Below are positions 1-42,221 of a DNA stretch of 42,221 nt, in pieces. Origin of the DNA: Limisphaerales bacterium (GTDB lineage Bacteria; Verrucomicrobiota; Verrucomicrobiia; Limisphaerales; BOG-1460); assembly GCA_003159675.1 (NCBI GenBank), contig PLQC01000045.1:1-42221 (forward strand), read 5' to 3'. The number at the start of each line of letters is the position of its first letter. The first letter of the stretch is position 1. The translations under genes were made by a program, and so were the position numbers. Below the pieces are notes generated by a model, which saw only the letters and a list, made by a program, of their open reading frames with translations, was not told where the DNA came from and did not search any database.

Positions 1-67
1 CACATACCCGAAATTCGCGGATAAATCCTCCTTTTTTAAGTTCGGCGCGGCGGATGCACGGCCCGAG

Positions 68-304
68 TTATCTCAGGAGCAGTCGGCGGGGTGGGGCGGC
101 TTGTCTGGGCGGCGGGCCTGCGGGGGCGATGGCGGGTCCGGAGACCGTGCGTTTGCCCAGCGACGTGGCGCAGCGGGAGCAGGTAAATTCGTGCAATTCA
201 CCGGCAGGCAATACGAGCAACAGGCGCTCGCGCACCGGTTGAGAGGTCCCGCATTTCGGGCAATAGAGTTCGCTCGCGGTGAAGGCTCCAAACTGCTGTG
301 TCAT
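68..304 (-). CDS. small zinc-ribbon protein
   Basis: A 78-residue protein with two CxxC pairs (CPKC near residue 15 and CSRC near 42), which together form a likely four-cysteine zinc ribbon. The C-terminus is proline- and arginine-rich and probably disordered. It starts only 5 nt after the stop of the adenylate-kinase-like gene on the same strand, so it is probably the last gene of that short operon. The specific role is unknown. The CxxC spacing is seen in the sequence; metal binding is inferred from it. A spurious call is possible because the tail is low complexity and no clear ribosome binding site precedes the ATG. Confidence 0.5.
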   Translation of the reverse strand: MTQQFGAFTASELYCPKCGTSQPVRERLLLVLPAGELHEFTCSRCATSLGKRTVSGPAIAPAGPPPRQAAPPRRLLLR

Positions 305-309
305 GCAGG

Positions 310-891
310 CTAAACCTTTACGACGTGCCGCAGGATGTCAACCAGCACTTTTGCGGGGATCTGGTCGGCGTTGATGTTGTGCACGAGATTCCTGCCATAA
401 TAATGGAGCACCGGCTTTGTTTCTTCCTCGTATGTTTTCAGGCGGCGGCGGATGACCTTGAGACTGGCGTCATCAAGGCGGTTTTCCCGGATCGCCCGCC
501 GCTGGATGCGCTGGACCAGGCTTTGGCTGTTCGTGCTGCGCAGATAAAAGATGGCGAAGACATTCAGGGTGTCTTTGAGCATTTCAGCCTGAGGCACGTT
601 TCGCGGGATGCCGTCGAGCACCAGGGTGTCCAGCTTGGGCCGAAACCGGCCGGTCGCGGTGTTCGCTGCGATCGACTGGCGCCAGAGTTCGATCGTCGGC
701 TCGTCGGGCACCAGTTCACCCCGGCTGGAATACTCGACAAAAGTGAGGCCGACGGGGCCTTCGATGCTCAAGTTCCGGAAGACGTCACCGCAGGCGCAGT
801 GGAAAAAATTGGGAATGGTCCCCAGAATTCTTCCCTGAGTTCCCTTGCCTGCGCCGGGCGCGCCAAACAGCAGGATCGTTCTGTATTTCAT
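310..891 (-). CDS. adenylate-kinase-like nucleoside monophosphate kinase
   Basis: A 193-residue P-loop kinase of the adenylate kinase family, which transfers phosphate between ATP and a nucleoside monophosphate in the cytosol. The P-loop GAPGAGKGTQ sits at residues 9-18. It is followed by the NMP-binding GDVFR, the DGIPRN segment (family: DGFPRT) and an R-x-DD...RL-x-x-Y region close to the C-terminus. The LID is short, as in UMP/CMP and short adenylate kinases. The start chosen is the ATG giving MKYRTILLFG, because the 22 residues in frame upstream resemble no family member. CACGD replaces the usual S-T-GD, so this may be a divergent paralogue and not the housekeeping enzyme. The gene sits 62 nt downstream of the membrane-protein gene. 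Confidence 0.85.
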   Translation of the reverse strand: MKYRTILLFGAPGAGKGTQGRILGTIPNFFHCACGDVFRNLSIEGPVGLTFVEYSSRGELVPDEPTIELWRQSIAANTATGRFRPKLDTLVLDGIPRNVPQAEMLKDTLNVFAIFYLRSTNSQSLVQRIQRRAIRENRLDDASLKVIRRRLKTYEEETKPVLHYYGRNLVHNINADQIPAKVLVDILRHVVKV

Positions 892-953
892 AGGCAGTCG
901 GGAGCCGGAAGCAAGCAGGGGCTGGAAATTCCGTCCTCGGCCACCAACACCTC

Positions 954-1922
954 TCAAGCGTCCTTGTGTTTCAATTGGATTTCCTGGATCTCAGTGAACG
1001 GAACCATGACTTCCTCGCTCGCCGGGCCCTTTTGAACGGTGAGGTGAATGTCGTTGGCCGCAATTCTGGAGATGCGTTGCCCCACATATTCGCCCCGCGC
1101 GGATTTGAACACGAGCACCATATCCTTCTCGGCGTCCCGTCGGATGATGCCGAAAAACCCGGGGAACTTGGTCTCGAAGAAGCGGCGATTGAACGTGTAC
1201 GCGCCGCGCTGGAAGACCTGCGTGACGGGCAGGGAGGTCGTCGATCGCGCCCCTTCCCCGGGAATCAACCGCAAACTTCCGGGTGCGGCCCCAGCTGCCG
1301 GCTCGGCCGCCGGTGTTCCCGGAACGGAGAACGTCTGGACGGCGGCGGCCGTCACCTCGGGGGCAACCAATTCTTCCGAACTCGGCTCCGTCCGGGTTGG
1401 CAGCGAGAGGAAGACGATCGGCGACAGCACACCCACGAGCGGGATGGCGGCGAGGCCGCATACCAACACCTTCGGCTGCGAGCGAAAAACCGCTACTTCG
1501 AAAGCGGCGTAAATATTGGCGGCGTAAATCAAAATCAACACAAACACTCCGACACTCGATGAAAACAGGGCTCCGAACAACGATTGCACCTGGGGCCGTT
1601 CGAGGCGGAGCGGAATTCTCACTTTGATGTCCGGCCTCTTGGCATGTTCCTCCTGTGACACCTCCAGGAAAGGTTCGACCAGCGGCATTATCTTCGGATT
1701 CTGTCCAAGCTTCTTCAGGTCGTCCTGGGGAAACTTTGTCCACGGCACGCGATCCGCGTATTTGCCGTCGGCCAATCGCACGACCAGGCCGCTCTCATTG
1801 AAGGAGACGACGTCTCCGGACAGGGTTTGTCCGTCCAGAAGTTGGTACGTGTCCGCACGGGCGATTACCGCCGCCAACCACACCAATGCCAAGGCAATAC
1901 CGGTGCAATAAGTCGTTCGCAC
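954..1922 (-). CDS. membrane protein with SHD1-like N-terminal domain
   Basis: A 322-residue exported or membrane protein of unknown function. Residues 1-23 form a signal peptide ending in ARA/D. Residues 25-75 resemble the small SHD1-like beta domains common in Planctomycetes and Verrucomicrobia (DGQTLSGDVVSFNESGLVVR followed by a P-W-x-K-F segment). Two hydrophobic helices follow at about residues 115-138 and 147-172, then a Pro/Ala-rich linker. The conserved-looking C-terminal domain begins near FNRRFFETKFPGFF and ends in QEIQLKHKDA. A topology with periplasmic N-terminus and C-terminus around a helical hairpin is inferred. It is probably the first gene of the operon that runs through the kinase and zinc-ribbon genes. 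Confidence 0.7.
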   Translation of the reverse strand: MRTTYCTGIALALVWLAAVIARADTYQLLDGQTLSGDVVSFNESGLVVRLADGKYADRVPWTKFPQDDLKKLGQNPKIMPLVEPFLEVSQEEHAKRPDIKVRIPLRLERPQVQSLFGALFSSSVGVFVLILIYAANIYAAFEVAVFRSQPKVLVCGLAAIPLVGVLSPIVFLSLPTRTEPSSEELVAPEVTAAAVQTFSVPGTPAAEPAAGAAPGSLRLIPGEGARSTTSLPVTQVFQRGAYTFNRRFFETKFPGFFGIIRRDAEKDMVLVFKSARGEYVGQRISRIAANDIHLTVQKGPASEEVMVPFTEIQEIQLKHKDA

Positions 1923-2014
1923 AATCCGTGTTCCTTAACAAATGATTCCCTGCAAAGGAAGAAAATTCAACCGGCTGCCTGTCTTGACGGCGGGTTGGAC
2001 GGAGTTCCCAGGGT

Positions 2015-3430
2015 TCAGGCTGGCACGGCTCCCAGTGTTTCCGCCAGATCTTCCACCGACCAGTTGGACCGTGAGATCTGAAGCAGGTCCGCTGCGAAGC
2101 CATGCTGCCACACGGCTAAGCGAAGCGTCCGGCCTGCGTCGGCCGCCAAAGCCGGTTGCGCCAGGAAACCCGCCACAAATCCGCCAAGAACGTCGCCGGC
2201 CCCGCCTTGCGCCAGATGCGGATTTCCCGAGGAATTGACCCAAACCTGTCCCGTGCCGCGGCCGATGAGGGTCTGATGGCCTTTCAACACGACCCAGCAA
2301 TTGCCGAATTTCGTCGAAAGTTCGCGCAAGGATTGGAGACGATCCGCCTGGATCCGCGCAGAAGTCGTTTTCAAGAGCCGCGCCGCCTCGCCCGGGTGCG
2401 GCGTGATCACTCGAATCGCATTCTTCGGCGGAGCCTCCGCCGGCAACCAGTCGAGCGCACTGGCATCCACAACCACAGGCCCCTCAAACCCGGTCCACAA
2501 CCGGCCCGTCAACCGTCTCACTTCCCCGGGCAGATCTCGCGCGGCGAGTCCGGGTCCGACCAATACCGCGCTGAAGTCGCCGGACAGATCCGGATCGGTT
2601 TTCCAAGGATGAACCATTACGGCCTGCAACTGTGCCGCGATGGGGATATAGGCAGGTTCATGCGCGAAAAGAGAAAGCAGCCCCGGTTGGGCGCGCTGGG
2701 CTGCTCGGGCGGCCAGGACCGCCGCCCCGTGGTAGCCCACGCTGCCGGCGAGGATCGCGAGATGGCCGTGATCTCCCTTGTGATCCGCCGCCGGCCGCCG
2801 CGGCGGAAACCCCGCGAAATCCTCGCGCAATGTCCATTCGAGTTCACTCCTGATCGGACACGGAACCAGCCCGACGTCCATCGCGATTTCCAGCCGGCCG
2901 ACGTATTTCCACGCTTCCTGCTCGAGCATTCCTTTTTTCACCGCGCCAATCGTCAGGGTGACGGAAGCCTCGACAGCCGTACCCTCGGGCCTGCCGGTGT
3001 CCGCGTTCAACCCGGAGGGAACATCCACCGCCAGGACCTGCAACCGGCCGGCGTTGATGCGTTGGATGAATCGAATCCACGGCTGATCCAGGCCGCGGTT
3101 GATGCCAATTCCGAAAAGGCCGTCAATGACCAGCGCAGGCCGAAGCGACAAGATGGCGTCCAACTTCGGGAATGCGGCTTCGGGATCCCCGGCTTCCAGC
3201 ACTTCCGCGCGTCGCTCGATCAGGTACTCCCGCGCCCAACGCGCATCATCCCCATTGTGCCCTTTGCCGGCCACGATCAGGATGAGGTCGCCGGGTTTGG
3301 TCAACTCCAGGGCACGATGAGCGACGGCTTGGCCCACGCGCCGGATGACTTCCGCTTCGGTCCGTCCTGCGGTCCACGTGACGCTTTCCCACTCGCGCAT
3401 CTGCGCGATACCGATGACAGGGACTGGCAT
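2015..3430 (-). CDS. nnr: bifunctional NAD(P)H-hydrate epimerase / ADP-dependent NAD(P)H-hydrate dehydratase
   Basis: A 471-residue fusion that repairs damaged NAD(P)HX. The epimerase (about residues 1-215) interconverts the R and S hydrates, and the dehydratase (about 225-471) restores NAD(P)H using ADP. The N-terminal half shows AGKGHNGDDARWAREYL, DGLFGIG and AVDVPSGLNADTGRP. The C-terminal half shows KGDHGHLAILAGS, VGPGL, TPHPGEAARLL, LKGHQTLIG and GNPHLAQGGAGDVLGG, the last being the family nucleotide-binding loop. Length is slightly short for the usual fused enzyme of about 500 residues. It lies alone on the minus strand with gaps of about 92 and 108 bp to its neighbours, so it is likely a separate transcription unit. 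Confidence 0.93.
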   Translation of the reverse strand: MPVPVIGIAQMREWESVTWTAGRTEAEVIRRVGQAVAHRALELTKPGDLILIVAGKGHNGDDARWAREYLIERRAEVLEAGDPEAAFPKLDAILSLRPALVIDGLFGIGINRGLDQPWIRFIQRINAGRLQVLAVDVPSGLNADTGRPEGTAVEASVTLTIGAVKKGMLEQEAWKYVGRLEIAMDVGLVPCPIRSELEWTLREDFAGFPPRRPAADHKGDHGHLAILAGSVGYHGAAVLAARAAQRAQPGLLSLFAHEPAYIPIAAQLQAVMVHPWKTDPDLSGDFSAVLVGPGLAARDLPGEVRRLTGRLWTGFEGPVVVDASALDWLPAEAPPKNAIRVITPHPGEAARLLKTTSARIQADRLQSLRELSTKFGNCWVVLKGHQTLIGRGTGQVWVNSSGNPHLAQGGAGDVLGGFVAGFLAQPALAADAGRTLRLAVWQHGFAADLLQISRSNWSVEDLAETLGAVPA

Positions 3431-3538
3431 ACGGAAAGGATATCGCGATGGCTGCCGGACAGGAAGAGATTTGCTTCACATCCCCGGGTGCTGCCCGTCG
3501 TCCGGAACCCTCCGTTCAGGCGCGAAGCGCGTCGGAGT

Positions 3539-4186
3539 CTAATTCGAACTTGGAGGGGGTGCAGCCTTATTGCTTTTCTTGTGCTGCTTCGGCTGATTCT
3601 GGCCCGGGGTCGGTTGAATGCCTGCGGCTTGTTGTTGCGCGGCCAATGCCTGATTTCGTTCGGCCATCAACTCAAGAGCAAGGGCTGCCTGCTGCGCCTG
3701 TCGCGCGGCTTCCTCCTTCTTCTGCTCCGACCGAAGCGCTGCGCGTTGTTCGGCCACAGCGACCCGGTTGGTGGGCACGCCCAGGGATTCCAATTCGGTC
3801 AGGGACAGGTTTGTATAACTGAGTCGGCCGCCGCCTCCCGGACATCGGTAGATGATTCCGTCCATGTCTGCGTACACCAGCTCCGCATGGATCGATTCGC
3901 CCCCGGCGTTCGCAATGGTCTCAGATCGGTTGGTGAAATAGATGTTTTGGGCGAGACAATCGAGGCAACCCGTCAGCATGAGAAGGCTCACCGTTGCCGC
4001 ACAGAGGAGCCTGGACGGGTGGCGGGTGCGCCGCCGCTGAGAACCTGCATGGCGGAAGCGGCAGGCGCGGGTTTCGCATTCGGGAAGGGCACAAACATCC
4101 ACTGTGCTGTACCAACTGGACATGCTACCAACGTTGCCGAGGGAGAACCGTTTGTCGAGAACAAGTTTTGAGGACGGATAGCCCAT
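3539..4186 (-). CDS. putative lipoprotein with Gln/Ala-rich coiled tail
   Basis: An unrecognised protein of up to 215 residues. A hydrophobic stretch ending in the lipobox-like LTGC lies near residue 74, so the annotated N-terminus is probably too long. The upstream residues are Arg-rich and include no ATG close to the hydrophobic segment, which leaves the true start unresolved; the next in-frame ATG upstream is at 4123. After the cysteine a compact region (IYFTNRSETIANAGGESIHA and on) precedes a Gln/Ala-rich predicted coiled coil and a Lys/Pro/Asn-rich end. An inverted repeat lies directly upstream. The envelope location is inferred from the lipobox only. Confidence 0.5.
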   Translation of the reverse strand: MGYPSSKLVLDKRFSLGNVGSMSSWYSTVDVCALPECETRACRFRHAGSQRRRTRHPSRLLCAATVSLLMLTGCLDCLAQNIYFTNRSETIANAGGESIHAELVYADMDGIIYRCPGGGGRLSYTNLSLTELESLGVPTNRVAVAEQRAALRSEQKKEEAARQAQQAALALELMAERNQALAAQQQAAGIQPTPGQNQPKQHKKSNKAAPPPSSN

Positions 4187-4193
4187 TGAAAAA

Positions 4194-4270
4194 GCAGGAG
4201 CCGACGTGAGGAGGCTCTGAATTCACCCTCGTTGCCGAAGAGATTTGAGCCTCCTCACATCGGCTCCTGC
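4194..4270. repeat. 24-bp inverted repeat, REP-like palindromic element
   Basis: The left arm (4194-4217, starting GCAGGAGCCGACGTGAGG) is the reverse complement of the right arm (4247-4270) with one mismatch; the loop is 29 nt. There is no T-run on either side, so it is not a textbook intrinsic terminator. It lies between the HDOD gene end and the start of the possible lipoprotein gene. It probably belongs to a dispersed palindromic repeat family, but only one copy is visible here. Confidence 0.75.
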
Positions 4271-4316
4271 AACGGAAAGAGTTTTTAAACGGGCTGATAG
4301 GGCTCGGGCCGGCGCG

Positions 4317-5171
4317 TTAACCGACCACCTGCACCAGTTCCATGGCCCGCGCGCCGGATTTGCGGACCGCTTCCAGCCATTCATCCTGTTCCCGTATATT
4401 CAGTTCAAAAACCTGCACAATGCGTTCGTTGCTCTTGAACGCATACGCTTCCGAACCGGGTTCCGCCTCGGCGAGATGGGCGATCCGGTTGGCCAGATGG
4501 GTGATGGCGGAGAGTTGTGGGCTGGGCTCCAAGGCCGGCTTATGATGGTGAGCGATCGCCTCGACGATCCAATCCGGGAGACGCCAGATGTGAAGCAGGC
4601 AAGCCCCCACCTCGGCGTGGTCGGTGCCCAGAACCTCGCGTTCCGCCTCGATGCTGCCCAACCCTTCGTCCTCACTGTGCTTGTGGATCGCCGAGTGCGC
4701 CTCACCTGACAACACCTCCGCCATGACCAGCTTGCCGATGTCGTGAAGCAACCCCGCGGTAAAAGCGACCGAAGCGTCCACGCCAATATAAAGGCTGCGA
4801 TTGACCGCGGTTTCAGCCGCGGTCGCGGCCATGAATGAATGCCGCCACAGGCCGTTTTTCTCGATCCCGTAACAGGGCAGGGCGCTGGTCATGCCGCTTC
4901 CGAACGCCAGCGAAAGAACCATGCTGAGAACCTGGTTGTAGCCCAGCAGCAGCACGGCCTGGTCGATCGAGGAAACCTTTTCCGCCAAACCCAGCGCCGA
5001 CGAATTGCAGACCCGCAGCAACTTGGCCGTGAGGAGAGGGTCGGACCGGATCAGGTCGATCGCCTCGCCGGTGTTGTTCTCGGAGTCTTCCAGCAAATCG
5101 ACCAATTTCAGGCCCGCCGTGGAAATTCGAGGCAGGTTCCGGGCTCTGGCCACAATTTGATGGGCGGTCAT
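4317..5171 (-). CDS. HDOD domain signal-transduction protein
   Basis: A 284-residue protein made almost wholly of an HDOD domain, a catalytically variable relative of HD-GYP phosphohydrolases found in bacterial signalling proteins. The sequence shows the typical opening (LPRISTAGLKLVDLLEDSEN), the helix with LLTAKLLRVCNSS, the SSIDQAVLLLG segment and LLHDIGKLVMAEVL near the middle, then AIAHHHKP. The HDIGK motif is retained, whereas many HDOD proteins have lost it, so residual metal binding is possible. No receiver or output domain is attached, and no partner gene is adjacent. The target is unknown. Confidence 0.88.
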   Translation of the reverse strand: MTAHQIVARARNLPRISTAGLKLVDLLEDSENNTGEAIDLIRSDPLLTAKLLRVCNSSALGLAEKVSSIDQAVLLLGYNQVLSMVLSLAFGSGMTSALPCYGIEKNGLWRHSFMAATAAETAVNRSLYIGVDASVAFTAGLLHDIGKLVMAEVLSGEAHSAIHKHSEDEGLGSIEAEREVLGTDHAEVGACLLHIWRLPDWIVEAIAHHHKPALEPSPQLSAITHLANRIAHLAEAEPGSEAYAFKSNERIVQVFELNIREQDEWLEAVRKSGARAMELVQVVG

Positions 5172-5525
5172 GCGATGATGGTAAAATTCAAATATTGTTT
5201 TTGCTCATGGTACTTGACCAACCTCTTCCCCGCGCGGCCCCGCGCCCAAAAGCGTATGGACCGGCGGGCAAGCCGCAAGGAAAAATGCGCGCAAATCAAC
5301 GACTGGATTTACGGACAAGATCCGTCCCGGAGCCCATCGTGATGGAATCCTGGAAGTCATCTCGTAACCGTCCGATGAGCCGGGCTCCGTGAGCCGTTGT
5401 TCACTATTTCAAGGCCCGGCGAACCAACGGACTTCCTCTCCGAGGAAACATGCTAAAATACCCGTCAATTAATGACTTTATGCATACCCGACCCATTGGT
5501 GTCCTGAGAAGCAGCGTTGTGATGA
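5172..5525. other. intergenic region, nothing recognised
   Basis: The 354 bp between the HDOD gene and the end of the protease gene. No credible coding signal, tRNA or strong hairpin was seen. It would hold the promoter of the HDOD gene (minus strand) and the 3' end of the protease transcript. Confidence 0.4.
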
Positions 5526-7535
5526 TCATCGTGTGAGAGACCGGTAGAACCGCGTTTGATAACTGGCCGCGTTGGTGTCGGTGAATTGCCAGTTGCCGTC
5601 GGCTCCGGCGATGTTGGTTGAGAGTGGTTGCCAGATGACGGGCGGTGAAAGGTTGGTGGCAGAAAGCACCACATTGGTTGAACTGGGCGGACACACGAAA
5701 GAGAGCGTCACGCTGCCGTCGGAATTGCGAAGGGTTCGATAAATGAACGGCGAACTGGTCAGGACATTGATGAGGTTGGTCCCGGTCGGCGTTCCCCACC
5801 CCGTACAAAGGTCGTAGCCGGCAGTGGCGTAATAAAGGCCGGAACTATGGCTGTTAGTATTGTTACCTGTCGTGATGTCATGGAAGCAGGTGGAGTACAG
5901 TGATCCCGTGCCGATTGCGTAGAGGGCGGGGTTAAGAAAACCAACCATTGGTTCCCCATAAATTGCGGCCTGCTGGTTGACCAAGGCTGTGAAGCCCGCC
6001 CACAAGGGGGCTGCAATACTGGTGCCCCACCACCAGTCTTTGGACCCATTGTTCCACACGACCCAGGCGTTATATGCAACAAGCGAGACATCCGGAACGT
6101 TGCGCCTCGAAGTCGATCCGTGGTTCGTCGTCATGTTGATCCCTTGCTGCCAGCTCGGAATTGAAAAATTACCCATGTAACTGGTGCTGCTGCCTCCGCC
6201 GCTCCCATTGGTGCCATTGCCGTTGTTCCAAGTGGTCTCAGATACCCAGGAACCGCCTGGGCCGGTCGTCGTCAACATCGTGCCGCCAACCAGCGTGACA
6301 TTCGGGTCGTCTGTCCACTGCGTTACCCCACTGTAAAAGGCCAGATAGTCCCCGGAACACTGGAAAAACGACTGCCCTTGCACGGCAAATTCCTGGTAAA
6401 CCGTGTCTGCGTTTGGGTCATCGTAATCGAAAAGCCAGGAAGAGCTGAGTTGTTTTGCGATATTGTCTTCCTGCATCTGCTTCAGGATGTCCACCCAATA
6501 GTAACAGCAGTTAGGGGCTTCATAGACAATCACCTTGGAAAGTCCTGGCGCCATTGAGACCACCATTTCGATGTCCAGTGACACCTCTCCCACCCGGTTA
6601 GCATCAGTGTCCGGGGTTCCACCGAACCCATCAATCAGGACATTCGTCAGGGTGACGTTCGGCAGGTTGGCATTGGTTTCATAGGTCCTGATGTCGCTTG
6701 TGTAATATCCGTCCAATTCCAGCAGTCCGACGGCCTGCCCAGCACCGATCAGTGAAGTGCCCGGAACGTAGGCTGCCCGGAAATCGTTTCCCCAATAAGC
6801 ACCGCCTGGTCCAGAACCCGCCGCAGGCGTGGCGTCCGCCCCTTGCTTTCGCGGTGTTCCGATATGCCCTGACGGGCGAGGCAGGATGTAGTTGTTAAGA
6901 CTGCTGATGTGCAGTATAGGAACAGCCAGGTCGAGGGATGGTTCGACATTCGGCGCATAAAACGTGCGGGCTTCTGTTGGGTGAGTATAGACCAGCATGG
7001 TCACATGGAAGGCCTTCTCGATATCTGCCACTGTACCATCAACGCGCAACAATGTGCGGTCAGCATGGGTGCCGCTCACCTCCAGACCGTTCGCTTGCGA
7101 GAAGGTGACAACGGCCTGATAATCCTGTTCCGTCGGACCGAACCTCTCGGCTATTTGCTGCGGTGTTAAGTACCGACGGTATTGGGGACTAGAGGGATCA
7201 TCAATCTGCTGGAGCAAGTTGTTGAACTCTTCCCGGTTGCGCAGTGGCAACCCTATCACCAGGCTCAGGCGCTCTTGAGCCGGCAGGCGTCCCACCGGCT
7301 GCAAGTGGAAATCTCCCACAGCAGCCGGCACGTGACCGTGTAGCGTCTGCCTTTCCGCCGCGTGTGCCGCCGTTACGGAGAGGACGAGAACTAGCATTAG
7401 AGAGAAGAAGTTTGCTCTCGTGGCAAGAATCCAGTCGCAAATCAAGGGAATCGTATAAACGGCTGTCCAAAAGCCGTTTTTTCCAAACTGGATTTTATCC
7501 GACATTTCCCATGTGGCTTTACTCCTCACGTCCAT
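5526..7535 (-). CDS. exported S53 (sedolisin/pro-kumamolisin) serine protease
   Basis: A secreted acid-active serine carboxyl protease of the sedolisin family, 669 residues from the longest start. After a hydrophobic signal ending in AAHA near residue 59 comes the pro-kumamolisin activation domain (QIDDPSSPQYRRYLTPQQIA, RTLLRVDGTVADIEKAF). The catalytic domain has the Glu/Asp pair in GEVSLDIEMVVSMAP, the nucleophile in GTSIAAPLWAGF near residue 506, and calcium-site segments HDITTGNN and AGYDLCTGWGTPTG. About 65 C-terminal residues form an extra beta-rich domain ending in RFYRSLTR, a tail often seen in verrucomicrobial exported proteins. The start is uncertain: the hydrophobic core lies about 45 residues in, so a TTG about 30 codons downstream giving LICDWILATR is an alternative. 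Confidence 0.92.
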   Translation of the reverse strand: MDVRSKATWEMSDKIQFGKNGFWTAVYTIPLICDWILATRANFFSLMLVLVLSVTAAHAAERQTLHGHVPAAVGDFHLQPVGRLPAQERLSLVIGLPLRNREEFNNLLQQIDDPSSPQYRRYLTPQQIAERFGPTEQDYQAVVTFSQANGLEVSGTHADRTLLRVDGTVADIEKAFHVTMLVYTHPTEARTFYAPNVEPSLDLAVPILHISSLNNYILPRPSGHIGTPRKQGADATPAAGSGPGGAYWGNDFRAAYVPGTSLIGAGQAVGLLELDGYYTSDIRTYETNANLPNVTLTNVLIDGFGGTPDTDANRVGEVSLDIEMVVSMAPGLSKVIVYEAPNCCYYWVDILKQMQEDNIAKQLSSSWLFDYDDPNADTVYQEFAVQGQSFFQCSGDYLAFYSGVTQWTDDPNVTLVGGTMLTTTGPGGSWVSETTWNNGNGTNGSGGGSSTSYMGNFSIPSWQQGINMTTNHGSTSRRNVPDVSLVAYNAWVVWNNGSKDWWWGTSIAAPLWAGFTALVNQQAAIYGEPMVGFLNPALYAIGTGSLYSTCFHDITTGNNTNSHSSGLYYATAGYDLCTGWGTPTGTNLINVLTSSPFIYRTLRNSDGSVTLSFVCPPSSTNVVLSATNLSPPVIWQPLSTNIAGADGNWQFTDTNAASYQTRFYRSLTR

Positions 7536-8249
7536 CCGGCCGATTCAGTTTCATTGACCAACATCTTATCAGCTCTGCCAGTTCCATCAAACCTTTCCTC
7601 GGCTCCAAGACCGGGTGGGTGGTGTAAAAGCGTAGGGAGCGGATGTATCTGGGTTTCACGCAAATGAACAGCTCCATTATATGTCAATGACACTGACTTG
7701 TGAAGCGAATCCGGGAAATCCGGGTTTAGAACTCACTTGCCTGTCGCGTCCCGGCACCGCAAAGCATTCACTCCTTCGGATGAACAAAGCGGCATGTCTC
7801 GGCTTCTTGGCAAATCTCTTGGCAAATCCAGTCATGCCGAATCGCCCCAAAACGGTTACACCCATTCTGACTGTTTTGCCAGGCCGGCATTTGGGTTGGA
7901 CACGGTATCCGGCTGCAGGGCAGATTTGGCGACGGCAAACTGACCCGAATACAGAATTTCTTGAATCAGCAGAGGCGAGGGTCGGAATCGGGCGGTTCAC
8001 GTCTGTTTTCAGTGGTAAAAATATGATATTTCATCAACAAATGCAAGCAACTCTTTCACTACCCGGACGAACCATTACTTACCCACTTACTGAAGGTTTT
8101 ACTGAGTGCGTTCACTGAAGGTTTTCAATATTCGTAAGATAGTGGTTCGTTTGAAATTATGCTTTGGAATGTGAGCAGAGTTTGAATTGGCATTTGCACC
8201 CATCATGCTTGCACAGTCGGCGAGAGTGTGACAACTTTCACACGCCATC
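7536..8249. other. long intergenic region with no convincing gene
   Basis: About 714 bp. Both strands are open over 7677-8118, but neither predicted peptide has a recognisable domain, a believable start or normal composition, so no gene is called. The 12-bp direct repeat ACTGAAGGTTTT occurs at 8089-8100 and 8114-8125, upstream of the efflux genes. An operator role would be a guess. Confidence 0.4.
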
Positions 8250-8591
8250 GTGCGACTAAACTGGAAATGCCGGAAATGTTTTAGTTTTGGCCCGACTGCA
8301 AAAGCAGTTCTGTCCACGCTACTCGTTTGGCAGATACTGGCCCTCTTGGCGTTGGCTGCCTATCCGGCCCTACATCATGCTCTTCATCATGACAGCGACA
8401 GTTCGGAACATCATTGCGCTGTCACCATGTTCGCTCACGGTCATGTGGATTCGTCGGTCGTGGAAGTGGCAGCCGTGATCCCGGTTGCACCCTTTGAATT
8501 TATTCCGCTGACTTCGGCTTCAGTTTTTAACGCGCTGGTGGAAACGCTTCCGCCTGGCCGCGGCCCGCCGGTTTCGCTCCTCCATTCCTGA
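8250..8591 (+). CDS. small His-rich membrane or exported protein
   Basis: A 113-residue protein from a GTG start. A hydrophobic stretch at about residues 18-40 is followed by a histidine-rich segment, LHHALHHDSDSSEHHCAVTM, with HGH further on. The rest is hydrophobic and proline-rich. It stands just upstream of the metal RND efflux genes on the same strand. Small His-rich proteins in this position occur in copper and heavy-metal loci, so periplasmic metal binding is a reasonable inference. It was not matched to a named family, though DUF2946-like proteins have a similar layout. Confidence 0.6.
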   Translation: MRLNWKCRKCFSFGPTAKAVLSTLLVWQILALLALAAYPALHHALHHDSDSSEHHCAVTMFAHGHVDSSVVEVAAVIPVAPFEFIPLTSASVFNALVETLPPGRGPPVSLLHS

Positions 8592-8598
8592 AAATTCA

Positions 8599-8616
8599 CC
8601 GGTCTTCGTGGACCGG
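8599..8616 (+). terminator. possible weak intrinsic terminator
   Basis: A perfect 6-bp stem, CCGGTC/GACCGG, with a 6-nt loop, 8 nt after the stop of the His-rich protein gene. It is followed by a T-rich but interrupted run. It could attenuate transcription between that gene and the efflux operon. Confidence 0.35.
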
Positions 8617-8748
8617 ATTTCGTTAGTTTGGTTTAACCCGAATAATTACGGCACCATGCCTTTGGGCGGGGGCCGTTTGGAAAATTGAGGGAATGCGCAA
8701 TTATGAAGAATTTAACCATCAGGCCGGTGGAACTCCACCTACAAGTCA

Positions 8749-10281
8749 ATGAGTGAATTGAGCAAAGAACGGTGGGCCCAGATGATCGCCATTTCGCCAC
8801 GCTCGCGCTTTCTTGCTTTTCTCGGGGCATTGGGTTTAACGCTGCTTGTCGGTTGCGCGGTGGGGCCTGACTTTAAGCGACCGGCGGCTCCGGCGGTCAG
8901 CGATTACACCGCCCGTCCGCTCGCGACCACCGTCACCACCACAAATGTCGCCGGCGGGGAGGCCCAGCGCTTTGTCAAGGGCAGCGACATTTCCGGAGAC
9001 TGGTGGACTTTGTTTCATTCCAAGCCGCTCAATGAGTTGATTGAACTCTCGCTTACCAACAATCCAGATCTTAAGGCGGCGCAAGCGGCATTGTCGGTGG
9101 CCAAGGAAAATGTTCTGGCGCAACGGGGCGTTTACTATCCCAGTGTCACGGGAAGCTTCTCAGCGAGCCGCCAGAAGCAATCCGAATTAATTGCACCCAC
9201 GCCCAACGCAAACATCTTTCAATACAATCTTTTCACCCCGCAGGTCAGTGTTTCGTATTCGCCTGATGTCTTCGGCCTGAACCGCCGGACTGTAGAGTCG
9301 GTGAAGGCACAGGAACAGAACGTTCGTTTCCAAATGATTGCGACCTATACCACGCTGACCGCCAACGTGGTGGTCACGGCGATTCAGGCGGGCGCGGTGC
9401 AGGCGCAGATTGACGCGACCCGCCAGCTCATTGATCTCAACTCCAACATGGTGCAAATCCTGCAATACCAATACACGAAAGGTTATGCTGGCCGGATTGA
9501 TGTTGTCGCGCAGGAATCACAACTCGCGCAAGTCATCGCCACGTTGCCGCCGCTCCTCAAACAATCAGCGCAGCTACGCGACCTGCTGGCGGTGCTGGTC
9601 GGCCGGTTTCCGAATCAGGCACCGGCGGAAAAATGTGAGCTTTCAAGTTTACAATTGCCGGAAGAAATTCCGGTGAGCCTGCCGTCGCAACTGGTGGCGC
9701 AGCGTCCAGACGTTTTGCAAGCCGAGGCCAATCTGCACGCCGCGACCGCGGAGATCGGCATCGCCATCGCGAACCGGCTGCCCAATATCACGCTGACCGC
9801 AGATGCCGGCAGCACGGCGCTGTCACTGGATAAGGTCTTCTCGTCCGGCACGGGCCTTTGGGGTTTGGGCGCGGCGGCGACCGCACCGCTTTTCCAAGGC
9901 GGGAGGTTGCTGCATCAGGAGCGCGCGGCGAAGGCAGCCTACGTTCAGGCGGCGGAACAATATCGCAGCACGGTGCTGACCGCTTTTCAAAATGTTGCCG
10001 ACACTTTGACGGCGCTGGAACAGGACGCCGAGGGTTTGAAGGCCGCAGCCACCGCCGCTGATGACGCGCAAATAACCTTGGATCTTTCCCAACGACAATG
10101 GCACGACGGCTACATCAGCTACCTCGCACTCTTAAGCGCGGAGCAAGCCTATCAGCAAACCCGCATCAATCTGGTGCAGGCGCAGGCCAGTCGTTATGCC
10201 GACACGGCGGCATTGTTTCAGGCGCTGGGCGGCGGGTGGTGGCATCGTGCGGATTTAACCAAAGATAAAAATGAAAAATAA
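8749..10281 (+). CDS. RND efflux outer-membrane lipoprotein (CusC/NodT family)
   Basis: A 510-residue TolC-like outer-membrane channel, the first of three coupled efflux genes. A signal peptide ends in the lipobox LLVGC near residue 36, followed by AVGPDFKRP, the usual start of mature NodT-family lipoproteins. Two outer-membrane efflux repeats follow, with DWWTLFHSKPLNELIELSLT at the start of the first and LPSQLVAQRPDVLQAEANLH at the start of the second. An internal ATG at 8782 would give a more typical signal-peptide length. The stop overlaps the adaptor gene by 11 nt. Substrate is inferred from the pump gene to be a heavy-metal cation. Confidence 0.93.
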   Translation: MSELSKERWAQMIAISPRSRFLAFLGALGLTLLVGCAVGPDFKRPAAPAVSDYTARPLATTVTTTNVAGGEAQRFVKGSDISGDWWTLFHSKPLNELIELSLTNNPDLKAAQAALSVAKENVLAQRGVYYPSVTGSFSASRQKQSELIAPTPNANIFQYNLFTPQVSVSYSPDVFGLNRRTVESVKAQEQNVRFQMIATYTTLTANVVVTAIQAGAVQAQIDATRQLIDLNSNMVQILQYQYTKGYAGRIDVVAQESQLAQVIATLPPLLKQSAQLRDLLAVLVGRFPNQAPAEKCELSSLQLPEEIPVSLPSQLVAQRPDVLQAEANLHAATAEIGIAIANRLPNITLTADAGSTALSLDKVFSSGTGLWGLGAAATAPLFQGGRLLHQERAAKAAYVQAAEQYRSTVLTAFQNVADTLTALEQDAEGLKAAATAADDAQITLDLSQRQWHDGYISYLALLSAEQAYQQTRINLVQAQASRYADTAALFQALGGGWWHRADLTKDKNEK

Positions 10282-11539
10282 ATTGAGATTTCTGCAAAAT
10301 TCTTTTTCCGTTGTAGCGGCGGTCTGTGACCGCCGTGCTTTGCCCGCAGATTTATGTTTCTTCGGCGCTCACAGAGCGCCGCTACAGGACGGAAAATTTC
10401 CACGCGCGCTTGCCGTTGCCGTCTTGGCCGTGGCAACGATCGTTTCGTTCACCGGCTGTTCACCCAAAGTTGACAGCAAGGAACAAGCGTCATCCGTGAC
10501 GGCCAGCAACGTGACACTAACGGCGGAACAGCGGCAGAAAATCCAATTTTACACCGTCGCGCCGTCCAAGTTTCACAAGACGACGGAGACGACCGGGACG
10601 GTTGACTTCGACAACGATCAGGCCACGAGCGTGCTGGCACCGTTCGGCGGACCGGTGTCGCGGCTGCTTGTTTCTCCCGGCGACAAGGTCAAGGCTGGTG
10701 ACCCGTTGGCGGAAGTGGATTCACCCGACTTTGCGGCGGCCATCAGCGCTTATCGCAAGGCGCTCGCCACCGCCCAGACCCTCCGCCGGGTGGCCGACAT
10801 GGACAAGGATTTGATCCAGCACAACGGCGTGGCCCAGCGCGAAGAAGAACAGGCCCAAACCGACGCCGCCAACGCCGAGGCGGACCGCGACGCCGCGCTG
10901 CAAACCCTCGTCTCGCTGAACCTTGATCCGCAAGTCATCAAAGACCTTCAGGCCGGCCGGCCGGTTTCGCGGCCCGGGGGCATGATTAACTCGCCCATCG
11001 CGGGAACCGTGGTGGAAAAACTCATCACGCCCGGAGAGCTGTTGACGGCGGGCACCACGCCGTGTTTCACGGTGGCCGATCTTTCGCGCGTCTGGGTCAT
11101 GACGCAAATTTTTGGTTCCGACCTGGCGTCGGTCAGCGTCGGCGATTCGGCCGAAGTGGAGACGGGCATCGCGACTAATAACTTTTCCGGAACCGTGAAC
11201 AACATTTCGGCCTTGGTGGATCCCAACACCCGTTCGGTGATGGTGCGCGTGGTTGTCGAAAATCCGGGCGACTTTCTCAAGAAACAAATGTATGTCCGCG
11301 TGCGGATTCAGGCCCGCCAGGAAAGCACCGGTCTGCTGGTTCCGGTCTCGGCGATTTTGCGCGACGATGTGAACCTGCCGTTTGTTTATGTCGTCCAGCC
11401 CGACGGCAGCTTCGCGCGGCGGCACGTGACTTTGGGTTATCGCACCGGCGACCAATACGACATTCCCGACGGGCTGCAGGTCGGCGACCAGATTGTCGTT
11501 GATGGTGCGATCTTTATTCAATTCCTGCAAAACCAATGA
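10271..11539 (+). CDS. RND efflux periplasmic adaptor (CusB/CzcB family)
   Basis: A 422-residue membrane-fusion protein linking pump and outer-membrane channel in the periplasm. It shows the barrel-sandwich pieces LAPFGGPVSRLLVSPGDKVK and INSPIAGTVVEKLITPGELL, an alpha-helical hairpin between them, and a beta-barrel (VWVMTQIFGSDLASV). The start at 10271 overlaps the upstream stop (ATGAAAAATAA), which favours translational coupling. Oddly, about 25 residues between the start and the lipobox-like signal (ALAVAVLAVATIVSFTGC) are encoded by a palindromic repeat at 10313-10385, so the signal peptide has an unusually long n-region. If that blocks export, initiation must occur downstream, but no good in-frame ATG is seen there. 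Confidence 0.92.
   Translation: MKNKLRFLQNSFSVVAAVCDRRALPADLCFFGAHRAPLQDGKFPRALAVAVLAVATIVSFTGCSPKVDSKEQASSVTASNVTLTAEQRQKIQFYTVAPSKFHKTTETTGTVDFDNDQATSVLAPFGGPVSRLLVSPGDKVKAGDPLAEVDSPDFAAAISAYRKALATAQTLRRVADMDKDLIQHNGVAQREEEQAQTDAANAEADRDAALQTLVSLNLDPQVIKDLQAGRPVSRPGGMINSPIAGTVVEKLITPGELLTAGTTPCFTVADLSRVWVMTQIFGSDLASVSVGDSAEVETGIATNNFSGTVNNISALVDPNTRSVMVRVVVENPGDFLKKQMYVRVRIQARQESTGLLVPVSAILRDDVNLPFVYVVQPDGSFARRHVTLGYRTGDQYDIPDGLQVGDQIVVDGAIFIQFLQNQ
10313..10385. repeat. 73-bp double-hairpin REP/MITE-like element inside the adaptor gene
   Basis: The ends form an inverted repeat of 23 bp (left GTAGCGGCGGTCTGTGACCG...) with two mismatches. Each end is also a perfect hairpin: CGGCGGTC-TGT-GACCGCCG on the left and CGGCGCTC-ACA-GAGCGCCG on the right. 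The two mismatches between the ends are compensatory within each hairpin. It is read through in frame by the adaptor gene. Confidence 0.85.
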
Positions 11540-14500
11540 GCGACCCATTGCCTCCAATTGAATCCGCGCCGCGAACGGCTTCGATGATGAACCGCGTCGT
11601 CGCCTCTTCGTTGCGGCAACGCTTTCTCGTCGTCCTCCTGACGCTCGTATTGATCGGCGCGGGGTCGCGGTCGCTCGAGCGCCTGCCGGTGGATGCCTAT
11701 CCCGATCTTTCGCCGCCGATTGTCGAGATCATCACGCAATGGCCCGGCCACGCCGCCGAGGAAGTGGAACGCCTGATCACCGTGCCCGTCGAAGTCGGGA
11801 TGAACGGCATTCCGCAGATGACCACGCAACGCTCCATTACGCTCTATGGATTGTCCGACGTCATCCTGACCTATCACGACGGCACGGACAACAACTTCGC
11901 CCGTCAGGAAGTTTTCAACCGGTTGTCCAGTCTCAGTCTGCCGACCGGCGTGACGCCTTCGGTGTCGCCCTTGTCCTCGCCTTCGGGTTTGATCTATCGC
12001 TACGTGCTGCAAAGCCCCGATCGGTCGCCGATGGAACTCAAAACTTTCGAGGATTGGATCATCGAACCCGCCTACAAATCCCTCGCGGGTGTGGCGGATG
12101 ATTCGGGCTTTGGCGGCGGCACCATGCAATACCAGGTGCTGCTCGATCCGGCCAAGATTGCCGGGGTCGGCCTGTCGGTGTTACAGGTGGAGGCTGCACT
12201 GGCGGCCAACAATGGCAACGCCGGCGGCGGGTTTTATTCGCAAGGCGGCCAGTTTTATTATGTGCGCGGCCTCGGTCGCTTGGAAACCTTGGAGGACATC
12301 GGCAACGTGGTGTTGGCGGTGAATAATGGCACCCCGGTGTTGCTCAAGAACGTCGGCCGCGTGGTCATCGGCATCGCGCCGCGCCTCGGTGAGTTCGGCT
12401 ACGAGAAACAGGACGACTGTGTGGAAGGCGTCATCTTGTTGCGCACGGGCGATAAAACCCAAGACGTCCTGAAGCGCGTCGAAGCGAAGACCAAGGAGCT
12501 CAACAATCAAATCCTGCCCAAGGATGTCAAAGTGGTTCCGTTCTACGACCGGACGGATTTGATCAAGCTGACGACGAAGGTCGTGGAGCAAAATCTCCTG
12601 CGCGGCATGTTGCTGGTCGTCGTGATCCTCATTTTTTTCCTCTACGATTTTCGGGCGGGATTGATTGTCGCGGTCACCATCCCGCTGGCGCTGCTGTTCG
12701 CGTTCATCTGCCTCGACCTCCAAAAGGCTTCGGCCAATCTGCTTTCCATCGGTGCGGTGGATTTCGGCATCCTGGTGGATGGCGCGGTGGTCATGGTGGA
12801 AAATATTTTCCGCCAGATCGCCTTGCGAAAAGGAACGCCGCTCAACGTCCGCGAAATCATCAAGGACGCCGCCGCCGAGGTGGATCGCCCGTTGTTCTAC
12901 GCGGTTGCGGTGATCGTGGCCAGCTTCCTGCCAATCTATGTTTTGGCCGGGCCGTCCGGCACGCTCTTTAAACCGATGGCGGACACGATGGTGTTCGCGC
13001 TAATCGGTTCCTTGATTGTCACGCTGACGTTGCTGCCGGTTCTGTGTTCGTGGTTCATGTGGCAGGGCGTGCGCGAGCGACGCAACGCCGCTTTTGAAGT
13101 CATCAAATCAGTTTACACCAAGGGCCTCGATTTTTGTCTCGCGCATCCGTGGGGGACGACGTTCGCCTCGGCCATTCTGCTGGCCGGTTCGCTGCTGCTA
13201 ATCCCCGGCATCGGCGCCGAGTTCATGCCGCAACTGGATGAAGGCGCGCTGTGGGTGCGCGCCACGATGCCCTATACCATCTCCTATGACGAATCGGAGA
13301 AGATCACGCCCCAGATCCGGGCAGTGTTGAAATCTTTTCCCGAAGTCACCACCGTCGCCTCCGAACTGGCGCGACCTGATGACGGCACAGATTCCACCGG
13401 CTTTTTCAACGTCGAGTTTTACGTCGGCCTGAAACCTTACTCGGAATGGACCGGCGCTTATCGCACCAAGGCCGCGCTGATTGAAGCCATTAACCAGAAG
13501 CTGGTGTCCTTTCCCGGAATTATTTTCAACTACACTCAGCCGGCAGAGGATGCGGTGGACGAAGCGGAATCGGGTTTGAAAAGCGCCCTGGCCATTAAAG
13601 TCTTCGGCTCCGATTTGGATACGCTCGAACAAAAGGGCAAAGCCATCAAACAAATTTTGGAGCGCGTGCGCGGCATCCGCGATGTGACGTTGGTGAAGGA
13701 ACTCGGTCAGCCCAGCTTGGACATCAAAATCAACCGCGCCATGATCGCCCGTTACGGGGTGAACGTCGCCGACATCAATGGCCTGATCACGGCCGCCATC
13801 GGCGGCGACGTGGCCACGCAGGTGGAGCAGGGTGAGAAGCAGTTTGACCTCGTCGTCCGCCTCGAACGCCAATACCGCGACAACCCCGAGGAAATCGGAA
13901 ACATCCTCGTGCCCACGCCGGGCGGACGACAAATTCCACTCAAGGAATTCGCGGACATCCGGGTGATGAACGGCGCTTCGTTCATTTACCGGCAGGACAA
14001 TTCGCGCTACATCGGCGTCCAGTTTTCGGTGGGCGGACGCGACCTGGCCGGCGCGGTGGAAGACGCCATCCAGCAGGTCAAAGAAAAAGTCAGCCTGCCG
14101 GAGGGCTACCGGACGGATTGGGGCGGCGAATACACGGAATACACCGCCTCGCGCGCGCAATTGAATGTCATTCTGCCGCTGACCTTGTGCCTGATCTTCC
14201 TCCTGCTGTTCGCGCTCTACAGCAATTTGAAATTCCCGTTCATCACCGTGCTCGGCGTGGTGCTGTCCGCGCCCGTGGGCGGCCTCGTCGCGCTCTGGAT
14301 TACCGGCACGCCGTTTTCGGTTTCATCCGGCATCGGCTTCCTCGCCTTGTTTGGCGTCTCCGTGCAAACAGCCGTCGTCTATATCTCCTACGTCAACGAA
14401 CTGCGCCTCAGCGGCACCACTCTCGCCGAGGCCATCCGCGAGGGCGCGATCCTGCGGCTGCGTCCGATCATGATGACCGCGCTGGTGGCGGCATTGGGCT

Positions 14501-14661
14501 TGTTGCCGGCGGCGCTGGCTACCGGCGTGGGCACGGACACCCAACGTCCATTTGCCCTAGTCATCGTCAGCGGCCTGTTCACGCGACTGTTGATCAGCAT
14601 CTTTCTGATGCCCGCGCTCTACACCCTCGTGGCGCGATCAGATGACCGACTGGAAGTGTGA
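11536..14661 (+). CDS. heavy-metal RND efflux pump (CusA/CzcA family)
   Basis: A 1041-residue inner-membrane proton/metal antiporter of the HME-RND family. The hallmark transmembrane motif DFGILVDGAVVMVEN covers residues 409-423, with the proton-relay acids D409, D415 and E422. Other family segments are RLPVDAYPDLSPPIVEIITQ near the start and DEGALWVRATMPYTISYDES in the first half's end. Two sets of TM helices surround two large periplasmic domains. The start overlaps the adaptor stop by 4 nt (ATGA). Divalent (Zn/Co/Ni) versus monovalent (Cu/Ag) specificity cannot be decided by eye, since the periplasmic methionines were not aligned. Confidence 0.95.
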   Translation: MSDPLPPIESAPRTASMMNRVVASSLRQRFLVVLLTLVLIGAGSRSLERLPVDAYPDLSPPIVEIITQWPGHAAEEVERLITVPVEVGMNGIPQMTTQRSITLYGLSDVILTYHDGTDNNFARQEVFNRLSSLSLPTGVTPSVSPLSSPSGLIYRYVLQSPDRSPMELKTFEDWIIEPAYKSLAGVADDSGFGGGTMQYQVLLDPAKIAGVGLSVLQVEAALAANNGNAGGGFYSQGGQFYYVRGLGRLETLEDIGNVVLAVNNGTPVLLKNVGRVVIGIAPRLGEFGYEKQDDCVEGVILLRTGDKTQDVLKRVEAKTKELNNQILPKDVKVVPFYDRTDLIKLTTKVVEQNLLRGMLLVVVILIFFLYDFRAGLIVAVTIPLALLFAFICLDLQKASANLLSIGAVDFGILVDGAVVMVENIFRQIALRKGTPLNVREIIKDAAAEVDRPLFYAVAVIVASFLPIYVLAGPSGTLFKPMADTMVFALIGSLIVTLTLLPVLCSWFMWQGVRERRNAAFEVIKSVYTKGLDFCLAHPWGTTFASAILLAGSLLLIPGIGAEFMPQLDEGALWVRATMPYTISYDESEKITPQIRAVLKSFPEVTTVASELARPDDGTDSTGFFNVEFYVGLKPYSEWTGAYRTKAALIEAINQKLVSFPGIIFNYTQPAEDAVDEAESGLKSALAIKVFGSDLDTLEQKGKAIKQILERVRGIRDVTLVKELGQPSLDIKINRAMIARYGVNVADINGLITAAIGGDVATQVEQGEKQFDLVVRLERQYRDNPEEIGNILVPTPGGRQIPLKEFADIRVMNGASFIYRQDNSRYIGVQFSVGGRDLAGAVEDAIQQVKEKVSLPEGYRTDWGGEYTEYTASRAQLNVILPLTLCLIFLLLFALYSNLKFPFITVLGVVLSAPVGGLVALWITGTPFSVSSGIGFLALFGVSVQTAVVYISYVNELRLSGTTLAEAIREGAILRLRPIMMTALVAALGLLPAALATGVGTDTQRPFALVIVSGLFTRLLISIFLMPALYTLVARSDDRLEV

Positions 14662-14853
14662 TCACTCATTAAAATCGCAAAGCCTACAATCTGTGTTGGC
14701 TAGCCCAAGTTCGTCAGTCGGAAGGAAAAATCAATTTTGTGAGGCGTTCGGTCGGGCGTTTCACTGGGTTTTACGGTGATGGACAGGCTCAAAGGGGATG
14801 TAGTGGAGAACAGGCCGTTGTAAGACAGAGGTGGACTGCGGCATTCTCCAGTC

Positions 14854-14991
14854 ATGTTCTTGCGCCGTAACCGTCGCCTTGTCGATGGAGAGACCTACGA
14901 ATACTGGACGTTGGTTAGAACGGTCCGCACCGCTCGGGGCCCGCGCCAGGAGATCGTCGCCACGTTGGGCGTACTGTCCGAAAATATAAAC
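14854..14991 (+). pseudogene. N-terminal remnant of an IS1634/IS4-type transposase
   Basis: The first 46 or so residues (MFLRRNRRLVDGETYEYWTL, ending around VATLGVLSEN) match the start of IS1634-family transposases. The reading frame then runs into unrelated sequence and stops at 15060. All DDE catalytic regions are missing. The break coincides with the end of the next transposase remnant, so one element has landed in, or been deleted into, the other. Confidence 0.7.
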
Positions 14992-15001
14992 GCCGGGATT
15001 T

Positions 15002-15176
15002 TCAAGCGGCCTCCCGGTAATAGTAGTTCAGCATGCCGCCCAGGCGCTTGCGGCATCTGATGGGGCCTGTGGACGGCAAAGGGCTGAACTCCGGTCGAAT
15101 GATCTTGTTGTCCAGCCCCTGATGGTTTCTTTTCCTCTTGGAGGTACTCGATGACGACTTGTTGGTGGCGGTTCAT
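15002..15176 (-). pseudogene. internally deleted integrase-type transposase (IS3/IS481-like) remnant
   Basis: On the minus strand an N-terminal piece starts at 15176 (MNRHQQVVIEYLQEEKK). From about 15127 a different frame carries a typical C-terminal end (GPIRCRKRLGGMLNYYYREA, stop at 15002-15004). The whole rve catalytic core between them is missing, leaving about 175 bp of a gene normally near 1 kb. The family assignment rests on the characteristic R-L-G-G-M-L-N-Y-Y-Y ending and on memory of these transposases. The two pieces are out of frame, so no product is expected. Confidence 0.65.
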
Positions 15177-15362
15177 CCATCCGGCACAGCAAACCAGGAG
15201 GAAAGGGAGGGGATTCATGAGGCAATCATCCCGTCAGCGCACAATGGCGACCAGCATTTTGTCGCCGAGCGTCCCTTGGGTTTAGCACGCAAGGACCCGC
15301 ATTCCAAGTCGTTGAACGTCGTTCGAGTTTTCGGACAGTACGGGCAAGAGGCGGAGTCTCCG

Positions 15363-16361
15363 TCAAACCTTCATTGGGAAGCTCGAAATGGCACGCATAT
15401 ATTGGGCGCGTTCGAAGGCGCTGGGGTCGGAGCAGTTCTTCTGGCTCAGACTGCCGCGCAATTGCTGGATCGACGCGTATTCATGTTCCTCAAGCCACGC
15501 GCCGAGATCGCGTTCGATCGCGCCGATGTGCGGGATGCCATGGCGGATCAGCACCGAGCACAGCATCGTCACATCGGCCCCCGCCATGAGCATCTTCAGC
15601 GCGTCCGACGCGCGATGGATGCCGCTGGTCGCCGCCAGGCTGGCCCGGACACGATCGTAAAGAATCGCAACCCAGCGCAGCGGCACGCGCATCGCCATCG
15701 GCGTGCTCAACAGGATGTTGGGCTTGACCTCGAGCGAGTCGAGGTCGATGTCCGGCTGGTAAAAGCGGTTGAACAGGACCAGCCCGTTGGCGCCGGCTTC
15801 ATCCAGTCGCTTCGCCATGTTTGCGAAATTGCTGAAGAAAGGGCTGAGTTTGACCGCGACGGGAATGGTCACCTCGGCTTTCACCGCCTTGAGGATATCG
15901 AGATACGTCTGCTCGACCTGCGCGCCGGTCAAGTTCAAATCGGTGGGGATGTAATAGATGTTCAACTCGAGCGCATCCGCGCCCGCTTCCTGGATCGCCT
16001 TGGCATATTGCGTCCAGCCGCCCGCGGAGGATCCGTTCAGGCTGGCGATGATGGGGATCTTCACAGCCTTCTTGGCATCCGCGATGTGTTTCAGGTATTC
16101 CTCGGGGCCCAGGTGGAACGACTCGGGCTCCGGGAAATAGGTCAGGGCCTCGGGATAACTGAACGTTCCCTGTTCCATGTTGTGATTCAACTCATACCGG
16201 TCCCGGCGGAGTTGCTCCTCGAAAAGGGAATAAATCACCACGGCGGCCGCGCCGGCGTCTTCCATTCGTTTGATCTGGTCGATTTCTTCCGAGAGCGGCG
16301 AGGCGGCAACGACGAGCGGAGTGCGCAGCTTGAGGCCGAGATAATTCGTTGAGAGGTCCAT
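15363..16361 (-). CDS. dihydroorotate dehydrogenase-like protein
   Basis: A 332-residue FMN-dependent TIM-barrel protein related to dihydroorotate dehydrogenase (MDLSTNYLGLKLRTPLVVAA at the start, PIIASLNGSSAGGWTQYAK, AGADALELNIYY, AVKLSPFFSN). This subgroup is widely found beside nifJ-type pyruvate:ferredoxin oxidoreductases and probably acts as an accessory oxidoreductase, not in pyrimidine synthesis. Here it follows the PFOR gene on the same strand after 90 bp, in agreement with that pairing. No separate iron-sulfur partner subunit is nearby. Annotation as pyrD should be avoided without biochemical support. Confidence 0.88.
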   Translation of the reverse strand: MDLSTNYLGLKLRTPLVVAASPLSEEIDQIKRMEDAGAAAVVIYSLFEEQLRRDRYELNHNMEQGTFSYPEALTYFPEPESFHLGPEEYLKHIADAKKAVKIPIIASLNGSSAGGWTQYAKAIQEAGADALELNIYYIPTDLNLTGAQVEQTYLDILKAVKAEVTIPVAVKLSPFFSNFANMAKRLDEAGANGLVLFNRFYQPDIDLDSLEVKPNILLSTPMAMRVPLRWVAILYDRVRASLAATSGIHRASDALKMLMAGADVTMLCSVLIRHGIPHIGAIERDLGAWLEEHEYASIQQLRGSLSQKNCSDPSAFERAQYMRAISSFPMKV

Positions 16362-16451
16362 AATTCAGTTTCCTTTCCGGTTTACGCGGCGACCGGGGCC
16401 GCGAGGCCCGGATTCATATTCTTCATTCCGCATTCGGCTTTCCGCATTTTT

Positions 16452-19400
16452 CTAGGGTTGTTGATCGACGGTGGCGGAAGCCTTCGACCCGGTCGTCGGG
16501 TGGCCGTTGGTGGACTTGGGGTCGCGTTTGGCGAGGAACTCGTAGAACTTCCAGCGGCGGTCGACATCGCCCTGCGCCTGCGCAAACAGTTTTTTGGCTT
16601 CCTCCGGCCGGCTCTTGGTCAGCATCTTGAACCGGTTTTCCGAAAGGAGATAGTCCTGCAGCCGCGTTTTGGCAGCCTGCGAATCGACTTGCAGCGGATT
16701 CTCACCGGCTTCGGCCCGCCGGGGGTCATAGCGATACAGGAGCCATTGGCCGGATTCAACCGCGAGCTTCTGCTGGCGCGCGCCGACGCCCATATCGATG
16801 GCGATGCCATGCGCGATGCAGTGGCTGTAGGCGATGATGAGCGACGGGCCGGGATAGGATTCGGCCTCCAAAAAGGCGCGCAGTGTCTGCTCGTCCTTTG
16901 CGCCCATCGCGACGCTGGCCACGTAAATGTTCCCATACGTCATGGCGATCAACCCGAGATCCTTCTTTGCGAGCGGCTTGCCGCCCGCCGCGAACTTCGC
17001 CACCGCCCCCCGCGGCGTGGATTTGGACATCTGCCCGCCGGTATTGGAGTACACCTCCGTGTCGAGCACGAGCACGTTGACGTCGCGCCCGCTCGCCAGC
17101 ACATGGTCCAACCCGCCGTAGCCGATGTCGTAGGCCCAGCCGTCGCCGCCAAGGATCCAGACACTCCTGCGGACGAGCGTGTCGGCGACGGACAACAGCA
17201 GCTTGGCTTCGGGCGCGTCCAACTTGGCAAGTTTCTGCTTGAGAGCGGCCACGCGTTCACGCTGTTCGTGAATGCCGGTTTCGTCCGTCTGCGAGGCGTG
17301 GAGGATGCCGCTGGCGAGGTCGTCGCCCAGTTGGGGCGCGAGTTTCGCCAGGAGTTCGCCGGCGAACTCACGTTGCTTATCGATGGAAACGCGGAAGCCC
17401 AGGCCAAACTCGGCGTTGTCTTCGAAGAGCGAGTTGCACCAGGCGGGGCCGCGGCCGCCTTTGTCCACGCAATACGGCGTGGTGGGGAGATTGCCGCTGT
17501 AAATGGAGGAGCAACCCGTGGCGTTTGCGATGACCGCGCGGTCGCCGAACAACTGCGACAGCATCTTGATGTAGGGAGTCTCGCCGCAACCCGCGCACGC
17601 GCCGCTGAACTCGAACAGGGGCCGCATGAGCTGCTGCTGGCGCAGTTGCGTGGTCTTGAGTTTGCGCCGGTCCGACTCGGGCAGCGCGAGGAAGAAATCC
17701 CAGTTCGCGCTCTCTTGCGCGCGCAGGGGCGCTTGCGGCTGCATGTTGATGGCTTTGAGTTTGGCCTCGGCCTTGTTGCGCGCGGGGCAGACGTCCACGC
17801 ACAGCGCGCATCCGGTGCAATCCTCCGCGGCGACCTGCAACGTGAATTTCATGCCTTTGAACTCGGGCACACGGGCGTCGGTGCGCTTGAATCCCGCCGG
17901 CGCGCCGTCCAGCGCGCCGGGTTCATAGACTTTCGCCCGGATGGTCGCATGCGGGCAGATCGCCACGCACTTCAAACATTGGATGCAGATTTTTTCGTCC
18001 CAGACAGGGATATCCTGCGCGAGATTGCGTTTTTCATATTGCGCGGTGGCGGTCGGGAACGTGCCATCGCAGGGAAACACGCTGACGGGCAGATCGTCGC
18101 CTTCGCCGGCGGCGAGGCGGCCGAGGACTTCCTTCACAAATCTCGGGGCATTCGGCGTGACCGGGGGCAGCAGGCCGCCGGTGCCGTTCGCGCGTTGCGA
18201 GAGGGGTACCTGGTGCAAATGCTCGAGCGTGTTGTCCACCGCCTTGAGGTTCATGGCCACGACCTCCTCGCCTTTCTTGCCATAGGTCTTCTTGATGGAA
18301 TACTTGATGGCCTCGATGGCCTTCTCGCGGGAGAGCACGCCGGACAACGCGAAGAAACACACCTGCATGATCGTGTTGATGCGCCCACCCATGCCGCTGT
18401 CCCGCGCCACTTTGCTCGCGTCGATGACATAGAAATTCGCCTTCTTCGCGATGAGCGACTCCTGCAGCGGCGTCGGCAGCTTGGACCAGACCTCGTCCTT
18501 GGAATAGGGCGTGTTCAGCAGGAACGTTCCGCCGGGAACCAGCGGTTTGGTCATGTCGTATTTCTCGAGGAACGCCGGCAGATGGCAGGCCACGAAATTG
18601 GCGCGGCTGACCAGATAGGTCGAACGGATCGGCTCCGGCCCGAAGCGGAGGTGCGAGACGGTCATGCTCCCCGACTTCTTGGAGTCATAGACGAAATACC
18701 CCTGCGCGTAATTGTCCGTTCCTTCGCCGATGATCTTGATGGAATTCTTGTTTGCGCCTACCGTGCCGTCGGCGCCCAGCCCGTAGAACAGCGCGCGAAT
18801 GACGCTGTCCGGTTCCGTGGAAAACTCCGGATCCACCGGCAGGCTCGTGTTCGAGACGTCGTCCGATATCCCCACGGTGAAATGATTCTTCGGCTGCGCC
18901 TGAGCGAGGTTGTCGAACACGGCCTTGACCATGGCCGGCGTGAATTCCTTGGAAGACAGCCCGTAACGGCCGCCGACGATGCGGGGCATCATTTTCAACC
19001 GGCCGATGCCGGTCATCAAGGCCTCTGCCACCGCGGTGATGACGTCCTGGTAAAGCGGCTCGCCGGTCGCCCCGGGTTCCTTGGTCCGATCGAGCACGGC
19101 GAGGGACTTCACGCTGGAGGGCAGCGCCTCGACGAACTTCCGCACGTCAAACGGACGATACAGCCGGACTTTCAACACGCCCACGCGTTCGCCCCGTTTG
19201 ATGAGGTAATCGGCGGTCTCGTGTGCGGTTTCGCAGCCGGATCCCATCAGCACAATGATGCGGTCGGCGTCGGGCGCTCCGACATATTGGTAAGGTTCGT
19301 AGGTGCGGCCCACCACTTTGGCAAACTGGTTCATGACGTCCTGCACGATCCCGGGACACGCCGCATAGAACGGGTTGCACGCCTCGCGCGCCTGGAAATA

Positions 19401-20075
19401 GGCGTCCGGATTCTGCGCCGTGCCGCGCAGCACGGGCCGGTCTGGGGACATCGCCCGCGCGCGGTGGGCGGCGATGAGTTCGTCGCTGATGAGCGCCCGC
19501 AGATCCGCTTCCGTCAGCATCTCGATCTTCTGCACCTCGTGCGAGGTGCGGAAGCCATCGAAGAAATGCACGAAGGGAATCCGCGAACGCAGCGTCGCGG
19601 CCTGGGCGATCAGGGCAAAGTCGGTGGCCTCCTGCACGCTGGCCGAGGCCAGCATGGCCCAGCCTGTCGATCGCACGGCCATCACGTCGCTGTGATCGCC
19701 GAAAATGGAGAGCGCGTGGGCGGCGACGGCGCGGGCGGTGACGTGAAAAACGGCGGGCAGCAATTCCCCTGCGATTTTGAACATGTTGGGGATCATCAAC
19801 AGGAGGCCTTGGGAGGCGGTGAAGGTGGTGGCCAGGGAGCCGGTCTGCAACGCGCCATGCACGCTGCCGGCCGCGCCGCCCTCGCTTTGCAGCGTCACCA
19901 CGGAAGGGATGGTGCCCCAGAGGTTGTTCTTGTGTTCGGACGCCCATTGATCGCAGAACTCGGCCATCGTTGACGACGGCGTGATGGGGTAGATGGCCAT
20001 CACCTCGTTCAGGCGGTAGGCGACGTGGGCGACGGCTTCATTGCCGTCCAGAGTCAGTTTTTGTCTTGTGCTCAT
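16452..20075 (-). CDS. nifJ: pyruvate:ferredoxin (flavodoxin) oxidoreductase
   Basis: A 1207-residue single-chain PFOR that oxidatively decarboxylates pyruvate to acetyl-CoA and CO2, passing electrons to ferredoxin or flavodoxin in the cytosol. Domains appear in the usual order. First is the pyrimidine-binding domain ([30 protein letters not shown]). Next come the transketolase C-like domain, the gamma domain ([20 protein letters not shown]) and a 2x[4Fe-4S] ferredoxin domain ([12 protein letters not shown] and [12 protein letters not shown]). The last is the TPP-binding domain ([38 protein letters not shown]) with CAGCGETPY ligands for the proximal cluster. Length matches the family. It heads an operon with the DHOD-like gene. 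Confidence 0.97.
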   Translation of the reverse strand: [1207 protein letters not shown]

Positions 20076-20612
20076 GTTTGCAAATTTCGGGATCGTGCGT
20101 CAAAGAACCGGCCATTTCGGGCGGCGAGGTTCAATCGGGGATGCCGACAGCCGACGACCTTTAAACAAGGTTAAGTTGAGGTGGGGTGGCAGCCCTCACC
20201 TTTTTTGGCAAAGAAGCACCATTCGTTGCTGAAGACTTGATAAGAGCCGAACGGACCTCTTTCGGTTGGGGCCGTCAGCCGCGACAGCATGCTGCATTTG
20301 TTCCGAAAGGGTGAAATTTTGCCGGAGGGGAGGACGACGGAGGAGGAGGAGAGGTTAATTGGGGAGGAGGAAACTCAGACAGTCTCGGCACCTCGTAGCA
20401 AGGTTGGGGCTTCAGGATAGGCGATGTGCCGAGGAGGCGAATGAATCCAGAGAGTTTTCCCTGTTGAGCGGGAGTGTGTTACTGGATACGATCTCCACCA
20501 CCGTGCTGCGGGGTGCAGGGTCACAATCCCTGCGATCTCAATGAACTCCCGAGGGACTCAGCGACTTGTTTGGGCAGGTTAGGGCAGTGAAGAGCGCGGT
20601 GAAAGGCAAAGC
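20076..20612. other. divergent intergenic region at the defence-island boundary
   Basis: The 537 bp between the divergently transcribed PFOR and SIR2-like genes. It holds the promoters of both, a plus-strand intrinsic terminator (20180-20206) and a purine-rich low-complexity tract near 20318-20370. No coding sequence is supported. Confidence 0.5.
20180..20206 (+). terminator. orphan intrinsic terminator
   Basis: A GC-rich hairpin (GGTGGGG, loop TGGCAG, CCCTCACC with a one-base bulge) is followed directly by six T on the plus strand. No plus-strand gene lies upstream of it, because PFOR is on the minus strand, so it may be left from a lost gene. Confidence 0.55.
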
Positions 20613-21956
20613 ATGGACTCCAAGACAGCGAAAACGCCTAAGCACGTGATCATTCTCGGCGCTGGTGCATCGGCGAGCTCCGGGTATCCTGTGGGGAATG
20701 ATCTCAGACTATGGATGTCTAGTCCTCGCTCTTTGAGGGAAAGAATCGAGGTCGTATTAAAAAAAGGCGTTGATGCCGACAGGCTTCTCATACTTCAACA
20801 CTTCGATGAGTGGATCAAACCGGTTGAAAAAGCCCTTCAATTGTTCCGAGAGGGAGATTTTGCGTCGGTGGATGAGTTCTGCCGACTGGCTGGGAATAGA
20901 TTAGAGAATGAAGTCAAACAGTTAAAAAAGGTTCTTCGACTTGCATTGAGTATTCATGACCCGGAAGACCACTATGAGCAATCTGACTACTATGGCTTTG
21001 TTCAGAGATTGTTCCAGCCGAATCTTGTCGACTTGCGAGATGACGTGGTAGTCCTGTCGTTCAATTATGACGTCTATTTGGAGTTTCTGTTGCGGAGAGC
21101 GGCCGGGATCCGTCAGGAGGTGACAAAAGGAAAATCTCATACGGAACTGGATCTGTTGACCAGCGGTTTTTCCAACCGAAACATCCAACTGATTGAAGGC
21201 ACCGACAAGTTCTGTCTCTTGAAACTGCACGGGGCTGTGGCGTGGCCGAACGCCGCCTCCGTAGGTTCGAAACGCGACGACTATTGTTGGTATGGGGACA
21301 TTCTCGGTTCCAAGGCTTCAGATCGCATCAGGACTCTTACATCCGAGGAGATTGGACAGAGTGAATCGCCGATTGTCTTTCCTTGGGAAATTATTGGCGA
21401 CGAAGGACATTTTAGGCCGGAGGATGAATTCCCATGTCGTGACAGTCAATGTTTGGCGAGTCAACTGACTGGGGCGTACAACGGACCAACAACCCAATTT
21501 CAGCTCTTCAAGTCAATCTGGACACGAGCTAAGGCCGAGGTATTTGCGGCAAACAGAATTTCCATTGTTGGTCTGTCCTTACATGAATACCTAATCCCGG
21601 GTCTTAGGTTCTTGCTCGAGGGCAAGAGTGGCGACATCGAACTTGTCGTGGCAGACAAATGCCTGCAGGGATTCGCGGGGGAAAGGCAAAACGAGGCGCA
21701 ATTTGATCTCCTCACACCTGTCGCGCGGCTCGATCAGTTACTCCGAGAGACATGCCCCGATCTGAGATGGAATGTTCAAAAGGGGCCGAGTCGAGTTCCC
21801 ATTCCACCAGCAAAGGTTGAAGCGTTAGTGAGAGAACCGATTGTACTCCATTCGAGTTTCGAGGATTTTATTTTAAAAGAGCTTGGGACGGGGACTTCAT
21901 ACCGAGGTGTAGTTCAGATTGGCAACACCGTTCAGCGCGAAACCCTGAAGGAGTAG
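20613..21956 (+). CDS. SIR2-like domain protein, probable defence NADase
   Basis: A 447-residue protein with a divergent SIR2-like Rossmann domain. GAGASASSGYPVGND (residues 16-30) is the nucleotide loop, SFNYD contains the catalytic-type Asn (N151), and LLKLHGAVAWPN contains the expected His (H206). Proteins of this type in bacteria usually hydrolyse NAD+ in abortive anti-phage defence (established for ThsA, DSR and pAgo-associated SIR2). The C-terminal third (from about residue 300) contains another Rossmann-like stretch (RISIVGLSLHEYLIPGLRFL) and no recognised sensor. It is the first gene of a three-gene plus-strand cluster, 84 bp before the next gene. The defence role is inferred from family and neighbours. 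Confidence 0.82.
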   Translation: MDSKTAKTPKHVIILGAGASASSGYPVGNDLRLWMSSPRSLRERIEVVLKKGVDADRLLILQHFDEWIKPVEKALQLFREGDFASVDEFCRLAGNRLENEVKQLKKVLRLALSIHDPEDHYEQSDYYGFVQRLFQPNLVDLRDDVVVLSFNYDVYLEFLLRRAAGIRQEVTKGKSHTELDLLTSGFSNRNIQLIEGTDKFCLLKLHGAVAWPNAASVGSKRDDYCWYGDILGSKASDRIRTLTSEEIGQSESPIVFPWEIIGDEGHFRPEDEFPCRDSQCLASQLTGAYNGPTTQFQLFKSIWTRAKAEVFAANRISIVGLSLHEYLIPGLRFLLEGKSGDIELVVADKCLQGFAGERQNEAQFDLLTPVARLDQLLRETCPDLRWNVQKGPSRVPIPPAKVEALVREPIVLHSSFEDFILKELGTGTSYRGVVQIGNTVQRETLKE

Positions 21957-22039
21957 AGACTGGTAGCAAAGTTCCTGGAATTTGACAAATCATCCTGTTT
22001 TCAAGGAATTAGCTGTTTTTTATACATGATTCTGGCAGA

Positions 22040-22807
22040 ATGGCGTCTATGGCAAACACCGCAATCATGGACATTCTTAGACCGCGACTGGCCGGTTTGA
22101 TTGCTCAAGGAAAGGCGCTTAAAGGATTGCAACACCCCGGCGTGAAGGGCAGGCTGCGTGAAATCCTCGTTCGTGAGGGTCTTGCACCATTTCTGCCGCC
22201 CGCCGTTTCTTCCATCACAGGCACAATTGTTTCGCCGATTTCGGCCAGGCGAGTCGTCAGGAATCAAGATGACATTATTATCTTCGACCGCAATTCATCG
22301 CCACTTCTTTTCGATGGAGCCGAATGTATTGTCCCACTGGAAGGAGTTGTTGCAGAAGTCGAGGTCCAAACCACCTTGACCCTCAAGAGAATCAGGGAGT
22401 CAGCGAAAGCAGCAATTGAACTCAGGGATTTAGCACGAGGATCAGCCCCGCTTTCTTTGCTGTTCTCCTATGATTCTGATTTAAAGAAGGGTAATGAGGC
22501 GGAACGATTATCCGCCGCTCTCAAGCAAATCACATTTCAAGCACATCCAGGCCAAGCGTCTTTCCCGATCCAGGGGATTTGTGTGGCAAGTAGGGGCACA
22601 TGGCTCTTCGTCCCTAAGAATGGCATTCACGGCTGGTGGTTTGTGGCACCTGACAATGAATGTCATCTATTCGCGTTTTTCAGCTGTATTTCGAATACGT
22701 TCTACAAACGCGGGGGTGCCTCCACAGGGGTAGGGGACTATCTACTCGACACGGACTGGCTCACTGGCCCGGTCATTGAATGCCCCGCGCTGGTTCCAGA
22801 ACCGTAG
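22040..22807 (+). CDS. DUF6602-like protein, nuclease-like fold suspected
   Basis: A 255-residue protein. Its layout resembles DUF6602: HPGVKGRLREIL near residue 32, a TG-x-I-V strand, NQDDIIIFDRNSSPLL (residues 75-90), then PLEGVVAEVEVQTTL (99-113). The D...E-x-x pattern around D78/D83 and E106/E108 looks like a PD-(D/E)XK core, but the usual Lys of ExK is Gln (EVQ, Q110). The protein could therefore be an inactive or modified nuclease or a sensor. It sits between the SIR2-like and HEPN-like genes, suggesting one system. The family assignment is from pattern memory and needs a profile search. Confidence 0.55.
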   Translation: MASMANTAIMDILRPRLAGLIAQGKALKGLQHPGVKGRLREILVREGLAPFLPPAVSSITGTIVSPISARRVVRNQDDIIIFDRNSSPLLFDGAECIVPLEGVVAEVEVQTTLTLKRIRESAKAAIELRDLARGSAPLSLLFSYDSDLKKGNEAERLSAALKQITFQAHPGQASFPIQGICVASRGTWLFVPKNGIHGWWFVAPDNECHLFAFFSCISNTFYKRGGASTGVGDYLLDTDWLTGPVIECPALVPEP

Positions 22808-22850
22808 AGACCGCCAACACGTTGTCGAACGCAATCCCGGATAGCTGAAT

Positions 22851-23657
22851 ATGACCCAGCGCAAATACGTGCTGTCTTACGCCCGAGAGGGTTATTGGGA
22901 GTGGGATGGGCTTGGGTTATTGGCGTGTCAATCTTGGAACTATGGGAATGCAAATAATTGGTTTTATAGCTTCCGTGCTGGCCTCAATGGTTTTCATGCC
23001 CGAATGGCTGGTGCCGAACATCATTATACAGCAATGCACGCGTGGCTGCCGCGGCCTCGCCCGCCTAAGGAAACGGAGTATCATCTGGCTGCATTCTTCT
23101 TCCACGCTGATTCCGCCTTCGAGTGCCTTGTTTTCGCGTTGAATGCGTTGGGGTATGCCATCAAAAGGGAAGGGTTCAGAGACACTGGAGATGACGGGGG
23201 TCTTCGCAGAATCGGGCCAACAGACCTTCTCGGTGACGCACGTAAGGGAACCAGGCCGTTGCCGGCTTACGTTAACTTTTATCCAAAAACGGTAGCATTG
23301 TGTGGGGCATCGCGCTCATTGCTAGAAGTGATCTTTGAACAGCACAACGCTTCAAAGCACCGGCACATGATTTATGTAGGTGGCGACATGAGAACAGATG
23401 CTCCTGAAGGGTTTTGGGAGACCTTGAATGTCGCTGACGAAAACCGCAACGAATTCCTGCCAGTTCATGACGTGATTCTCGATAACGACATACTGCTTCC
23501 ATTACACAAACGTAAGCCGGAGTCGGATGAAGAGTTTCCGTACTTTGAAGATTTAGCGGAATGCTTCTTTCATTTGATTGGCGCAATGGGAGAGACCATA
23601 GTGGATGATACACAATCAAATGCTATATATCCGCGCCTAAATAATTCGACATGTTAG
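22851..23657 (+). CDS. unknown protein, possible HEPN-like fold
   Basis: A 268-residue protein with no certain family. Two features recall HEPN ribonucleases. One is a helix, EYHLAAFFFHADSAFECLVF (77-96), running into ALNALGY. The other is a second helix near 155-172 ending HNASKHRH, where N166/H170/R171 could stand in for the R-x4-6-H site. Aromatic residues are abundant in the first 60 residues. It starts 44 bp after the DUF6602-like gene with no intervening promoter or terminator seen, so co-transcription is likely. The HEPN suggestion is weak and is based on helix pattern alone. Confidence 0.5.
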   Translation: MTQRKYVLSYAREGYWEWDGLGLLACQSWNYGNANNWFYSFRAGLNGFHARMAGAEHHYTAMHAWLPRPRPPKETEYHLAAFFFHADSAFECLVFALNALGYAIKREGFRDTGDDGGLRRIGPTDLLGDARKGTRPLPAYVNFYPKTVALCGASRSLLEVIFEQHNASKHRHMIYVGGDMRTDAPEGFWETLNVADENRNEFLPVHDVILDNDILLPLHKRKPESDEEFPYFEDLAECFFHLIGAMGETIVDDTQSNAIYPRLNNSTC

Positions 23658-23685
23658 TCTTCGCCGATTATGCTCTGTGGGCAAT

Positions 23686-24020
23686 ATGCGACCCGTATTT
23701 GCCCGAGGCAACCAACAAACGGCGGAGTTATTGCTGGAGTTGCGCAAGCAAGCGCTGCGTGACCAGGAATCGCGCGTTGCCCAACGGTTTCACGCAATCG
23801 CGTTAAGTCTGGAAGGTTACACAATCCCCCGAATCGCCCAAGCCCTCCAGGTGCATCGTTCTACCGTCCCTCTGTGGATTGAACACTGGAACCGAGAGCG
23901 GGAGAATGGCTTGCTGGAAGGTCATCGCAGTGGCCGTCCTGGCGAGTTGAGCCCAGAGCAGCGAGAAGCACTGCAGGACATTCTGGACAGCGGTCCGGTA
24001 GCTTACGGTCTGGAAACGAA
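23686..24020 (+). pseudogene. IS630-family transposase N-terminal remnant
   Basis: About 110 residues carry the IS630-type helix-turn-helix region (HAIALSLEGYTIPRIAQALQ, then VHRSTVPLWIEHWNRE), a Gly/Arg-rich linker and SPEQREALQDILDSGPVAYG. At that point the family sequence stops abruptly at an inverted repeat and the frame continues into unrelated residues to 24195. No DDE domain follows. A GTG at 23677 is an alternative start. It separates the SIR2-like operon from the TOTE gene. Confidence 0.75.
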
Positions 24021-24098
24021 AACGTGTCAGTCCCGACAATTTGTAGTCCGCAAGCGCGCCGTAGACGAAAAACTGCAAATTGTTGGGACTGACACGTT
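24021..24098. repeat. 26-bp inverted repeat at the IS630 break point
   Basis: The left arm 24021-24046 (AACGTGTCAGTCCCGACAAT...) is the reverse complement of the right arm 24073-24098 with two mismatches, around a 26-nt loop. It starts just where homology to the IS630 transposase ends, which suggests that it is an inserted palindromic element. Confidence 0.8.
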
Positions 24099-24119
24099 CA
24101 CTGGGACTGACACGTTCAC
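24084..24119. repeat. two tandem 18-bp repeats
   Basis: TGGGACTGACACGTTCAC occurs twice head to tail (24084-24101 and 24102-24119). The first copy overlaps the right arm of the neighbouring inverted repeat. Confidence 0.9.
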
Positions 24120-24169
24120 GGGTTCTCCTCGCAATCGACAAAACTGGGCGTTCACACTAAAGTCTGTGT

Positions 24170-24895
24170 GTGACAGAGAAGGTTTCGCACAGTGAATCCG
24201 CCGATTCGACCGCGGTGGTCCTGCCTCATCCAGCAGACGGAACGGTCACCCAAGGTTCATCGCCTGCCGCCAAAATCGCGCTGTTCCGATCCCTATTTCG
24301 CGGGCGTGAGGATGTTTATCCGGTTCGCTTTGAAAGTCGAAAGACGGGGCGGGCGGGTTACCAACCGGCCTGCGCGAATGAATGGGTGCGAGGGGTCTGT
24401 GAGAAGCCGAGAATCAAGTGCGCTGACTGCCTGAACCGTCGCCTCCTCGCTGTGACCGATGAGATTGTTCGCTGGCACCTTTCGGGAAGTGATGATCGGG
24501 GTCGCGACTTTATCATCGGAGTCTATCCCATGCTTCGGGACGAGTGCTGTCACTTTCTGGCGGTTGATTTCGACCGGCAGGACTGGCGACAGGATGCCGG
24601 CGCATTTCTCCAAACGTGCCGAAGGCTGGAATTACCGGCAGCTTTAGAACGATCGCGATCCGGCAATGGTGCGCATGTCTGGTTCTTCTTTGAAGAAGCG
24701 CTTCCGGCGCGTCTGGCCCGCAATCTTGGATCGTACCTTCTAACCGAAACAATGGAAGGACGCCCTGATATCGGCCTTCGGTCTTATGACCGGTTCTTCC
24801 CGAACCAGGACACATTGCCCAAAGGAGGCTTTGGAAACCTCACTACCACTACAAAAACAGCCGCGAACCCATGGCAACAGCGTCTTTCTGGATGA
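24170..24895 (+). pseudogene. TOTE-type archaeo-eukaryotic primase part, cut off by frameshift
   Basis: A 241-residue open frame containing a zinc-binding region (C68, C77, C84, C87 in CANEW...CADC). It also holds an archaeo-eukaryotic primase-like domain with FLAVDFDRQD (D133, D135) and RSRSGNGAHVWFFFEE (H169), then SYDRFFPNQDTLPKGGFGNL. This is the N-terminal part of TOTE conflict-system proteins, in which primase, SF2 helicase and nuclease domains work together. In intact relatives the chain runs on into the helicase part; here homology jumps to the +1 frame just after GGFGNL, near 24840, and this frame ends at 24895. A deletion of about 5 nt would explain it. A GTG start at 24170 is used, and KIALFRSLFRGRED marks the first clearly conserved residues. 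Confidence 0.75.
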
Positions 24896-27032
24896 GCGAC
24901 TGGAACCGTACGTGGATCAGTGGAAGTTTCTGGCATCATTCCGGCGGATAAGCAGGACACAAGCTGAAGCTGTCGTGCGGGACGCGGAGAACAGGGGGAG
25001 AATAATCGGTGTGCGCGCCGTGCTGACGATGGAAGGGGACGATGACTCACCCTGGACCGCTCCGCCGTCACGGCGGCGGAAGGAACCTCCGATTCTTGAA
25101 GCGTTGCCGGAGAGTCTGGATCTGGTCCTGGGTGACCAGATTTATATCGCAAAGCAGAATTTAGCTCCCGCGTTGCGCAACCGCCTTTTCCGGGTGGCCG
25201 CGTTTCAGAATCCAGAATTCTATCGAGCGCAGGCCATGCGTCTGCCAACTTACGACAAGCCGCGCATCATCGATTGCGCCGAAGACCATCCGCAGCACAT
25301 CGCGTTGCCCCGCGGCTGCCTGGAAGATGTGCAGGCACTGCTTGATCGCCTGAAGATCAAGTCGGTTTTGCGCGATCAGCGTTTTGGCGGCAGTCCCATA
25401 GCCGTCTCTTTCAAGGGCGAGTTGCGCCCGGAACAGCAGATAGCCGCGAACGCAATGCTCGCGCACGACACGGGCGTTCTGTCGGCAACCACCGCCTTCG
25501 GGAAGACCGTTCTTGCCGCATGGCTGATCGCCCAGCGCGGTGTAAATACACTTGTGCTGGTTCACCGGCAACAGTTGCTTGAGCAATGGGTCGAGCGTTT
25601 GTCTGCATTTCTTAAACTGCCCGAAAGGGCCATTGGACGCATAGGAGGCGGGCGCAGGAAACCGACCGGGACAATTGATGTCGCTACCATCCAAAGCTTG
25701 GTTCGCAAGGGTGTCGTTAACGACCTGGTGGCGAATTACGGCCATCTGGTCGTGGACGAGTGCCACCATTTGTCCGCCAGGAGTTTCGAACTCGTCGCGC
25801 GGCGTGCCAAAGTGAAATACATAACCGGCCTGTCTGCGACGGTGACTCGCAAGGACGGGCATCACCCGATCATCTTCATGCAGTGCGGACCGGTCCGTTA
25901 TCGCGTTGATGCGAAACAACAGGCTGCGGGCCGCCCGTTCCGCCACACGGTAATCGTCCGTCCCACCAATTTCCGTGCCCCGAATTTCTCGAGCGCCGAT
26001 CAGAGAGTCGAGTTTCACCGTCTTTACGAAGCGTTGGCCGGCGATTCCGCCCGCAACCAATTGATTTGTGATGATGTTGTGGGCGCAGTGCGGGAAGGGC
26101 GTTCACCACTTTTGCTAACTGAACGCAAGGAGCATCTGCAGCAATTAGCCCGATATCTATCCGGCAAAATTCCTTGTTTGACGATACTCCAGGGCGGCAT
26201 GGGGAAGAAAGCGTTGCGGCTCGCGACCGCGCAAATGGCGGCGGGCCCTCCAGATGTCCAGCGCGTGCTTCTGGCCACAGGAAAATACATTGGCGAAGGC
26301 TTCGACGAGCCGCGACTGGACACACTGTTTCTGGCGTTACCGGTGTCATGGCGGGGGACCATCGCTCAGTATGTCGGTCGTTTGCACCGGCTGCATGATG
26401 GCAAACACGAAGTGCGTGTTTATGATTACGCCGATCTCAACGTACCCATGCTGGCAAATATGTTCGACCGCCGATGCCAGGGATACGAGGCGGTCGGCTA
26501 CACAATCCTGTTGCCCGGGAGCGCCGTGGCCGGGTGGCCGGCGGATGTTCCGCTGCCGGTTGATCCAGAATGGAAAAGGGATTACGCCGCAAGCGTGCGT
26601 CGGCTCGTGCGCGATGGGGTGGACACTCCCCTGGCGAATCTCTTTGTTCATGCCGCCCGCCGCCTTTCTGCCGATACCGAGGGAGTTGATCGGGCCAGAA
26701 GCGCGAGTGAAGCATTTCTGTACCGCCGACTGGAAACATTGTCGGAAACCACTGGTCGCTTCCGTTTAAATGTGCGGCTGCCAATCCCGTTTGATGGCGA
26801 AGGAATGATGGAAGTTGACTTGTATTGCGCCGAAGCGCATGTGGCGGTCGAACTGGACGGGCCACAGCATTTGGCAGATCTGGAGGCCTACCGCCGCGAC
26901 CGGAGGAAGGATGCTCTGCTGCAAGAAAACGGCTGCTTCGTGTTGCGTTTCCTGGCGGAGGATGTCGGCAAACATCTGGATGGGGTTTTGGATACTATTC
27001 TCCGCGCCATGTCTCACCGACAGAGAAAATAG
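24786..27032 (+). CDS. TOTE-type SF2 helicase with C-terminal DUF559 nuclease (frameshifted from its primase domain)
   Basis: Residues matching the family begin at LPLQKQPRTHGNSVFLDERL, the direct continuation of the upstream primase frame. The SF2 helicase then shows ATTAFGKT (Walker A, about 234-241), VVDECHHLS (DECH box, 324-327), TGLSATVTRKDGHH (motif III), and TGKYIGEGFDEPRLDTLF with QYVGRLHR (motifs V and VI). The C-terminus carries a DUF559/Vsr-like nuclease (EVDLYCAEAHVAVELDGPQH, then RRKDALLQENGCFVLRF). On its own this frame could make a helicase-nuclease without the primase. It lies between the IS630 remnant and the AbiE genes. Whether it is expressed, broken, or restored by frameshifting cannot be told from sequence. 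Confidence 0.85.
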   Translation: MTGSSRTRTHCPKEALETSLPLQKQPRTHGNSVFLDERLEPYVDQWKFLASFRRISRTQAEAVVRDAENRGRIIGVRAVLTMEGDDDSPWTAPPSRRRKEPPILEALPESLDLVLGDQIYIAKQNLAPALRNRLFRVAAFQNPEFYRAQAMRLPTYDKPRIIDCAEDHPQHIALPRGCLEDVQALLDRLKIKSVLRDQRFGGSPIAVSFKGELRPEQQIAANAMLAHDTGVLSATTAFGKTVLAAWLIAQRGVNTLVLVHRQQLLEQWVERLSAFLKLPERAIGRIGGGRRKPTGTIDVATIQSLVRKGVVNDLVANYGHLVVDECHHLSARSFELVARRAKVKYITGLSATVTRKDGHHPIIFMQCGPVRYRVDAKQQAAGRPFRHTVIVRPTNFRAPNFSSADQRVEFHRLYEALAGDSARNQLICDDVVGAVREGRSPLLLTERKEHLQQLARYLSGKIPCLTILQGGMGKKALRLATAQMAAGPPDVQRVLLATGKYIGEGFDEPRLDTLFLALPVSWRGTIAQYVGRLHRLHDGKHEVRVYDYADLNVPMLANMFDRRCQGYEAVGYTILLPGSAVAGWPADVPLPVDPEWKRDYAASVRRLVRDGVDTPLANLFVHAARRLSADTEGVDRARSASEAFLYRRLETLSETTGRFRLNVRLPIPFDGEGMMEVDLYCAEAHVAVELDGPQHLADLEAYRRDRRKDALLQENGCFVLRFLAEDVGKHLDGVLDTILRAMSHRQRK

Positions 27033-27096
27033 GTTTCTCACAAACCGTGCCGTCCTCGGGGTGGCCCATTTTGCAAAGGGAGCGGATTCTAATTGT

Positions 27097-27135
27097 GTTT
27101 GCAACTTGAAGCGTATGACGCTACAATGCGCAAAC
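27097..27135. promoter_or_regulatory. possible AbiEi operator
   Basis: The inverted repeat GTTTGC (27097-27102) / GCAAAC (27130-27135) brackets an inner palindrome GCGT-ATG-ACGC, directly before the preferred abiEi start at 27142. AbiEi antitoxins bind inverted repeats in their own promoter and repress it. No -10/-35 pair is clear. Confidence 0.35.
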
Positions 27136-27141
27136 GAAAAT

Positions 27142-27957
27142 ATGAAAGGAAACACCGAAAAACCCCGACGCTCAGGAGCAGCAGCAGCATTCGTTCACAG
27201 GAGGTTGGCCTCTGGTCACGTAGCCTTTCCGCTGCCGAATCTGGTCAAGGAAACGGGGTTGTCGGTGACGGCGGCAAGAAACCAGTTGCTGCGACTTGGC
27301 AATCGGGTAGTTCGAGTCTCGCGGATGCACCAGTTCTTCCTGATCGTCGGCCCGGAGCACATCGCCATGGGTGCTCCCCCCGTTGCGTGGTGGCTCGATG
27401 ACTACTTCAACTGGCTGGGCCATCCCTACTATCTGGCACTTCAATCGGCTGCTGGGACTTACGGCTCCACTCCCCAAGCTCTCCAGGTGACGCAGGTAAT
27501 GACCGACAGTCCACGGCGGCAGATCACAATAGGCCGTCTCCAGGTCCGGTTCTTTGTCAAACGCGGTATTGACCGAACCCCAACACAGCCCCTGACGAAC
27601 GCCTATGCGCCGCTGCGGGTCAGCACGCCCGAGGCGACGGCGTTCGACCTGGTCCGGTATGCATCGCGGACTGGGGGAATCGGGCGTGCGGTTGAGACAC
27701 TCTCCCCGCTGCTGCCGCTCATGCGTGTCCCCGACATGAAACGTGTGCTGGAAGCCGAAAACGAGACGAGCACCGCGCAAAGACTCGGATATATTATCGA
27801 GAGGACCGGCAGCGCGAAGCTGGTCGAAGCCATTCAGGACTGGCTCCCGTCGCCGCTTCCTTTAATCCCGCTCGTCCCAACGAAGGCCAACCTAACCACC
27901 GCACCCGTGATCGCACGCTGGCGGATTCTCAACAACTCGGGTGAATCTGGACTATGA
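27142..27957 (+). CDS. abiEi: AbiEi-type antitoxin / transcriptional autorepressor
   Basis: About 271 residues. The first helices carry a winged-helix DNA-binding domain (LASGHVAFPLPNLVKETGLS, then VTAARNQLLRLGNRVVRV). The C-terminal antitoxin domain includes WWLDDYFNWLGHPYYLALQS, STPEATAFDLVRYASRTGGI and RLGYIIERTG. In type IV AbiE systems this protein represses the operon and counteracts the nucleotidyltransferase AbiEii. Its stop overlaps the abiEii start by 4 nt (ATGA). The start is chosen at the ATG giving MKGNTEKPRR. An in-frame ATG at 27115 lies inside the inverted repeat and is the alternative. The open frame extends further up only because it shadows the helicase gene. Confidence 0.88.
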   Translation: MKGNTEKPRRSGAAAAFVHRRLASGHVAFPLPNLVKETGLSVTAARNQLLRLGNRVVRVSRMHQFFLIVGPEHIAMGAPPVAWWLDDYFNWLGHPYYLALQSAAGTYGSTPQALQVTQVMTDSPRRQITIGRLQVRFFVKRGIDRTPTQPLTNAYAPLRVSTPEATAFDLVRYASRTGGIGRAVETLSPLLPLMRVPDMKRVLEAENETSTAQRLGYIIERTGSAKLVEAIQDWLPSPLPLIPLVPTKANLTTAPVIARWRILNNSGESGL

Positions 27958-28799
27958 CTCCTCTCACCCGCCGGGACGTCCTCGCCCATCAAGCTCTTGT
28001 TCCGTGGCCCAGCCAACGCCAGGTCGAGCAAGATCTACTCCTGTGCCGCGCGATGCAGGCGCTGTTCAACGACCGATTCCTTCGCAGCCAAATCGCCATG
28101 CGCGGCGGCACGCTGCTGCACAAGGTTCATCTTGCACCTCCTTCACGTTATAGCGAGGACATTGACCTGGTTGTGTTTGGGGACAGGCCGGAAGACCACA
28201 TCCGCAGGGCCATCCGGCGGGTCTTGAGTGATGTGCTGGGCACACCGAAGACCTCGGCATGGGGCGCCATCACTCTGGCAGTCCGCAATTCCGTGAAACC
28301 TTCCCGGGTGTTGCGGATGACGTACTCCCTTTCATCAATCAGCGAGCCGGGGACGACGCTGGACATTGTGGTCGAGGCAAACATGACCGAGCGCACACCG
28401 CATCGCCCCATCGTGGAGATTCCCTTCGAGTTCGCATTCCGGGATGCGACGGTCAAGGCGCTGATCAATGGCTACGACATCCACGAGATGCTCGGCACCA
28501 AGATGCGCGCACTGTTCCAGCGCAGGCGAGGACGAGACCTCTTTGATTTATATTGGGCGCTGACGCTGGCCCGTCCACGAGTCGATCCCGCCGCAATTAT
28601 CGAGTCGTTCCAGCATTACCTCCAGCAGGAACGCAGCTCGGCAGGACGCGCAGAGTTCGTGGAGATCCTGGAGTCGCACCTTGCCGACCGCGGCTTCTGC
28701 TCCGACATGGATCAACTCCTTCGCGTCGGCGCCGAATACGATCCGCAGAAAGCTGGGGCCTTCGTAAAGGCAAAGCTGCTGAGTCTGCTGCCCAAATGA
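27954..28799 (+). CDS. abiEii: AbiEii-type nucleotidyltransferase toxin
   Basis: A 281-residue DNA polymerase-beta-like nucleotidyltransferase of the AbiEii family. These toxins inhibit growth during phage infection; the related MenT toxins modify tRNA 3' ends. The core motif AMRGGTLLHKVHLAPPSRYS is followed by EDIDLVVF, giving the GG pair (51-52) and metal-binding D69 and D71. Further family segments are VKALINGYDIHEMLGTKMRA and RGRDLFDLYWAL. All key residues appear intact. It is translationally coupled to the antitoxin gene and ends 48 bp before the attachment site of the integrated element, so it lies just outside that element. Confidence 0.92.
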   Translation: MTPLTRRDVLAHQALVPWPSQRQVEQDLLLCRAMQALFNDRFLRSQIAMRGGTLLHKVHLAPPSRYSEDIDLVVFGDRPEDHIRRAIRRVLSDVLGTPKTSAWGAITLAVRNSVKPSRVLRMTYSLSSISEPGTTLDIVVEANMTERTPHRPIVEIPFEFAFRDATVKALINGYDIHEMLGTKMRALFQRRRGRDLFDLYWALTLARPRVDPAAIIESFQHYLQQERSSAGRAEFVEILESHLADRGFCSDMDQLLRVGAEYDPQKAGAFVKAKLLSLLPK

Positions 28800-28847
28800 C
28801 TTGATTCCAGAGGGTTACAAAAGTGGTGAAATAAGTTCGGGTTTAAA

Positions 28848-28880
28848 GGAAATTGGCTCCAGAGGTAGGGCTCGAACCTA
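28848..28880. other. attachment site (left), duplicate of the tRNA-Asn 3' end
   Basis: A 33-bp stretch identical to 41966-41998, covering the encoded CCA, discriminator, acceptor 3' strand and most of the T-arm of the tRNA-Asn gene on the minus strand. After CGAACCTA the two copies diverge at once. This is the pattern left by tyrosine-integrase insertion into a tRNA 3' end. Confidence 0.92.
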
Positions 28881-29549
28881 TGTTAGGGGTCTCCGGCTGG
28901 TTGCTACTTGTTATGTCTGGTTGTGTTTGCATGACAATACCTATACGCGCAATGCCCCGTAATTGCAAGGCATTTCTGCCATCTACCCATAAGCAGACGC
29001 AAGAAAACCTTTGGGAATGTTTGGGGCTCACGGAGGGCTTTGGGGAATGTTTGGTGAATAGATAACCGGGCAGAATGTTGGGGGAACCTTTGGGGCCATG
29101 CTGCGCGCCAAAAACGCTACAAACCACCCCACCTACTTGTGCCTCGTTGCGCCTTCTTGCGAATCCGATGCCGCCCCACCCCACCCCGACATGCCGACGC
29201 CTCGTCACCCGGCCCGTATCGGCGTCGCCCTGCGCGCTGGCTTGGCCCCCTGCGGCGTTTCGGCTTCGGGTGGGGGAATATGCCGGAATGAAGCGCGGCG
29301 TGTTGTGGCGCGTTTTAAACGATGGGAGGCTCTCGGTCCAGGACCTCGCGCACCAGTTGCCTAGTCCTGCGGCGATTTCGGAGGTGGAAGCCCCCCCGCC
29401 ATAGCACCCCCGCTGAATCCAGACCCGCCAGCCCGGCACAGCCTCCAGGCCCGTTCTTGCTGGTTCCTATTACATTTTGATTGAATGGGAAAGCTGGCCG
29501 GTGATATAAGCCGATCTGGCGGTTAAACCATAAAACACAATAAACTCTT
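28881..29549. other. left end of the element, non-coding apart from integrase arm sites
   Basis: About 670 bp between the left attachment core and the PEP-CTERM gene. It contains the repeated arm-like motifs at 29010-29095. Short open frames on both strands show no family resemblance and skewed composition, so none is called. Confidence 0.5.
29010..29095. promoter_or_regulatory. candidate integrase arm-type sites, left end
   Basis: The motif TTTGGG(G)AATGTTTGG appears at 29010-29026 and 29039-29054. A degenerate third copy (GAATGTTGGGGGAACCTTTG) covers 29073-29092. The 29039-29054 copy is identical over 16 bp to one at 41920-41935 beside the right core, as expected for repeated arm sites bound by the integrase N-terminal domain. 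Confidence 0.6.
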
Positions 29550-30410
29550 ATGATCACAATTAATCCATTCAAAACCACAGCATTGCTCCTCGTCAGTCTC
29601 AGCGTTCAACTGGCCGGACAGGCTCAAGTCTATCAACTGTCCACGCCTATCAGCGGCAGCATGACGATGGACATGACTGACCTTGCGGGGCCTACAGGTT
29701 CCTCGGGAAGCACCGTGTTTACGCTCAATAGTCTAACCGAGACGGTATATATCGACCCTGTGGCCGAAACCATACGTCAGGTCGGCTCCATTTCTGTTGC
29801 ACCATCAGGTCAAGATATCGTCATTAACGAAACACAACAGGCCCCGAGCCCGTTCCCAAATCCGCCGCATGCTGCTCCGGGTTCCATAACGATTTACGTC
29901 GCTCCCAGCGGCGGCAACATCATGAGTTTCGACACCGGCCCCCAACCCGTCACGTGGAATAGCGCATCTCAGAATTACACCTTCGACGGGACCATTTACA
30001 GCTTTCTTACGCCCATCAGTGCTTCATACTCATTGGTAACGGGCGGTCAGACCTACTCAGGAACAGTCAGCTATACTTTGGCTTTTAATGGCCAAGGAAC
30101 CACCTCGTATTCTTTTGGACAATTGGATACAGGGAGTTACCCGACAGCGATCTCGCTTAACGGTCTTGGGAATGGTTACGAAGGTGGCGTGTTTAGCAGT
30201 CAGCCGAGTGTGGTGGCCGATGTTACCGCGGCCAACGGCTTCCACATGGAGCTTAACCCTGGTACGGCCGGTATCTCTTATGCAGCCGATTACCTTAATT
30301 GGAGCTGTAATCAACCGGTCACTGCGTATCTTGTGCCCGAACCTGCTTCCGTTTCGGTGCTCGGCGTCGGCGCGCTTGCATTGGCCTTTTTGCGCCGTCG
30401 TCAGGTTTAG
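29550..30410 (+). CDS. PEP-CTERM sorting-signal surface protein
   Basis: A 286-residue exported protein. A signal peptide (TTALLLVSLSVQLAGQAQA-like, cleavage near residue 25) is followed by a Ser/Thr/Gly-rich beta-type body. It ends in a PEP-CTERM signal: VPEP, a hydrophobic helix SVSVLGVGALALAFL, and the basic tail RRRQV. Exosortase (EpsH-type) would cleave this signal and help place the protein at the cell surface. The body resembles no named domain. It lies inside the integrated element, alone on the plus strand, and is cargo unrelated to packaging or replication. Confidence 0.85.
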   Translation: MITINPFKTTALLLVSLSVQLAGQAQVYQLSTPISGSMTMDMTDLAGPTGSSGSTVFTLNSLTETVYIDPVAETIRQVGSISVAPSGQDIVINETQQAPSPFPNPPHAAPGSITIYVAPSGGNIMSFDTGPQPVTWNSASQNYTFDGTIYSFLTPISASYSLVTGGQTYSGTVSYTLAFNGQGTTSYSFGQLDTGSYPTAISLNGLGNGYEGGVFSSQPSVVADVTAANGFHMELNPGTAGISYAADYLNWSCNQPVTAYLVPEPASVSVLGVGALALAFLRRRQV

Positions 30411-30598
30411 TCGATGACTCCTTAACACCACTCCGACCAACGAGCGGCAGCACTTATTAGTCGTTGTCCTTGCGCGCTGGTTTCGCGCCAGGGCCGTGTT
30501 CCGGGTGCGGGTGCGTCACAATATGTGCCGGATCGGATATGCGGCGAGGTGTGGGGCGTTTTAAGCGCGAGCCTTGCGGACGCGGTAGTGCCGGGGCA

Positions 30599-30862
30599 TC
30601 GAACGAGGATGTGGCCTACCCGGAACGATTCGCCCAGCAGGCCTTGGGGCACAATTCCAAGGCGGTGCATCACGCCTACTCGAAACACGCGGAAGTCACT
30701 GTGCCGTCGCTGGATGATTGGGAGAAGGATTGGCAGAAGAACCCGCAGGGCGTGGCGAAACCGAAGCTGCTGCCAGTGGATTTCCGGTCGCGACATGATA
30801 ACGTGAGCAGCGCTGATGGCGAAATGCCGGTGGTGGACGTGGTTCAAGCGGTGGCAGGGTGA
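30599..30862 (+). pseudogene. C-terminal remnant of a second tyrosine integrase
   Basis: About 88 residues match the end of a phage-type tyrosine recombinase: AQQALGHNSKAVHHAYSKHA contains the GH box and the catalytic tyrosine (HHAYSK), followed by VPSLDDWEKDWQKNP. The conserved part begins near NEDVAYPERF; upstream sequence in the same frame is unrelated and Cys-rich, so the core-binding domain and first catalytic residues are lost. It points to an earlier element at or near this site. Confidence 0.7.
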
Positions 30863-30990
30863 CCCGTGCAGGAATCGTCTTCACCAATGACAGCGCCACC
30901 GGTTGGCGATGTTTCGTGTATAGACCCGGAGTTGGGTGTTGATCAAAGATTCCTTGACTTGACATATGAATCGAGTCGAAAACTGGTGCA

Positions 30991-31179
30991 ATGCATATGA
31001 AGGCGAACGATACGGTAAAATATTCGAAGCCGGTTGATGAGGAGGAGGCTAAGCTGCGGTTTACTTTGCTGCGGGATCCAGAAAAGGGGCGCGTGGATAT
31101 TCAGCTTAACTGCGATTACCGCATCAAGCCCGTTGAAACGGTTGAGGTCGGGGAGGTTGAGCTAGCCAACGACCCGTAA
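30991..31179 (+). CDS. small hypothetical protein
   Basis: A 62-residue acidic protein with normal amino-acid composition (EEEAKLRFTLLRDPEKGRVD and on to VEVGEVELANDP), probably a small beta protein. An in-frame ATG two codons later is equally possible as start. It ends 22 bp before, and converges on, the GIY-YIG nuclease gene. No family is recognised. A small control or anti-restriction protein is conceivable from position only. Confidence 0.45.
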   Translation: MHMKANDTVKYSKPVDEEEAKLRFTLLRDPEKGRVDIQLNCDYRIKPVETVEVGEVELANDP

Positions 31180-31201
31180 GGTTCCGGTGGCGGAAGTCTG
31201 G

Positions 31202-31930
31202 CTAGTCTTCGCCCTGGTCGTCTGTGCCTTTGGGAAAGTCCTTCAGGCGCTTTTCGGCGAGACGTTCCAAACGCTTGGCCTGTGTCAGGAGGGTTGTGCG
31301 GAGACCTCGTTTGACATTGCGCTCGCTTATTCTGCGAGCGAGGCTGGCGATCGTGCTTGCGCGCCTGGCGATTCGGACGTCGGGGTGTTTCCGCTGCGGA
31401 TAAATGCTCTCAGGTATGATGCGCCTTGAGTAGGACTTGGGAAGATCGATCACCTCGGTCTGCCGTGGGGGTTTTTCGTTCAGAACCGCGCCAAGCTTTG
31501 ACTCGCGGACGACCTTTTCAAAGACGGTGAACTCGGCTCGGTCGAGGTGGTCACGATGGCTCTCCTTGTCCATGTCGGAAAGGTCCAGCGGCCACACCCG
31601 AATTTCGGCGACCTCGAAGGGGTCGAGGACGTTCATGGCGACTGCGTCGGTTCGCTGGTTGGTTAGGTGGCGTCCGATTCTGCTGCCGAGACCTTCAAAG
31701 GTCTGTCCAACGTAGATTGGTTCGCCGTCGTAGTCGTAAAATGCGTAAACGCCCCATTGGTTGTTGCCGATGCGCCGCCCATTATCGTCCAGAGTCTTAA
31801 AGAAGGCGTCTATTTCTTTGCGGATGATGGTAACGTCAGCCGGTGGGCCCAGGTGCGTTCCATCAGCGGCGGGGTGTTTTGCGGTAGGTGACGACGACTT
31901 CTGCGAGTTTTTCGAGTTTTTCTTGGGCAT
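31202..31930 (-). CDS. GIY-YIG nuclease, probable restriction endonuclease of the cassette
   Basis: A 242-residue protein with a GIY-YIG nuclease domain. GVYAFYDYDGEPIYVGQTFE gives the GVY (60-62) and YVG (73-75) motifs, R84 or R87 in GLGSRIGRHL is the likely catalytic Arg, and the metal-binding Glu lies in DRAEFTVFEKV (E133 or E138). The C-terminal third is Arg/Lys-rich and may bind DNA. It directly follows a C5-cytosine methyltransferase gene, as in R-M systems such as Eco29kI, whose endonuclease is also GIY-YIG. The ATG start lies 68 nt inside the methyltransferase gene. The first 22 residues are Ser/Lys-rich, so a downstream non-ATG start is possible. Confidence 0.8.
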   Translation of the reverse strand: MPKKNSKNSQKSSSPTAKHPAADGTHLGPPADVTIIRKEIDAFFKTLDDNGRRIGNNQWGVYAFYDYDGEPIYVGQTFEGLGSRIGRHLTNQRTDAVAMNVLDPFEVAEIRVWPLDLSDMDKESHRDHLDRAEFTVFEKVVRESKLGAVLNEKPPRQTEVIDLPKSYSRRIIPESIYPQRKHPDVRIARRASTIASLARRISERNVKRGLRTTLLTQAKRLERLAEKRLKDFPKGTDDQGED

Positions 31931-33038
31931 ACTCTTCCATCCAGACGGGGGTTAAGTAATTGCGAGCGATCCATTCGATGACGGGCACGCAGACGGCGTC
32001 ACCGAAGCCGAACAGGGCTTGGTTGATGGGGACTTTGAGGGTGAAGTCGTCGGCACCCATGAGGCGGGCACACTCGCGCGGCGTCAGGAGGCGGACAACA
32101 AAGCGGCCTTTGCCGGCAGCAAAAAGAATCTGACGACCACTCCCGCCTCGGGGCGTTCGGAGACAGCCGGCGATGCCGTCGGTGCGGAGTTCGGCCATGG
32201 ACTGGCCGTTGCGAACGCGCCGGAAGACCGTCCCGTAACTGGTGCGGTTGCCTGCGATCATCTTGTCTGCCTGGGTGCGGTGCTTCTGGCTCATCTGTTT
32301 GAGCAGGTAGTCGCACCGCTCGCGGCTCCACCACATTTGGGAATTCGGGGAGAGGTTTTCCAAAATCTCGTCCAACCGCTTGGTGGAGGTGGGCAGCGGG
32401 GGCAGCTTGCGAATGCGCCAGTTGATGTCGGGATTCCAGATGATGAAATCAGCCAGGGCAGCCGGTCTGCTGTCGCTTTCGTAAAACCTGGGCGAGTCGT
32501 TCAGGGCAGAAACATCTTTGGTTTTCTGGCCGATGACGAAGAGCCTCTGGCGGCTTTGGGGCACGAAACGAAGGGCGTCGATGATGAAGGCGTCAACCGC
32601 GTAACCGAGACGGTTCAGCGCGAGGAGAGCGTCGCGGAAGTCGTTGCCGTCACATGAGGTGAGAAAGCCGGTGACATTTTCAAGAAGGATAATTGGGGGG
32701 CGGCGGGGACCCATTTTGGTGAGGACCTCGACAAATCCCCAAAAGGCGGACGACTGCGCGCCTTCGAGGCCCTTGCGGGCACCCGCGAGGGATAGGTCGT
32801 TGCAGGGGAAAGATGCGGTGGCAAGGGCGACGGTGGGCACAGCGGCGGCGTCCAGTTTGTGAACGTCGCCCACGACGAACTCGCCGGTGTCACCAAAGTG
32901 GTCTCGATACATCTTCCACTTGTCTTCGTCAATGTCGTTGGCAAAGGCGATGCGCCAGCCGGCATTCTCCAAGCCGATGCGCATCAGGCCGATGCCGGCG
33001 AAGAATTCGGCGAATGTCTTTTCCACTGGTTGGCTCAT
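31863..33038 (-). CDS. DNA (cytosine-5-)-methyltransferase
   Basis: A 391-residue type II modification enzyme that transfers methyl from S-adenosylmethionine to cytosine C5. The motifs are in order: FAEFFAGIGLMRIGLENAGW (I), SFPCNDLSLAG with nucleophile C79 (IV), LLENVTGFL (VI), PQSRQRLFVIG (VIII), LLTPRECARLMGADDF (IX) and FGDAVCVPVIEWIA (X, with D for the usual N). A target-recognition region lies between VIII and IX. The ATG start is chosen because it overlaps the vsr stop by 4 nt (ATGA); the frame runs 32 codons further upstream only as a shadow of vsr. The target sequence cannot be read from the protein. Confidence 0.95.
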   Translation of the reverse strand: MSQPVEKTFAEFFAGIGLMRIGLENAGWRIAFANDIDEDKWKMYRDHFGDTGEFVVGDVHKLDAAAVPTVALATASFPCNDLSLAGARKGLEGAQSSAFWGFVEVLTKMGPRRPPIILLENVTGFLTSCDGNDFRDALLALNRLGYAVDAFIIDALRFVPQSRQRLFVIGQKTKDVSALNDSPRFYESDSRPAALADFIIWNPDINWRIRKLPPLPTSTKRLDEILENLSPNSQMWWSRERCDYLLKQMSQKHRTQADKMIAGNRTSYGTVFRRVRNGQSMAELRTDGIAGCLRTPRGGSGRQILFAAGKGRFVVRLLTPRECARLMGADDFTLKVPINQALFGFGDAVCVPVIEWIARNYLTPVWMEEYAQEKLEKLAEVVVTYRKTPRR

Positions 33039-33475
33039 GTTCCGGACAGATGTTTGCACTGAGTCCACGCCGCATTCAACTCGGAAGAGATGCGAGTTGC
33101 AACAACATCTGGAGCGCACAGGGAATGTCCCCATATGCGAAGGACCCTCCAGCCTGCCTTACGCAATAACCGCGTGGCCCGTTGGTCACGTACGACATTG
33201 CCGGCAATTTTGGCTTTCCAGTATGTACGATTGTCGCGGGGCATACGACAGTGCCAGCGGCAGCCATGCCAGAAGCAACCGTCCACGAACACAGCTATGT
33301 GGACGCGGGGGAAGATGAAGTCGGGGCGACCGGGGAGCGGCTGGTGGCGACGCCAGCCGGATATGCCGGCGGCGCGAAGGATGGAGACCAGCTTTAGCTC
33401 GGTGGCTTTGTTGCCACGAGACCGGATCGCGGCCATGACTTGCGAGCGCTGTTTCTTTGTGAAGATGTCTGGCAC
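33035..33475 (-). CDS. vsr: very short patch repair endonuclease
   Basis: A 146-residue Vsr endonuclease, which nicks next to T:G mismatches made by deamination of 5-methylcytosine and so protects sites methylated by its partner. The typical opening DIFTKKQRSQVMAAIRSRGN is followed by LPGRPDFIFPRVHIAVFVDG (catalytic D52), CFWHGC with further Cys/His for the structural zinc, and a C-terminal WRVLRIWGH. It is the first gene of the R-M cassette and is translationally coupled to the methyltransferase. Confidence 0.95.
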   Translation of the reverse strand: MPDIFTKKQRSQVMAAIRSRGNKATELKLVSILRAAGISGWRRHQPLPGRPDFIFPRVHIAVFVDGCFWHGCRWHCRMPRDNRTYWKAKIAGNVVRDQRATRLLRKAGWRVLRIWGHSLCAPDVVATRISSELNAAWTQCKHLSGT

Positions 33476-33908
33476 GGCTAGAGCTTAAAAGGTTTTGGAG
33501 GGCTTGTCAGCAGGGGTGATGGCGAGGGGGGGGGCTGGTGTCATGGACGTGATGCGTGCGCCAGCCGTTTTGCGACGAGAGCCGCGTTGGGTTCGCAGCT
33601 CATTTAGCGGAGAATTCAACGCCGCTTTGGTCGTACCATTCAATTCTGCGGAGTGACGAAACTTGGCTGCCGGAATGGAGCGGCAACCTGGCGGAGTGCA
33701 GCGGTGGCGCAGTTCGGTCGCGTGGGCGTCTTGGGGCAAGCCAGTCTTTCGGCTTACGGCGTCAAGCCAGTTGACGGAAAGTCTGGCGCGGGGGCGGGTG
33801 CAATTTCAGCGCGACGGAACGAGCGCACAAGAGGAACGAAGGCCAGGTTGACGCGGAATGTACGGAGCCAAGTTCGGTCACGACATGGGATCTGCAACAA
33901 AATGGAGC
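33476..33908. other. gap between vsr and the RadC remnant, no supported gene
   Basis: About 430 bp. An open frame at 33485-33739 on the minus strand (84 residues, Arg/Thr/Ala/Pro-rich) just upstream of vsr has no recognisable domain and composition unlike its neighbours, so it is not called as a gene. The promoter of the R-M cassette should lie here. Confidence 0.4.
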
Positions 33909-34095
33909 CTAGCTCCAGAAAAACCCCAGTTCGCGGAGTGATTTATGGGCGGGGCGGTCGGCGGTGGCTGTGCCCATGATGACGTGATCCAGCACTTCGA
34001 CTTTCAATAGCTGGCCGGCGCGGATTAAATCCCTTGTGATCTTGATGGCTCTGTTCCTTCCGCTCGCGTTGCTTTGTGCTGTCTCATGGTGCTCG
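33909..34095 (-). pseudogene. RadC/JAB-domain C-terminal remnant
   Basis: Reading the minus strand without requiring a start codon gives about 60 residues. They include HHETAQSNASGRNRAIKITR, then DLIRAGQLLKVEVLDHVIMG, and end in SLRELGFF-W-S before TAG at 33909-33911. This is the C-terminal end of RadC-family JAB/MPN proteins (TRdLIrAGqLLkievLDHVIiG...SLRE.G). The metal-binding HxHPSGDP loop is missing or degenerate (EHHETAQSNASG). The frame overlaps the end of the terminase large-subunit gene in another phase, so the N-terminal part has been deleted. Confidence 0.7.
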
Positions 34096-34101
34096 GCATA
34101 A

Positions 34102-35559
34102 TCAAAAATCGTGGTTGCTCAAGCTGTCGTCGCCTGCCCAGCCCCACGGCCGTGGCCCGTCCGCATCGTCACTGTTGCCCGTGATTAGGTCCGACGCCCG
34201 TTGGATTCCGCGAGGCGGTGCGCAGAGCAGCGCATGTGCGCCCGACAGGCCATCGACTTCATCGTCATGCTTTCCGGTCGGGAAGTTCTCCAGGATGCGC
34301 AAGAACTCGTCGTTCCACAGCCCCCTCACCAGCTTGACGTTGCCGGCCTCGACCTGCGCGCTGATTGGTTTGGCCCTGACTTCCTTGCTGCCCGTGACGG
34401 GCGCAAATCGCACGTTGTAACCGTCCAAGAATCGCGCTGTCGATTGTGCTTCTGCGACGCCAGCCGAGGCCGGGTCTTGCGCGTAGCCGATCAAAGTTGA
34501 GACGCCATCCCTTTGGGCGCAATTGAGCATCTCCAGTTCGACCTGGTGCGGCGACGCCCACAGCTTCACACAGTCCTCGACGACATAAACGCCCTGCCGG
34601 GTCTTGCTCACCAGCACGCCCACCGTGGCGTCCGGGTCCGTTCCAGGCCGCCGCTCGGACGCTGCGCGGTCCCAGTAGCGGACCCGCTCGGCCACGTCGC
34701 TCTCTGCCGGCGGCGCGTCCAGGGGTGTGCCGAACCACTCCCGCCGAAAATAGGTGCCGGCGGTCGCTCTGATATTCCAGTTTCCGTCCAGCAGCCGCGA
34801 CCGTTCGATAAGGGGCAGCGCCTTGAGGTTGGCGAGGTATGCCGCGTCTTTGGAGAGGAGGATCTGGTTGTCATGGATCGAAGCCGGGATGAACGTTGCG
34901 GACTTCGGCGCGCAATCCTCTCCGAACTTCTCCACAAGCTCCGCCTTGCTGTCACCCCACACCAGCGAGTCACCGTCCCGGATGAACCACCGCAAAACGC
35001 CAGAGCGTTCCTTGATCGCAAAGCCCGTATTCGGATCGATCCACCACGCAAGAAAACTGCGAAGCCACGAATCCGCGTCCGGGTTGCACGTCGCACGGAT
35101 TCGGCTCCGAGCCCCCGACGTGCTCCGGTTTCGGCTGACCATGAACCAGAATTGAACCTCCGCGAACTCCTGCACTTCATCAAAGGCAAGCAGGGCAATC
35201 TGTGACCCCTGCCACCCGTAACGGTCTTGCTCAAGTTCCATGCCCGCGAGTTTCAGCGAAGCACCGGACAAAAATGTCCATTCCAGCAAAGACTGATTGA
35301 GTTTGCCACCGAGCGGCCCATAGACCTGCTCGCTCACGTCCAGGAGTCCGCCAGGCTGCCGAATCATGGGCGTCGTTCGACGGAAGATGACGGCACGGAA
35401 GCCCGAGTTGTCCACGTCATAGAGCGGCTCCAACAGCAGGGCGTATGTCTTTCCCGCACCCGCCGAGCCACCGTAAAAGGTCAGGTCCGCTTCGCTCCGC
35501 AAAAAATCCTCCTGCGGACCTGCCTGCGGCCGAAGTTCAAGTCGGGTGGTGTCGTCCAT
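34102..35559 (-). CDS. phage terminase large subunit
   Basis: A 485-residue DNA-packaging motor protein with ATPase and nuclease domains. The ATPase shows Walker A GGSAGAGKT (30-38), FRRTTPMIRQPGG and Walker B LLAFDEVQEF (near 123-132), with the coupling segment RATCNPDADSW. The C-terminal RNase H-like nuclease shows VRYWDRAASE, a middle acidic region and HDDEVDGLSGAHALL. Length and order match complete TerL proteins. It is the last gene of the coupled operon, starting 4 nt after the preceding stop. No portal gene follows; the next sequence is the RadC remnant. Packaging would therefore need capsids from another phage. Confidence 0.95.
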   Translation of the reverse strand: MDDTTRLELRPQAGPQEDFLRSEADLTFYGGSAGAGKTYALLLEPLYDVDNSGFRAVIFRRTTPMIRQPGGLLDVSEQVYGPLGGKLNQSLLEWTFLSGASLKLAGMELEQDRYGWQGSQIALLAFDEVQEFAEVQFWFMVSRNRSTSGARSRIRATCNPDADSWLRSFLAWWIDPNTGFAIKERSGVLRWFIRDGDSLVWGDSKAELVEKFGEDCAPKSATFIPASIHDNQILLSKDAAYLANLKALPLIERSRLLDGNWNIRATAGTYFRREWFGTPLDAPPAESDVAERVRYWDRAASERRPGTDPDATVGVLVSKTRQGVYVVEDCVKLWASPHQVELEMLNCAQRDGVSTLIGYAQDPASAGVAEAQSTARFLDGYNVRFAPVTGSKEVRAKPISAQVEAGNVKLVRGLWNDEFLRILENFPTGKHDDEVDGLSGAHALLCAPPRGIQRASDLITGNSDDADGPRPWGWAGDDSLSNHDF

Positions 35560-35562
35560 GGT

Positions 35563-35784
35563 TCAATCCGTTCTCTTTCCTTCAAGTTCGGCGATGTGCT
35601 CGGCAGCGGCTTTGCACCTCCAGTCGCCCCCGTCGCCGATCAAGGACAAGTTTATCCGAAGCCGGCGCAACGATTCTTTCGGCGCATCATCCCACTCGCC
35701 GGCGAGCACCTGGACGCCCGTCCAGCGCCATCTGTTCAGCGCAGGAAATGACGGCGTGTAGTCGGGTTCATTGTTCCAGCTCAA
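35563..35784 (-). CDS. small hypothetical protein in the packaging operon
   Basis: A 73-residue protein from a TTG that overlaps the stop of the upstream HEAGH-motif gene (TTGA), which fits the four-base overlaps along this operon. It is Trp- and Arg-rich (WRWTGVQVLAGEWDDAPKES) and ends HIAELEGKRTD. The same frame can be extended to a TTG at 35835, but that would overlap the previous gene by 55 nt. No family is recognised. The position directly before terL suggests a packaging accessory role, which is a guess. Confidence 0.5.
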   Translation of the reverse strand: MSWNNEPDYTPSFPALNRWRWTGVQVLAGEWDDAPKESLRRLRINLSLIGDGGDWRCKAAAEHIAELEGKRTD

Positions 35785-36716
35785 GCCGCAGCCCTCCGGT
35801 GTTCCAACCAGTCGCGGTAAGAGTGAACGCAACAAAGAAAGTGCTCCGCAGTCTCGAATCGGGTCGAAAGGAAATCCGGTTCTCCGTGACGCGCACGACG
35901 GTGCTCCGCGAAGTCCAACAGGCGTTGCGCGTGCTCGTGATAAGCCCCCTGCCCCGAGGCTACGATGAATGACAGGAAAACCCCAATTTCTGCCGGAAAA
36001 CGCGGCAAGGACACCAGCCCGTCCATCTTCGCGGCCAGTTCCTCCGTGTTCGCCCGTTGCTGGGCCTCGATTGCAGCCTGCCGGGCCTGCCGGACAAACA
36101 ATTCAACGTCGATCCTATCCGCCTCACCGGAGCCACCACGCGATATAGACTGGAAAACCTGTTCGCGTGAGTCGGCAGCCAACAGCTTCGCCTCGATTCG
36201 CAACACGGCAGTGCGTTCGCTCAAGATGTCGAAAGCAGCCCGGCAACTTGATTCGAGCGGGTAGCCCATGATGCCTTCCAGATCGGCGCTGGACAGCTGC
36301 GCCTTGCCTTCGGGCGTCATCATTTCGGAGAACCACTGCGACAGCGACGTTGCCGACAAATGCACGGTGGGCAGCGTCCGCCGTTCACTCCGAACGGAAA
36401 GCAAATCTTCCGCGACTGTGCCGCCCCAACTGATGCCCGCGTTCTGGTGCGGCGTGCCAAGCCTGTGCGTGCATACTCCATCGGCTCTGCCGGCCACGAA
36501 ACAATCCGCCTCCAGTCCGAACGCCTCGGCAACCGTCTCGTGTCCCGCTTCGTGGACGGCCACCCGTTCAAGCTGGCGCTCGGCTTCGGGTCCAAGGCTC
36601 AAGGTTCGGCTCTTGCTCATGGTTTCAAAATTGAACTCCCCGCCGGACAAGGACCGCCCCGTGGGCGGCTGCGGCGCGCAACCACGGGCCGAGTTCGGCA
36701 GGGAGCAATTGATCAC
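35781..36716 (-). CDS. HEAGH-motif (peptidase M41-like) protein
   Basis: A 311-residue protein with HEAGH at residues 55-59 (VAVHEAGHETVAEAFGLEAD), the zinc-protease motif in the form found in FtsH-like M41 peptidases, but without any AAA ATPase domain. A GGTVAEDLL stretch about 40 residues later resembles the helix after the active site in M41-like proteins. The remaining two thirds is helical and unrecognised. The GTG start at 36716 overlaps the preceding stop (GTGA); an ATG at 36620 is the alternative and would still include the motif. Embedded between the terminase subunit genes, it could process a packaging or capsid protein. Function is inferred, not shown. Confidence 0.6.
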   Translation of the reverse strand: MINCSLPNSARGCAPQPPTGRSLSGGEFNFETMSKSRTLSLGPEAERQLERVAVHEAGHETVAEAFGLEADCFVAGRADGVCTHRLGTPHQNAGISWGGTVAEDLLSVRSERRTLPTVHLSATSLSQWFSEMMTPEGKAQLSSADLEGIMGYPLESSCRAAFDILSERTAVLRIEAKLLAADSREQVFQSISRGGSGEADRIDVELFVRQARQAAIEAQQRANTEELAAKMDGLVSLPRFPAEIGVFLSFIVASGQGAYHEHAQRLLDFAEHRRARHGEPDFLSTRFETAEHFLCCVHSYRDWLEHRRAAA

Positions 36717-36907
36717 GTCGCCGCCGCCGACTCGGCCTGTGCGGCTTCGATGTGTTTGATGACTGAGAGCACGCGATGCAACCGGCTGGCGTCGGCGCGC
36801 TTTGCGGTGCCGGCCCCGATCAATCCCTCCAGCCGCTTCCGCTCGGACTTCAATTCATCGAGCGTCAGCTCGTGCTCGTGCGCTTCAGAAACTTTTTGGG
36901 TTTGCAT
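36713..36907 (-). CDS. small helical hypothetical protein
   Basis: A 64-residue charged, helical protein (HELTLDELKSERKRLEGLIG, then RLHRVLSVIKHIEAAQAE), probably a short coiled coil. The ATG at 36907 is preferred over a TTG four codons upstream. Its stop overlaps the GTG start of the HEAGH-motif gene. No family is recognised. Confidence 0.5.
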   Translation of the reverse strand: MQTQKVSEAHEHELTLDELKSERKRLEGLIGAGTAKRADASRLHRVLSVIKHIEAAQAESAAAT

Positions 36908-36955
36908 AGGTTTATTCAACGGGTTGGATTGTTAGAGTGCTAATCGCGGCCTCGA

Positions 36956-37552
36956 TCATTCAAAAGCCACACCGGCGGAACGTTCCTCTTGCGTCAGTCG
37001 CCGCACGGTGCCAAGGCCGGCCACCAGCAAGACGCATTCCCTAATTTCCTCGGCGCTAAGAACCATGCCTACCCGGCGAGAAAGTATTTGCTCCAAGTCG
37101 CGCACAACCTGATTGCCGATGCTTCTGACGCTGTGCATCTGATTCGGCAAATCCACGACGGCAACCCGTCTAAGGCGTTCGGTCCAACCGAGCATAGCAA
37201 TCGACGATTCCTCAATGGACCTTTCCTGCGCAATTGCTTCGATTATGCCACGCGCCTTCCACAACTCAGACTGAAGCAACTTCACGCTATCGTGCAGAGG
37301 CATCGCCGCAGAAACCCACCGTTTCAATACCTCAAGGCGACCGGCCTTGAGCGCGTATGCGTCGAGCGCCGTATCGTCGCTCCCGGTCAAGGCGAGAAAG
37401 TCCGCGTATAGACTCAAGCCCAATTGCTCAAGCCGCTCGCCAGCGACCCGCATGGTTTGTTCAGCCACGGTCAGTGATTCGAGTCCGGCCCGAAGCTGGG
37501 TTGCGACGGCCTTTGCGTTTTCAATATCGGTTTCAGTTGCCTTGTATCTCAT
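36956..37552 (-). CDS. helical hypothetical protein of the packaging operon
   Basis: A 198-residue, mainly helical protein without signal peptide or membrane segment (ENAKAVATQLRAGLESLTVA, KLLQSELWKARGIIEAIAQE). Coiled-coil character is likely in the first 60 residues. Its ATG overlaps the stop of the terminase small-subunit gene by 4 nt. It matches no family that can be recognised by eye. Its place between terS and the HEAGH gene suggests a packaging or morphogenesis accessory. Confidence 0.6.
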   Translation of the reverse strand: MRYKATETDIENAKAVATQLRAGLESLTVAEQTMRVAGERLEQLGLSLYADFLALTGSDDTALDAYALKAGRLEVLKRWVSAAMPLHDSVKLLQSELWKARGIIEAIAQERSIEESSIAMLGWTERLRRVAVVDLPNQMHSVRSIGNQVVRDLEQILSRRVGMVLSAEEIRECVLLVAGLGTVRRLTQEERSAGVAFE

Positions 37553-38040
37553 GATTGTCCTTTCGTTTTTTCCGTGTTCTCGATCTCCTTCCTGCCGTCC
37601 CCGCCGACCTCGATTGCGCCGCTACCAGCTTTGGCCGGCAGATACACAACCACGCTTTGCATCGCCAGCGGCGCGCCGTCCGGCCCGCTCAATTCGATTC
37701 GGCTCCGGCTGAAGTACGGCGCCGTTTCCGGGCTGTGTTCCAGCATCCAGGTCGCGGCACGCAGCCGGATCGCCTCGTCCTGGGACTTCAGAGCGCGCTC
37801 GACCACCCGGAGCCGGGAATCCACGCCGCGGGCGATGGCGTGCCGTAGTGCCTCGGCAAATCGCGGATGTTTGGTCCGATAGTTCGACAAGGTCGCTGGA
37901 GAAATTGCAGCGGCCTCCGCTGCCAGCCTCATCGGCATCCCGCGCCGCACGCAGCTCAACACCCGCTTGACCGTCGATGGGGTGAACTTGGTGGGCCTTC
38001 CGGTCGTCGGGTTGGTCTTCGGTTCTGTGATCATGTTCAT
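37549..38040 (-). CDS. terminase small subunit-like DNA-binding protein
   Basis: A 163-residue protein with an N-terminal helix-turn-helix of the terminase small-subunit type: RPTKFTPSTVKRVLSCVRRG, PMRLAAEAAAISPATLSNYR, then HPRFAEALRHAIARG. A helical region with AIRLRAATWMLEHSPE follows, and the tail carries ELSGPDGAPL, a segment often seen in such proteins. It would recognise packaging-start DNA and recruit TerL. The ATG at 38040 overlaps the previous stop (ATGA); the longer open frame upstream is a shadow of the preceding gene. In ordinary phages terS and terL are adjacent, but here four small genes separate them. Confidence 0.75.
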   Translation of the reverse strand: MNMITEPKTNPTTGRPTKFTPSTVKRVLSCVRRGMPMRLAAEAAAISPATLSNYRTKHPRFAEALRHAIARGVDSRLRVVERALKSQDEAIRLRAATWMLEHSPETAPYFSRSRIELSGPDGAPLAMQSVVVYLPAKAGSGAIEVGGDGRKEIENTEKTKGQS

Positions 38041-38360
38041 GCGGACTGATTCTGGCGAGCCAACAGGATATTGAGCGCCCGTTTTGGCGAAGGGTGATCG
38101 ACGCCATGCAGGGAGCGTGCAATTTCCATCCGCAGCGCAAGCTGTGCGTTGTCGAACTCGCCGCGCAGGACCTGGCCGGCTGTTGCAATCGCCCGGGCTC
38201 GCAGCAATTCCACCAGCGCCGCCTTGTTCGCGATAAGATCGGCGCGCAACTCGGGCGTCATGCGGTTTCGTGGACACAGCGAAAGCGTGTTGCCGTTCAC
38301 CCACACCAAAACGCCGCGCTCCGCCACGGCTGCCAAAAGGTCTTCAAGTTTTGTGTTCAT
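38037..38360 (-). CDS. TubC-like N-terminal docking-domain protein
   Basis: A 107-residue protein whose first 55 residues look like the TubC N-terminal docking domain: LEDLLAAVAERGVLVWVNGN, then a basic stretch and MTPELRADLIANKAALVELL. That fold was described as a docking domain in hybrid polyketide/non-ribosomal peptide synthetases, and similar small domains occur beside primases in mobile elements. Both ends are coupled by 4-nt overlaps, to the primase gene and to terS. A protein-protein adaptor for the replication complex is inferred from family and place. Confidence 0.65.
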   Translation of the reverse strand: MNTKLEDLLAAVAERGVLVWVNGNTLSLCPRNRMTPELRADLIANKAALVELLRARAIATAGQVLRGEFDNAQLALRMEIARSLHGVDHPSPKRALNILLARQNQSA

Positions 38361-39577
38361 TTTAGCTCCTCAATTTCAGCCACACCCTCATCCATCGGCG
38401 GCAGGTAGCGGTAGCGCGTAGCCCGCTTGGTGGCTGGGCCACCTTTCTCGACAATCCTGAGGACCTTACGGCGCACCAGTCCTCTCATCCAGAACGCCGC
38501 CGTGTTGTGCGTCTCGTGCCGGAGCAAGGTTTGGGCGGTGCGGACGGACAAGTAGAACGGCGCTTCGCCGGCTATACGTTGCAGAACCTGGCACAAGGCA
38601 ACCACCAGCCGGAGTTCGGGATTCTCAAACCGCATCGCGGCGGACGGTAGCGGACGCGATTTCACCTCCGCCCAAGCCCGTGTCACCGCGCCGTCACCTA
38701 GCGCAAATTTTGCAGAATCAACCGCAGATAAAAACTCGAACAGATAGTCATCGAAACCCTTTCCGTCGCGGTAAAACTGGTTGGACGCGTCGTGCCATCT
38801 CGCGAACACACTTTCTACCTCACGATCCGACAGCTTGCGCCCAAGTTCTTGTTCGATGGACTTGCAGGCCCGGGCCAACTGGAAAAGCATTTTGTGGTTC
38901 CGGTGCTCGTCGCTCGGAGTTGACACGATGACTGCCCTCTCGACCATTGCTTCGAGCGACATCCCCGGCACTAAACAGAGGGAACAGAGGGAAACAGAGG
39001 AAACAGAGTCAACAGAAGCGGTAAGGCGATTTTGGGAAAAATCGCCCCTGCTCGCTGTTATGTCTCGCATTGAGGAACGCAGCGGATTTGACATCCATGC
39101 GTAGAAACCGCCCAAGGGATGCTGCGAAGGCGGAAGCAGCGTGTAAACTCGATCGGCGCGAAGTTCCCCGTCCTCGAAGGTTTCGTTCTTCGTCGATTCC
39201 GCGGCTTTGAAGTACACATGGAATCCACGATGCGTCCGAGCGGTCGGCAGCGCCGCAGCCAGTTCGGGATGCGCGGCCTTCCACTGCTCGAAGCCAGCCA
39301 CAGTGTCGAAGTCGCGGCAGCACAACCCGCCCGACGGCGCGCCAAGCATCACGGCGACCCCGGTAACGCCAGGACGCGCGAACCAGCGTTGCAACTCAGC
39401 ATCGGTCGCGGGGCGCTTCTTCGACTGCGCCAGCGAGAATCCCTTGGGCGGAATCTTGCCGCATACCGGGAAGACAGACAGACCCATCCGGGTGTAAAGC
39501 CGGGCCGCGTCCAACAACGCCTTGCCGACCTCAAGGGAGGCTGGGCTGCACCGAGTTTCGAGCACCTCGGCACTCAC
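38357..39577 (-). CDS. bifunctional DNA primase/polymerase (Prim-Pol)
   Basis: A 406-residue replication protein. The Prim-Pol archaeo-eukaryotic primase-like domain occupies the N-terminal half: LLDAARLYTRMGLSVFPVCG, VAVMLGAPSGGLCCRDFDTV with the metal-binding D89/D91, and RTHRGFHVYFK with H120. The C-terminal half is helical with a winged-helix-like end (RTAQTLLRHETHNTAAFWMR). No helicase is attached, so the element probably borrows one. Residues near 186-201 (Ser/Val/Cys-rich) are encoded by a 9-bp tandem repeat. Start and stop both overlap neighbouring genes by 4 nt. Confidence 0.88.
   Translation of the reverse strand: MSAEVLETRCSPASLEVGKALLDAARLYTRMGLSVFPVCGKIPPKGFSLAQSKKRPATDAELQRWFARPGVTGVAVMLGAPSGGLCCRDFDTVAGFEQWKAAHPELAAALPTARTHRGFHVYFKAAESTKNETFEDGELRADRVYTLLPPSQHPLGGFYAWMSNPLRSSMRDITASRGDFSQNRLTASVDSVSSVSLCSLCLVPGMSLEAMVERAVIVSTPSDEHRNHKMLFQLARACKSIEQELGRKLSDREVESVFARWHDASNQFYRDGKGFDDYLFEFLSAVDSAKFALGDGAVTRAWAEVKSRPLPSAAMRFENPELRLVVALCQVLQRIAGEAPFYLSVRTAQTLLRHETHNTAAFWMRGLVRRKVLRIVEKGGPATKRATRYRYLPPMDEGVAEIEELK
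38974..39019. repeat. short tandem repeat inside the primase gene
   Basis: Five copies of an AACAGAGGG-like 9-mer (38974-38982, 38983-38992, 38993-39001, 39002-39010, 39011-39019). The second copy has 10 bases. It lies in coding sequence between the Prim-Pol domain and the C-terminal region. Confidence 0.75.
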
Positions 39578-39816
39578 GCCTCGCCTCCGCGCTGCATCCG
39601 CAAGAATGCGTCACGGACGGAAGGCCAAAAATATCTTATACTTCTGCCAGGAGTCACGACCCACGGAATTTTGCCAAGCTTACGCCAGTTATCTAAGGTC
39701 CCCTTGCAGACCTGGATTCGTCGGGCCACTTCGTAGCCGTCGATGAACTCGTCCGGGTTTGTTTGATGACCGGCCCCGGAGTCAGTAGCCGGTAATTGGA
39801 GAAGTTTTCGCTTCAT
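39574..39816 (-). CDS. excisionase-like helix-turn-helix protein
   Basis: An 80-residue protein with a MerR/HTH_17-type winged helix (IDGYEVARRIQVCKGTLDNW, RKLGKIPWVVTPGRSIRYFW). Such proteins act as excisionases or small regulators in integrated elements. It is the first gene of the primase-terminase operon and overlaps the primase start by 4 nt (ATGA). Placed between integrase and replication genes, it could control both the excision reaction and the operon promoter just upstream. A conserved stop at 39574 and a clear ATG at 39816 bound it. Confidence 0.8.
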   Translation of the reverse strand: MKRKLLQLPATDSGAGHQTNPDEFIDGYEVARRIQVCKGTLDNWRKLGKIPWVVTPGRSIRYFWPSVRDAFLRMQRGGEA

Positions 39817-39819
39817 GCG

Positions 39820-39839
39820 CCTAGTTTTACCCAGCTAGG
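39820..39839. promoter_or_regulatory. possible operator upstream of the excisionase-like gene
   Basis: The short inverted repeat CCTAG/CTAGG with a 10-nt spacer ends 4 nt before the start codon. It is a candidate binding site for the excisionase-like protein or another regulator, but is too short to be certain. Confidence 0.25.
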
Positions 39840-39884
39840 ACGTGGCGTAAAAGCGGTAAGGCTGGAGAATAAGACAGGCGATTC

Positions 39885-39905
39885 CGGGGGTGTTATTTTC
39901 CCCCG
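39885..39905 (-). terminator. hairpin after the integrase operon
   Basis: A perfect 6-bp stem, CGGGGG/CCCCCG, with an AT-rich 9-nt loop, 7 nt past the stop of the gene following the integrase (minus strand). The T-run is poor, so termination strength is uncertain. Confidence 0.4.
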
Positions 39906-39912
39906 AGCTGCG

Positions 39913-40584
39913 TCAGCACCGGATACCCTCGATCAGAGAGCAGTAGAGCTTCCTCCGGTCCCCTGGTTTGAATCTCCTGTTCTCCAAGTCCTCGATCTTG
40001 GAAAGCCAGTTTTCCCAGTGGGCGCGCACTCCTCGTCGGCGCGATGCGTGCTTTTTGACAATGGCGGCGATTCGCTCCAGCACCGCCTTGGCTTTCTCCT
40101 TCGATTCAAAGCAGGTGTCAACCTCCAGGATGAGCCGACCCTTGGAGGCGTGAAACTCTACTTGAGCCGCTTCAGTACGGTCAATCACTCGCTCAGTCAT
40201 GTCTTGCCCTTTGCCGGGGTAAGTCAGCCTGACACTCTTCTGGAACCTCGCCCGTTCTCCCATCGACAGTCCAGTCCAGGGCCGCAAGCAAAAGGGGTAC
40301 ATCCCACACAGGACGCACATCAGACCGTAGTTTTCCCTCTCCTCATTGACAATAAGCCCCTTCAGCAGCATCTCAATCCTGTCGGGCATAGCCAGTGCGA
40401 CTCGCTGAAGCTGCCCGATCACGGGGTGCCTCCTGAGCACCTCGAAGAGGGCGGCGTCGTGCGTCGCGTCCTCGCGGGACTTTTTCCACCAGTGCGCCGG
40501 GTCGAAGTGGACCGGCCCCTCGGGGCTGTTGAACGGCGGGCACTGGTACCACAACAGGAACGATTTTGCGGGATGAGTCTTCAT
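39913..40584 (-). CDS. unknown protein coupled to the integrase
   Basis: A 223-residue cytosolic protein with no recognised family. The start chosen (MKTHPAKSFLLWYQCPPFNS) overlaps the integrase stop by 4 nt (ATGA); the frame extends 24 codons upstream only as a shadow. It contains a Cys-rich stretch (LMCVLCGMYPFCLRPW) and a C-terminal basic, Arg-rich region (KKHASRRRGVRAHWENWLSK). Coupling to the integrase suggests a role in integration, excision or its control. Nothing in the sequence identifies a catalytic site. Confidence 0.65.
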   Translation of the reverse strand: MKTHPAKSFLLWYQCPPFNSPEGPVHFDPAHWWKKSREDATHDAALFEVLRRHPVIGQLQRVALAMPDRIEMLLKGLIVNEERENYGLMCVLCGMYPFCLRPWTGLSMGERARFQKSVRLTYPGKGQDMTERVIDRTEAAQVEFHASKGRLILEVDTCFESKEKAKAVLERIAAIVKKHASRRRGVRAHWENWLSKIEDLENRRFKPGDRRKLYCSLIEGIRC

Positions 40585-41882
40585 TGCGCTGCCCCCTTTC
40601 TGAACGGGATCACGTTTGCTGCCCCCGCGATACGTTTGGGTTTTGTGGCGAACCACGCGACCGCCTCTTTCTTTGTGGCCAATCCTTTGTAGTGCTGGTG
40701 GATCATCTGTGGGCTATTCCCAGCTTCGGCGGCGCACAGATTCTCGTCGCAGTGCATTGCCATGTGGAATGTGACGAAGCCGTGACGAAGCCCGTTGCGC
40801 CGCGCCGGTATCTTCAGGTCGGCCCGCAGCTTGGCGTAGGATTTTTCCAGCGCGCCCGCGCCCTCGGGCCACACTTGGCCGGAGGCGTTGCGGTAGGGCC
40901 GGAGCCACGCTGCCAGGACCGGACAGACGCTCACCAGCCTCCGCTTGCGTCCTTTGGCAATATGCTGGCCAATCTCAACCTTGCCTTTGACGCGCCACAC
41001 GTCCGCCCAGCCGAGCCGCAGAATCTCTTCGCGCCTCAGCCCGGCAAGACCGCCCAACGCGATAACCGGCCTCAAACTCTCGTCCGCGTTGTCGAGCATG
41101 GATTGCAGTTCCTTTGCGCGGTAAAAATCAATCTCGGCCACGTCGTTGTCCTCTGCCTTGAAGCCCGTCGCCTCAAAGAGTCGGTGAGTCGCCATGAGGT
41201 AGTCTTGCTGGCTGCACCAGCGAAGGAACATTTTGACCGTGACGCGCCGGTCGTTGCGGCTCTTGGCTGAAAGACCGCCGAACGCCCCGAAGTAGAGGTT
41301 GAGGTGCTCTTTGGCCAGGTCGCTCACGGCGTGCGCCGGGAATGCGGCGGCGAACTTCTCAAGCCACCTCTTCACGTGGGCTTCGTAAACCGGCGAGTGC
41401 TTCGGTCGCTTCCCGTCCTTCGACTCGGCGAGGTGCTTCCGGCCTTCGACAAACTCGGCCACGGCCTCCGCCAGGTCTTTGCGCTTCACGACGGCCACGG
41501 TGCGCACGTATTGCTCGACAGCCTCTCCGAGGGTCATGCCGCGCAGCTTGCGCGCCGCCTCGGCGAACTGTGCTGCCGCGGACCTGAGGTTCACCTGCTG
41601 TCCGTTGGCTTCGTAGAAGCCCCGGAGCACGTCCAACGCGGCCAGGGCGTCCCTGGCCTGCCCCTGCGACAGGAGGGCTTCCGCTTTGCTTTTGGCCAAG
41701 TCCGAAACCACCTTGTCGCCCTCGCGCTTCGCCGCAGAATAGGTGGGAAAGTCCTTGAACCAGCTCCGCGGCTTCCCGTCCACCCGGGCGCGCCAGTAGA
41801 GCCGGAAGCCGTCCGGGCGCTGGTAGATCGTGGCCAGGGCCTTGCCCCTGCCGTTGTGCCTCAGTCGCTTTGGGAACTTCAC
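40581..41882 (-). CDS. int: tyrosine recombinase / integrase
   Basis: A 433-residue site-specific integrase from the GTG start (MKFPKRLRHNGRGKALATIY). The N-terminal arm-binding domain contains LATIYQRPDGFRLYWRARVD, a core-binding SAM-like domain follows, and the catalytic domain starts near residue 260. Catalytic elements are GLRREEILRL (Arg I), NGLRHGFVTFH (box II, with Asn where the family usually has the first His) and MIHQHYKGLA with the nucleophilic Tyr. Members of this family insert at tRNA 3' ends. No ATG is available near the start, and the frame runs on through the tRNA gene to 42032, which cannot be coding. It is adjacent to the right attachment core. Confidence 0.9.
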   Translation of the reverse strand: MKFPKRLRHNGRGKALATIYQRPDGFRLYWRARVDGKPRSWFKDFPTYSAAKREGDKVVSDLAKSKAEALLSQGQARDALAALDVLRGFYEANGQQVNLRSAAAQFAEAARKLRGMTLGEAVEQYVRTVAVVKRKDLAEAVAEFVEGRKHLAESKDGKRPKHSPVYEAHVKRWLEKFAAAFPAHAVSDLAKEHLNLYFGAFGGLSAKSRNDRRVTVKMFLRWCSQQDYLMATHRLFEATGFKAEDNDVAEIDFYRAKELQSMLDNADESLRPVIALGGLAGLRREEILRLGWADVWRVKGKVEIGQHIAKGRKRRLVSVCPVLAAWLRPYRNASGQVWPEGAGALEKSYAKLRADLKIPARRNGLRHGFVTFHMAMHCDENLCAAEAGNSPQMIHQHYKGLATKKEAVAWFATKPKRIAGAANVIPFRKGAAQ

Positions 41883-41919
41883 GTTCTGCTCTTGCTCACC
41901 ACCAAGACCGTTCGCATTG

Positions 41920-41936
41920 TTTGGGGAATGTTTGGG
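41920..41936. promoter_or_regulatory. candidate integrase arm-type site, right end
   Basis: TTTGGGGAATGTTTGGG lies 29 bp inside the right attachment core. Its first 16 bases are identical, and in the same orientation, to 29039-29054 at the left end. Confidence 0.6.
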
Positions 41937-41965
41937 AGAGTTCGCCAAACCCCCGTTTTCATTGG

Positions 41966-41998
41966 GGAAATTGGCTCCAGAGGTAGGGCTCGAACCTA
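41966..41998. other. attachment site (right), within the tRNA-Asn 3' end
   Basis: The 33-bp core shared with 28848-28880. It starts 6 bp beyond the CCA end of the tRNA and reaches through the acceptor 3' strand into the T-arm, so insertion leaves a complete tRNA here. Confidence 0.92.
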
Positions 41999-42046
41999 CA
42001 ACATCACGGTTAACAGCCGCGCGCTCTACCATTGAGCTACTCTGGA
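41972..42046 (-). tRNA. tRNA-Asn(GUU)
   Basis: The cloverleaf folds by eye on the minus strand: acceptor TCCAGAG/CTCTGGA, D-stem GCTC/GAGC with loop AATGGTA, anticodon stem CGCGG/CCGTG around CTGTTAA (anticodon GTT), and T-stem GTAGG/CCTAC with loop TTCGAGC. The discriminator base is G and CCA is encoded. It is the integration site of the 28848-41998 element. Confidence 0.95.
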
Positions 42047-42183
42047 GTCATGGCCGATCCAGGACACAAAATTTACAAGTCGCTCTCCCAATCGTCAACG
42101 CAAACAATTAGCGCGGACACGGCTGGGCGCATCTGAACACTGCCCCCGCCGTAGGTCGTTCCGAGGCCACGTGTAAAATGGGT

Positions 42184-42206
42184 GGAACGGGCAAGTCGCC
42201 CGTTCC
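42184..42206. repeat. palindromic hairpin at the window edge
   Basis: A perfect 9-bp stem, GGAACGGGC/GCCCGTTCC, with the 5-nt loop AAGTC. A second small palindrome (GGCGA-C-TCGCC) follows at 42211-42221. It is probably part of a REP-like element cut off by the end of the window. Confidence 0.6.
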
Positions 42207-42221
42207 GGTCGGCGACTCGCC

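Follow-up and report, generated by a model that had tools for sequence, protein, structure and literature searches.

A 42,221-nucleotide stretch of the genome of a Limisphaerales bacterium (contig PLQC01000045.1, positions 1 to 42,221; here called the window) carries on its + strand, at 20613-21956, a gene whose product is a divergent SIR2-like protein by sequence (gene 1) and which is probably, although far from certainly, a single-gene effector of the SIR2 family, with the two genes that follow it (genes 2 and 3) as neighbouring cargo. The original prediction had grouped these three genes into one candidate defence system; no evidence for such a system was obtained, because relatives of genes 1 and 2 live apart and relatives of gene 3 are undetectable.

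Layout and coding status of the three genes

Three + strand open reading frames were delineated: gene 1 (447 residues), supported by its frame, profile matches and alignment; gene 2 (22040-22807, 255 residues), a DUF6602 / NucC-like PD-(D/E)XK protein supported by its frame, Pfam and phmmer; and gene 3 (22851-23657, 268 residues), an orphan of no known family whose coding potential is supported. The arrangement of three genes on the same strand was as first described, with the intervening gaps each one base pair shorter than the 84 and 44 bp given at the time, namely 83 bp between genes 1 and 2 (21957-22039, AT-rich, 36% GC) and 43 bp between genes 2 and 3 (22808-22850). All three frames are full and open and probably coding, including that of gene 3, for which the chance of an open frame of 268 codons at its own base composition was P about 1e-6 and the codon score was the best of the six frames, well above that of shuffled sequence.

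No terminator was found between the genes of the trio and, in the 83-bp gap, neither a terminator-like site nor a consensus promoter was found on the + strand; the short gaps, the common strand and the lack of a terminator therefore allow one transcript. The GC content of the trio was 0.49-0.52 as against 0.57-0.63 in the neighbouring pyruvate:ferredoxin oxidoreductase (PFOR), TOTE and AbiE genes, and codon usage correlated at 0.70-0.81 among the trio genes and at 0.36-0.69 between the trio and these neighbours. As GC content and codon usage are common to the trio and unlike those of PFOR, TOTE and AbiE, it is plausible from composition that the three genes arrived together as a unit.

The SIR2-like protein

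Gene 1 contains a Gly-rich GAGAS loop (residues 16-20), an FNYD motif with N151, a KLHG motif with H206 and a GLSxH motif (320-324). Its best PADLOC match was Aga_SIR2 (2.1e-9), and its score against Pfam SIR2_2 was 14.8 bits, below the cut-off of 24.5; of the five aligned members, three matched SIR2_2 with E no higher than 0.1. The 245 genomes searched from the same order contained two loci with close relatives at 38-40% identity, L012 and L013; distant relatives were found at two others, L014 and L015. In a five-sequence alignment of gene 1 with four homologues, G16-A-G18-x-S20, N151-Y-D, K-L-H206-G and G320-x-S-x-H324 were invariant, and A19 of the Gly-rich loop was variable in distant relatives. 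The SIR2-like assignment was thus upheld by the motifs and the Aga_SIR2 match, though below the SIR2_2 cut-off, and the Asn/His pair predicted to be intact is present and invariant across all five sequences. With three close members so far, all of one bacterial order, gene 1 extends the known island effectors by a divergent SIR2 subfamily.

In a profile comparison, the gene 1 family was linked at 95% probability to a Thalassospira plasmid protein annotated as 'SIR2 family protein'. On that plasmid (L047, 4287-9841) the distant SIR2 family gene lies on the same strand as a gene for an 'abortive infection family protein', and a RES/Xre-type toxin-antitoxin pair is located nearby. Samples of 286 class genomes and 236 phylum genomes, searched with strict limits, yielded no further SIR2 relatives. 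The hits at two other loci, L005 and L006, were put down to chance, the genes there reading as a reductase and a chemotaxis receptor, and the PDB matches of gene 1 and of its profile (BEN domain, calbindin) also looked like chance.

NADase activity in DSR2 depends on the Asn/His pair, and ThsA, pAgo-associated SIR2, DSR1 and HerA-associated SIR2 all conserve it (PMC11087589); for this reason NADase activity may fairly be inferred for gene 1 by analogy. Gene 1 shares its SIR2-type motifs, the catalytic Asn/His among them, with the SIR2 defence effectors DSR1/DSR2, ThsA, the SIR2-APAZ protein of SPARSA and SIR2-HerA. However, it is without the long sensor part of DSR2 (gene 1 having 447 residues in all) and without the Argonaute/APAZ partner of SPARSA, in which a short pAgo is joined by SIR2-APAZ, its neighbours being the DUF6602 gene, the orphan, TOTE and AbiE; nor was a HerA partner, as in SIR2-HerA, found beside it. 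On the favoured reading, gene 1 would probably hydrolyse NAD+ via N151 and H206, the trigger would be a sensed phage infection, as in DSR2 and ThsA, and hydrolysis of NAD+ would stop the host cell. Genes 2 and 3 would be separate cargo of the same island, the one a NucC-like PD-(D/E)XK protein with an active-site Gln and the other an orphan; the phage trigger and the functional independence of gene 1 from both are what we infer.

Association of the three genes in other genomes

The relative of gene 1 at L012 (about 40% identical, same order) is a single gene, with a convergent HNH gene downstream and, upstream, a gap of ~270 bp followed by an unrelated reading frame. At L013 the contig ends at the SIR2 relative, and the downstream flank of a close relative is therefore visible in L012 only. 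Neither a SIR2 relative nor gene 3 was found in any of 14 DUF6602 neighbourhoods from the 245 genomes of the order (visible flanks, at least 2.1 kb upstream in each), and viral contigs yielded no relative when scanned with each of the three genes or with the gene 1 and gene 2 alignments. The co-occurrence that a three-gene system would suggest was accordingly not seen elsewhere, an outcome that goes against the original prediction by its own standard, in a sample of relatives that is small because the family is rare: of the two close SIR2 relatives, one is solitary and the other is cut by the end of its contig.

An alternative is that the trio forms a lineage-specific defence operon, co-transcribed and co-acquired, composed of a SIR2 effector, a NucC-like non-cutting sensor (gene 2) and a helical partner (gene 3). 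This is unlikely though credible: the single strand, the 83- and 43-bp gaps with no terminator between, the composition and codon usage by which the trio differs from PFOR, TOTE and AbiE next to it, and the replacement of the catalytic Lys by Gln in gene 2 alone among 16 aligned DUF6602 sequences all argue for it, but it is opposed by the absence of co-occurrence, with one SIR2 relative solitary, 14 DUF6602 neighbourhoods devoid of a SIR2 relative and gene 3 an orphan. We regard as unlikely the related proposal of a rare lineage-specific defence operon that places the SIR2 NADase under the control of the orphan and of a NucC-like protein whose catalysis is silenced. Were the trio a unit, it would control a SIR2 NADase in a new way, by means of a nuclease-fold sensor. 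The preferred reading, an effector gene with separate cargo, carries a more general lesson, that genes may look like a multi-gene system from their neighbourhood alone and yet find no support for it among their relatives.

The DUF6602 / NucC-like protein

Gene 2 matched DUF6602 (PF20247) at 2.6e-15 with 56.7 bits, above the Pfam cut-off of 27, and its residues 23-138 matched residues 21-134 of E. coli NucC (phmmer, 3.5e-8, PDB 6p7o), the match being absent past residue 138. Its active-site pattern is D77/D78...E108-V109-Q110; the aligned position of Q110 is occupied by Lys in 15/15 relatives, so that gene 2 retains the conserved D and E of the NucC / DUF6602 family but has E108-V-Q110 where NucC has D...E-x-K. 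The nuclease-like pattern with Gln in place of the catalytic Lys was therefore described correctly and the DUF6602 family call holds; as judged by these matches, gene 2 genuinely belongs to the DUF6602 / NucC-like PD-(D/E)XK proteins. A single-sequence fold model of gene 2 was of poor quality, and no mention of DUF6602 was found in the literature searched.

The further suggestion that the Gln marks a sensor was not borne out, as the sequence does not imply one: Gln occupies the place of the Lys in BglII and NotI, which cut DNA (PMC4081073), and for that reason Gln110 is no proof of a loss of activity. A sequencing error at Q110 is also possible, since its codon (CAA, 22367-22369) is one base away from a Lys codon. 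These observations bear on a second alternative, in which gene 2 is an active nuclease in its own right (a NucC-like DNA cutter using E108/Q110), gene 3 is its partner or immunity protein and gene 1 is unrelated. We consider it quite improbable. It draws on the NucC similarity over residues 23-138 and on the activity of BglII and NotI with Gln at this position, but is countered by the Lys found in all aligned relatives, by the occurrence of DUF6602 relatives without gene 3 and by the absence of a CBASS signal of the SMODS kind: NucC in CBASS has a CD-NTase partner, and no match to a Pfam SMODS CD-NTase was found in gene 2's own genome or among the neighbouring genes scanned. A standard CBASS role of gene 2 is unlikely on account of this missing SMODS-type CD-NTase.

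The third gene

Gene 3 gave no match in Pfam (E up to 10), PADLOC, NCBIfam, PHROGs or PDB. No relatives were detected in 245 genomes from its order, 289 phylum genomes, viral contigs, plasmids and phages, nor in a scan of 84,980 species that was sensitive to close relatives only. Three candidates were discarded: one partly coincides with a HigB-like gene read in a different frame (L003), one shares a DAPEGFWE stretch that belongs to a long protein encoded in a transport-type operon (L007), and one was matched at E 0.006 among 245 genomes, which is chance level (L049).

The HEPN-like label proposed for gene 3 may yet hold but is unsupported. Its likeness to HEPN proteins consists of predicted helices only, at very low confidence (single-sequence fold model, pLDDT 32), with no match in the profile and structure collections named above. 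R-x5-6-H occurs at three places, and the probability of one or more R-x4-6-H in a shuffled sequence is 0.92, so that such motifs are at chance level; the helix end most resembling the possible R/N-x-H of the original prediction is H-N-A-S-K-H (165-170), which is without the Arg.

Genomic setting

The trio is part of a defence island that adjoins a tRNA-Asn integration site. To its left is the PFOR gene (16452-20075, - strand) and to its right, as first noted, are other defence genes, assigned using Pfam and PADLOC: a TOTE-type primase (AEP-TOTE) with helicase and DUF559 nuclease (24170-27032, + strand; Pfam) and an AbiEi/AbiEii type IV toxin-antitoxin pair (27160-28799, + strand; Pfam and PADLOC). 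The AEP-TOTE primase is split over two overlapping frames, 24170-24895 (profile positions 2-184) and 24786-27032 (186-228). This TOTE conflict system, whose C-terminal nuclease is of the DUF559 type, has either undergone a frameshift or been misassembled at the split. Just after gene 3, an N-terminal remnant of an IS630-type transposase was identified by profile match (23677-24195, + strand). That the trio genes are themselves leftovers in an old island, decayed or no longer functional, is very improbable; the IS630 remnant and the frame-split TOTE primase lie alongside, as decay would have it, but the three reading frames are uninterrupted and gene 1 keeps every catalytic motif.

The IS630 remnant contains a 27-bp near-perfect inverted repeat (arms 24021-24047 and 24072-24098), which is overlapped by an 18-bp tandem duplication at 24084-24119, the whole feature spanning 24021-24119. 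A perfect 33-bp direct repeat of the tRNA-Asn 3' end was located at 28848-28880 and, within tRNA-Asn, at 41966-41998; the trio is thus placed between the PFOR gene and the tRNA-Asn integration site, just outside the 13-kb integrative element (28848-41998) that these repeats bound. The element contains Prim-Pol, terminase, C5-methylase, Vsr and GIY-YIG genes, together with a putative integrase-like gene (40581-42032, - strand) that was read from the sequence and has no Pfam match.
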